Of a stretch of 64,000 nucleotides of DNA, positions 1 to 64,000 are shown piece by piece. Position 1 is the first letter of the stretch, and every line of letters starts with the position of its first letter. The notes under the pieces were generated by a model. The model saw nothing but the letters and a program-made list of their open reading frames with translations. It ran no database searches and was not told the origin of the DNA. The stretch covers positions 108,868 through 172,867 of the forward strand of contig WFMF01000381.1 of the NCBI GenBank assembly GCA_011033025.1. Reading direction: 5' to 3'. The stretch is from Beroe forskalii. Lineage: Eukaryota; Ctenophora; Nuda; Beroida; Beroidae. Position numbers and translations under genes: made by a program.

Positions 1-58
1 CCCTCCAGTCCCAACTAACCCCTCACCCCACCCCGCCTAACCCCTTCCATCCCTGCAG

Positions 59-3000
59 CTGTGGAATGTCCCAATGGTGAGGTGTACCAGCACTGTTCCA
101 CCTCATGTGCCAGGACCTGTCAGGACAGGGACCAGGATGCCACCTGTGACAACAAGTGTATCAGGTTAGACAGCCCTTTGATAAACATGACGTATTGAAT
201 GTGATACAAGTGTATCAGGTTAGACTTCCCTTTGATAAACATGTTTTGAATGTGATGGGGTTCCTGAATCTCACGTCATTGTGACCTGCTGGTGATACGT
301 GGTTGAATGATCGGCAATCTGCTTCAAAAACCTTGCTATTGTTAGGCCATGTGAATGTTAAGGAAGCATCCGATTTATCCTTCTCTTGATATACCATATT
401 ATCGACAATCGAAATATTCGCCAGGTTTATAACCTTCCTTTACGCTTACCCTTCCTTCACAATTCCCCGATTTCAGGGGTTGCAACTGTCCCCGTGGACA
501 AGTCTACGATGAGATTGGTGGCGACTGTATCGAGGCTACAACCTGCCCATGTACCCACGATGGAAACAAATACGTGAGAACTTTTTGTACAATACAAATC
601 ATATCGTAAATTGTTAAGTCAGCAGTTACATACGGAATAAAAGGGATTGTTTACTTTCTACGATCGTCATTCATAAATAAAAGGGGATCCTTTTATTTGG
701 TGCTTATTTCTTGTTCTTTCTCCTGAGTGTTCCCTACAAGACCCCGCGCGCGAGAAATAGGCTGTTCATCGTCATCAACCCACTACATTAAACTATGATA
801 ATAACGTCATCCTACCCGCCTATTTCTCGTGTGCACCGTGTAATACATTCTCTCTGACATGCCGCCCTTTCAGGAGAACGGAGAGTCCTACACAGACAAG
901 TGCACTCAGTGCACCTGTACTGGGGGTGAGATGGTGTGTGAGCAACTTACTGAGTGTCTCCTCTCTGTTACAGACTACGCAACCTGCCAGTTCGATAGTG
1001 TCACCTACACCCACGGGCAGACTTGGTCCAGGGTAAGTGTGTGTTGGTGTCACCTACACCCACGGGCAGACTTGGTCCAGGGTTCGCTCATATCGAACAT
1101 TCAAATTTCACATCAAATCCGATCTTAGCGTTCAACTGATCACATCTTACTCTTCAAGTTTGCTCCAACTTGATCCGCTAACACCATCCATCTCAGGAAT
1201 GTAACGAGTGTACTTGTGACGATGGAATTGTCAAGTGTTCCGACTCAATGTGCCCTGGAGAGTGCTTCGCCAGTGGAGACCCCCATTACAAAACCTTCGA
1301 TGGGAACATGTACGAGTTCCAGGGATCTTGTGGATACGTCATGTCCGAGTCTAAGAGCGTCCTCAACGGACTGTCTTTCAAGGTGAGAGCTGGGAGTCAG
1401 CGCATTACGGTGGTTTTTCCTTCTCCAAAACCTCTATCTAGGTAGTAGTTGAGAACTAGACTTGTGATAACCATTGTAACTTTCTATCTCGGTGGTTGTC
1501 GAGAACCAATATTCCAGGCATGTGGTAACCATGGTAACTTTCTATCTCGGTGGTCGTCGAGAACCACTATTCCAGGCGTGTGGTAACCATGGTAACCCTC
1601 TTTCAAGGTGGTAGTTGAGAACCAGGCGTGTGGTAGCACTGGTGTAACGTGTACTAAGAGCGTTATCGTGACTCTGACTGAGAATGAGAACACTGTGACC
1701 TACACTATGCTCAAGGATAGGGAACTCACTCGACAGCTCAACGATGGACCGACCAACCTCAAGTTCTCAATCCCCACAATGACCCTGATATCGGTTAGTA
1801 CATTGTAACATTGGACCATTTGACACTTTCACTGAAAATTGCCTGCCGTCTAAAACTGTAAATTCTAATCTCTAAGCATACGATGAAACAAGCTTCCTAA
1901 AATGTGAGTATATTCACACCCAACCCTCTAACCTCAGCTGGGTTGCTGGTTGACAAGGTGGGTTTCTACCTGATGGTGGGCTGGGACCAAGGAGAGCACG
2001 GCATCAGGGTTCTCTGGAACGGTGGTACCCAGGTCTACCTGCGAGTACAGCCTGGGTGGGCTAGCAACGTGCAGGGTCTGTGTGGTAACTACAACATGGA
2101 CAAGGACGACGACTACACGCTCAAGGTAGGAATATAAAAGTCGAAATTTTATTGTGTGGTGACATTTAAGAGGGGTTTGAAATTTAGGTTGATTCTGCAG
2201 ATGAAACATAGATGAACCGTATGATTAGATTTAATGAAGGTCTTTTTGCAAATGGACCATTGATGATCTCTGAAGATTTGAAGATCTAATCTGAGCACTA
2301 TCCTTTGATCTACCCCTCTTCAGACTGGAATCGTGGATACCCCTTACCCCTTCGCTAACTCCTGGAGGACTCTGGACACCTGCTCCATTGCCACTAAGAA
2401 AGACATGACTCCCTGTGAGGAAGCTCCTCTCCGAAAGAACTTTGCTGAAACTATGTGCTCGTGAGTAGAATAGCCCTCGGTTTTATTTGAAATCGATATT
2501 TCAGTGTGGGCTGTGTTGTTGAGACTATGGCCTAAATTTTGTTTGGTAACTTTCAAATAGCATTACATGTGCTATTTGTGATATTTCAATATTTCCTGAT
2601 AATTAATAAGCGGTTACATGTCGAGTGACCGTTGCAACTTACATGGTCGGGGCGACAGCCGAGACTGATTATGACAGGCGTGCCGATTCATTATCATTAC
2701 GGTCTGGCTGAATCATGGAGTTTCAGATATACCCCGACCAGAAAAACCGACTAATATGACCAAACATCCAGTATTTCTTCTTCCAACTCGGGTCTGACCC
2801 TCGTCCGGATTCAACGCTTAAAGTAGATTTTTGAGTGTGCCTTTATGAAATCAATTTCATTTTAAGCTTTTTGCGCTTTAATTCGGTGAAGACCGTATAA
2901 CCAAACGATGAGATAACAAGCTTGCTGGGTATAATAAGTTGTACACGTGTCCAACCCCAAACTCATTGTTCATTCGAGAACTTCCCTCTGATCTTATCGA

Positions 3001-5638
3001 ATTTATTATAATTATCATGTCCTGGCAGCACCTTGTAACCTAGGTTGATAAACGATGAGATATTCGCCGGATGTCACTCCGTCATCAACCCCAAACCGTA
3101 CTACGAGAACTGTTTGTTCGACGCGTGCGGATGTGATCTGGGTGGAGACTGCATGTGTTACTGCGAGGCTATTGAGAACTATGTGAGACAGTGCATCTCT
3201 AAGGGCATTGTCATCAACTGGAGGGTCAAGACAGAGGAATGCCGTGAGTCATAGTGCTCTTTTATTCTCTGAAGGATGCTATATGCCCCTTGTGTTGATC
3301 TTGAATTGATGGATTGAAATAAATTCAACTCGTGCCTAGTATTACGAATAATGGGATCTAGGATACCTACGCATGGATATTGAACACATTAATTTAACAT
3401 TGAACCTATCAAACATCGGAGTTTGTGCCAAAATTTCTTTAATGTTTTGCTCCACACTAATTAAACTTTACCGCTTCTAACATCCCCTCAACACATTTCA
3501 GAGGTGATGTGTGAGTGGCCCAAGCAATACGTTGAGTGTGGTCCGGCCTGTCACGACGTGTGCGGCGTCAAGACCTGCAAATCCTTCACCACCAACGAGT
3601 GCTTCGAGCAGTGCGCCTGCCCTGAGGGACTCCAAGAGAACAGTGACGGACAGTGCGTGGAAATCACCTGTAAGTTGAACGAGAGCTTGGTTCCTCGTAT
3701 TGAATCATTAAGCATGCCATTATTTCTACTATTATTGCTAAAAAAAATAGTAAAATAACTCCCCCGACACTGCCATTTGTCGAGCGTGGTACTAATTGTG
3801 CAACTATCTCAGGCTCATCCCCGACTCCCCACTCTACCACAACTACATCTACCGAAACCCCCTCAACCTCAACAACGTTTACAACGTCCTTCACAACCTC
3901 CTCAAGTAAGTATGCGACGAGATTTCCACGATTGCATGAGCTCTTACATTGTCACATTTACGTCACACGCGGCGTAATAAGGACTTTTCTTTTTGACAGT
4001 TAGCGCGTTTTTCTCCATTAACTTGACATGAGCGCGCAATATTAACGAGAATTGCTCGGCTTCGTGTGAATCCGCGGGAATGAATCCAGCTATGACGATA
4101 ACCGAACTTATCACTAAAATGGTTACCTTCGTTCATGAAACTATGAAATATGTAACATTGAATATTTTACAGCAATATCCAGTACCACAACAACGATGAC
4201 GCCATCAACAATAACGCCAACCATAACGCCATCGGTGACGACTACATCTCCATCAACAACAACTCCGACGACAACGAAGTCCACATCATCAACAACACCA
4301 TATCCATCAACCACTCCCAGAACACCAACCCCAACAACTTCAACAAGCTCATCAAGCACAACAACTCCATCATCAACCTCATCAACAAGCTCAACTAGCT
4401 CATCAAGCACAACCACTCCATCTTCAACCTCATCAACTAGCTCTTCAAGCACAACCACTCCATCTTCAACCTCATCAACAAGCTCTACTAGCTCATCAAG
4501 CACAACCACTCCATCTTCAACATCATCAACAAGCTCTACAAGCTCATCAAGCACAACCACTCCATCATCAACCTCTTCAACAAGTTCTTCAAGCACAACT
4601 ACCCCATCTTCAACCAGTTCAACAAGCTCTACTAGCTCTTCAAGCACAACAACTCCATCTTCAACCTCTTCAACAAGCTCAACTAGCTCATCAAGCACAA
4701 CCACTCCATCATCAACCTCTTCAACAAGTTTGAAGGAAGAGCTTGTTGAAGAGGTTGAAGATGGTGTTGTTGTGCTTGATGAGCTTGTTGAGCTAGTTGA
4801 TGAGGTTGAAGATGGAGTTGTTGTGCTTGAAGAGCTTGTTGATGATGTTGAAGATGGAGTAGTAGTGCTTGATGAACTAGTAGAGCTAGTTGATGATGTT
4901 GAAGAAGGAGTGGTAGTGCTTGAAGAGCTTGTTGAAGAGGTTGAAGATGGTGTTGTTGTGCTTGAAGAGCTTGTTGAGCTAGTCGATGAGGTTGAAGATG
5001 GAGTAGTTGTGCTTGAAGAGCTTGTAGAGCTTGTTGATGAAGTTGAAGATGGGGTGGTTGTGCTTGAAGAGCTTGTTGAAGAGGTTGAAGATGGTGTTGT
5101 TGTGCTTGATGAGCTTGTTGAGCTAGTTGATGAAGTTGAAGATGGGGTGGTTGTGCTTGAAGAGCTTGTTGAAGAGGTTGAAGATGGTGTTGTTGTGCTT
5201 GATGAGCTTGTTGAGCTAGTTGATGAGGTTGAAGAAGGAGTAGTTGTGCTTGAAGAGCTTGTTGATGATGTTGAAGATGGAGTGGTAGTGCTTGATGAGC
5301 TAGTAGAGCTTGTTGAAGAGGTTGAAGATGGTGTTGTTGTGCTTGAAGAGCTTGTTGAGCTAGTTGATGAGGTTGAAGAAGGAGTAGTTGTGCTTGAAGA
5401 GCTTGTAGAGCTTGTTGAAGATGGGGTTGTTGTGCTTGATGAACTAGTAGAGCTTGTTGATGATGTTGAAGATGGAGTTGTAGTGCTTGATGAACTAATG
5501 GAACTTGTGGATGATGTTGAAGATGGAGTGGTTGTGCTTGAGAATCTAACAGAGCTTGTAGAAGACGTTGAAGATGGAGTTGCCGTGCTCGATGAGGTAG
5601 AGGTCGGTATGGATGTCGGTCCAGTTGTTGAAGATTGA
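59..5638 (+). CDS. M1: gel-forming-mucin-like protein (TIL-VWC-VWD-C8-TIL-Ser/Thr array), 5' end outside window
   Basis: Partial gene; its 5' part lies left of the window. Exons read from splice sites and phase: 59-164 and 477-573 (TIL-type Cys-rich), 874-1032 (VWC-like), 1197-1382 (VWC end plus VWD start, CFASGDPHYKTFDG), 1608-1793, 1938-2125 (VWD core with GLCGNYN), 2324-2460, 3044-3243 (C8, with DACGCDLGGDCMCYCEA), 3502-3669 (TIL), 3813-3905 and 4173 onward (Ser/Thr-rich). VWD-C8-TIL followed by a PTS region is the assembly of secreted gel-forming mucins and SCO-spondin-like proteins, so an extracellular polymer role is inferred. From about 4736 the last exon runs into the reverse complement of its own repeat and stays open to 5638, giving an acidic VEDGVVVLDELVE-type tail. 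The phase between exons 1608-1793 and 1938-2125 does not match cleanly. No signal peptide is visible. Confidence 0.85.
1383..1607 (+). repeat. Intron minisatellite copying the next exon's start (M1 VWD)
   Basis: About three degenerate copies of a 66-bp-scale unit fill this intron. Each resembles the junction used at 1608 (ggtggtagttgagaaccagg) followed by gtggtaaccatggtaac. The final copy supplies the real exon. Confidence 0.75.
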
Positions 5639-8600
5639 GTTGTTATGACTGAAAGAAAACTTAAATGGTAAGTATACAATATTTTTTGGTTTTATTGTAT
5701 TAGAATTAAGATTTCCAAATATGATTGCTTGCAGTTCATCATTGCTGAAGGGATTATGGCAAAAGATTCTTATCCGTGCAATTTCTACCAACTCATTCCC
5801 AGAATAATCATTTTGCTAATCCAAATTAAAGAGTTCTTGATTACCAAAATTATCTATCTGAAAAAATTGTGGGTCATCTAAATAGCTATTTGATTACTAT
5901 TCAATAACTTTAGATGCAGCTTCCGAAATAATCATGGAAATGCAGGATTAGTTTGGCTTCTTTTGTGGAGCCTACATACCTGTAGGCGTGCTGGATGAAG
6001 TAAACGTTGGGCTTGTGGTGAAGGTCGATGAAACGGTAGTTGCAGCGGTGGTGGAACTAGTTGAAGGAATACTGGAGCTGGTCGTGACTGTAAAAAGTTG
6101 TAATTAATTGGACTAGAATCATAATTTGATTATGAAATCCCCCTGTTTCCTTTCATCCTAAATCAGTTAAGACAAGTACTGTAACCATTTTCCACTTATA
6201 TAATGTCTGAATTTCTTGAATCTGGCTGACCTTGGCAAGGCGGTTCGATGCACCTTCCCTCCTCATCCTCCACCAATCCCTCCGGACAGGCGCACTGCTC
6301 GAAGCACTCTCCTGACGTGTAGTTCTTACAGGTCTTCTCCCCACAGATGTCGTGGCAAGCCGGACCACACTCCATGTAGTGCTTCGGCCATTCACACATC
6401 ACCTCTGGGGGATATCAAGCAATGGAGCGAACTATTTTAGTGTTTGTAGTTCGGATCCGGAATTGATTGGATTTCCAGCCAAATTTGGTCGCAGCCGGAT
6501 TAACAGCTTTACATATATATTCACTATTCAGCTATAATTCACTCGATGCCCAGATTGAGCTAACGCTGGACTTGTCCAGTCATTAGAGGAACCATTCAGC
6601 GACTACCGAAGGCTAAACAATTCAATTTCATTGAAATGAGGATCATCAAGACTCATTGTTGGTGAGTGTTGTAGAAGCAATGGCAAAGTACTCTCTGACT
6701 TGGTCGGAGATCGAAACCAAACTTACGGCATTCGTGAGTCTTGACTCTCCAGGGCACCACGATGCCGTGATTAGCACACTGTTTGGCGTACGTTTCAATA
6801 GCTTCACAGAAACAGAGACAGTCCCCTCCCATGTCACAGCCACAGGCGTCAAACACGCAGTTGTTGTAGAACGGGATGGGGGGCACCACAATGTGACACG
6901 CGGAGAACAGGTCCTGGTTCAGGATGCTGAAGCAGGGTGGTCATGTAGACTGTAGAGTGACGTCATTATTTTACATTAGAATAGAGAATTGACCTGTAGG
7001 ATGAGGAACTCCTTTGTCATCTTTATCAGAAAGCGAGGACGAGTAGTGTAGTTACAAACATTCTTTAATTCCCTTAATTCTGTAATCGCGATAACAACGG
7101 TATCTTAATTGTCATGATAAAAATGAGTGTTCGTAACTACAAAACTCCTCTTCGCTCTGATTGAATAGAGAATTTATGACGTAGAACCAGCGATTAATCC
7201 TGAGAATAAACTCACGAGCACATAGTTTCTGCGAATGTTTTGCGGAGGGGATGAATCTCGCAGGGTGTCAGGAGGCTCTTCTGAGCATCCGGACACGACT
7301 CCAGGAGCTTCCACTCGTTAGCAAAGGTGTAGGGAGGTTCAGACATCCCTCGCTGGGTCACGAACTCATCTGCCTTGTCCTGGTTGTAGTTTCCACACAG
7401 CCCGTGTACTTTACCGGACCATCCCGGACTTACTCTGATGTACACCTGAGAGGGTGGTTACTCAGGGAATAGTCAGGGAATCAGGTAACGAGTGGTCGAC
7501 ATGGTTGGAACTCAAGAGATTGAAGTTTGAACGGTATAACTGATGTGAGAGATTTGTAAACAGAAGCTTTCGAAAATCTTGTCGTCAGCTGGAGTATACC
7601 CAGATAACAATGTACAAAAACAAGCCCTCACCTGTGTTCCGCCGTTCCATAGCACTCTGAGACCCTGAGACCACCCAACCATGACATAGAACCCGACCCG
7701 GTCCACCAGCACATCTGAGGAATGAATTGAGAGTTGAAAGCTCGAACACAAAGAAGTCGGTGGCTGAGAATCGCATGGTAACATTGCCATAATGATTTCA
7801 ATACTAAGCATCGATTACTTTTATTAACGACTCAAATTTTAAGCATCAAAATATAAGATTCCACCAGATATTACGACGAGACAGCAGAAAAAGCAGCTTA
7901 CCGACAGCAGTATCTTTGTGAGGAAGTCCTATACTCTTCTCCCTATCCCCCTCTACCCGTGTTACTCGTATCTTTCACGAGTTGGAACGTTACCGTGTTC
8001 GAGTCCTCGGTGATGGTAACCGACACACTCTTCGTACACGTTACGCCGGTAGAGCCACACGCCTCGTTTTGGGAACTTACCTATTCCAGGAAATGGTGGT
8101 TATTCTTGAACAATAAATCCTCGGAATAGGTACTTTATGAAAAAAAAATATATGATATTATTTTATTTTAAGAAATAACTTGATTTTCACGCTTTTACTC
8201 TTCCCAGGGTGACCTGCTTGGTATTTAGATCGTAAAGAAAGTTTTTTGTCACCGGATCAGATATACCTGCGTACAAAGTTATGGACAGATCACAGAACGT
8301 TGAACTGTGTGAGTGCAAAACTAACGTCTGAAAAAAAACCCAAATCTCTTCCTAAACTCTATAACTCACAGTGAAGGTGTTGCCAGTGACGGAAGGTATG
8401 GTTTTAGAGAGAATGTAGCCACATGAACCCTGGAACTCGTACATCTCCCCATCGAATGTCTTGTAGTGAGGGTCTCCGCTCGCAAAACACTCGCCCGGAC
8501 AGAGCGCGTCCTCGCAGGTCACATGCCCGTCGAGACACAGACACGTGTTACAATCCTGCTCGGGGACACGTGTTATTTCAGCTGTGGTGAAACAACTTAG

Positions 8601-9374
8601 AGAGGCAACTTTTAATGTTATTCTTTATAAGTGCAAACATTTATACAAGCATTCAACTATAAGCATTACTAATACTAATATATCCACGGACCATATCTAA
8701 ACGATCGGCAAATGACTACTTTACAAATTAATCGCCAACTCGGCACCCGTCCGGCGCCAGTCGGTGGTATCGCCGAGTCGGCGCTTTTGCAATGTGGTCA
8801 TTTGCCCACAGTCTAGGCGAGAAAGCTTTAACACTAAAACTCAGACATTTCTTCGAGTTGGAAGAGGGCAAGAAAAAAGCTAAGGTGCAAATGTTCAAAA
8901 TCATGACTTACTCTTTTGACGGACTGCCCGGACACCAACGGCTGTCCATTGAACGTACAGGAACCTTCCGTGTCAATTTCATCTGAGAATAGATGGGATA
9001 TCTACCAGATACTGTGTCTACTTCATACTAAGTATGAAGTAGTAAATTAATTGTTCAAGAAGTCAAAGACTATCAATATTATCAATATTTCAATATTTCA
9101 ATTTACGCATTTTTGGGCCCCTACTCACTAGAACCAAATAAGCAAATACTGAAATAATGATTAATTATGACGAAGATATCTCAATACAAGATGTTTAGAT
9201 GTAGGCAATAATGTAGGAAAACCAGAAGGAGACTTTCAGCTCATATTGACACATTGACTAACCGTTGAGGGGTTGGATACTGAAAGCCCCATCATGACAG
9301 ATGTTGGTGCAAGTAACAATCCCTGCCTGACAATGGCATTCCTCACATTCCAGTACAAACTTCTCATCAGCTTC
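4141..9374 (-). CDS. M2: inverted paralogue of M1 (VWC-VWD-C8-TIL-Ser/Thr array), 5' incomplete
   Basis: Reads right to left. Exons: 9263-9374 and 8912-8982 (VWC-like), 8370-8555 (VWC end plus VWD start, CFASGDPHYKTFDG), about 7966-8080, 7632-7714, 7216-7445 (GLCGNYNQDKADEF), 6727-6926 (C8, DACGCDMGGDCLCFCEA), 6231-6404 (TIL), 5980-6087 and 5648 down to 4141 (Ser/Thr array). The TIL and C8 exons clearly match M1 but are diverged in sequence and in all intron lengths, so this is an old inverted duplication and not a recent fold-back. VWD introns differ from M1: M2 has an intron before VYIRV that M1 lacks, and lacks M1's intron between 2125 and 2324. No M1-like upstream TIL exons or signal peptide are found right of 9374. 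The gene is therefore 5' truncated, or its first exons lie beyond gene A. Likely a secreted mucin. Confidence 0.82.
4173..5648. repeat. Inverted Ser/Thr-codon array shared by the last exons of M1 and M2
   Basis: The plus strand from 4173 to about 4735 encodes SSTSSTSSSSTTTP-type repeats. The minus strand from 5648 to about 4740 encodes the same repeats. The switch point is a palindrome: tcaacctcttcaacaag just left of 4735 is answered by cttgttgaagaggttga after about a dozen bases. Units are near-identical on both arms, with 42- and 51-bp periods. Both strands are open across the whole interval, in frame with the respective upstream exons. Confidence 0.9.
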
Positions 9375-9926
9375 CTGAGAAGAGGAAGGAGTCAATGCCT
9401 CAAGGTTCAGGAAGTTAGATGAACGCAAATCAAGTCATAAAGCTAGCATAACTCAATGATAATTTGCGATCTAATTCAAATGTTCAAACAACGCTTTTTG
9501 AACCAAAATTTAAGAGAACTTTTAACAAAAATCGACATCTCTCTTTTGAATTTTCCCTACATTCAACATTGGCCATTTTCTGGAGTTTGGGAAAATGATC
9601 ACGAGACACGAAAATATCTTAAATGCAAGATCTAGCGACTTCAGAAAAAAAGGACAACCAGAAGATGTAAATTGGTAACAGGCGTTTTGTTGCAGGCGTT
9701 CGTATCCACAAAGCACAAAACACTAGCAGTAACGAAAGTTCTCGAAGGAACTGAATGTGTGTAGGGTAGTGCGCGCGCGCCTCATAATAGGTCACGTGAC
9801 ATACGCGTGACCCTTGTATTGCGTAGGATCACATTCAGTGTGTACATTGCACATTCTGTAGTTCCCGCGCTGCCTCTTTGCAGCCTGTGCGACTGACGTT
9901 TATGTTAGCTTTCCGAGTGTGTCAAA
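9375..9926. other. Gap between M2 and gene A
   Basis: No supported exon is seen. The right half is GC-richer, with alternating gcgcgcgcgc near 9770 and cacgtgac/cgcgtgac motifs. It would suit a promoter for the Ser/Thr reading frame that opens at 9927, but no core element is recognisable. Confidence 0.4.
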
Positions 9927-10982
9927 ATGCGTTCTTGCAAGACCGCCAAGGGGCAAGGAGTCTCAATCACAACCTCTTCAACAAGCTCTACAAGCTCTTC
10001 AAGCACAACTACTCCTTCTTCAACCTCATCAACTAGCTCAACAAGCTCTTCAAGCACAACAACACCATCTTCAACCTCTTCAACAAGCTCTTCAAGCACT
10101 ACCACTCCATCTTCTACCTCATCAACAAGCTCTACTAGCTCATCAAGCACTACCACTCCATCTTCAACATCATCAACAAGTTCTTCAAGCACAACTACTC
10201 CTTCTTCAACCTCATCAACTAGCTCAACAAGCTCATCAAGCACAACAACACCATCTTCAACCTCTTCAACAAGCTCATCAAGCACAACCACTCCATCTTC
10301 AACATCATCTACAAGCTCTACAAGCTCTTCAAGCACAACTACTCCATCTTCAACCTCATCGACTAGCTCAACAAGCTCTTCAAGCACAACAACACCATCT
10401 TCAACCTCTTCAACAAGCTCTTCAAGCACTACCACTCCTTCTTCAACATCATCAACTAGCTCTACTAGCTCATCAAGCACTACTACTCCATCTTCAACAT
10501 CGTCCACAAGTTCCTCGAGCACAACAACCCCATCTTCAACATCTTCTACAAGCTCTTCAAGTTCAACAACTCCATCTTCAACCTCATCAACAAGCTCTTC
10601 AAGCACAACAACTCCATCTTCAACATCATCAACAAGCTCTACTAGCTCATCAAGCACAACCACTCCATCTTCAACATCATCAACAAGCTCTACTAGCTCA
10701 TCAAGCACAACCACTCCATCTTCAACATCATCAACAAGCTCTTCAAGCACAACAACTCCATCTTCAACATCATCAACAAGCTCTACTAGCTCATCAAGCA
10801 CAACAACTCCATCTTCAACATCATCAACAAGCTCATCCATCTTCAACATCATCTTCAACAAGCTCATCAAGCACAACAACTCCATCTTCAATCATCCGCT
10901 CGCAAGCACAACAACTCCATCTTCAACATCATTTAAAATTTTCATGATAGATGCATTCTGTGCAAAATCAATGAGTCAATGA
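9927..10982 (+). CDS. Ser/Thr-rich mucin array exon, possible 5' part of gene A
   Basis: An open frame starts at ATG 9927 (MRSCKTAKGQGVS), then runs through about 320 residues of SSTSSTSSSSTTTPS repeats and ends in a short unique tail. It has no signal peptide, so either the ATG is not the true start or an upstream secretory exon is missed. A possible donor near 10960 would join in phase to the exon at 11018, linking it to gene A. The DNA unit is the same as in M1, M2 and C1. Such arrays are typical O-glycosylated PTS domains. The antisense strand and a second plus frame are also open, because the unit contains no stop in those frames. Confidence 0.5.
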   Translation: MRSCKTAKGQGVSITTSSTSSTSSSSTTTPSSTSSTSSTSSSSTTTPSSTSSTSSSSTTTPSSTSSTSSTSSSSTTTPSSTSSTSSSSTTTPSSTSSTSSTSSSSTTTPSSTSSTSSSSTTTPSSTSSTSSTSSSSTTTPSSTSSTSSTSSSSTTTPSSTSSTSSSSTTTPSSTSSTSSTSSSSTTTPSSTSSTSSSSTTTPSSTSSTSSSSSTTPSSTSSTSSSSTTTPSSTSSTSSTSSSSTTTPSSTSSTSSTSSSSTTTPSSTSSTSSSSTTTPSSTSSTSSTSSSSTTTPSSTSSTSSSIFNIIFNKLIKHNNSIFNHPLASTTTPSSTSFKIFMIDAFCAKSMSQ

Positions 10983-11017
10983 TTTGTTTCCTAGCTAATA
11001 AATAGCTATGATTGCAG

Positions 11018-14000
11018 GTGGAGCCAGAGCTCTTGTGAGATTGGAATCCAGGCGTTCTGGAAAGACTGTTATGGAGAAACCTTTTGACATTGATCGTGGT
11101 TTTCACAAGTTTCTTGTGTCTGGGAAAGACGAATTTTCTGGATTGAAGATGTCTCTTCTCTCTTTTGACTTCTCTGAGTTGATACAAGAAACTAACGAGG
11201 TTACTCTCTCGCTTAAATTAAATTAAGAGATAGCTACCATTAATTACTTATCATGAACATTATTATAAAATCCCCTATAACCATCTAACCATTAACCAAT
11301 TGTCCATATCAATGATGCGTTTTTCATATGATGTCCAGTGACTATAAAAGTTTTCAATTCGCATCACTGCCAGGATTTGATTGTATACGACTCTGTCATT
11401 CACATGCATGCTGCGGACGTGTCTGGTTACCCAGGACGTTGGCTTGCCCAGCGGTCTGCGTTTAGACCCATCAAGAAGAACTGGGGTCAGATCGTCACTG
11501 ACTCAGGGCTCCTTACGTCCTCTGTTAATCTGGAGGTGAGTTAGATTTATGCATGCTTACAGCTTATCAGTGACCAGACACTTTACTGATGAGAAATATT
11601 GTTTGACATGGGCTTAAGTTAGTAAGTATTACCTAAACACTTTTCATGTGGAATGTGATATGGCTGGGGGTATGGCTGGGGGTATGGCTATAACTTTAGC
11701 CATCATCTAATCTACTCTAAAACAACTCATAACACACCCCAGTCAACTCATAACATACCCCTATCAACTCATAACACACCCCAGCCAACTCATAACACAC
11801 CCCTATCAACTCATAACATACCCCAGTCAACTCATAACACACCCCTATCAACTCATAACACACCCCAGCCAACTCATAACACACCCCAGTCAACTTATAA
11901 CATACCCCTATCAACTCATAACACACCCCAGCCAACTCATAACACACCACAGTCAACTCATAACATACCCCTATCAACTCATAACACACCCCTATCAACT
12001 AATAACACACCCCTATCAACTCGTAACACACCCCAGTCAACGCGTAACACACCCCAGTCAACTCATAACACACCCAAATCAACTCATAACATACCCCTCT
12101 CAACTCATAACACACCCCTATCAGCTCATAACCCACCCCTATCAACTCTTACAGACGTACTTTGGTCAATTAAATATGAGATCGCACTGTTTTCCTTATA
12201 CATAAAGCAATTGCCTTAGGCATAAAGCAAAGTCCTTATGGATAAGGAAAATGCCTTATGCGTAAGGACTTTGCCTTATAAGTTTAGGGTTTCTCTTAAA
12301 TAAGAGATTCCCTAGTTATGCATACCACCCATTGCTACACCACTCTCTCTAATTTTCACCCAGATACTTGTATACTTCTCTAGCTTGGCATAATAACGTT
12401 TCACATTTTACATGATAATCTGAATTTTACAGAACAGGACTGACGCCCTGCGAGTGTTGAAGAAGCAGCCTGATTTCGATAAGTTACTCTCCGCGAACTT
12501 CCTCAATACGCTGCGGTACTGGTTCGATCTCAGAGGACGAGACTTCTATAAGGCAAGTGGAAAATGTAAAGACTTCAGAAGACAATACATTTGTGGATCT
12601 GTCACTTCGAAAACTACAACAGTACAACAATATTCCCTGCCGTGGATTTATTCTATAGTATTAAATTTGGATGCTACCTTCAGAGTTAACAATAGTTATA
12701 TAATCATTGCAGGATAACTACGGAGTTGCAGTCGTGAACGAGTACACTAGCTACAGTTCTGAGTACACGGACGGAAAACCATTCAGGTAAGAATTGGTGC
12801 TTTCCAAAGAGGTCTTGCATCAAAATTCATAATATTATCGCAAATTTGCAATTAAATTTTGATTACTTAAGTCGGTTTTTTGACTTATTATTTGCCTCGG
12901 AAAAGAGTCCCCGGTACACCAGTCGTACGGGTCTTCTCAGTGAATCCGTTAAATCCCCGTTTGTGCTTTTTTCACAATTCTATTCTAACCTGTGTTTTTT
13001 CCAGATATTACAACTACGAGAATGTCAGCGTTAGTGAGGAGGACAGAACACCGCTGGTGGAAGTGTGCTACAAGAAGAACGTGCTCAACGTTTGCTCTGG
13101 GAACGATGTCGAGGTCAGATTTTACATAATATAGCTTTTTAAACAGCATTGCAGAATCTGGTTATAATGAGCATGAACCAGTTGGTATAGTATGGAAATA
13201 CTTCACTATTTTTCTCAAGATATGCAAGAATATGGAGTTATTCATGTTTCATTATCAGTCGGGTCACACTGTTCATTGCTTCAGCACAAGCTTTCCATAG
13301 AATTTGATCTGGTAATTGATGAGTCAGCACCTGGTGAGAACTTCGACGGGGATGGATTGGGTGTGGGCGTGGATGAAAATGGGAAGAGACAAAGAACTCT
13401 GGTGTATCTGGATCTTACTGACTTCGACAAAAGTGAGTTGTTGCATATTTTCTGTCGCAATTTGTTGTATTTATTTGACTGATCGGAATTGCTTCGCCTA
13501 TCGGTCAGTGATATTGAATGAATTGAGTTGCTCTCAATCCAACGGGTCACTATATTTCTATGAACAGTAAATTTATATCACGAGATCATGAAATTTAAGT
13601 TGAATTAGAATCATCTCAAACATGTTAATTTTTCATCAACTCATTTTATTCCTTTTTTCTATTCCAAACTAGTGAAACATGGTTTAATCTATATGAAGGA
13701 AGCATAAGAAAAATCATAAATAAATTTGGCATATTTTACCTTAAATTCGTTACAAAAATCATCGCAGTAACAGTCTTTCAAGAATATAGTCGTTTGTACA
13801 TGCTGTACACAGTAATGAGTTACAGTTTCGACGAGCAAAAATTTGCTTATCCTGGTTCAAAAGGAGAACGATACATCGGCGACTTTTGTCGGATCTTCTT
13901 TCCCATCGGTTCATTCCTTTATATGTACAGTCCACCAAATGTTATACTTTGGTTATATTTAAAGAAACTTTTTACAGAATCGAAATATCTGCTGTATTTT

Positions 14001-17000
14001 TCAAATAATCAAAAAAGTAAAAGGGGACAAGACTTTTGGCGCACCCTGTACTATCATAATACTCGCATCAAGCATCTTTAGAATAAAAAAGAGGTTTGGT
14101 ATCAACTATCAAAATCATCGTGACGATTCGATATCACCATGTTATTATTATTAAAACCAGTCAAAATCTCAGTAACTTTTGACTAAACACATCCCGCATT
14201 TGCTATGATGTTTGGTGCTTGAACAGGTAGATCCTCATATCGTCCATGCTGGAAAGCTGTCTTGCCAGATGGTGGAAGGGAAGGAGGTGCATGCTAGGGA
14301 AGACATCCGGTGTCAAGGTGGAGGCACACGCCGTATGTACCACCCTCTGCAGTCCGCAACTAATGCACGGCAGCGCCGTCACCACCGCCGTAGGCAAGGC
14401 CCGTGACACCCGCAGCATCACCTGGCACCGGGCGCCGCAGGTGGCGCACTTGGCGGTCAGGTGGTGCTCGCCCAGCTGGAGACGCTGCACTGAGAGCGGC
14501 ACTTCGTCCACCACGCCCGCCAGCCGGCCTGGGCCTGCGGAGCCCTGTCGAGGGGAGGAGGGGGAGCGTAGGATGTTGTTAGCGAGCCGTGCGGAACCCA
14601 CCATCTTCTCCGTGACGAAGGTGGTCAGGACACTCCGCACGTACACCGGACACAGGTCGGAGAAACGGCACGCGCGGAGTAGGGACTCACAGTGCTGCTT
14701 CCGGTACTGGTCAGCTGCTATCCACAGGAAGATGCTCTCAACCACCACGAACTCTGTCTCCAGCAGGTTCTCGTGTTTTATGATGCTCTTCACGGCCTGG
14801 AACTCCATGTTGCCCCATTCCCCGGATTGGATGTGCGAGATGATGCTCTCCTTGCCAGGGACTGGTATTTCCCATTTGAGGGGAAGCGCCTCTGCTGCAG
14901 CTGCTGCCTTCTCTCTGCCCCATTGCCTGCGTCTCTCATCTGCACTTCCTCCGTCCGCCTCATCCCCACCGTTAACAAGTCCTGGAGTCTCATTAATGCG
15001 GTCAACACTCACCCTTCTCTTAGACCCATCTTTTGAACCGACCTTCTCCACATCTGCCCTTGTCTATTTCAAATATCTCAACTTTAACAGCATCTGGTTT
15101 GTTTGGCTTGGCGTTCACTTCTTCAGAAGATTGTGGGGACTTTCTCACTGCTTCCTGGTAAAGAGAAGACAACTTCACCTTGTCGTCTTGACTCAGAACA
15201 TCGCCCTTCCCTATGATAAGCTGGTTAAAGATCGTGTCGTACACTTCGTTCTGCAGCCTTGACATTTCTATCTTCTTCAAGGGCAATGCCGCCAGGAGCA
15301 GCCCTGCTGCCTTGGTATTCTCGTTATTCGCCTGTAACCAAGTGACAGTGTTGGTGAATAGTTTGAAGCAGTCAAATTCTTCGTTTTTCTCTGCTTGAGT
15401 TACCAGCATGACCATTCCGTCCAGTGAGGCAGAACTTAGATCTCCCTGCTCTACCATACGAGCGAAGTTGTTTGAGCAGTATTCCTCAACAAGTTTTAGC
15501 AAATGAGGTGAAGCTTGCACCTCTGGTCTCTTGTGAAGTTGAAGAACGTTTTTTGGTGAAAGAATGCTTCCAAATCTTTCATTCAGTTGATTCACCAGCC
15601 ATTTTATCTCGAAATGATGCGCGAACTGAAGGAACTGGATGGCATTACTCCCACGGAACTGTCCTTTTAAACCACCATAAAGACTTTGAAGGATGAGCAA
15701 ACCAGTTTCTTGGGTGATATGAAGTCTCGATATGTCAAGTCGTGAAACATTGTCCGCCAGTCTCTCCTCAACTTTCTTAGCCAGAAGTCCACCTTGAGCC
15801 AGCAACACGATACGGTGACACCGGACGTTTCCGTCCGTACACGACAACACAAAGTCCGTCTCGGCTCCGGATTCCAGAAGGTGGAGTAGCCCGGAGCTAA
15901 GGGCATCAGCCCACAGGACCATGGCTTGTGTACTGCGAGTTACGAGTGCTTCAGAGGCATCTTAAAAGTTGTAGAAACGACAAAATATCAGTATAACAAG
16001 CACGCATATAAGACTCAAGTGTATTGTGTGTACTTGTGCGGGATTTTTTCTTCATTTCAAATTATCAAGTAGATTTCTCCGAGGGATTATTATGCTATCA
16101 ATAGATCTATTAATTCTCTAATTGTTTACAGCCATTTACATATAGAGTAGCTATATTTGTGACTGAGCTGGCGTGTTGCTTGTTGGATATGGAACAACTG
16201 ATTTGACTGCTGCCTGCTGAAGTAAATTTCTGCAGCTGGAACACATTTTTGTGCTGGATTTACTCGAATAGCATGCAAAGTACTTTAATTGGTTGCAAAG
16301 TTATCCGTTGTATAGAGCAGTGACAAACAACTAAACAAGCTCGGTGATAGCCAACCTGTTAAAAATCAGTTCAATCTTCTCATTTCATCATTTCAGAATA
16401 CGTAATACGGAAGGGCCACGACCATTTCCCGGCTAACGCGTGGCTCGAACTCGTTATAAACAAAACGGAAGTTTCCTACTCGGATGATCAACGCTCATTT
16501 TCCCTCTATCAGGTAGCGTGATTATGCGGAACTTTGTTGATGGTTTGAGGTTTCGCTATGATGATGAGCGAAACCTCAGTATTTTGGATCCGGAGAGCTA
16601 ACTTTTGTGTTGATTATCATCGATAACACACCCTCATAACTTATTCGGTTGTAACCGCTATCATCCATCAAGTGATTCATGGATTTGTAACCCGCGCACT
16701 GTTTTTCTATAGCTGGAGCAGCCGTTCAATGAAGCTGCTGATACTTGGAACACGCTGCAAAACATCCAGAAAAAGGAGATTGACTCAGATAGCTTTAATT
16801 CGACGGAAGAGAGGCTACCATTCACTCGAATACAGGTACCAAAAAAAACTAGTTTTATATTGGGCTATATATTGTTTCGAAATAATTCTTGTGCCCTTAC
16901 ATAATATCATGAAAAGATAGAGTTATATTTTTTCTGCAAATCATTGAACGATAATAGCAGACAAGAAGACTGAAAGTTTCCATAGTTTGATAATTTTCAT

Positions 17001-19850
17001 CGCTCAGATTCCCATGGATACAGTGGTACAGAACTGGTTGAAGTTCGGTGCTCCCAACCACGGCGTTCTGCTCTCGGATGAGGAGAGCCTTTCTCACAAC
17101 CTCTTCAGATTCTTCGACCGGCACTCCCCCATACCTGGCACTCAGCCAAGCCTGACGATCTGTATTCCCATCCCACCGACCACGCCCTCCCCACCCACCA
17201 CCAGTACATCCCGACAGACAACGACCACGCCCACCCCCACACCCAAAATAACGCCAGAAACTGGGGTGAAGTGCGAGCACAAGGAAATTCCTCCCAAGAT
17301 AATTACTATTCGTAACGAGACTAGGGAGTGCGTTACGGTGAGTGCCGAGTGGAAATTCTACGATGATAACCTCTATTAATCATATTCCAATTTTCAAATC
17401 AAATTCTTCTAGTTTTTCAAAAATTATTTCGCCGAAATTCCTTCTTTGATAGGCACCTTATAGTGGATACATGCAATTTATCATTAAAAAGTTGTAGAGG
17501 AATCATTGCGATATCCTAAATCTACTGACGGCTTCTATACCCTTTTCAGATTCTACCTTATGTAACTCGTTACTGTAGAGATATCGGTGGGGTTTGCAAG
17601 AAACAGCAGCTAAGAACCAAATACGTGAGTCCTTAACCTGAAATTCGGGGTGATTTTGAAAATGTGGACCCTCAAAAATTCTGAGAATTTTGGTTAAAAT
17701 GGTAACTTTACGATTGAGTCTCTCTTGACATCCAATTAGCGACTTCTAAACTGCACCCGTCCAATCCGCAGGGAGAAATCAACACGATATGCCAGTGTTG
17801 TCAGCCGATAATAAAACACCACCGCCGGGCAGGAGTGAAATGTATCGATCATAATACCAGCGAGCAATATTCCGATGTTAGTTGACACGGTTATTTCTTT
17901 ATCTGTACATTGATTGGAATACTGAAACTCTGTGAACGTACTGTTGTCGTGTAGTTTTCAAATGGTTTAAGCTCGCGGCAGTGCTCTTAATCTGTGAAAA
18001 CTTCTGCGTCAGTATTTTAATTTCGACTTCTACCGATAACGGGCGATAACCAATTCCTCAGTTCAATCTAATGACGCAAAAATTTGTATTTACACAGTGC
18101 ACACTATTAAGCACATATGTGTTTCAATGATCTGGTATCTCTCAGGAGATTGACATTCCATACATTGCCAAGTGTAGATGCCTGGTCTGTGCCACTAAAG
18201 AGGACACGCATCGTAAGTTTATATAGGCAAAACCATGCTGGTGGAAGTCAATAAGAGCATTTTGATTAGTAATAAATGGATTCTGGCAGCAAAATTGTTA
18301 CCTATTTTATTGCATGTGTGCTTTTATATTCCTACTTTTATCATTTGTGATTATTCGCAGTATTGATGATATATAATAGCCCTCCTCATCCCGCAGATAC
18401 CACACCGCCTATGGCTTCCAGCACGTCCCCGGTTACTTACTACTCAAGTTCCCCCGTACCCCTAACCACCGAGTCTCGGAACAACGGTCAACCAACTTCA
18501 ACCCCAGCTGAATTGTCCACCCCGGCCGCTGCTGAAAAAACTTCGACTCCGGTTGAATTGTCCACCCCGGCCGCCGCTGAAGAAACTTCGACTCCGGTTG
18601 AGTTGTCCACCCCTGCCGCTGAACAAACTTCGACTCCGGTTGAGTTGTCCACCCCTGCCGCTGAAGAAACCTCGACTCCTATAGAATTGTCCACCCCGGC
18701 CGCTGAAGAAACTTCGACTCCGGTTGAGTTGTCTACCCCTGCCGCTAAAGAAACTTCGACTCCGATAGAGTTGTCCACCCCTGCCGCTGAAGAAACTTCA
18801 ACTCCGGTTGAGTTGTCCACCCCTGCCGCTGAAGAAACTTCGACTCCGGTTGAGTTGTCCACCCCTGCCGCTGAAGAAACTTCGACTCCGGTTGAGTTGT
18901 CAACCCCTGCCGCTGAAGAAACCTCGACTCCGATAGAATTGTCCACCCCGGCGGCTGAGGAAACATCGACTCCGATAGAATTGTCCACCCCTGCCGCTGA
19001 AGAAACTTCGACTCCGGTTGAGTTGTCCACCCCTGCCGCTGAAGAAACTTCGACTCCGGTTGAATTGTCCACCCCGGCCGCTGAAGAAACTTCGACTCCG
19101 GTTGAATTGTCCACCCCTGCTGCTGAAGAAACCTCGACTCCGATAGAATTGTCCACCCCGGCCGCTGAAGAAACTTCGACTCCGGTTGAGTTGTCTACCC
19201 CTGCCGCTAAAGAAACTTCAACTCCGGTTGAGTTGTCCACCCCTGCCGCTGAACAAACTTCGACTCCGGTTGAGTTGTCCACCCCTGCCGCTGAAGAAAC
19301 TTCGACTCCGGTTGAGTTGTCCACCCCTGCCGCTGAAGAAACCTCGACTCCTATAGAATTGTCCACCCCGGCCGCTGAAGAAACTTCGACTCCGGTTGAG
19401 TTGTCCACCCCTGCCGCTGAAGAAACCTCAACTCCTATAGAATTGTCTACCCCGGCCCTTGAAGAAACCTCGACTCCGATAGAATTGTCCACCCCAGCCG
19501 CCGCTGAAGAAACTTCAACCCCGGTGGGATTGGTACACGCGGCTGCTGAAGAAAAATCGACCCCAGTTAGTTACTACACAAGCTCGCCCGTACCTCTAAC
19601 CACCGAATCTAAAAACAACGGTCAACCAACTTCGACCCAGGTAGAATTGTTCCACGCAGCCGCTGGAGATAAATCGACCCCGGTTAGTTACTACTCCAGT
19701 TCGCCCGTACCTCTAACTACTTCGACCCCAGCTGAATTACCTTCGGCCCCTCCAAAAGCGGATAATTCTTCTACCATCGAAAGAAGAGTTAGGAGTCCTG
19801 GAGAAGAAACATCAACTGCCACTCATTTGATTGCACTTAGTGATAATTGA
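11018..19850 (+). CDS. Gene A: secreted modular protein with DNRLRE-like modules, cystine knot and Pro/Thr tail
   Basis: Exons by splice sites and phase: 11018-11199, about 11339-11535, 12433-12552, 12713-12786, 13006-13113, 13285-13432, 16397-16512, 16713-16835, 17008-17337, 17550-17624, 17772-17876, 18146-18212 and 18361-19850. The first nine exons form two beta-rich modules with a recurring WL/W(V) helix followed by a NHGVLL-type strand. They are parallel to the modules of C1 and C2 and tentatively like DNRLRE/CBM96 or TGF-beta-propeptide jelly rolls. Then come a Pro/Thr linker, a cystine-knot-like region (CRDIGGVCKKQQ, ICQCCQP, CRCLVCA) and a 14-residue repeat tail. The donor at 12553 is GC, not GT. 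The phase from 11199 to 11339 is off by one. An antisense BTB gene sits in intron 13433-16396. Function is inferred as an extracellular structural or adhesive glycoprotein; the family is not firmly recognised. Confidence 0.75.
11707..12155. repeat. 21-bp tandem repeat in a gene A intron
   Basis: About 21 copies of tcaactcataacacaccccta and close variants. Its antisense open frame (GVCYELT repeats) comes from the period being a multiple of three and is not a gene. Confidence 0.95.
14203..15922 (-). CDS. BTB-BACK protein with C-terminal CxxC cluster, intronless, nested in gene A
   Basis: Starts at ATG 15922. Residues 1-110 read as a BTB domain (TDFVLSCTDGNVRCHRIVLL), then a BACK-like helical region (about 130-290) and a Ser/Lys-rich linker. 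The C-terminal part has two Cys pairs, KCATCGARC and LPCISCGLQ, which suggest a zinc ribbon. The frame switches once near 15050, at a short G run; either side is long, ungapped and protein-like, with stop at 14203-14205. The full product would be about 570 residues. BTB-BACK proteins usually act as CUL3 adaptors or scaffolds; the C-terminal zinc cluster is not one I can name. It lies antisense inside gene A intron 13433-16396 and has no introns, which is consistent with a retroposed or anciently nested gene. The frame switch may be a base-call error or a real lesion. Confidence 0.75.
18490..19530 (+). repeat. 42-bp coding repeat (TSTPVELSTPAAEE) in the gene A tail
   Basis: About 24-25 units of 14 residues, alternating V/I at position 5 and EE/KE/EQ at the end. 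A few units are 15 residues long (extra Ala). The unit is Thr/Pro-rich with regular acidic residues and suits dense O-glycosylation. It is unrelated to the Ser/Thr unit of M1, M2 and C1. Confidence 0.95.
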
Positions 19851-20789
19851 CGAAAGAAAACACGGAACAAACTGTTGAAATGAATTTGAGTAAATCAATC
19901 GTTGACCCTCATCCTCTGGGTTTTATAATCAATTAATTGATTTTCTTCGGTCCTTTGATGTATAAGCTTCTATTGTGTAAATTTTGAAATCAAAATTTCA
20001 GACTTAAACAGAATTATAACTGCATATATTTTCAATACGATTTATTGTTGAGAATTGAAATCTTGGGCTCTGTGGGATTGGGCTCCACATTGAATTTTTA
20101 TCACTACATTTGGCATAGTGAATTAGATACTGCAACGGTGGATGACAATTTTTCCGCATGAGTTGTAGGTTTTCAAGTTTACCTTGATATTCTTATCTTT
20201 ACACCATTTCTCCACCATATAGGTTTAATATGTACTGGCTACAGAGGTACAGAAAAGATACTCGATACTACATTCTGGGATGGATTGTGTGCGACTGATT
20301 GGTAGTGATAAATACACTTTCGGTAATTACCCATCGATATGCTGACTGTGAATTATCTAGCTGTTTTTTTAGATATTGAATGATGTTCGATAATATTGAC
20401 CCATATCTGTTGAATGTACTAATCGTTTCGTGGCAAATATGCCACGTGGTTGCAGCCTTGATCATGCGCGGCGTACGTCGCCGCGTATGAAAAGGTCGAG
20501 AGACCTCAATGGGTTTGTCTCTTTCAATGATTTCTGTCTTTTTATGATTGCCATCTTTGTGTGATCGATATTTTTATGATATTTGCTTTTTGTAATTCTT
20601 TCGCAGGTCTGAATCGGTGCCAATGAGAATCCTATACGATGGTCACATTGTTATGTCTAGCCCTGTTTGGGCCATGGACGTGACGTTTATCAGATGCCCC
20701 ATTATCTTTCATTCGTGAGTATAACACTTTGTTTGCCTTTACAATTTACTGACGGACCAGTCCGTGGTGCGGTGGCAGATCTGTTCTTA

Positions 20790-23700
20790 ATACGACAAAC
20801 TTTAAATTTCAGCTTTCTCGATGCCTCTGGAAATAAAATCCCAAAAACTAAAGTTTTATGTTCAAAATAAGGTGAATTTGGACTTGGAAACTATCGAAAA
20901 CTGACAGACATCATGGCTGCAGTGGATTATAAACCTAGCCCATGACAAGATTTCATGGCCAGAAATGAGACTTTAACTGAGTTAAGAGTCAAAAAAGCAG
21001 TTTTTAGCCCTTAAAACCTTGTAAATTAGAAAAGCCATAGGGCGGAGAAGCTTTTGTCGGATAATCCTCATAACTCCCATGCATCGAATGAGTCTCACCA
21101 ATTGAATAGCTCTCACAAGGTGCATGTTTAACTCACCAATGGAATAGCGGAATAGCCTCCTCCTCCTCCCCAAGTCCTCACGCTACTAGTCCACTTTATA
21201 ATCTACAACTGCTGGATTAATCCAAGGCAATTTGGGAGCGCAGAAATTATCGGTATACAATAAAAGTTATAGGTGTCTAGTCAGAGAAATCTTTCACATT
21301 TGTCTTTGTTCCTTTGTTCGATCACACAAGCTCACATGGAGCCACATTAAAGTGGATTTTTTATTCAAGGCGGACCAATTTAACACTGATTCATATTTAA
21401 CCATATTATGCAATGGATGAAAGATGGTGCTTGTATTTTCTGCTTCTACGATCTTAATTTTTATTCCGTGCTCTTCTGTGGCAGTATCAACGAAGATTGT
21501 CTGGGTTAAGTGGAACCTTGTCGGACCTTAGTTGGAAACTTGTCGGAACTAAGTCAACCCTGGTTGGAACTAAGTCGGAACTTGTCGGAACCATGTCAGA
21601 CCTTAGTCGGAACCTTGGCGGACCTTAGTAGGAACCTTGTCAGACCTTAGTCGGAACCATGTCAAACCTTAGTCGGAACCATGTCAGACCTTAGTCGGAA
21701 CCATGTCAGACCTTAGTCGGAACCATGTCAGACCTTAGTAGGAACCATGTCAGACCTTAGTTGGAACCATGTCAGACCTTAGTCGGAACCTTGGCGGACC
21801 TTAGTAGGAACCTTGTCAGACCTTAGTCGGAACCATGTCAAACCTTAGTCGGAACCATGTCAGACCTTAGTCGGAACCATGTCAGACCTTAGTCGGAACC
21901 ATGTCAGACCTTAGTAGGAACCATGTCAGACCTTAGTTGGAACCATGTCAGACCTTAGTCGGAACCATGTCAGACCTTAGTCGGAACCATGTCAGACCTT
22001 AGTCGGAACCATGTCAGACCTTAGTCGGAACCATGTCAAACCTTAGTTGGAACCATGTCAGACCTTAGTCGGAACCATGTCAGACCTTAGTCGGAACCAT
22101 GTCAGACCTTAGTCGGAACCATGTCAGACCTTAGTCGGAACCATGTCAGACCTTAGTCGGAACCATGTCAGACCTTAGTCGGAACCATGTCAGACCTTAG
22201 TTGGAACCATGTCAGACCTTAGTCGGAACCATGTCAGACCTTAGTCGGAACCATGTCAGATCTTAGTCGGAACCATGCCAGACCTTAGTCGGAACCATGT
22301 CAGACCTTAGTCGGAACCATGTCAGACCTTAGTCGGAACCATGTCAGACCTTAGTCGGAACCATGTCGGACCTTAGTCGGAACCATGTCAGACCTTAGTC
22401 GGAACCATGTCGGACCTTAGTCGGAACCATGTCAGACCTTAGTAGGAACCATGTCAGACCTTAGTAGGAACCATGTCAGACCTTAGTAGGAACCATGTCA
22501 GACCTTAGTTGGAACCATGTCAGACCTTAGTTGGAACCATGTCAGACCTTAGTTGGAACCATGTCAGACCTTAGTTGGAACCATGTCAGACCTTAGTAGG
22601 AACCTTGTCAGACCTTAGTCGGAACCATGTCGGACCTTAGTCGGAACCATGTCAGACCTTAGTCGGAACCATTTCAGACCTTAGTCGGAACCTTAATTAG
22701 ATTTAATAAGGGCAACTGGCAAGCCTGATAGCATCTCAAAACGTAGCCTTACCACACTGAATTTGATATGAATAGAGGGTTCGAGGATGTTGAACGTTGA
22801 ACCATCAGTTTTAATAGGCCTTTCCAGTCACCTCAGATCAGCCTGGTGTTTTGTGTCCTATGAAGGGACCTGTATGTTTTTTATTCATATTTATTCATTT
22901 AGAAGCCCTCTGTGGTGCCCCTAGTGGGTTTCTGTTGAGGAGATCCCTTGTATCACCTCAACAGAAGACTCCTCCCGGACCTTCTCAATCACCAAATCCT
23001 GAAACAGGCAGTCTCCTGCAGCTCCTGCAACGGCCAGATCTTTTTCAGCAAAATTATACTATAGGTTATCATATAATCAGATGGCCAATAGCCAATAATC
23101 AGATAGGTTAATATCGGCCCAGTGCTCAGAACCATTTTTTTCTGAAAATCTTCATTTAATCTTGGTGAAGGTATCATAAACTGCAGTTTGATTTAGGGAG
23201 CTATGATTGCGATCGGCAGCGTAAGTGGTATCGTGGGCATCGTTAATCTTTAGATTTTCAATAAAAAAAACTGCAATTCGATTTTTTCTAATTTCTTGAT
23301 TTCACCATAAGTTTAGTAATAATCCATCTGAAGAAAAATATAGGTGATTTCCAATTTTTGAGGACGCCCGTATTTTACTTTGATTTTACATGAATGGCCT
23401 GCAAAGTTTCATCGCAATCGGCCAAACTTTAAATTTCAGCTCTCAGAAATGAGGTGATAGACAATAATTCACCGTTTTGGAAGGTAAAAATAGGGCTTTT
23501 CATTTGACAGAAAAAATGCCGAAGACTCGGGTATATCTTTGATGCAGTGGTGTCAGGTGCATGGCTTACGACCAGATTCTTGGATTCACCATCATTTGAC
23601 ACTCATGAGACGTTTATGGCGATTTAGGTGCCAAAAACGGCCATCTGTTGCCTAAAAACGTGACTTTCTCCTTACAATAAAAGCCATAGGCTTATAGGTG

Positions 23701-24290
23701 TCTAGGCAGTGAAATCGTTCGCATTTTTCTTTGTTCCTTTGTGCGATCACACAAGCTCACATGGAGCCACATTAAAGTGGATTTTGATTCAAAGCGTACT
23801 AATATAACACTGAATATTTAACCAAACAATGGATGCTGCTGGTAATTAGCACAGCAGTCTAACTTCCTGCTTTGAACGTGATCTTACTGATTATTCGGTG
23901 CTTTTCCTGCCACCGATGGTAGTCCAGGTTTTCTTCAGCGAAATGATTTTATATATTGGTCACTACTTGGTTATATAAATAGAGAGCTAGGCAAGTTAAT
24001 ATCGGCTCGTTTTTCTTCGAAAATTTCCATAATCATGGGGATGATATAAACTGTCGTTTTTATTTAGTGAGCTATGATTACGATCGGCAATATAAGTCGT
24101 ATCGTGGACATCGTTCATCTTCTGATTTTCAATAAACAACGGAAATTCACCTTTTTTTTTTCTAAAGGTGCTTTCAAAACTTGAGGACGCTCGTGTTTCA
24201 CTTTGGTTTTATACATGGTTATGGCCTGAAAAATTTCATCGCAATCGGCAAACTTTAAATTTTAGCTTTCAGAAATACACAATCATCGTT
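20790..24290. repeat. Dispersed repeat family, at least three partial copies
   Basis: Matching blocks: 21258-21420 with 23680-23835 (shared cacaagctcacatggagcca); 23060-23460 with 23960-24280 (shared agctatgatt and gatcggca blocks); and a motif near aaactttaaatttcagct at 20800, 23430 and 24250. Coding capacity and termini are not identified. The third copy runs up to the first exon of gene D. Confidence 0.65.
21510..22695. repeat. 22-bp satellite array (ggaaccatgtcagaccttagtc)
   Basis: About 54 head-to-tail copies. The left edge is more degenerate. A distinctive block starting at the ggcgg variant near 21611 recurs about 176 bp later (eight monomers), so a higher-order unit has duplicated inside the array. 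Confidence 0.97.
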
Positions 24291-24294
24291 TCGC

Positions 24295-26794
24295 ATGCCC
24301 GTCACAGGAATGCTTATAATCACGCAGTTGTTTGTAATCAGTATCCTGACTCGAATCACTGATGGTAGTGAAGATGAAATCACCGTGTTAAGCGACACGG
24401 TCTCCGGTACGGAATATTTCCACAATATGAATTTATTATTGAAGAATATAATATATTTTTCGCTCTTCTATCAACTTTTTTCCCAAAAAGGCAATATAGG
24501 CATTGTAAGGGTTAGCAGTTATGAGAGATTGGGTCGACAAAAAGGCTATCCGTATCGAAAGATAACGGACTTTAATTGAGTAATTGAAGAACATATTTTG
24601 TTCAAAAAATTCAAGGTAGGGATCCACAAATTTGAGGGAGATGATCCATTTTTGTGCCCACAAGGCCACGGACCATCGAGCAGAGTCGCTTCATTCATGT
24701 TCAATTTGAGCAAGCACTCTATAAGACACGAGCGTTTTGTTTAATTTATCCATACTCTTTTTGCGCCGATCAATTCCCTTGATATCATGCACGAAAAGGT
24801 TAGGTATGACAATTAATTTTGAAAACACAATTGCCTTTTATAGCCTTTTCATATCCAAGAGTTTTTTATGTCAACTCGGATATTCAATATTTCAATTTTC
24901 TGTAACTAACGGACCGAACGTAACGAAACATAACCAAACTAGCTGATCAAAACGTAACTGATCAAACTTTCAATTGTAACATGGTGAATTGACGTGCTTT
25001 ATTCAGCTAACTGTCCGTTGCAGGAGGCGACACTCGGAGTTCTGCTGCGTGCCCTGACTCTCACTCTCTGGTCGGCTGCAGCATTGTATTCCCTAACAGT
25101 AACCAAAAAAAGAAGAGTGACGGACTCATTCTCGAAGATAACTCGTGTATAGTACATGCCGGCGGAACCTTAACTGAAAATGATAAGAATGCAGTTAAGG
25201 TAGGGAGCCCGTCTTTTATAATTTATCCTCACGATACATTTCACCTCACGAAATTTCACCTCACATTTCAGTTTTCACCACACGACATTTCACCTCAAAT
25301 AATTTCACCTCGCCACATTCCGCCTCACCACATTTCACCTCACGAAATGACCCCATGCCACAACAGTTATGAATTAATAAGACACGCTTTGTAGTGCGCT
25401 TGCCGCTTTCACTAAAGTATGTTCAAAACATAAATCAAGATTATATGGTCGACATAGTGTCTCTAAATATTGCATAAAAACAATTATATTAGCGACAGCA
25501 TCTTAACTTTTGGTCATATTAATTACTGCGACTCCTGGAAGTCCTCAGGGCCCTCCGGGAGTTTCAGGGAGCCTCCTGGGAGTTCCGAGTCCTCCCGAGA
25601 GTCCTCCGGGAGTACTAGGGAGTACTCCGAGAGTCCCCCGGGAGTCTCCCGCAGTAATTCGCTCGTATGACCAACTTTTTAATATATGGAGACATGCACG
25701 TTTCCCTATACAGTGTGATTACCGTGATCTCTTCCCTTGACCACCTCCGAACAAGAACGTAACTGTTGCTTTTAGTGCCCAACGTAGCCTAAAAGCAACA
25801 GTTACGTTCTTGTTCGGAGGGCTACCTTTCTTTTCTATTCAGAGTGAAGCTGTTTAGCTGTTTGTCGAAAGAAGAATCCCTTAATTCAAAGAGAAGTGGT
25901 AACAGTGAAAATATTACCTGACGAAGGATCCTCCTTGACATGCCCTTCTTCCGCCACGATGGTAATGTGTGTTGCCTGGTCCAGCTGGCTCATCTATGAC
26001 CTATATGGTGTGCTCACCAATGGGAATGTTGCAGTGCAGGGTGGAACAACTTGCACTTTGGGGAATTGTCAAGCCCCAAAAATGTGGTGCAACCTGTACG
26101 CGTTGTGCGAGAAGGAAGGTGCGTAAAAATCTTTGTAACTTTAACTTATTAACTTTAACTATGTAGTTTCCGAGCTCTCGTTTTTTTCTTTTGAGTTGAG
26201 TAAATTGCTTCAAAATAGAAAATAGGATAAAACTGAGATATTATCACTAAGAGGACCAAGTGTATGCATAGATTATTTTACCACATATGGCAATATCATA
26301 AGGTGTGTGCGGGTGAATTTGCCATACGCTAGTCTCAATTTCATATAGTCATACACTGTTAAATTTTAATATACCCCTCCCATGTCATCTCTTATCACGA
26401 AGAAATCACGAAGATGAATAACAGCTTTTCAGAGTTTCATTACCGTATTCGCATAACTTAGTTGAGGCGCGTATGATAGAGAGATAGAGAGATAGAGAGT
26501 AAGAGCATTAGAGCAAGCGAGTTAAAAAAAAGTCACACACTCCATCATAGGAACCTCTGTCCTTTAAACTTATGAAATTGCCCAATAAGCTAATTAAGTT
26601 TAACCCAGATATCTGCAAACAGATTTTCAGGATCACTTTCTTTTGCTGATTGCCCCCGACCTGGGAGCCTCAAGTTTCCAAATTTTACTCAAGGCAAGGT
26701 ATGTTCATCAAAATTCATGATATCTTTGGTAGCAATATCAGTATTTACGGATTTTTCTCAGGGGTGCCGATACTTCCCCATGTTTGCATTTTGA
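24295..26794 (+). CDS. Gene D: small secreted Cys-rich protein resembling PCSK9 C-terminal modules
   Basis: Five exons in consistent phase: 24295-24406, 25024-25199, about 25872-26118, 26631-26698 and 26762-26794 (stop). They predict about 211 residues. Exon 1 encodes a hydrophobic leader (MLIITQLFVISILT) typical of a signal peptide. Exon 2 has CPDSHSLVGCSIV and, about 20 residues later, DNSCIVHAGG. This spacing and wording recall the Cys/His-rich V-domain modules at the PCSK9 C terminus (CEEGWTLTGCS then DNTCVV). Exon 3 starts a second module (LTCPSSATMVMCVAWSSW) and includes CNLYALC. No protease domain is nearby, so this would be a free-standing module. The exon 3 acceptor and the tiny last exon are the weakest parts. 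It ends about 130 bp from the 3' end of the convergent kringle gene. Confidence 0.6.
25540..25640 (+). repeat. Short GC-rich repeat (tccgggagt-type units)
   Basis: Degenerate 8-13-bp units in gene D intron 2, followed 100 bp later by the perfect hairpin. The same intron also has caccaca/tttcacctca-type degenerate repeats at 25230-25350. Confidence 0.7.
25744..25820. repeat. Perfect 32-bp inverted repeat with 13-nt loop in gene D intron 2
   Basis: The left arm 25744-25775 is the exact reverse complement of 25789-25820. Transcribed in either direction it would form a pre-miRNA-sized hairpin. It could equally be a minimal foldback element; target-site duplication is not clear. Confidence 0.95.
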
Positions 26795-26919
26795 AAGGCA
26801 TCATTCCGAATTTAATGTGTACGAAATTATCATGATAAGAAGATAAAATAAATCTTAGTCAAATGCAGTTGCTAAATCAAAATATCTAAGTTTAAGTAAG
26901 CTTTTTTTCAAACATTTCT

Positions 26920-29900
26920 TCACTGGAAACTCTGTTCAAATTCTTGGTAATCTCTGGAGTCTTGACACTCCTTCTTCTTCCAAAGCTTGGTCATCCTCTG
27001 CACAGCTTGAAGCTTGCTCCTGACTGGAGAATGTATTTGTGTGGCGTGCTCTCTTCCCACAGCACCCCACCACACCCTCCCTATCCTGCACACATTCATA
27101 GCATCGCTCCTGGTGGGGAAGGACCACTCAGCCCCTCCTGGGTGGCTTGCAGAGGAGAATACCCTCCGTTCCTTGTAGACATACGCACACTGACCGTTTT
27201 GTTTGAGAGGCTTGAAGTAGAAGAAGTTATAATTGGTGTAGGGAAACTCATCAGCACTGGCAGGGTATGCACTGCACTCGCTAGGGTTTGCAACCGATAT
27301 TATCGGCGATAAATTATCGCCGATAAAACGTGAAAAATAATTATCGGTTATCGGCGATAAAATCTGACCGATAATACCGATAATTTAATAAGCAAAATCT
27401 ACCATCTTTTGAAGAAGTTTCCTTACATCACCTAAGCACTTAACCCTAACATCATATTACCCCAACTTCAATTTTTCCCGCCACCACTATGGCACCACTT
27501 CGACGGACGTTGCCCCGTCTATTTCTTCTGACTGGATGACCCGGGCGAGGTTGCAAAGTGACGTCCAAATGTGGAACGTTGCGCCGCGCGCGAGGGTAGG
27601 GTAACATCCTACGAGGCACCACTTATTAACCTTAACACCATTCAACTCTGACACCATTTTACCAAGAAACCATTAATGATTAAGCTCCGACGGCAGTCGG
27701 GCATATTCCCTGACATCACTTTGCCCTGACGGCATGAAACCACTATACCTTGTCACCACATTACCCCAAAAGCCCAAAGCCACTTTTCGCTGACACCACT
27801 TTACCCTGACACCACGTTACCCTGACAACACTTTACCCGAAAACCACTTTATCATGGTACCACTTAACACTGACACCCCACAACCCTGACACCACTTCAC
27901 CCTGAAACCACTGAGCCCTGATGGCCGTTTTCCCTGACGTCAATTTTTCCTATTTACACTGATACCACTTAACCCCAAAACCACTTTACCCTGAAACATA
28001 CCATGACCCTCACTAGGACTCCACTTTACCATGACATCCCTTTAAATTGACACCAGTCTAACCCTGACAACACTCAACTCTGACACCATTTTGTTCTGGA
28101 AAGACTGGCACCATTTTGCCCTGACACTCCGTCACCTTGACACTATTTGACTTTGACACCACTGAACTCTGGTACCCTTGAACTCTGACACCAGTTCACA
28201 ATGACTCCAGTTTATCCTGACACTACTTGTTACCATTTTGCCCAGGCACCATTTACCCTCACAGCAATAATCCCTGACAACGCATAACATCGACACCACA
28301 TTACAGCGACGTCCGACACCCGCTTACCCAGGACTTCACTAAACCCTGGTATCACCTTACCCTGACACGATTTTACCCAGACACCACTTTAGCACTTTAA
28401 TACCCTGACCACGCATAACCTTGACACCGACACTATTTTGCCCTGACAAATCTTCACTGGGTAAGGTGGTGTCATCACCTTTACACCACATTACACCGAC
28501 ACCCTGGTACCCTGACTTAACTAAACTCTGGTATCACCTTACCCTGACACGATTTAACCCTGACACCCTGACAACGCATTACCTCGACAGCACTTAACAC
28601 CGAAACCATTTTGCCATGACAACACTTCACTGGATTAATTAAGTGGTATCAGGGTAACTTATCAGCTTAGACGTACATCTCGCTACATTAAACACTTTAA
28701 CTGATCAATTCAACGAATAATGTGTCATTTATAAAGGCGAATTCTAAACCTCACATCGATAAAGGAGGTTAAAATTTTATCGGCGATAATTATCGGTATC
28801 GGCGATAATTATGAAAATTTATCGGTTATCGCCGATAAAAAATTTTGGACCGATAATGCAAACCCTAGCACTCGCCTTGCCGGATCTCAATATTTCTGCC
28901 GTACGGCCCCCTCGTCCAGCCCCAAACTTTGGCACATTTCCAAGACCTGGAGTTCACGATCCTGTAAGCACAACTGTCACGGGCGGCACTCCACATGTGG
29001 AACTGGTATGTTTCGCTAAGGGGCGGTTCCACGTTCCCCAGAATGTAGTTAGCCCCATCGAGTGGCGATGACATATACAAACGCAGGACAAGATCGTCCC
29101 TCTTGTTTCTCAGGAATCGATTGTTGTCATACCTAAACTTTTGGTAATCATCTTCAGGATCACACGTTACTAGGGCTACATTTTGGTACCATCTACCCTG
29201 TTGTGATTCGTATATGTTCAAGTACAACCCATCGGACCCCAGACAGAGACTCTGTAAGTTATCATACCGGAAACTCATGAACTTACCCCACTCCTGCGAA
29301 TTAGGGTTACCACATTGGGGTTTACACATGGGAACTGCACAGGGTTTCTGTTCGTTGTTCACATAGCACCAGGGTCTATGCCAACCCTCGCTGTCTGTGT
29401 TACGACACAGTGCCCCATTGTCACACTCAGCCCCATCTTCTGTCACCCTGACGTTCCCTTTGTACTGAGTGCCTTTTCCAACGTAGCACTCGCTGTCCTG
29501 GATGCACTTGGGTATGTCACACGAGACTTTGCCTCCTTGCTCTGTGTAACACCACGGTCCTGATGGGTCGTTATCTGGGTTTCTACAGTAGTTGTGATCA
29601 CTATCAGCCCATGTGGCGCAGGCCTCCCCAACTGTTGTCACATTCTGTATCCTGAGTAACTGGCACCTTATCATGAGCAGTATAACAGAACTTGTTCACC
29701 AGGACAGGTCGTAGGGACTGCAGATCACCAGGTGGTTCCTCATCAGGTGTCAGGACCCAGGGATCTCCCCGACTCTTATGCTCCCCCTCAGGATATCCCA
29801 ACCAGTCTCCAAACTTAGACACAACAGTCACTGCACCTGAGAGGGAGCCCAACCAGCCCACCCCTGACTGGACAGTGAAATTCTGTCCGTTCTTCTCCAG

Positions 29901-29999
29901 AGTGATGGACGGACCGTAGCACTGGTCGGTGGCTGAACGGTAGGTCGTGTGTCCAGGAGGACAGGGACGGCACTCAGAGAGTACAGTAGATTGATACAT
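26920..29999 (-). CDS. Double-kringle secreted protein gene, split by a hAT-like insertion
   Basis: Minus-strand coding. From 29999: a Cys-rich ECRPCPPGHTTYRSATD segment (TNFR/ephrin-receptor-like), a beta-rich stretch, kringle 1 (NYCRNPD, PWCYT, DIPKC) and kringle 2 (CYVGKGTQYKGN, LCRNTD, PWCYV, VPMC). A C-terminal region with NRFLRNKRDDLVLRLY may be a lectin-like beta-trefoil. Coding reaches 28868 and then meets the element at 28867, whose first bases create a stop. On the far side, from 27281, the same frame resumes and stays open about 118 codons to a stop at 26920-26922. A one-base frame switch also lies within kringle 1 near 29655. The 5' exons and signal peptide are not found. Kringles usually mediate protein binding in secreted proteases and receptors; no protease domain is seen here. 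Confidence 0.8.
27282..28867. mobile_element. Non-autonomous hAT-like DNA transposon, 1586 bp
   Basis: Terminal inverted repeats TAGGGTTTGCA at 27282 and its reverse complement ending at 28867, flanked by identical 8-bp duplications gcactcgc at 27274-27281 and 28868-28875. Eight-bp duplications with TAGGG-type ends fit hAT. Both subterminal regions carry clustered ttatcggcgataa palindromes, likely transposase-binding sites. The interior is a degenerate ccctgacaccacttta-type repeat with no transposase frame. Perfect duplications indicate a recent insertion. Confidence 0.92.
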
Positions 30000-32010
30000 C
30001 TGTAGCTCTCAAATCAAACAGGTACTAAAATCAAGAAATCTTGAGTGATATTTTTAGAATTTCAAATCAAACAGTTAAGAGTACAAATAGTCAACGTGAT
30101 TCCTCCTCCCCCGTAGGGGGAGGAGGGGGGCGAAATCTTTGAGGATGGTTTGCAGGCTCGTTTGCAGGCTCGTTTGCAGTGTGGTTTACGGGGCCGTAAA
30201 CGAGGCTGCAAACGAGTGGGAGAGGCTAGATATTTTCTTTTCATTGTTTATTTGCAGCGATTTAAATATCGCTAGTAAAATATATATTTGAGCTACTGGT
30301 GAAAAGTTGAAGTATAAAGTCATTAACAAGAGATTATCTTGTGTTTGAACGGTGTGAATATATCATTGTGAGCACTTGAATTTGATGTTAGTAAATAATT
30401 GCCCCATGTGACAGAACACGTGATTTCATACAAAATAACAGAGAGTTGCCTCTGTTCTATTGCCTCTCAATAGAACGTAGTCAGCAGCTGTAGCACATAT
30501 GTCTAGCACGACTCTGACCCCCGTAATTACTCCATGTGACAGAACACGTGATTTCATTCATAACATACAAATAACAGATAGAGAGTGTCACGTGACATAT
30601 AACGTGTTACGTGATGCATTAGCTCATTGGAGTGAGGTGGTGTGCTCATCTCAAAATATATACATCAACAATAGAACGAAGCGCTTGTACTGTGCGGTTT
30701 CTCGAGATAAATAACTCAGTACTGAAATTAAAACCAGTTATTATCAACTCATTTGTGAATGATTAAAAACAATACAATGAGGCAGGGTGTCGAAGCCGGT
30801 GGGGTTGGAGGTTTTTAAAAACGCAATTCTCATAACACCCCCAAATTTGAAATATTCTAAAATATTTGGAAAATTTACAAAATCAAACGCCCAATATTCA
30901 AGAGACTTCGGCACCGCTGCTATGAAGCAATCTCCATTCATCTCAAAACAGTGCACATCAAGACAGGCGTAGGTGTAGCTCTTTCTCAGATAACTCAATT
31001 GGTGCACTGGACCTTCGACTTATAATAAATGAAACAGAGCCCTTCATGTGCTGTCATCGTGTGAAATGGCTTTGTTTATTTCTGTGATAATGCCAGAGGG
31101 AGCATCGTGTGTCCTTTACAATTATCCAAAGCGGCTCTTTCTCGAGATAATTAGTGCACTGGAACAACCCTGGACTATCTTGAGCTCTTCTGACGTCACT
31201 TCTCGCTATGATATTGGTGAGGGGAGGTGCGGTGGGGGGTGCTAGAACACTTGTACGTTGACGCAATGAACGTTTCATATCCCTTTCCTTGTTACAGATG
31301 TAGGTTTTAAGTTCATCGAGTTTAAATGATTCATGAGGAAACATAGCCTGAAATAGATTCTTCATAAATTCATAATGCGAATCTACAACAAATTAAAACA
31401 CAAGGTTAATCGACTTTACTTTAAGTTTCATGGGTAAATTCATACCCAATCGTCAGAAGACAAGTAACATGAAAATAATGGCAAAATGATCTGATCTACT
31501 CCTATAAAATCCATTGTTAAAATTCAGCAATAAATCAAATAAAGATTCTTTCTTAAAAACCCCACTTTAGAAAAAATAAACCTTTAAACACTTTTAGGTC
31601 AAGTTAAAACAAAATACCGTCGGCTGAGTATTCATTAATATCACGAAGTTACTGCACTACAGGCCACGGCTTGAGTGTACTTCACTAAAACTTAAAAACC
31701 ATAAAGTGTAAAAATGTAAAATTATGCTCTCTAATAAAAAATTTGCGTTTTTTCGGGCCGAAATAAATTCGTCTTTAAAACTTTTTTTTCTAGTATTGAC
31801 TCTTTGTTCACTAATTCAATTTTTATTTATCCAATGGATGAAACATCATTTTCTTGCAACTGTTTCGCAAGATCACATAATTTGCAAGTGTGATGGATTT
31901 CAAAGATTGTCAAATTCAAGAAGGATCAGGTGAAATTGTGCCATATAATTTATTCAAAATATTGTGTGACGTTTTTAGTGATGTCATGAGGGTTTAAACG
32001 TTTGTCTCAG
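30000..32010. other. Interval between kringle gene and C1
   Basis: A polymorphic-looking stretch at 30140-30215 repeats gtttgcaggctc. A minus-strand frame at 30744-31007 (SYTYACLDVHCFEMNGD) is a possible missed upstream exon of the kringle gene, and a second at 31054-31365 is unassigned. 31795-32010 is the duplicated leader shared with 35642-35856. Nothing else is supported. Confidence 0.4.
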
Positions 32011-35000
32011 GTGGAAGTAGGGTGGAAATTACGCCTTCATCTGTGACGGAGATCATCGTATTCACGGAAGGGAGGATCCCAACACCTCCCAACTGAGCTG
32101 GAAATCCTCCCTCAAAGGGCGTCACTGTAACAGTTCTCAAGTTCAATCTGACCGAGATCACCGAACTTCAAGAGAATAACGTGAGTGGTGTCTGTAAATA
32201 GCGAATATACTTTCAGAATATTGTTCCCAAATTATTGCTTTTTTCTTACAATTGATTGATTAATTGATTGGACCCTCCAGTTTGAATTTGTCCCCCCATT
32301 ATGAAATAGAATTTGAAGCTACTTTTCGTTTGTTTCACAGGATATCTGGGTTACCCAATCCAACATTTTCCTCACGGTGAAAGGAACTGAAGGAGACACC
32401 TGGAAGGAGCAGGTTACGAAGCTCCGTCCTCTTGTCACAAGTCCTGAAAACGTTGATACAACCCCTGGCGAGCTCACATCTACTGATAACTTCGAGGTAC
32501 ATTAATCTTCATTTCCCCCCTAATTTGTTCGGTTATAGTCTTTTGAAGTCTTAACCATTTAACCTCTGTGCTTAGATTATTGAAGTTTTCAAGCAGCAGA
32601 ATAGTGTTTTCTTTAATGTAAAACAAGAAAATCTTCCCAGGAAAGTACCGGAGAGTTCCCTGAAAACAAGAAGGTGCCCGGAGATGATAAAAAGATATAC
32701 ACTGACTTCACCACCACAATACACAAGTGGATTAATCCATACAGTAAAGACAAGAACGAGGTTTGCAATGATTGAGTTAGTGTTTCCAGAGTATCTTTAA
32801 AGTCTAATTCAGTTTCTTTTTTCTGATGCAGTATTTTTCACGGTTCACTTGTCACGCACTTATTATCATGCACTTCTTATCACGCACTTCTTATCACGCG
32901 CTTCTTATCACGCGCTTCTTATCACGCACTTCTTATCACGCACTTCTTTTCACGCACTTCTTATCACGCACTTCTTTTCACGCACTTCTTATCGCGCACT
33001 TCTTATCACGCGCTTCTTATCCGCACTTTTTATCACGCACTTCTTATCACGCAGCACTTCTCAGGATAATAACGGAGTTGGTCTTGTAAACGAGTACACT
33101 GACGGGTCTCCTGATTCGGAAGACGGCACACTGATAATCTACTACACTGTCGATGAAAATACTGATGAGGAGTACGTGCCTAAGATCGATATTTGCTACA
33201 AGGAGGTGGAGATCAAGGAGTGTACTAAGCCATCTGAACCGGTATGTAATCTGAACCGGTTTGTATTCTCTACCGCCTTAACGGTATGTGATCTTAACTG
33301 GTGTGTATCCTATGTACATGTATATATTATATCAACCGGTGTGGGATTTTAGTGGTATTTAAATCTTATCAGCACTTATCAGAACTGGTGTGTTGTATAT
33401 CAGTATCCATATTCGGTATATTATCCGAACTTCTAAGTGTTTTGTCCTGGTATCTGTTTAAATTATATGACACCACAGGATAATTAACATTCCGAATCGG
33501 AATGTTAATTTTCCTGTGGTGTCATGTGATTTAAACTGGTCTAGGATTGAGCCAATACTGACTGTTGATTTATTTGCTATAATGTTTACCGCTGCCTGAG
33601 TAAATTTCCTGCACATCTCAGCCACTGTTTTCATCTTCAAGTCTCAATTGTCATCCTTGTTGATAGAAAAGGTACCAACAATTCCCATTTCTTGAAGTTC
33701 GAAAATCATTGTTCATCACGTAGCATTCCATATTCTATGACCCCCCAATCGCAGACTGACGTGGAGGAAGTCACCACCGTTGTTCTGACCAAGGATGAGG
33801 ATGGTAACACTGCCGTAAACGATGACGAAACCCTGTCCCACGGAAAGAATCTCAATGGTGTAGTCTACAGGAGCGTCATCAAATTCGATACTAGCACCAT
33901 CGAATCCACAGGTAGATATTTTACTCAGCAGCCGGAAAGATATCCGGCTTGGTGGCTTCAAATTTGTCTAACATCACAATATAATCATTTTGAGTCTTGT
34001 TATCATCATATTAGTCGTGGTACCTAAATCCTATTTCCTCATAGATAACGTCGAGAAAACTCTTGAGGAATCTTTCATTCATCTCGACTACTTGGGTACC
34101 GAGGAGAGTCCTAGCGGAGACGTTGAGGATAAGATCACTCGCACCGTCAACGTTTATAAGGTATATTAATCCTGTGGAGAAAAAAGTTGAAGAGAAAGAA
34201 TTTTTGTATGGCTATTATGACTGGTATGTATAATTTTCAGTCAAAAACATACCTTTAACAAGGTCCCTTGAAATACCTACTTAAAGGTCCACAGCTTCGC
34301 GCATTGACATATCAATCATAATATTACTTCAGATCACAGAAACTTGGGAAAGCCCAGATGACATTACTTGGGACTTCATTGAAGAGAACCACGACGATAC
34401 TCCAATTGCTACTGTCGTTATTGAAGAAACTCGACTGGGAGGCACTAAAGTCACGGTAAGTTAAATTTTCAGAGTTTATCGGTAAGATACTGCAGGATTT
34501 TTACAAATAATGAGATTTATCGCTGCATTCATGATTGGGAGAATCGTCCTTCACAAGGTTTACAATAGTAATTTGATTGCATCAAACCAACTATTTTTCG
34601 TACATAAGTACTTTTGTACGAATCGTACAAAGGTACTTATGTAAGATAAGCATAGTACTTGAAACATAGAAAAGTGATAAGATATACTAGCAGCGTTCAT
34701 AAGAAATCGAATTGCTATCTCCTGAGAGTCATGTAGTTACGGTTGTTTTACAAATATCGTGCTTCTTGTCACATCAGAGACGTTTGCGGATCACATGACC
34801 ACTTCTTCTCTCAGATTGATATTTCGGACACAGTCCGAAGCTGGGTGGAGGAGGATGTACCCAACAATGGCGTTGTCCTCATTGACGCTAATGAGGATGA
34901 AGAGAGTCTCCTCCCGCTTTACGCTAATGAGAATCCTTCTGTGCCTGACGAGTACCCACCTGTTCTGCAAGTTTGCGAGAAGGAGGTTCATGGTAAGTCC

Positions 35001-35515
35001 CTTGGGGTACTAACCAATTCACTTAGTAGGGGGTACTTGCTAAATTCTAAGTCACTTAGGGGGTACTTACTAAACCATTGCTGTGGTACTTACCAATACA
35101 CTTAGGTAATACTTATAAATTCACTTAGTCATCAAGCTCAATTCTTACGACTTTCTTTTCTTTTTTTTTCTTTTTATTCATTTATTTTTTCTTACTACTA
35201 ACATGTAACCAAATTACCTCAGTTTCAACCTCTACAAGCTCTTCAAGTACAACAACTCCTTCTTCAACTTCATCAACAAGTTCTACCAGCTCATCAAGTA
35301 CAACAACTCCATCTTCAACCTCATCAACAAGCTCCTCAAGCACAACAACTCCATCTTCAACATCATCAACAAGTTCTTCAAGCACAACAACTCCATCTTC
35401 AACATCATCAACAAGCTCAACCAGCTCATCAAGCACAACCACTCCTTCTTCAACCTCATCAACAAGCTCATCAAGCACAACCACTCCATCTTCAACCTCT
35501 TCAACAAGCTCTTGA
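32011..35515 (+). CDS. C1: tandem duplicate of C2 with Ser/Thr tail, first module exon broken
   Basis: Exons parallel C2: 32011-32180, 32341-32496, 32641-32760, 33065-33241, about 33757-33912, 34047-34161, 34334-34456, 34816-34991 and 35221-35515. Two DNRLRE-like modules end in DISDTVRSWVEED with NGVVLIDANEDEE. They then pass in phase to a Ser/Thr array that ends in a stop at 35513-35515, unlike C2, which continues to a cystine knot. In exon 1 three small deletions relative to C2 (1, 1 and 7 bases, net nine) put a TGA in frame. The other exons stay open with the same lengths as C2. Either C1 is decaying, translation starts downstream, or the G and C run lengths are miscalled. No signal peptide is located. 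Confidence 0.65.
32845..33062 (+). repeat. 14-bp repeat (cttatcacgcactt) at an acceptor, C1 intron
   Basis: About 15 copies ending directly in the acceptor at 33064. The homologous C2 intron has the same array at 36705-36988, interrupted by a duplicated 36780-36850 block. The repeat therefore forms the pyrimidine-rich tract before the exon. Confidence 0.9.
33469..33528. repeat. Near-perfect 60-bp palindrome in a C1 intron
   Basis: atgacaccacaggataatta is answered by taattttcctgtggtgtcat around a tiny loop. It is absent from the equivalent C2 intron, so it is a small foldback insertion after the duplication. Confidence 0.8.
34597..34646. repeat. Short palindrome in a C1 intron
   Basis: tacataagtacttttgtacg pairs with cgtacaaaggtacttatgta, one mismatch. 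Not seen in C2's shorter intron. Confidence 0.75.
35221..35512 (+). repeat. Ser/Thr-codon array in C1 last exon
   Basis: The same 42-51-bp DNA unit as M1, M2 and the array at 9.9-10.9 kb. C2 has only a short unique Thr/Pro linker at the equivalent position (38941-39011). Confidence 0.9.
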
Positions 35516-35856
35516 ACTTTTCCATCTGCAAGTTTTAAACAATTTTATTTTCTGAGATAATTTGTAAATATTGAATTCTTTTTGTTCTAATGCTGATCAG
35601 GAGTGTTTCCTATCACCCAATTACACTTCTATATTGCAGCCAGACTCTTTGTTCACTAATTCAATTTTTTATTTATCCAATGGATGAAACATCATTTCTT
35701 GCAACTGTTTCGCAAGATCACATAATTTGCAAGTGTGATGGATTTCAAAGATTGTCAAATTCAAGAAGGATCGGAGTGAAATTGTGCCATATAATTTATT
35801 CAAAATATTGTGTGACGTTTTTATTGATGTCATGAGGGTTTAAACGTTTGTCTCAG

Positions 35857-38800
35857 GTGGAAGTAGGGTGGAAATTACGCCTTCATCTGTGACGGAGATC
35901 ATCGTATTCACGGAAGGGGAGGATCCCAACACCTCCCCAACTGAGCTGGAAGTAGGAAATCCTCCCTCAAAGGGCGTCACTGTAACAGTTCTCAAGTTCA
36001 ATCTGACCGAGATCACCGAACTTCAAGAGAATAACGTGAGTGGTGTCTGTAAATAGCGAATATACTTTCAGAATATTGTTCCCAAATTATTGCTCTTTGT
36101 TTACAATTGATTGATTGATTGGACCCTCCAGTGGGAATTTTTGTCTCCCTCATCATGAAATAGAATTTGTAGCTACTTTTCGTAACTTTTCGTGTGTTTT
36201 CAGGATATCTGGGTTACCCAATCCAACATTTTCCTCACGGTGAAAGGAACTGAAGGAGACACCTGGAAGGAGCAAGTTACGAAGCTCCGTCCTCTTGTCA
36301 CAAATCCTGAAAACGTTGATACAACCCCTGGCGAGCTCACATCTACTGATAACTTCGAGGTACATAAACCTTGATTTCCCCCGCTAAGTTGTTTGGTTAT
36401 AGTCTTTTGAAGTCTTACTCTTTACCACTTATCCTCTGTGCATGGATGATTGAAGTTTTCATGCAGTAGAATAGTGTTTTGTATGATATTAAACGAGAAA
36501 ATCTTCCCAGGAAAGTACCGGAGAGTTCCCTGAAAACAAGAAGGTGCCCGGAGATGATAAAAAGATATACACTGACTTCACCACCACAATACACAAGTGG
36601 ATTAATCCCTACAGTAAAGACAAGAACGAGGTTTGCAATGATTGAATTAGTGTTTCCAGAGTCTCTTTTAAGTCTAATTCAGTCTCTTTTTCTGACCGAC
36701 TATTTGTCACGCACTTCTCATCACGCACTTCTTATCACGCACTTCTTATCACGCACTTCTTATCACGCACTGATTATCACGTTTGCAATGATTGATATAG
36801 TGTTTCCAGAGTCTTTTTTAAGTCTAATCCAGTCTCTTTTTTCTGATGCATTATTTGTCACGGTTCACTTATCACCCACTTGTTATCACGCACTTCTTAT
36901 CACGCACTTTTTATCATGCACTTCTTATCACGCAGCACTTCTTATCGCGCACTTCTTATCACGCACTTCTTATCACGCAGCACTTCTCAGGATAATAACG
37001 GAGTTGGTCTTGTAAACGAGTACACTGACGGGTCTCCCGATTCGGAAGACGGCACACTGATAATCTACTACACTGTCGATGAAAATACTGATGAGGAGTA
37101 CGTGCCTAAGATCGATATTTGCTACAAGGAGGTGGAGATCAAGGAGTGTACTAAGCCATCTGAACCGGTATGTAATCTGATCCGGTATGTAATTTGAACC
37201 GGTATGTGATTTTATTTTTGAGCCGGTATGTGTTTTTTACACTAAACACGGTAAAACTCGAATTGGAGTTAGACCAAACCTAGCACCTCGTGTCCGCCGA
37301 CATTGCTCCGACACTGTTAGGAATATAGCTACGGGTTGGTCCCTGAAAGAGTATGGACTAAATGTAAACTATTCTTATTTGTATCCTATACTGGTATTTG
37401 ATCTGAACCAGTATGTAATTTGAACCACATGAAATCATTTTATAACCTCCAATTTCAGACTGACGTGAAGGACGTTACTGCTGTTGTTCTGACCAAGGAT
37501 GAGGATGGTAACACTGCCGTCCATGACAACGAGACCCTCTCCCACGGAAAGGATCTCGATGGTGTAGTCTACAGGAGTGTTATTAAATTCGATACTAGCA
37601 CCATCGAATCTACAGGTAGACATTTTACTCAGCTACCGGGAACAAAGAAAGGTTTCCGGTGGAAAGTTTCTTCTTCACCACCACAATGATATTTTGTCTA
37701 ACATCACAATATTATCGTTTTGAGTGACCTTATATCGTTAAAAGTCGTTGTAAATCCTATTTCCTGTCAGACAACACTTTCGAGACAACACTTGAGGAAT
37801 CTTTCATCCATCTCAACTACTTGGGTACCGAGGAGAGTCCTAACGGAGACGTTGAGGATAAGACCACTCGCACAGTCAACGTTTATAAGGTATATTAAAC
37901 CTGTGGAGCCAAAAAGTTGAAGGGAAGGTTTTTTGTGAGATCTTGACTGGTATGCTAGTCGGTCTAACGCAAGTCAGTTGAAAGGCCGATTGAAAGACCG
38001 GTTGAAAGACCTGTCAAATACCTGATTGTGAATAGTGCGGCTTGACGATAGATCTATTTTACTTATCTACTCTCGAAAAATTAAGAAAGTTCCATAATAT
38101 GAATATGATTGCCGTTCTATGGGATTTTCATTGCCAGATGTCCTTTTGACTGATGAGCAGACATAAGATATATTTTATATTCTACTTTCTCTATTTTCTT
38201 CCTTTTTACTCGATGCTTCGCACATTAAGACATCAATTATTCTGAAACCAACATATTTCAATTACTCCAGATCACAGAACCTTGGGACAGCCCAGATGAC
38301 ATTGACTGGGACTTCATTGAAGATAACCGCGAAGATACTCCAATTGCTACTGTCGTTATTGAAGAATCTCGACTGGGAGGCACTAAAGTCACGGTAAGTT
38401 GAATTTGCAGGATTTATCCTTTAGTTGTTTAAACCAGTACCATGTTTCTTCCCACATTAAATGAGTTTGATTCGTTTCATTCCTCAAGGATCACATGACC
38501 ACCATTTTTCTCCCAGATTGATATCTCGGATACAGTCCGAAGCTGGGTAGAGGAGGATGAACCCAACAATGGGGTTGTCCTTATTGACGATAATGAGGAT
38601 GAAGAGAGTCTCCTCCCGCTTTACGCTGATGACGATACTGCTGTTCCTGACGAGTACCCACCTGTTCTGCAAGTTTGCGAGAAGAAGGTTCCCAGTAAGT
38701 ACCTTGGGGGCAGTAACCGAGTTATATAGGGGCTATACTTACCAAGTCACTTAGGGGTTACTAACCAAGCTATTACGATGGTACATCTCAATTCAATTAA

Positions 38801-40172
38801 AAGATTACTTACTAAGTCACTTAGGGACAACTTACCAAGTCACTTGGGGGTTCTTCTTAATTCATCGATGGGACCTGCCTTTCTTAGTTTCTAACTTTCT
38901 AAGCTCTGTTTCCAAAAACTAAAATACAACCAAATTGCAGTTTCAACACCAGTACCAGTCACAACCGAGATACCCAGGGAGTCGACCAGCTACACCACAG
39001 TTACAACACCAGTAAGTGAAACCGGACAGCTCATAGCAACTAATGTGATGTGATATTATCTTCGTACTAGCATTGTTTGAAACAGTTTAATAAAGGAATT
39101 GGATTCCTAGGCATGCAGTTGTGGAAATAATTGTATTGAGCTTTCGCCTCGTGCAATTATCATTGTGCTTATAGAACTCGGCTTCTCCTCGTGCAATAAG
39201 CACAATAATTGCACTTGGCTTGTAAATATGAGCTTGTAATCTAAACGAAATACCCTTTTCTCAGGGAAGTGCCGCCAAGGGCAAATGTGATAGGCTCACC
39301 AACGGCGAACCCGAACAAGTTGTGGTATACATCGTGGATCCGGATAACACCACGGTTATAACGGACGTGCCCCAGGGCGAGAACTACACCGATCACTACC
39401 CTAACTCTGTTAGGTGTATCTCTGTAAGTACAAAATATCCCAAACTCTGTTAGATGTATCTCTGTAAGTAAATCATGTGTCAAACTCTGTTATATGTATC
39501 TTTGGTAAAGTGTAAGTATTATATCACATCTTGATAGCTTTTTAACTCTGTTTAAACACTTTTAATCAGAAATGATTCTAATTTCTTCCTCAGGATCAAC
39601 CCAATCCAGCAGTACATGTGCTATGATGCACAGGGCTTGTGTAAGAAACAACAAAAGCGTGACGAATATGGAAGGGTAAGTAAACAGAATGACGGCTCGG
39701 GCTCCTCAATTGTGAAATTTCGTTCTTACAGCTGCATTTTGTGACTCACTGACTCCCCTCACCTGTCTTAACAAAATGACTCTATTCGATCAAATGCAGT
39801 GGCCCATGGGTAAAATCCACAACCTGACTTCATAGATAAGACTTTCGATTTGATACTGATTTCTCCTAACCAGGGTCAATGTTAAGGCAAATATTGATTT
39901 TACGAGTGATGTTATTGTAATACTTTTGCTTTTAGATGCACATTTAATAAATGTTTAACTTAAATTCGCCATTTCAGATTCAGACCATTTGCGATTGTTG
40001 CAAGCCGGAAATGGAAACTAGATCACACAGCTTCGATTGCTGGGGAGTGAAGCAAACCCTGTCAATCAAGGCAATCCAATCCTGTAACTGCGAAGAGTGT
40101 GGTACAATGACCCAAGTCGGAGAAAATGAGTTATCATACGGCAGACGAGCGGCGAACTACCTCCTCTTATAG
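35857..40172 (+). CDS. C2: secreted DNRLRE-like double-module protein with C-terminal cystine knot
   Basis: Twelve exons, phases consistent unless noted: 35857-36035, 36204-36359, 36511-36630, 36991-37167, 37459-37615, 37771-37889, 38271-38393, 38517-38694, 38941-39011, 39265-39423, 39594-39675 and 39978-40172 (stop). Module 1 and module 2 each end in a W-containing helix (TTTIHKWINPY; ISDTVRSWVEED) then an NGV(V)L strand and an ICYKEV or VCEKKV Cys. This is the DNRLRE/CBM96-like layout, assigned tentatively. A Thr/Pro linker follows, then a CTCK-like knot: GLCKKQQKRDEYG, ICDCCKPEME, SCNCEECG. Terminal cystine knots dimerise mucins and von Willebrand factor, so dimer or polymer formation is inferred. 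Exon 39594 joins one base out of phase. The upstream signal exon is not found. Close kin of gene A, with the same order but no Pro/Thr tail. Confidence 0.78.
37150..37230 (+). repeat. Splice-donor-derived short repeat (tgaaccggtatgtaat) after C2 exon 4
   Basis: Four or more copies of the exon end plus donor. The same occurs after C1 exon 4 at 33235-33300 with more decay. Each copy is a potential pseudo-donor. Confidence 0.8.
39405..39515 (+). repeat. Splice-donor-derived repeat after C2 exon 10
   Basis: Three copies of aactctgttaggtgtatctc plus the gtaagta donor, decaying rightward. The first is the real exon end. Confidence 0.8.
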
Positions 40173-40583
40173 CGAGTGTTTAGATGAGAACATTGTGTGC
40201 TTTAGATTTATTGGAAAACTTATATAATTAATGTATGACGTGATAGATTTCGGTGCACAAATTTTAATTTTTTGAGTGCTTTTCAGCTGCACATATTAAG
40301 TTTAAAACTTGTCTCGCTATAAAGACCCTCGTTTCATTTAGTCAGGCAAGATTTCATTCCAAATGAATTGACACTGTCAGTAATATAGATTGAATAAATT
40401 CTATTTTCTATTAATTCGTTTTTTCTTCCTCTTATATTCTCAAACATGAACTTCTACTTAATTTAACTCATTGATTTTCAATACAAATACAATTACAAAA
40501 TTGGTTGGAACCCATTTAACCAAATAGTCAAAGATTGATAAACTGATTGCAGAGATCAATAAAATTAGATGAAAATATCATGA

Positions 40584-41029
40584 GGAGCCATCCATAAAGT
40601 ACGTCCGCAAAATTTCGGCTATCTAATATCTTATTATACTTATCCCTCAGCCTCCCCCTATTGTCCGCAAACCGAGATAGTGATACCCACTCCGGACATC
40701 CGCATTTTCATTCTAAATCTTTTGTGCCATCATTTTATGCCCGTTTTCTCAAATACGGTGACAAAAGCAACTTTAATATTTGACTCAATGTCGAAAATCT
40801 AAGTCAAAATTCTAAATAATCGACCATTTTTCATTTTTTGTAGTGTGTAGTGAAAAATCGACAAAATTTTCATAAATGCGGACGTCTGTTGTCAGACAAG
40901 GGGTCAGACAACGTCCGACAAGACGTCCGCATTTGGCCAAACACCCCTCCCGGCCTCCCCCTAATGTGCCTAGCTACGTCCGCATTGGCCAGACTCCCCC
41001 CTCTGCGGACGTCCTTCATGGATGGCCCC
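40584..41029. mobile_element. MITE-like element with ggagccatccataaagtacg ends
   Basis: About 26-bp terminal inverted repeats, left GGAGCCATCCATAAAGTACG and right (reverse complement) GGGGCCATCCATGAAGGACG. They enclose 446 bp with several internal cgtccgcat motifs and no coding. Target duplication is not clear, so it is probably old. Confidence 0.7.
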
Positions 41030-41045
41030 TAACGTAACGTACGTA

Positions 41046-41487
41046 TATAATACCTGATTGGCCCTTAAGGACACTAACGACTTTAAGATTTTTGTCCAAA
41101 CGGCCGGTTAAACTTAAAGAAATGGCCGGTTTAAGTGGGGCCGATTAAATTAAAGGCCAGTTGATTTAGGCCAGACGAAACTTTTATTACATATTACTTA
41201 CATCTTATGTACTGTTAAATTCATTTGATAATCATTATATAACACAGAAATGACCTAAATTATAATATTAGACCAGGATTTGGGTTTTTGATGCAATTTA
41301 CTCAGCATAAGTACGTTTTTGTGGCTATTTTTAGCAAAAATTTCTTGGTTTGGCAACTGCTTGTAAAATTTTTGTCCAAGTGGCCGGTGAAAATGATTCA
41401 AAAATGATCCGATTTGTTCCCATATTAGGGCTGGTTAAAAAAGGTCGGCTAAATAATATAAAGGCCAATATATAAGGTATTATAACG
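41046..41487. mobile_element. Second MITE-like element (tataatacct ends)
   Basis: The left end has tataatacctgattggccc; the right end is its imperfect reverse complement (ggccaatatataaggtatta). The interior repeats ggccggtt motifs. Non-coding. Confidence 0.5.
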
Positions 41488-41877
41488 CGCGCGCAGCAGC
41501 TCAGCGCGCGCGCTACATTTCCCGCTAAAATAAGTTAATTTTGCATTGCGCCATACGCAAAGAACGGCACATATTTGGTACACATAACACTATTTGGCAA
41601 AAGAACGAAAACTATTTTTCAGAAAGAACTGATAGACGTTAATTTCATATAATTATCACAGTTATATTAGCTTCAAACTGAACTCCTGTAACAATGGAGG
41701 GATTTTTTATCGTCCTCTGATCACTAATTTGTTCTTGATATTTCTGCATTTCGTTACATCACATCTACATTTCTTTTTCCAAAGTTCGTGTATAATAGTG
41801 TATAGGTACTGCATTCATGTGTAAAAAGTACCATTGAGATCATCTTTGCAAAGATCTACCGGCGAACTTGATTAACT

Positions 41878-44800
41878 TCACGCACCCACCACGGAAAACA
41901 GTTTCGTTAAATCAATCTGAGAGTAGGCATTCTTGTCTAGGAGAGCTTTCAGGGCGTTGCAAGGCTCGCTCAGGACATTTTCCAAGTACTCAACTTTGTC
42001 CAAGAGGGCAGTTTGTTTCACGAATTTGGCGGCAAAACTCCTGAAAACAGTACAATTTATGGTTTCGACGCTTTATGGAAAAGCTATAATATGAGAAAAT
42101 GGCAGCCTCCATTTTGCTACGAATGCTTCTCGAGTGCTGAGAAGTGAATAGTGAACACCAGTACCTATCCTGTACCAAATCATACGAGGTTGAGCCTGTC
42201 GGTTGACTTTATCTCGTGGCTTCACGTAATATTGAGTTTATTATTCCTTTACTTTTAACAATATATCCGACTAACTTGTAATCAACGAGTGTGAGGTAGA
42301 AGGAAAGTTGGTTGAAAAGCATAGCCTCTGTCACCTCAAAGCGGACGTTGCCCCTGTAAAATGTAAATTGTAAAAGTGCTGAATTATACAGAATGAATGT
42401 ATTTCGTTACTAACAGCAATGGTAAAGTCATTGCGTTGCAACACAATCAATTGCTTAATTGAGATGATGGATGTATGAAAAAATTAAGGCGATTCACTTG
42501 TGACACTGGTTGCAGCGTGAAGTAAGGGGGAGTGATCGTGTGGTATAAGAGCACGCCGTGTCATCACACTTTACCACGCCTCTGTAGTACGTCTGTATGC
42601 AACTGAGGGAAAGAGGAAATTAATTTCAATTTTGAGAAAAAATTCCGCAAAAGACAAAGGAATAAGACAAAGGAATAATCGATTAGTCACATCTGAAGTA
42701 TTTCACAAGTATATGGAAGATCTCTTATTTCCAATTATTAATTCATCTCTAAGTTTAACAAAACTTATCATATCCCTTATAATCTCTTCCACTCACTATC
42801 TAGCAGCCAATATGATCTTGTTCGCCAGGTAGGAGGAAGTAAGGGACTTGTTACAACTCCCACACTGAATCCCAGGTACAGGGGGATTGGGTGTCATATC
42901 GCACAGCGTGGTAATAGAGAGGGTGGTATCACAGTGCTGGCAAGGGATGGACAGAGGCACGCAGTCTTTGTATCGCTCCTGAGAAGAGAAAATGTTCGCT
43001 TTAAAAAGTTAGCGAAAGCACAATGTTGCTTAGCAACCAACTTGTTCACCAAAAGCAAGTGAAAGGACAATGTTGCTTAGTAAGTCTTTGTTTGTTCAAA
43101 ACAACTGTGGGCACAATGTCGCTTGGTAACCCACCTGTTCACATTAAGCAACTGAAGGCACAATGTTGCTTGGTAACCAACCTGTTCACATTAAGCAACT
43201 GAGTGCACAATGTTGCTTGGTAACCACTAACCAACCTGTTAACACTAATCAACTTAAAGCACAATGTTGCTCGGTAAGTTGGTAATCCACCTGTTCACAC
43301 TAAGCAACAGATGGCACCGTGTTGCTTGGTAACCAACCTGTTCACACTCAGCAACTGATTGCACAATGTTGCTTGGTAACCACTAACCAACCTGTTAACA
43401 CTAAGCAACTGAAGGCACAATGTTGCTTGGTAACCAACCTGTTCACACTAACTCACTAAGTTACTGAAGGCACAATGTAGCTTGGTAACCAACCTGTTCG
43501 CTCAAAGCAACTGAAGGCACAATGTTGGTCTCCTCTGCAGCCAGGGATCGCTTGTAGCTAGTGGGGTCGAGTCCCAGGCACTCTGCTATCAGGGCTCCGT
43601 CCGTGCCTGGGGAGGAGAGGATCTACTTCAAATTAGGATTGGAGAATCAAATGTTAAAATTTATGGATTTCAAACAGCTCATGAGTAATAAAAAGCGATA
43701 ATTGGTTGATCAAGGATGTGAATCAACTTTTTTTAATCATCAGCGTTCTTGTAGAATTAGAAATAAAGAATAGAAAGAATGTTAATGAACGACCCATTTC
43801 ATTCACTGATTGCTATAGCACTGGTCGTATACTGGGTATTTGTAAGAATTTTCGCCATTGACTTCAAACATAACAGGATATGATAGATTAGAGTCTTTCA
43901 TACCTGACACTGACTTGGCTGACTACTTAGCTATAGAATGGAAATCCGGAATTCGATACTCCTGTATGAGTGTACATGTAAGATTTACCTTCAATAGGAC
44001 TGCAAAGTCGGGACACCACTGGGTGGATCTGGGAGGAGAGGTAATAGTGCTTGTCCACCTTCAACTGATCTGGTGGGAAAAAACTACATGTTAGCACAAC
44101 ACTCGAATAGTGCATGATTCTAAACACTAAAGCGGTCAACTTGTCTACCTACACACCGTATATATCTGGTAATGAGATTCCATAATTTGACAAATTACAT
44201 TATGGATGGTTGCGATTAGGGTTTGGTTTCTAAGGCTCCAAGGGACAGTTAATCAGCAACTTGCCTGGTTTTTCAGCTATTTCCGAGGGGTGGTAAGCCC
44301 GCTGGGTGGGTGCGGTGGAGGTACCATCCTCACAGATGACGTACTCGATGACGTCACCCGAGACTACTCTCTTTCCTTGAGATATGAGACGCAGAGCTAC
44401 CTGGGGAGATGCAGACTTTGGGGGCACTGACGAAACAAGCTTATTGGTTTAATGGGTTACTAAAAGTCAAGCTAATCAGCACGAATTCATATGCAGTTTG
44501 GAGTCTAATGTGGACGTCCACTATCTAGATTGATCTAATTAGCTGAATTAGGAGACAACCAATCACAAGTGTGTCGGGCTACTTGGATACTGCCCGATTG
44601 TTTTACTTTAGATAGCCCAGACCTCCACACTTCGAATGTTTTACTTTAAATAGCCCAGACCAGTAGACCTCCACACCAACCCTCGAATCCCCTAATTTCT
44701 ACAAAAGGTCCGCGTGAACTCACGTGCTTCACTATTCTATCTTATATTTCCCATCCCTATTCACTGTGAGACATGGAGAAACCATTATCAGTTCAATTCC

Positions 44801-47800
44801 GTGTCACAAATTAGGACTACAGTCCAATTTATTGACGTAAACATAATTCTAATCAATTTGCAGTTCAATTTTTTGAAGCCTCCAACGACAACAATCTTCG
44901 ATCGATCGCCTGCTAAAACTCGTTTTATAGCTAAATCTAGAGGCCTTTAAGCAACATGTAGAAGTAAAACACAATCTGAGCAAAAGTCTTTGAGATAGAG
45001 TTGTTCAAAGTAGCGCAAAATTGCGTTTTAGCGCAAATTACTTTATTTTAGTTGTTTTACGCTGTTTTGATGACGTCATTACAGCACCAAAGTTGGCCCA
45101 AACCTACTTCTGCAAGTCCGCCTTGGTACAAAATCTCAAGATAAGTCGTAACTCTTTGCCTTAGAATAAAAGTTTTTCCCCAGAAAACGCCTTTTTGTGA
45201 TAAACCTCTTTCAAATTGGCTTCGTCGAGTCGGCATGCCGACTGGCCTTATGCTAGTTATATTTTAGATTAGCAGATTGGAGGAAGACACAGGACAGTAA
45301 AACGCAATTTAAATTTCAGATCAAATGAAAGATCAAAACAGCATCGGATCGTTCAATTATTTTAATTTTGAAAAAGATGCAAAAACTATTTCCCAGCTAC
45401 GCAAGAAAAATCTGCATAACATGGTAATCTAAATCTTTTCTGTATAATCACATACTATACACCGCAATAGTAATGTCCTGTACGGAGCCCCTCAGTTTCG
45501 ATTCCTTGTTTGATAACATGCCGTACAGTAAGGATCTACACTGAGTTCACCATGGTTAGGCACATAGACACCCATTATTACTACGACATAAGTTGGTTTT
45601 ATACCTCTTGTCTAATGGAAATGTTTCCTTGCGTTTGACAATTGATGCTCACACAGTACTAATTCATTTCCAATTTGATGTTATATAAGCTAGTCTTTAT
45701 GTGAGAGACGAGGCGGAAGAACCGACCATCAAGTGCAGCTCACCGGACTACGGAATCAATCTAAATCTTTTCTGTACATAATCATAAGCCGCAATAGTAA
45801 TGTCCTGTACGGGAGCCCCTCAGTTTCGATTCCTTGTTTAACATGCCGTACAGCAAGGATCTACACTGAGTTCACCATGGTGAGGCTATAGACACCCATT
45901 CCGCCTGGCCAGGGCAGTAACCCCACGGTAAAAAAGAAAACTGGCCAGGGTATAAGTTAGAGATTTGAGTGTCACAGGGTGATAGATATAATAATAATAT
46001 ATAATATATATATATCATGATAATTGAGACAAATTTAAAACGATGAGATGTCAAGAACGGGAAATGTAGAGCTCTGATCGACGTCAGGTTTGTTGCCAGC
46101 TGGTCTAAGATGGAAAAATATTTATAGGCTATAAGAGAAGTTCTGATGACGTCTTTATCACGTCACTATGACGTCAACTTAGCGAAATTTTATTGCTTTT
46201 AAAGAAAATAGGCTTTTCGAAATCCATTTTCACCAAGAAGGAAAGGAGATAGCTCTCTGATTTTTCAGAATGATTTTAGCAAATTTAAAAGAGCTTTCAG
46301 AAAATCATATGGATCATTGGGCTATCTCGATTTTCATCGAGATATACGCGATTTTCTAAGGTACCGTGAAAAATCGATTTCCAAATTATAGGACAAAAGT
46401 TAAATGAGTGAGGTGTCAAGAATCAACTTATCTTGGAGATGAGACCGGTCAAAGTATGTTGTACTAAGGCGGAATTGTGTGATAGGCTATATGGGAAGTT
46501 GGTTTCGAGCTTATTTGGTGCTGTGATGACGTCATCAAAATCGTAAAAAACCACTAAAATAGCGTATTTGCGATAGAACGCTATTTTGCGCTACTTTGGA
46601 CATCTCTAACTCAAAGAGTTTTCATCGGATTATGTCTTACTTTGATCTGCTGCTTTTAGACCTTGAGATTTAGCAATGTAACGAGTTTCAGGGCGATCGG
46701 TCGAAGATTGTTGTCGTGAGAGGCTTCTAAAAATTGAACTGCAAATTGATTGAAATTACGTTTATGACGAAAAATTGTACTGTAATCCTATTCTGTGATA
46801 CGATGGTGAACTGATAATGGTTTTTCTATGTCTCACAGTGAATAGGGATGGGAAATATACGATGAACTAGTGTAGCACGTGAGTTCACGCGGATGTTTTG
46901 TAGAAATTAGGGGATTTAAAGAAATTGATATTTACACGGGATTTTCGACTTGATTATGTTAAAATGAGTTTAAATATGACTTCTGCACGTGAAATTAGAT
47001 CTGGTTGCCTTATTTCAGCACGTGAGTACACAGGGACGTTTTGTAGAAATTAGGGGATTTGAAGAAATTGATATTTACACGGGATTTTCGACTTTCTTAC
47101 GTTGAAATGAGTTCAAATACGACTTATGCACGTGAAATTAGATCTGGTTGCTATATTTCAGCACGTGAGTTCACGTGGACGATTTGTAGAACTTAAGAAA
47201 TATATCAATTCTAGTAATTCCTAGCTAGAATAACATAGTTTTGGACTTCGTCAGGGTGAGTTATGTGGGTTAGATTTGCGTGTGGGGCTAGTAACGTGGG
47301 TTTGTGGGCTACGTGGGGCAAACGTGGGTCAAACTGCGCTGAGCAAGTAAGATGGGTTCAAACTACATACATCAGTCAAGATATCACCACCAAAACCGTT
47401 GGACAGTTGGTCTAGTAACCCCGCGGGTTTGGATGTGACAACGGAACCGAAAGAGGCAAATGGGCTGATCACATCCAAACCAGCGGTTACACCACAAATC
47501 GTCCAACGGTTTTGGTGGTGGTGATTATTACTACAACATAAGTTGGTTTTATACCTTTGTCTAATGGAAATGTTTCCCTTGCGTTTGACAATGATGCTCA
47601 CCAGTATAATTCATTTTCAATTTGATGTTATATAAACTAGTCTTTATGTTGAGAACGAGGCGGAAGAACCAAACCATCAATGCAGCACCCAGTAAATTAG
47701 GCAAAAATATGATCTATATGAGTTCTTGATCCTCAGAACTGACAGGCGGCTGTTATAGCTTTTTTGGACCATTCTCTGTGTTCCTGCATATCCACTCCCC

Positions 47801-50800
47801 TTTTGTTCTTATCTGGGTCCCGTCAGCACTTCCCCCTCTTAGTAAAAATATTATTGATATATTATACTATGTTTACTGATATTATACTGTTAAAGGTCGG
47901 TCCTTATGTCTTTCTAGAAAGCTTAACACTGGTTAGTCTTACCTCCCCTTTAAAATACAACATGTGTCCAAAAGGAAAAAAATTTGAACTCTACCATTTC
48001 TCCCTTTTCAAGAATGCATAGCCTGTAAGTAAATTTGAGAACTGAAGTCCCAAAAAAATTAGGAAAAATCAAATGAAAGATCTATTACGGGTTGCAGCGT
48101 TTAGTAAGGGGAGTGTGGTACTTACTTGTGACACTGGTTGCAGCGTGAAGTAAGGGGGAGTGTGGTACTTACTTGTGACACTGGTTGCAGCGTGAAGTAG
48201 AGTGTAGTACTTACTTGTGACACTGGTTGCAGCGTGAAGTAAGGGGGAGTGTGGTACTTACTTGTGACACTGGTTGCAGCGTGAAGTAAGGGGAGTGTGG
48301 TACTTACTTGTGACACTGGTTGCAGCGTGAAGTAAGGGGGAGTGATCGTGTGGTATAAGAGCACGCCGTGTCATCACACTTTACCACGCCTCTGTAATAC
48401 GTCTGTATGCAACTGAGGGAAAAAGGAAATCAATTCCAACTTTGAGAAGAAAGACAAAGGAAAAATCAATAAGTCACATCTGAAGTATTTCACAAGTTGA
48501 TGGAAGATCTCTAATTCCCAATGATTAATGCATCTCTAACTATTACAAAACTTATCATATCCCTTATACTCTTATAATCTCTCCCACTCACTATCTAGCA
48601 GCCAATATGATCTTGTTCGCCAGGTAGGAGGAAGTGAGGGACTTGTTACAACTACCACACTGGATCCCCGGTACAGGGGGATTGGGTGTCATATCGCACA
48701 GCGTCGTAATAGAGAGGGTGGTATCACAGTGCTGGCAAGGGATGGACAGAGGCACGCAGTCCTTGTATCGCTCCTGAGAAGAGAAAATGTGAGCTTTAAA
48801 AAGTAAGAGGAAGCCCAAGGTTACTTAGCAACCAACTTGTTCACTTAAATCAAGTGAAAGGACAATGTTGATTAGTAACCCACCTGTTAGCTCAAAGCAA
48901 CTGAAGGCACAATGTTGCTTGGTAACCAACCTGTTCGCTCAAAGCAACTGAAGGCACAATGTTGGTCTCCTCTGCAGCCAGGGATCGCTTGTAGCTAGTG
49001 GGGTCGAGCCCCAGACACTCTGCTATCAGGGCTCCGTCCGTGCCTGGGGAGGAGAGGGTCTACTGCAAATTAGGAGTTGATTTGTAGCAATAAGTGTTAA
49101 AATTGATGGATTTTAAACAGCTCATGAGTAATGATAAAAAGCGATTGTTTGATCAAGAAAGTGAATCAACTTTATCATCAGCAATCAGCCTATGTCTTGT
49201 AGAATCAGAAATCAAGAATGTAAATGAACGACCCATTTCATTTACTGATCGCTATAGCACTACTAGTCGTTTATTGGTCATGTTTGTAAGAATTTTCTCA
49301 ATTGACTTCAAACCAAGCAGAAGATGGTAGACAAGAGACTTTGCTATAAAATGGAAACCGGGATTCGTATCTGTACAAAGGTACATATAAGATTTACCTT
49401 CAATAGGACTGCAAAGTCGGGACACCACTGGGTGGATCTGGGAGGAGAGGTAATAGTGCTTGTCCACCTTCAACTGATCTGGTGGAGAATAACGGTAACT
49501 CGGTAATCTGCCGATGCACACCTGGGGCACAACCTGGGGCACAACCTGGGCACACCTGGGGCACATCTCGGGCACATTTCGGGCACACTTCGGGCACAAG
49601 ACACGCCTGGGGCACATTTGAGCACAACCACCTGGGGCACACCTCGGGCACCCTGGGGCACACTTGGGGCACATCTCGGACACAATTAATGCACAAACCA
49701 TATCTGGGGCACAACCACCTGAGGGCACATTTCGGGCACACCTGGGGCACATCTCGGGCACACCTGGGGCACATCTGGGGCACACCTGGGGCAGCCCTCT
49801 CCATGGCCCTCTGTGGCCCCTTCAATCATCTTTTTAACTTATTCGATAATGAAATAAAGGCGGATGGGAATTGTGGAGCATGTGGACGTTGTAGAAATAT
49901 TACACAGGATTTTCGTCTTGATAACATTGAAATAATGCACGTGGAATTTGAGCCAGTTGCTTCATTTCCCGAAATGTGCCCCAGGTGCCCAGATGTGCCC
50001 CCAGGTGCCCGAGATGTACCCCAGGTGTGTGCCCGAAATGTGCCCTCAGGTGGTTGTGCCCCAGATATGGTTTGTGCATTAATTGTGTCCGAGATGTGCC
50101 CCCAAAGTGTGCCCCAGGGTGCCCGAGGTGCCCCAGGTGGTTGTGCTCAAATGTGCCCCAGGCGTGTCTTGTGCCCGAAGTGCCTTGAAATGTGCCCGAG
50201 ATGTGCCCCAGGTGTGCCCAGGTTGTGCCCAGGTTGTGCCCCAGGTGTGCATCGGCAGATTACCGAGTTACCGAGAATAACTAAATGTTAGCACAACACT
50301 CGAATAGCGCATGATTCTAAACACTAGAAAGCGGTCAATTTGTCTACCTACAGGGTACACACCGTACATAATTATCTGGTAATGAGATTTGGTAACTTTA
50401 ACCAATTACAATATGGATGGTAGCGATGAGGGGTTGATTACCAAGCATGAAGATGCTTGGTAACAAATATTTCAGCTGCCAGTTACTGGCATCTTGCCTT
50501 TTTTTCAATTATTTCTGAAGTTAATAAGTGGTGGTTTGAAAAAAATTGAAATTGGCTATTTCGCTATTTCTGAATGAGACAGTAAATCAGCGACTTGCCT
50601 GGTCTTTCAGCTATTTCCGAGGGGTGGTAAGCCCGCTGGGTGGGTGCGGTGGAGGTACCATCCTCACAGATGACGTATTCGATGACGTCACCCGAGACTA
50701 CTCTCTTCCCTTGCGATATGAGCCGCAGTGCTACCTGGGGAGATGCAGACTTTGGGGCACTTCCGAAACAAGCTTATTGGTTTAAAAGTCAAGCTAATCA

Positions 50801-53800
50801 GCACGAATTCATATGCAGTTTGGAGTCTAATGTGGACGTCCACTATCTAGATTGATCTAATTAGCTGAATTAGGAGACAACCAATCACAAGTGTGTCGGG
50901 CTACTTGGATACTGCCCGATTGTTTTACTTTAGATAGCCCAGACCTCCACACTTCGAATGTTTTACTTTAGATAGCCCAGACCAGCAGACCTCCACACCA
51001 ACCCTCGAATCCCCTAATTTCTACAAAAGGTCCGCGTGAACTCACGTGCTTCACTATTCTATCTTATATTTCCCATCCGTATTCACTGTGAGACATGGAG
51101 AAACCATTATCAGTTCAATTCCGTGTCACAAATTAGGACTACAGTACAATTTATTGACGTAAACATAATTCTAATCAATTTGCAGTTCAATTTTTTGAAG
51201 CCTCCAACGACAACAATCTTCGATCGATCGCCTGCTAAAACTCGTTTTATAGCTAAATCTAGAGGCCTTTATTAAGCAACATGTAGAAGTAAAACACAAT
51301 CTGAGCAAAAGTCTTTGAGATAGAGTTGTTCAAAGTAGCGCAAAATTGCGTTTTAGCGCAAATTACTTTATTTTAGCTGTTTTACGCTATTTTGATGACG
51401 TCATTACAGCACCAAAGTTGGCCCAAACCTACTTCTGCAAGTCCGCCTTGGTACAAAATCTCAAGATAAGTCGTAGTTCTTTGCCTTAGAATAAACGTTT
51501 TCCCCAGAAAACGCCTTTTGTGATAAACCTCTTTCAAATTGGCCTCGTCGAGTCGGCATGCTGACTGGCCTTATGCTAGTTATATTTTAGATTAGCAGAT
51601 TGGAGGAAGACACAGGACAGTAAAACGCAATTTTAATTTCAGATCAAATGAAAGATCAAAACAGCATCGGATCGTTCAATTATTTTAATTTTGAAAAAGA
51701 TGCAAAAACTATTTCCCAGCTACGCAAGAAAAATCTGCACAACATGGTAAGTAAGGAGCACAGTAAATTAGGCAAAAATAATATGATCTATATGAGTTCT
51801 TGATCCTCAGAACTGACAGGCGGCATGTTGTACCAATTGGACCATTCTCTGTGTTCCTGCATATCCACTCCGTTTTGCTCTTATCATGGGTCCCTCGGCC
51901 CGATCAGCAACTTCATCCTCTTTGTCGTACCCAATCATTTCCTCATCCCCCATAAAACCTGTTTCTCTCTTCTCAACCTGGACAGCAAATCTCGGTGGGG
52001 GATGTTGTGATAGTATTATTGATGATATATTATACTATTACTGTTTACTGATATTATACTGTTATAGGTCCCTTATGTCTTTCTAGCTAACCTGTAGTCT
52101 TACTGACTTCAAACTACAACATGGTGTCAGGAGTGAACTACACCATTTCTCCCTTCACGAATGACATAGAGCACTGTAAGTAAGTAAGGAGCACAGTAAA
52201 TTAGGCAAAAATATGATCTATATGAGTTCTTGATCCTCAAAACTGACAGGCGGCATGTTGTAGCTATTGGACCATTCTCTGTGTTCCTGCATATCCACTC
52301 CGTTTTGCTCTTATCATGGGTCCCTCGGCCCGATCAGCAACTTCCTCCTCTTTACTGATATTATACTTATAGGTCCATTATGTCTTTCTAGCCAACCTGT
52401 AGTCTTACTGACTTCAAACTACAACAGGGGATATATATGACTCCGGAAGAAATGGCAAATAACATCATGAGATTGGGAATGATCAGTGCAGGTCTCATCA
52501 TGGATATAATCACTCTTCACCTAGGAGATCATAGGAGGGTTATAGAAGTATAGAGGACGGCCAAGGCGGGAATATCATATAAAGAAATGACAATTCAATA
52601 TATTTTTGGCATTGTTTCCAACTTAACAGCAGTATTGTTGCTGTCGTAAAAAATCTCATTAAATTTGAACAGCCCGAGTACACAATCTCAATGAATATAT
52701 TGACAATCGAAAGAGCAACGGGTGTCTGGGCTTCTGGGGGCGACAAACCCAGAACCCAGAGGTCTAGGTCTGGAGTACAGTGACAACTCAATAGTGGCTT
52801 GCCATTGTGTATATCTTAGCAGTTCTATGGTTGCTGTCCTAAGGGTAAAACAAACTTTTAGTTGGAAAGTTTAGAACTAAAATGATAACACCACATACAA
52901 GGGTAGATAGATAGATAGATAGATAGTTGACGGAAGGCTTACTAAAGCCCCCGTAGTGCCCCCAACACACAGGATTGGAAGGTAAGTTTTGTAACGGTAT
53001 TTTCCGTGGTAAGCTGAGTCTTTTAAGGCCCAGCTTACCACGGGGAAAATTGAGAGCAGTGGTCCGCCGGGAAAATTGAGAACTGTAAAATCACTTGTAT
53101 GTTGAGAGGGTAATATTAAGGAGGGGGCGGGGTGAGGCAAGCTTTGTCTAATGGACACGTACGCTAGAACCTGGGGTCAAACGGCCACTTTCAATCACTG
53201 GCATTCCAAATATTGCAATAGCTTGCCAAAATTTGACAAAAATACCCCAACAATGTTGTATTTTTGATTTCCTGTACACAGTAAATGCAGAACGGTCATG
53301 CATAATGGTTTTTGAGGAAGCCAAATCGGTTTCCGATTCTTATTTTTCATTCAGACCTTCCCCTAAATTCATTTGATCGACTGTTCATGCTTTCGCAAGT
53401 CTATCTAAATAATAATCATTAAAAAATGAGTCAATTTTGAGGCCTGCTCGCTTCACTGGCAAATGGAGTCAACTTTGCAAGTGAAGCAAGTGGATCGCAA
53501 AATAGGAAAAAACTTTGCGAGTGACGTGAGCGAGCTGCCAAATGGGCAAATTTTTTAGTTCGGAGGAAATTTTTAATTTTTTGGATATGGGGTAGTAATA
53601 ATCGCCTATTTTATGTGCCCGACTTTTGAATTTGCCAGGGTGCCCAGTTTCTTGCAATCAGCAGATTTTGCTGCAACATGAGCCAGTAAAGTTTGTCTTA
53701 AATCATGCATTTTCAACATTTACTTTAAGATAAGCCACATAATGTTATTAACTTCAGGTAGCATTGTGGATGTCTTATCAGCTGCAACATTATATTTTCT

Positions 53801-56800
53801 TATCGGTGCGAGAGTCACGAGATTCTAATGTTGTTGTGAGTAGAACCTTTAAATCCAATTTTGCGTGGGTTTTCCAGTCGTGATTTGAGCTGGGTTGCCT
53901 TATTTTCCTTTTCCATCAGTTAAATAGTGAATGTATGTGGCGAATTTTCTTTGGAAAATTTGATCATTCAAACAATCATATATTGCCTATCTTTCAATCA
54001 AAATAATATGTAAGTTTACATCATTAATATTTCCAAGTAATAACCTACTTTCTCGTAGGATGCTGGGTGCATTATTTCTCGGTCTGTTCGCTCTGGGTTC
54101 CTGCTATGAAGTGTCTCTAGACCACTTCACACGGTGGGCATTCGACCACAAGAAGTTCTACGCGGACGAAACAGTGCTGGCACTTCGCCAGGCTGTGTGG
54201 CTGGACAACGCCCAGTACGTCGCCGAACTGAACGAGAAACACGCAGGGCACGCAACCTTCACCCTGAACCACCTTGGAGACCTGACTCACGAGGAGTACA
54301 AAGCTACTCTGAGGCCCATCCCGGCTGATACCATCTCCAAAGCTACTAAGGACATGATTGCTGCTGAGTTGCCTCCCTGGGTGAATGTTCCCGCCTCCAA
54401 GGATTGGAGAGACTCTAATGCTGTTACTCCCGTCAAGGACCAGGGCCAGTGTGGATCCTGCTACTCTTTCAGTACCTCCGGTGCTCTTGAGGGGGCCTGT
54501 GCTATCAAGACCGGTAAACTTGTGTCTCTGTCTGAGCAGCAGATCATGGACTGCAGTTGGATTTACAACAACTTCGGGTGTGAAGGAGGCATGTACGACA
54601 GGGCTTTCTACTACATCATGCAGAATGGCGGTCTGGACACCGAAGCCAGCTATCCCTACACCGGCCAGGAGTCACACAAGTGCAAGTTCACTGAGAAGTC
54701 AGTTGGAGGAACCGTCACCAACTTCTACTACGTGAAACAGGAAGATGAGGATGCCCTGACAACGGTCCTTGCTGTCAAGGGACCCGTGTCTGTTGCCATC
54801 AACGCTGCGCTAAGGAGCTTCCAGTTCTACGAAACTGGAGTGTATGATGAGCCAACTTGCGATGACAACCTGGATCATGCTGTTCTGGCAGTTGGATACG
54901 GAACTGAGAACGGCAAGGACTACTTCCTGGTGAAGAACTCCTGGGGAACTAGCTGGGGCGAGGCTGGGTACATCAAGATGAGGAGAAACGCTGGAAACCA
55001 GTGCGGTATTGCTACCTTCCCTAGCTTCCCAGAGTGCTAAGAAATTACAAACATGTCTCTTCATTAAAGAGGCTTTAGTATCACTACCGGTGCGCTAAAA
55101 CCGCTTTCATTTGATTATTTACTTCATAATATTGTGTAATTGTTTTCTACATTTTGTAATCTTGATATTATTTCCAAATGCTTCTTATTGTTTCACTGTA
55201 TTCTAATTTGTATAAAATCAAAAAATTAGAAACTTTATGTTCCGTTTCGAAATGGACACTTGAAAAATGAAATGTTTTACTGTTTTAGTTGTAATCCTAA
55301 CATGACCGTCCATCATTTCGCTATACTACCTAATAACACGGTCCTCTCTTCTACATACCTGGACGTGAGGTTGCGACTTCTTGTCGGGGTAATCAGCCGG
55401 AGCTTTGGTGAGACTCTTGTTTATCACGTGCTTCTGTAAGGCAACCTTGCCTTCCGCAACTTCTTTACCCAAATCTGTCAATTAATTGATGAAAAATAAG
55501 TTGAATTTAAACTGTCAAGTTCTGGCTGGGCTGAGTCATTATTTCAAAGAAAGCTCATGACGATTGACGGATGGTAAATGATATTGCCTTTCTTCAAAGG
55601 TCAGAATAGGTCAGAATTCTAAACAACGAAAATTTTAGAAGAGATCGTATCGACAAATTGGTATTCATTTCGGTCTTCATACATAGTTGCTCGAAAGCAC
55701 AGACTGCAGTTGTACCTGTGAGGTAAGAGTGTATTTCCTCCAGCACCGTATCCCTCTTCTTGTTAGACAGGATGCAGTCTAGGACAAAGTGACCAGCGTC
55801 TTTAGCCAAGTCACACCAATCCCGCCTCACAATGTCAAGACCTGCGTTACACGGAGAATCAAATGACTGAAGACATTGGACTGCTAAACGTGAAGCCTGC
55901 ACTATTTGTACAACATCTATGTAAGAATTTATGTTTCTAAGAATGTGATAGCAATTGAATATGTGAATATGTATGGGACAAACCTTTCAATTCTCTCTCC
56001 TCTCTGAACTGTCCATCCGATTGAACTTGCAGGGAAATGGCAGCATACTTCTTCTTCTTGAGAAGCAACATTGACTTGAAGACCCCATCAATGTCTATTT
56101 CCAGCAACCTGTACATCTTGTTGACCTCAGCCTTGACCCGCCTTCCCAACTGCATTACTTCCTGTATCTCAGTGGAGTGGGTGTTGATCATGATGGAATC
56201 AGTGTCCCCGTACACTACTTCCAGTCTCATGGTGCCCTCCACTAAGTCCTTAGCTGCTAGCAGAGCTTCCCGGCCTTTAGAAGTGACCAGCGCAGCGAGG
56301 GCCTTGGCGTAGAAACGAGAATTGCTGAACCCTAGACACCCGTACATTGAGTTTGCAGTCAGCTTCAGGGCCTTCTGACGGATGTCAAATTGGAGGTACC
56401 GGTCTGAACCAGGAGTTTCGTTCTTCAGGATGGCTTTCACGCCTTTACGACGTTCCACAAGTTTCTTTATTTCAACCGGTAAAATGCCTGCTTCCAAGTC
56501 GGATCCGGGAACATCAGCAATGCCCTCGGTGTTGACTGTGGAAGTGTCAACAGTGGTAAAACAGATATTGTACTCCTGTATGATGGAAGGGTACAAACTG
56601 TTGAAATCCAGCAAGAGGATGAAGGTATCGTAAAACCCTTTCTTTGGCTCCAGCACTAAGCCACCGGAGTAAGTGTCTTTTTTCTTATCAGTATTACCAT
56701 CCTCTTCTTGAGCTTTCATCTTGGAAGTTTTCTTATCTGGAACAATAAAGTCCTGGTCATAGAAAGCATGAAGCAGAAGATATTCATTCCTCTCAGCTCT

Positions 56801-59800
56801 GCCTCCGAGCAGTGTCCTTTGCCAGACATTGCCACACAGCTTGGTGATCTGGTGACTGAGGGGCAGTGCCATGAGCTCGAACATGATCCTCAGATTGAAG
56901 TTCGCATCGTTAAGGTTGTGATGGATAGCATTGATCAGGTTCTGAGATGTATCGAACATCCTTGCAGACTCTTCTGCACCAAATTCTTGCCGTGATTCAT
57001 GAAGGATTATTTTGACGAATTCGTCTAGATCATATTTTCGGAGTCTGATGAGTTCTTTACATGAAATCTTGGTGTCGGCAACAATTCGGCCAGCCATAAC
57101 CCCAGCACCCACCAGACCAGCCGCACCAAATGCCTTGGGAAGGGTAGTTCGTTTTATTCGAGATATCCTGGACCAATGAGGGACTTTCACTGCAACCAAA
57201 CGATGAAGTAAAACGTCTATATCAAAAGTACTGTCATATCCAACTAAAATGTCTGGATCTATTTTTTGTAGCCGTGCAATAAACCAGGCCAACATGGACC
57301 GTTCGGATTTGAATACCTCGATATTTGTTGATGTCTTTTTGACCACATCTTCAAAGTCATAAGGATAAACCTGATTGTTAGGACTGGTGATAGCAGCCAT
57401 GTGCTGTTGGTAGTGGGGATTGGGGGCTGTTTTATCGACACAAAACTTGTTTTGAACCAGAACACCAATGGCTATGATCTCATTTGCGTGTGATTTGGGG
57501 TTGAAAAGAGTCCTGATACTCAGGGAAACGCAGGAAAGGGGAGGAGGGGCAAGGTCCTCTTTCCCGACGACAAGGTCGGACATTCTCTCCACCACAACTT
57601 CATAGGTTGCCCATGTGTTCTGCTGACGTGGTGCAGTGCAGTTCTTAGCAACAATCCAGGACGGTCCTTTTAGTTTGTTCTGTAGGATCAAGTGCTCCTG
57701 AGCTGTCTGGGTGGTTCCAAAGACCCGTGAAAACGTCTTTCCCTCCAAATTAAAGGGTAAGGCAGCAAATTCAGAGGAATACCGTACTTCGAGATACTCA
57801 CTGGAGAATGGAACACTAAGATTTTTCACGTTCCAAGCAAACTTTTTAGTCGTTGGTTTTGACTGAAATTTATGGATCTTATATTTTGGAGCAATGACGT
57901 CATTGAACTCATTGTAAACGTCCAGCATTTTGATTTCTTCACCGGTGTCTGGATGAGTGTCTCTGGGTAGAATGAACACCGTCCTAGGAACGTTTCTCAC
58001 AGTGATACACGCACTGGTGTACTTCCCCTCACTCACTTCCACTTTTCCGAACAGGTGCACAGTCCCAGGGCTGGTCCAGGTGCTCTCGTACGCATCAAAG
58101 TAGTACATCCTGAAGACTTCCTGATCATCTATCTTGACCATGGGGCAGGTTCCTTTGTCGAAGACCTCAGGAGCTGTCTTTACCTCATCAACAAAAGCAG
58201 GCATAGTCCAGCTGGCAGGAATTTTTTCTTCTTTTACTTTCACCGGTTCTACTACTTCTGTCTTTGACGGGCGGATTAGCTTGTGCAGGCAAAGGTTTCG
58301 AATCAATTTCGAGAAGAACAGAATCATCGATATCGTCCATAGGGATGTCCATAGAATCTTCATTTACAGAAGATTCAGGCTCTTCTTTAAAAAGGATGGG
58401 AGCCGGCTCCTCAGGTTCAGGAGAAGGCACCAATCGGTCAGGAATGCTGGAGGTTTTCTTTTGTAGTATCCTGGATTATTTTCAAGATTAAAACTGCTGG
58501 GATGATTGTTAGGTTTTAAACTGGTTATTCTTATAGCTTTATAGATCAACTGGGAGAGATCAACTTTCATCGTGAGCAATGATTAATAAGCATATTGAAA
58601 TAATTGCAATGAACAGGATGAATTCATCGGACATCACAATGAATTAAATAGTTCATTGATCTTAGAGGCTCAAAATTGCCGTTATCGAAAAAGGTAATAG
58701 CATAATGCTATTTCTAACTTGGTAGGAGCAGGTCTAATCCCAGGTTTATTTTGTGCGGCAGTGGTTGAAGGAGCTCGTGACTGTGTAACCCTGCTAGTCG
58801 GTCTGTGTTTGGAAGGCTCGGGTGCAGGGGATATGTTAGGTTTGTCGAGAGTAGTGAGTAGCTCATCAAGCAGGGAATCAGTCCCTGGGGTGAGAGGGCG
58901 AGACATGAGAAAGGAAGGGGGCTAGAGAGAATTAGGGCTTTAGAAGAATGTACAGTGGCGTTTTAAAAGAAAAACAAGTTGATTTTATTCAGATTTAAAT
59001 TCAGACCCATCAAGAAAAGACTATTAGAGTTCGGTGCTTGGAATACTGAGTTTTATCACTGGAGAAGCTTGACAACTGATAAATTTATTAAATATAACTA
59101 ATTGCGCTCGAGAGCTGTGATTTCACGTTTTTCGTGAACATGCTAAGTAGCTTATTTCTCACCTAACGTCTTAGTCTCGGTCTGAGCTTTGTTCTTGTTC
59201 TTCATGAGGAAGTGTGTGATGGCCCCACCGGCTGAGGGTGCCTTGACATTGTTCGGTTTCTTCTTCTTCCTGCTGCTTGACGGATCAGAGACACTCTCAC
59301 TCCAATCCTCCTGTTCCTCGTCAAAATCTCACGGCCTGAGTAAATATTATAATGGTCCACTAAAACGTTGCAAGAAAATGAAAATAACAGTCATGCCTTC
59401 AAAATTTCAACAAACTCACAACTCATCAAACTCACAAGCCATCAAAGCAACAATTTAATAACAATTTATTATTAAGTGCATGGCAGGCGAACTTACCTCA
59501 GAATCAATGCTGCCTATGTTACCACCAATGTACATCTCACCTGTATCATCGTATCCTGTCCCTTTGATATTTCCTACCACCCAGTTGTCTTCTATTCGGG
59601 AGTTTACAATGTCGGCATACTGGTCCTCAGTAACGTAATCGTAAACTGCTTCTTCGTCCTGCAGATATCGATAAATTAGTTCTTATGCTTCACCGAGGGT
59701 TTACAGGGGCTAATATTAGTAACCAGTGATCATTGATCAATCTATTCTGAGGGTCAGGAGACACACCATTATCAGGGTCTACATAAATAGATAACAGAAA

Positions 59801-62081
59801 GGCGAAAGGTGTTCACTGCTTCGCTCTCGAGGGTAGAGAGTACCCGCTAGTACACCATAAACCATTACGGTATAGTTTGTTCATTCCACAAGTGTGGAAT
59901 GAGCATTGTGCGCTCAAACCACAGGGGTCCACGTGAAGACTAAGCAAAATCCTGTTTAAATACGAACCTGAGATGTTTAATCGATAGCTGGAGTCTAATT
60001 GCAGTGAGCTACTATTATCATTTTTTGATTGTCGGTACCTTGACCTTGCATTAGTACTTGGTGTTCAGAGGAAGCAATAACCTCAGTTCACTATGAACAT
60101 TGACATTCACAGCTGTTTAAGTTTTGACGTAAATAATACTTTCACAGAAGCGTTCACTTCATAGGACCTTACTTCAAGTTAACCACAAAGCTGATCTCGG
60201 GTAGGCAATCTGTTGAGTGTCTGTACTTCCGCTTAGATGTGTGCATATAATTCGTTTGTTATTCGGGAAGCACCAAGATTAAATATTTAAATTTTGTTGC
60301 ACTAGTTTGGATTTTCATACTATTTTGGCCAAAGTTCCATATTTTCATTGCCTTTTAGAACATATTTCCAGAATAAGTAGAGAACGCCTCGTATACAGTT
60401 ATAATGCTATCATAGTGAGTCATGGAACTGAAAGCCTACTTCATAGCAGCTTTAATCGCAGCTTTGACAGATAATCAGCTTTTTGTAAAAGGTAAGATCT
60501 CTTGAACACTAGTTTAACTGAAATTGTCATTAAAGTTTCAGATCGTGAATGATGAATGAATGAATGAATAAAATTTTTACAGCACAATAATATTTAATAT
60601 ATATATTTTTTCATGATTAATGTATAAAGAAACTTCTCGGTTGTGCTGAGGGAAAGCACTTAGCCAATCATGAAGTCTATGGTATATCGGAGCACACTAT
60701 CTCTTAGATTTAAGAACATACTACTATCTAAGATTTAGAATCATCAACCAAGAATATTAATTCTCTGTTATCAAGCAAATGAAAGATCAAGGAAGCAAAT
60801 AGTAGCATAACAGATCAATAACGTTTCATGGTGGACCAAAATCCAAAATGAAAATCTTGACTCTCCAAGATTAAAGTTCGACATTGAGCAAACAATATTC
60901 TTAATACAGTTTTCAGTCATTGACCCACAAGTTATGGCTGATAATATTCAATCACATGATTCTATTATGGTTCAGATGTCTCTGTACAATGATGCGACAG
61001 AATCTATTGAAAAACTTGATTACATGATATTCTTATTCAACCTAATGGAATCAGAAAGTTCAGGCATTGTCCTGTCATACTTTCTGACGACTAGTAACTT
61101 CTGTGCAGAAAGTGAGCTTTTGAAAAACTTCAAAGAAGGGATTATAACTTTAGATTTCTCCACAGAAGGAATTGCTTCAATAACAAATGGAGGAGATGCA
61201 AACTTCTCAAGTTGTCCAAACTTTCCAGCATGGAGGATCACTGTTGTTCCAAACTATCAATTTTACAAAATTATCATGTAATCAATTAATCAATAGATTC
61301 TGTTGTCGCATCATTGACAGAGAGCCTTCAGTCTACAATATGTGATTGAATATTAAAGGTTTGTACCAAAATTTCAAACCAATGGAGATACCTTTTATCA
61401 TAGTACTCAGAAACGTGTTTCCCAAAAAGGAATCTAATAAAACAGTTAGTTGCTAATGGAAGAAGCCTTCAGTCTACAATACAAAACGCTAAGTAAAGGT
61501 TTGTATAAATTTCAAACCAATAGAGATAGGTATCATAGTACTAATAAAGGAATCTAATAAAACAGTTTTGCTAAGTAAGTGCAACTTAATAAAAGAATAA
61601 AGGAAAAGTGAAAACAGTAAGCACTTCACATTATTAAAAAGGTAAATAAGTGCCAACTTAAACAAGACAGGTGTTATGACAAGGTGCTATGCCAAGGTTT
61701 CATTATGGCAAGGTTTCATTATCATTAATGATTAATATGTATTATCAAGTTTATTGTTCAGAGACAAGTCACAGTCAAAAGGCCTTCACTTGTTTCAAGC
61801 CAACAAACTTGACCAATACATTTTATATTAGCTATTAGTCATGTGTATAAAATTAACCTAGATATCAAGATTTCCAGTTATTTGTTCTTATCATTCCTTA
61901 ATATTGAAGGGATATCTATGCAATTTAGGCATCTATCTACCAGAGTTGAGATCACACTTACCTTGACATGGTCAAATGCCTTTGCTTGTCCACTTCGAGC
62001 TTGCTTCAACTGCTCAATGGCAGAGAGATTTACTCCCCGCTTTTTCCGCTCCCTTTTAGAATAGTCTCGTGATTCTGCCAT
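41878..62081 (-). CDS. POLA1: DNA polymerase alpha catalytic subunit, 14 exons with exons 8-12 duplicated
   Basis: Replicative primer-extending polymerase of the Pol alpha-primase complex. Exons (minus): 61962-62081 (ATG 62081), 59497-59658, 59163-about 59330, 58719-58884, 55984-58470, 55716-55841, 55359-55474, exons 8-12 in two copies (next entries), 42276-42353 and 41878-42040 (stop). Predicted about 1400 residues; human is 1462. Exon 5 carries the family-B motifs: [43 protein letters not shown] and [10 protein letters not shown]. Exon 6 begins [14 protein letters not shown]. Exons 11-12 hold two Cys-rich zinc sites (IPCQHC, IQCGSC; KCDDTAC, CNQC). The ends match vertebrate POLA1 in order. 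Exon 5 has one frame switch near 58245, and the exon 3 acceptor is one base off; given an essential gene, base-call error is likely. Intron 8 in both copies uses a GC donor. Two plus-strand genes nest in introns 1 and 7. Confidence 0.96.
42498..44400 (-). CDS. POLA1: POLA1 exons 8A-12A (proximal copy)
   Basis: 44265-44400 ([13 protein letters not shown]), 43989-44069 ([19 protein letters not shown]), 43494-43606 ([12 protein letters not shown]), 42797-42978 (zinc site A) and 42498-42602 (zinc site B). Phases join exon 7 upstream and exon 13 downstream. All are intact, with lengths 136, 81, 113, 182 and 105, identical to copy B. Exon 8A ends ccag before GC donor gcaagt. Confidence 0.93.
43020..43520 (-). 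repeat. Minisatellite grown from the exon 10A donor of POLA1
   Basis: About ten copies of a 45-50-bp unit (aagcaactgaaggcacaatg, ttgcttggtaaccaacctgtt). The unit equals the last 27 bases of exon 10 plus its donor and early intron. Copy B has only two or three units (48830-48965). Confidence 0.9.
44686..46916. mobile_element. Foldback-type element with about 400-bp inverted ends
   Basis: The left arm 44686-45090 is answered by a reverse-complement arm 46510-46916 at roughly 75-80% identity by eye. Both ends read aatcccctaatttctacaaa in their own orientation. The interior has no coding. Copy B (51007-51750) contains only the left arm and adjoining interior. Confidence 0.75.
45425..45900. repeat. 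Direct repeat pair inside POLA1 intron
   Basis: A block around gtaatgtcctgtacgg at 45425-45590 recurs at 45760-45900. The neighbouring 45575-45720 block recurs at 47525-47690. Confidence 0.75.
46885..47200. repeat. About 138-bp tandem repeat, 2.3 copies
   Basis: Unit starts gcacgtgagttcacgcggat and includes gaaattgatatttacacggg. Adjacent to the right arm of the foldback element, whose terminal sequence seeds the unit. Confidence 0.8.
47383..47525. mobile_element. 143-bp hairpin MITE
   Basis: Arms atcaccaccaaaaccgttgg and its reverse complement extend inward imperfectly for about 60 bp each. The right flank matches the unoccupied paralogous sequence near 45580. Confidence 0.75.
48070..48310 (-). 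repeat. Minisatellite grown from the exon 12B donor of POLA1
   Basis: Five to six copies of a 45-48-bp unit (cttacttgtgacactggttg, cagcgtgaagtaagggggag). Each contains the exon 12 end CNQCHK and a gtaagt donor. Copy A has a single unit. Confidence 0.92.
48308..50734 (-). CDS. POLA1: POLA1 exons 8B-12B (distal copy)
   Basis: 50599-50734, 49398-49478, 48931-49043, 48592-48773 and 48308-48412. Exon 9 is identical to 9A. By eye, exon 11 differs at about six sites, all synonymous, and exon 8 at several synonymous sites plus one Lys/Arg. Exon 12B ends in phase 2 and cannot join exon 8A (phase 0), but can join exon 13. The two cassettes are therefore mutually exclusive if both are real. A 779-bp transposon sits directly before exon 9B. 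Confidence 0.92.
49494..50272. mobile_element. MULE-like non-autonomous element, 779 bp, with 9-bp target duplication
   Basis: Ends GGTAACTCGGTAATCTGCCG and its exact reverse complement, flanked by gagaataac at 49485-49493 and 50273-50281. Arms of roughly 300 bp consist of cctggggcaca-type repeats pointing inward in opposite directions; the centre (49810-49975) is unique. Nine-bp duplications with long inverted ends fit Mutator-like elements. The paralogous site in copy A (near 44075) is empty. Confidence 0.9.
51740..52430. repeat. Repeated block with tatgagttcttgatcctca
   Basis: Three copies: 47690-48020 (decayed), 51755-52170 and 52190-52430. Each starts near gtaaattaggcaaaaatatg. A short frame at 52450-52553 and [12 protein letters not shown] near 52120 are too short to call as genes. 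Confidence 0.7.
52904..52927. repeat. (gata)n microsatellite
   Basis: About six perfect tagatagatag units in POLA1 intron 7. Confidence 0.95.
52990..53060. repeat. Imperfect palindrome in POLA1 intron 7
   Basis: ttccgtggtaagctgagtct pairs with aggcccagcttaccacgggg. Short foldback remnant. Confidence 0.6.
53061..54059. other. POLA1 intron 7 upstream of the cathepsin gene
   Basis: AT-rich, no coding. It should hold the cathepsin promoter, but no core element is recognisable. Confidence 0.4.
54060..55040 (+). CDS. Cathepsin-L-like cysteine protease, intronless, nested in POLA1 intron 7
   Basis: Complete 326-residue papain-family (C1A) preproenzyme. Residues 1-16 are a signal peptide ([16 protein letters not shown]). 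The pro-region, to about residue 105, has an I29-like fold ([14 protein letters not shown]). The mature enzyme starts near [14 protein letters not shown]. The catalytic set is complete: the oxyanion Gln and nucleophile Cys in [13 protein letters not shown], His in [11 protein letters not shown] and Asn in [14 protein letters not shown]. The usual GCEGG and SYPYT motifs are present. It acts in lysosomes or digestive secretions. The ATG directly follows a ttttctcgtag acceptor-like sequence, so a 5' UTR intron or trans-splice site is possible. Codon use is GC-richer than the flanks, suggesting high expression. It runs antisense to POLA1, between exons 7 and 8B. Confidence 0.97.
   Translation: MLGALFLGLFALGSCYEVSLDHFTRWAFDHKKFYADETVLALRQAVWLDNAQYVAELNEKHAGHATFTLNHLGDLTHEEYKATLRPIPADTISKATKDMIAAELPPWVNVPASKDWRDSNAVTPVKDQGQCGSCYSFSTSGALEGACAIKTGKLVSLSEQQIMDCSWIYNNFGCEGGMYDRAFYYIMQNGGLDTEASYPYTGQESHKCKFTEKSVGGTVTNFYYVKQEDEDALTTVLAVKGPVSVAINAALRSFQFYETGVYDEPTCDDNLDHAVLAVGYGTENGKDYFLVKNSWGTSWGEAGYIKMRRNAGNQCGIATFPSFPEC
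59690..60421. other. POLA1 intron 1, left part
   Basis: No repeat or coding signal that I can support. Confidence 0.4.
60422..61281 (+). CDS. Two-exon orphan secreted protein nested in POLA1 intron 1
   Basis: Exon 1 is 60422-60491 (ATG, 23 codons plus one base, donor gtaaga). Exon 2 is 60917-61281 (acceptor ttttcag, stop at the end). The phases fit and give 144 residues. The N terminus [19 protein letters not shown] looks like a signal peptide. The body ([20 protein letters not shown] and so on) is soluble-looking, with two Cys near the middle and end and a C-terminal aromatic stretch. I do not recognise the family. It lies antisense to POLA1, as the cathepsin gene does. Support is the leader plus a phase-correct splice to a 120-codon open frame in AT-rich DNA; chance is possible, so confidence is moderate. 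Confidence 0.5.
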
Positions 62082-64000
62082 CAACCTATTAAAAGATTAA
62101 GATCAACAACAACTGTATTTATTCTGCATTTCAGTAATGACAATGAGTGAAATTGAGGAATTGAGAAATTTTAAATCAAATATTTCTAAGGCTTTGACTT
62201 GAAATAAAATCAATTATGCAAATGCTGATCTGTATTGTTGTAAAATATTGAAATATTGTTTCATTGGATTTTGTTTCTTTCATCTTGATTGCATTAACTT
62301 ATATGAAAGAGTTTGAACATTTCCCAAAAAATCAATAGGGGGCAAGGCCAATCTTGAGAAATTTTTGGTGGTAACGAAATTACCAAACCCCAAAAATGGT
62401 AACTTTTGTATATTTGTCTTCATACTTTCAAAGGTTGAAAGGTTAGTTGAAAATAATGTCAAGAGGACAATAAGAATTTTCTTACAGCCCCAGTTTTGAT
62501 GGATTTCTCCCATCCCTGCGCGCAAAACCTTGCGCGGAAAACCTTGCGTGCGCGGCGGAGGGTAGGGTAACATCCTACAACCCCAGTTTGGATGGTTTTC
62601 ACTACAAGAACTAACTTTTCCTCACCTCTCTTGAAGATTTAAAGCATGATAGAATAAACTGAGTACAAAACAATTTTGATACAATACTGGTAAATTAAGA
62701 AAATTTGTTCGAAACTAACTGGTGAAAGCAAAGGTAGAATATAAGTACTGGCCTTATGGGTAAAAATCAAATTTCAAATTATATTTGGTATAAATTCAAG
62801 TCTCAGCATCACATCAAAGCATGATATGCAATTTTGAAGCCATGCACATGAATGGTCTTTATTAAGTCCTTTCAACCTACTTTTTGACCTATTGCTTCTG
62901 ATCTATGAGCATACATATCTGATTTTCTTTGTTATTTTGCTGTTTGAAGGGTTAAGGCATGAATTTTTGCAGTTCAATACGTATATATTGTGAAAAAATA
63001 TTGTTATATTTATTAGCACATATCAGTAAAGACATAACATAACATAAATATTATGGTATTCAACCATCAAAATTCAACGTGATGGTTAAATTCAATTGAA
63101 CATGATTGGATAGTCAAAACTTTTTAAAACCCAAAGAAATTAAAACCATTAAAACAATGTAAAAACAAATGCGTACCTTCATTTCACCAGATGGTTACGT
63201 GCAATTCGACGCGACGTGAAACGACGGCGCGCGGCGCGCGCAAAAGAGGGCTCTGGTTAGAGTTGCCCTTACCAGGACCCTGGTTACGCGCACGGAGTGC
63301 GCGGCGCGGCAAGCGCTAAACACCCCTGGTTAGGGGAAGGTTAGAGCAAGTGCGTATCGCGATCGCGTACGCATGGTCGCGCACAGCGCTGATCCGAGGA
63401 TCAAAGCGCCGCGCAATGCTTGTCCTATTGCTTAATTGCTAAACACGTATATCCCTGTGTTTTGTTTAACAGCCCTATTTTAATACTTAATCGTTTCTTT
63501 CTTTGCAGATCGATGTGTTTTAAAGGATTTATTGTTTAATTGTTGATATATAATCGTTTCTTTCCTTTTATTTTAAAGTTCAGTATGTCATGAGAGGCTG
63601 CAAAACCTATCTATATCATAGCAAATGGTAAAAGTCTGAATATTGTTCAGTCTTCAGTGAGAACTCATAATCGTTAATCATACTACATTTTAATTCAAGC
63701 AGGCTCATTTAACTTATTATATTCACCTTTATTTATTTTTTCATAATTCTGACTTTAGATTGGGGGTACCTTGTGAAGGTATGTTACATTATTTTGAATG
63801 ATGAAGTCAATTAGTTTCTAGTTTTTGCAGACCCATTTGTGTTACATCATTATATTATATTATTTCAATTAAAGGATCCCTCATCTTTATCACAGGCAAT
63901 GAAACAGTAAAACTCTGTAATGAGATGAATGGATGAATATGAATCAAACCCTTTCACACAACCACGCTAATCTACTGACAGTTTCGGAAAATTATTCTGT
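62082..64000. other. POLA1 upstream flank
   Basis: Contains a CG-rich block at 62510-62580 that shares gagggtagggtaacatccta with the interior of the hAT-like element (27594-27613). A second, very CG-rich block with cgcgatcgcg-type palindromes lies at 63200-63420. The rest is AT-rich with no supported gene. Either CG-rich block could be promoter-like or repeat-derived. Confidence 0.4.

What the first reader, a model, noticed from the sequence alone, without database searches (positions are those of the whole stretch)
4173..5648. Two mucin genes collide tail to tail inside a palindrome, and each frame reads on through the other's antisense
Seen: the M1 last exon stays open through the reversed half to 5638, and the M2 last exon stays open through to 4141. 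Each would end in a stretch of VEDGVVVLDELVE-type acidic-hydrophobic repeats that is the exact antisense of a Ser/Thr mucin array. Inference: convergent transcripts would overlap as long perfect duplex RNA, and inversion of a PTS repeat can create a new, possibly coiled, acidic domain without breaking the frame.
Basis: partly seen in the sequence, partly recalled or inferred. Interest (0 to 1): 0.75.

Follow-up and report, generated by a model that had tools for sequence, protein, structure and literature searches.

The report
Flipped block between two mucin genes
The two mucin genes appear to meet head-on because a 5.2-kilobase piece of DNA is flipped around, most likely by the genome assembly, and the "acidic tail" is only what the genetic code must give when a pure serine/threonine/proline repeat is read from the opposite strand.

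Summary
M1's last exon is open to 5638 and M2's (minus strand) to about 4141. "Exact antisense" and "perfect duplex" are wrong: the array arms are 71-89% complementary and the longest exact match is 35 nt. The open acidic frames need no special cause. In one of three antisense registers, an array of only Ser/Thr/Pro codons cannot contain a stop and can encode only D/E, L, V and G. That register is open, or nearly so, antisense to four of four arrays of this repeat in the window. Both genes being open is one coincidence of phase, about 1 in 3.

The palindrome is the left edge of a block (4736 to 9949-9966) that looks flipped. Turned back, M2's array dovetails forward into array A3 (94.8% over 309 nt, best of 6978 offsets) and on to a mucin 3' half. 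M2's missing 5' half lies on another contig, C968, whose end overlaps M2 and continues where the window breaks off. The block's edges lie in or beside tandem repeats. I judge an assembly mis-orientation most likely (0.6) and a real inversion plus deletion the main rival (0.25). I found no evidence for a functional collision or an acidic domain. No reads were available.

The parts
59..3905 (+). M1 exons in the window: TIL, VWC, VWD-C8-TIL unit, short PTS exon
   Evidence: spliced frame open (two donors chosen by hand); Pfam VWD, C8, TIL, VWC above cutoff; best PDB sequence matches FCGBP, MUC5B, VWF, MUC5AC, MUC2
4173..4730 (+). M1 PTS array exon up to the seam
4731..4735 (.). seam: five bases that belong to neither array pattern
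   Evidence: 14-mer test
4736..5658 (-). M2 PTS array exon (reversed half of the palindrome)
4736..5638 (+). acidic D/E/V/L/G read-through frame of M1; its stop overlaps the only Gln codon of the M2 exon
5975..9374 (-). other M2 exons, paralogous to M1's (short PTS, TIL, C8, VWD, VWC); the VWD exon changes frame near 7.95 kb
   Evidence: (VWD above cutoff); short PTS exon end read by eye
4736..9966 (.). block that appears flipped relative to both neighbours; right edge between 9949 (blastn) and 9966 (by eye)
   Evidence: one search does not support the extension to 9966
9967..10932 (+). A3: PTS array that starts abruptly with no clear splice acceptor (by eye) and carries the best forward dovetail to M2's array
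11018..19850 (+). 3' half of a mucin: exon in phase with A3, cystine-knot-like exons with two alternative ends, 42-nt PTS array
35216..35512 (+). A4: fourth array of the same repeat, also with an open antisense frame

Best explanation
The palindrome is the left breakpoint of a block of about 5.2 kb (4736 to 9949-9966) that stands in the wrong orientation. Turned round, the block is the middle of one mucin gene, M2: its 5' half (VWD domains) is on contig C968, its VWD-C8-TIL-PTS part is the block, and its PTS array runs into array A3 and on to the 3' half at 11-20 kb. The likeliest cause is assembly: a repeat-bounded piece (PTS array on one side; on the other a spot that in C968 borders a 37-40-bp minisatellite) placed the wrong way round between two array-ended sequences, possibly from two haplotypes. 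The open acidic frames are a by-product. In the antisense register that pairs base 3 of one codon with bases 1-2 of the next, Ser(TCN) reads D/E, Ser(AGY) reads L, Thr reads V, Pro reads G, and a stop needs a Gln, His, Tyr or stop codon on the sense strand. Shown: the code rule, the dovetail, the C968 overlap and its break, the repeats at the edges. Inferred: that these pieces are one gene, and that assembly, not biology, made the flip.
For: Code rule. That register has no stop over M1 and A4 and one stop each over M2 and A3, near an array end; it is also open over the different array at 18.5-19.6 kb. C968:32871-34354 matches window 9949-8540 reversed at 84%, and C968:34707-34913 (its very end) matches 8575-8366 at 93%, 98.4% over 64 aa. 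C968 upstream carries exons colinear with M1's 5' exons: ten hits in ascending order from C968 16974/C449 99459 to C968 34721/C449 110061, plus cross-hits among repeated domains, some weak (E up to 1e-4). C968:21899-23799 has no second copy (1 match), and the TIL exon query finds only M1, M2 and a third paralogue (3 places), so C968 and M2 look like two halves of one gene. M2's array end dovetails forward into A3's start: 94.8% over 309 nt, rank 1 of 6978 diagonals; 88.9% over 639 nt, rank 2; longest shared exact run 158 nt against 68 for M1-A3. The M2 and A3 frames agree at the dovetail, and 2 of 3 GT sites tested after A3 splice openly to the 11018 exon. C968 has minisatellites of 37 and 40 bp on either side of its inserted element, the second ending at about C968 32860, next to the break at 32871. 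In print, assembled mucin array lengths differ widely between assemblies (PMC9712336, passages seen).
Against: No reads, coverage or second assembly could be seen. The window has no N, and there were no N runs in 275,878 letters of fetched, partly overlapping loci, so it is not an obvious scaffold gap. C968 and the block differ by 7-16%, too much for the same haplotype and high for alleles; C968 may be a close paralogue. A control region (56.2-58.2 kb) has no second copy, so kept haplotypes are not shown to be general here. The extension of the C968 match from 9949 to 9966 rests on ten bases seen by eye; a 14-mer of the C968 minisatellite allowing 2 mismatches finds nothing there. In one gapped dovetail scoring the best M2-to-A3 overlap is longer and weaker (83.9% over 889), and the reverse A3-to-M2 overlap scores nearly as high (454 against 501.5). 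M1 is left without a 3' half, which this model does not explain.
Confidence: 0.6

Rival explanations
1. A real inversion with loss of flanking DNA in the sequenced haplotype: the block flipped, M2's 5' half and M1's 3' half were lost or moved, and C968 shows the other, intact haplotype.
For: Both joins are without N, with five filler bases at the seam. M2's VWD exon changes frame, as in a decaying copy. Another inverted tandem array lies at 49493-50273 in this contig, so inverted arrays may be common here.
Against: A plain inversion does not do it: M2's 5' half (about 16 kb on C968) is also missing from the part of C449 read (58868-172867). The edges fall in or beside repeats, the usual place for misjoins.
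Confidence: 0.25
2. A fragment of M2 was copied, inverted, into M1's PTS array. M1, A3 and the 11-20 kb 3' half were one gene, now split by the insert.
For: Would give M1 its 3' half. An M1-to-A3 dovetail exists (82.9% over 415 nt).
Against: A3 is closer to M2's array than to M1's. An intact M2 with its own TIL exon should exist elsewhere and was not found (3 places).
Confidence: 0.08
3. One reading: two real convergent mucin genes whose transcripts overlap and whose acidic tails are made and used.
For: Both frames open; no AATAAA or ATTAAA before the seam.
Against: Openness follows from the code and is one coincidence of about 1 in 3. M2 lacks 5' exons and changes frame in its VWD exon. Longest exact duplex 35 nt. 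No convincing relative of the acidic frame in the PDB.
Confidence: 0.04
4. A fold-back (hairpin) read artefact: one molecule read forward and then back.
For: Near-palindromic seam, 22 of 23 bases paired across a 13-base loop (by eye).
Against: The two arms would be near identical over their length. They are 71-89% alike and run out into different paralogous exons (71% aa in the TIL exon).
Confidence: 0.02

Closest known systems
Gel-forming mucin / FCGBP / VWF family (VWD-C8-TIL units plus PTS arrays)
   Same: M1 carries TIL, VWC, VWD, C8, TIL and Ser/Thr/Pro arrays; best PDB sequence matches are FCGBP, MUC5B, VWF, MUC5AC and MUC2
   Different: Each gene is a fragment in this assembly; the cystine-knot end is only weakly matched; PTS array joined to an inverted paralogous array
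Assembly errors in mucin PTS arrays
   Same: PTS arrays are known to differ in length or be missing between assemblies: human MUC2 mucin exon 4471-8994 bases across assemblies, absent in one (PMC9712336, passages)
   Different: Here the suspected error is orientation of a block, not length; that paper's text has no occurrence of 'inversion' or 'misassembl'
Antisense open frames from codon composition (Ohno-type argument; recalled, not read)
   Same: Sense codon choice fixes which antisense register is stop-free
   Different: For Ser/Thr/Pro-only arrays it holds for every codon choice and gives a D/E/L/V/G alphabet. Three paper searches (listings only) and passages of PMC10400600 did not show this statement for mucins; the library is partial
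Cis-natural antisense gene pairs (tail to tail)
   Same: Convergent exons drawn overlapping
   Different: No transcript evidence here; block probably flipped

Membership tests
Gel-forming mucin (VWD mucin) | VWD-C8-TIL units | tested here: met
   Pfam VWD 5.1e-29, C8 1.4e-19, TIL 1.3e-12 on spliced M1
Gel-forming mucin (VWD mucin) | long Ser/Thr/Pro (PTS) repeat exon | tested here: met
   93-98% S/T/P in four arrays
Gel-forming mucin (VWD mucin) | several N-terminal VWD units | tested here: inconclusive
   further VWD-like exons at C449:106565 (E 3.8e-4) upstream of M1 and at C968:20240 (E 3.2e-5), colinear exons; that they belong to the same genes is inferred
Gel-forming mucin (VWD mucin) | C-terminal cystine knot in the same gene | tested here: inconclusive
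   Cys_knot E 0.006, SBSPON_C E 0.03, both under the curated cutoff; linkage to M2 is inferred
Gel-forming mucin (VWD mucin) | secretion signal, O-glycosylation, multimerisation | not tested
   signal peptide not looked for; the others need experiments
Convergent overlapping gene pair (cis-NAT) | two intact genes tail to tail | tested here: not met
   M2 has no 5' half beyond 9949-9966 and changes frame in its VWD exon; no 3' half found for M1 besides the one at 11-20 kb
Convergent overlapping gene pair (cis-NAT) | overlapping transcripts | not testable with these tools
   no RNA data
Perfect palindrome / hairpin artefact | near-identical arms | tested here: not met
   71-89%, longest exact 35 nt
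Mis-oriented assembly block | edges in or beside repeats, and flipping restores neighbours | tested here: met
   the exact right edge is uncertain
Mis-oriented assembly block | reads contradict the joins | not testable with these tools
   no reads held

The most novel reading that the evidence does not exclude
The inversion is real and perhaps polymorphic, and it shows a general route to new protein: any pure Ser/Thr/Pro mucin array is readable from both strands, so about one inversion in three inside such an array swaps a glycosylated tail for a D/E/V/L/G tail with no stop, and tail-to-tail mucins may be made this way.
Probability: 0.1. Interest if true: 0.6.

Novelty: not a real feature. Interest (0 to 1): 0.22.

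Why it matters
It is a caution for genome reading. A long open frame antisense to a pure Ser/Thr/Pro repeat is forced by the genetic code and should not be called a gene on that ground, and an inverted PTS array can mark a flipped assembly block. If the inversion were real, mucin arrays would be a direct test bed for how inversion makes new coding sequence.

Tried and rejected
Hairpin-read artefact: rejected, arms too different. Simple inversion alone: rejected, M2's 5' half is also missing from the part of C449 read. A second close copy elsewhere of M1's TIL exon by DNA (itself and M2), of the C968 5' stretch, of the 3' half or of the control region: none found. (C968:31000-32869) led away: it is a high-copy element with 926 matches. 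Pfam on ten single open frames gave a hit above cutoff only for VWD; seven of the ten had no family at all, six of them from 12-35 kb, where I had suspected a DNRLRE-like domain (a recalled name). The third paralogue M0 (C449 75.6-78 kb, minus) did not give a complete gene to compare with. Extension of the C968 match to 9966: not supported. Species not identified. No structure was predicted for the acidic frame: folding it alone would not bear on whether it exists.

Corrected on checking against the calls: the count of inverted array pairs, the number of AG/GT exons, the span of the open-frame control, the minisatellite unit (37-40 bp, not 34), the right edge of the block, the count of Pfam blanks, and the status of the several-VWD test.
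Full report
What is there. The window is the end of contig C449 of a 216-Mb genome in 1134 contigs; intron-bearing genes make it a eukaryote. M1 runs on the plus strand. Ten exons with AG/GT borders from 59, then the PTS exon from 4173, give one frame of 995 codons that stops at 5638; two donors were chosen by hand to keep the frame, after a first set failed. Its unit is TIL, VWC, VWD, C8, TIL, nearest by sequence in the PDB to FCGBP, MUC5B, VWF, MUC5AC and MUC2. M2 lies on the minus strand with paralogous exons (71% aa in the TIL exon). Their Ser/Thr/Pro exons meet at 4731-4735.

What is not there. The two halves are not exact antisense. Of 26 inverted pairs 25 were shown, 24 of them array pairs, 71-89% complementary, and the longest exact match is 35 nt. 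So there is no long perfect RNA duplex and no hairpin-read artefact.

Why the frames stay open. I enumerated all pairs of Ser, Thr and Pro codons. In the antisense register that reads base 3 of one codon with bases 1-2 of the next, no stop is possible. Ser(TCN) becomes D or E, Ser(AGY) becomes L, Thr becomes V, Pro becomes G. A stop needs a sense codon for Gln, His, Tyr or stop. SSTTTPSST-type repeats must therefore read as VEDGVVVLDELVE-type repeats. In the four arrays of this repeat that register has 0, 1, 1 and 0 stops (M1, M2, A3, A4), the single stops lying near an array end. The M1 read-through stops at 5636-5638, on the only Gln codon of the M2 exon (5637-5635); that exon has no His or Tyr. 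A different PTS array at 18.5-19.6 kb also has an open antisense frame. Both genes being open is one fact, since the shift in register is the same seen from either side. If phase at the seam is random its chance is about 1 in 3 (reasoning, not a call).

Where the palindrome comes from. The 38 matches to the repeat unit listed by the genome search (up to 2 mismatches) lie on C449, in four arrays (the tool calls its counts lower bounds). Array A3 starts at about 9967 on the plus strand with no clear acceptor and no upstream exon that I could see. It is closest to M2's array: exact shared run 158 nt against 68 with M1. M2's array end dovetails forward into A3's start at 94.8% over 309 nt, best of 6978 diagonals with at least 250 nt of overlap, and 88.9% over 639 nt, second best; blastn gives window 4736-5045 against 10279-9970, 95.5% over 310. 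The frames agree at that dovetail, and 2 of 3 GT sites tested after A3 splice openly to the exon at 11018, though both donors look weak.

The other edge. The last 2 kb of contig C968 (ending at 34913) match M2 from 9949 to 8366 (84% and 93%; 98.4% over 64 aa). By eye ten more bases agree near 9966, but a 14-mer test does not support this. In C968 the break at 32871 lies next to a 40-bp minisatellite ending at about 32860, kin to a 37-bp one beyond an inserted high-copy element. Further up, C968 carries exons colinear with M1's 5' exons, which M2 lacks on C449. One 1.9-kb stretch of these, C968:21899-23799, is single copy, and no TIL exon was found to continue C968 other than M1, M2 and M0. The 3' half at 11-20 kb is also single: 8 of 10 matches are the source itself, and two weak ones lie at about 33 and 37 kb of the window. 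The simplest reading is that C968, the block and A3 plus the 3' half are one gene, with the block turned round in C449.

Assembly or biology. For assembly: the block is bounded by a PTS array and a spot beside a minisatellite, both neighbours end in arrays, and C968 contradicts the right-hand join. Human mucin arrays are known to assemble with differing lengths (PMC9712336, passages). For biology: no N at the joins, filler bases at the seam, a change of frame in M2's VWD exon (an error or a missed splice are not excluded), another inverted array at 49.5-50.3 kb. Against a haplotype story: the control region has no second copy, and C968 is 7-16% different. I put assembly at 0.6, real inversion plus deletion at 0.25, insertion of an M2 copy into M1 at 0.08, and the functional collision at 0.04. 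That the block is flipped against its neighbours, for whatever cause, I hold at about 0.85.

Against my reading. The gapped dovetail scoring gives M2-to-A3 501.5 and the reverse A3-to-M2 454, so direction rests mainly on the high-identity overlap. M1's missing 3' half is unexplained. The cystine-knot call is weak: Cys_knot E 0.006 and SBSPON_C E 0.03, both under cutoff. The right edge is uncertain by 17 bases. C968:1-12999 and C449:1-58867 were not read.

Literature. Five searches gave listings; passages of two papers were seen. None of these showed the antisense rule stated for mucin arrays; the library is partial and the rule may well be in print. The Ohno line of argument is recalled, not read.

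Noticed in passing
window 49493-50273: A second inverted tandem array: arms 49493-49793 and 50273-49977 at 94%, repeat unit about 11 nt. Inverted arrays occur at least twice in this window.
   Followed up: no
C968:27646-32769 (in L038): High-copy element with 926 matches in the genome search, often in inverted pairs a few kb apart, flanked by 37- and 40-bp minisatellites; looks like a fold-back element with long inverted arms.
   Followed up: partly
C449:65537-67694 and 102072-104220 (L040 and L003): 2.2-kb direct duplication at 98.2%, 36.5 kb apart, one copy upstream of M1.
   Followed up: no
window 31798-35128 and 35643-38824: Tandem duplication in three aligned pieces at 80-89%, the copies lying on either side of array A4.
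   Followed up: no
window 7902-8068 (minus): M2 VWD exon changes reading frame inside the exon: sequencing error, missed splice or decaying copy.
   Followed up: partly
window 17772-17885 and 18146-18212: Two alternative cystine-knot-like end exons after the same exon; one ends at a stop, the other leads towards a 42-nt PTS array.
   Followed up: partly
window 9908-10891 and 35185-35544 (minus): Long open acidic frames antisense to arrays A3 (328 aa) and A4 (120 aa), explained by the same code rule.
   Followed up: yes
L037 positions 290-740 (C968): Repeats of a tgtaacacgtgtcccc-like unit beside the VWD exon, where C968 and the window differ most (seen by eye; gap in the match).
   Followed up: no
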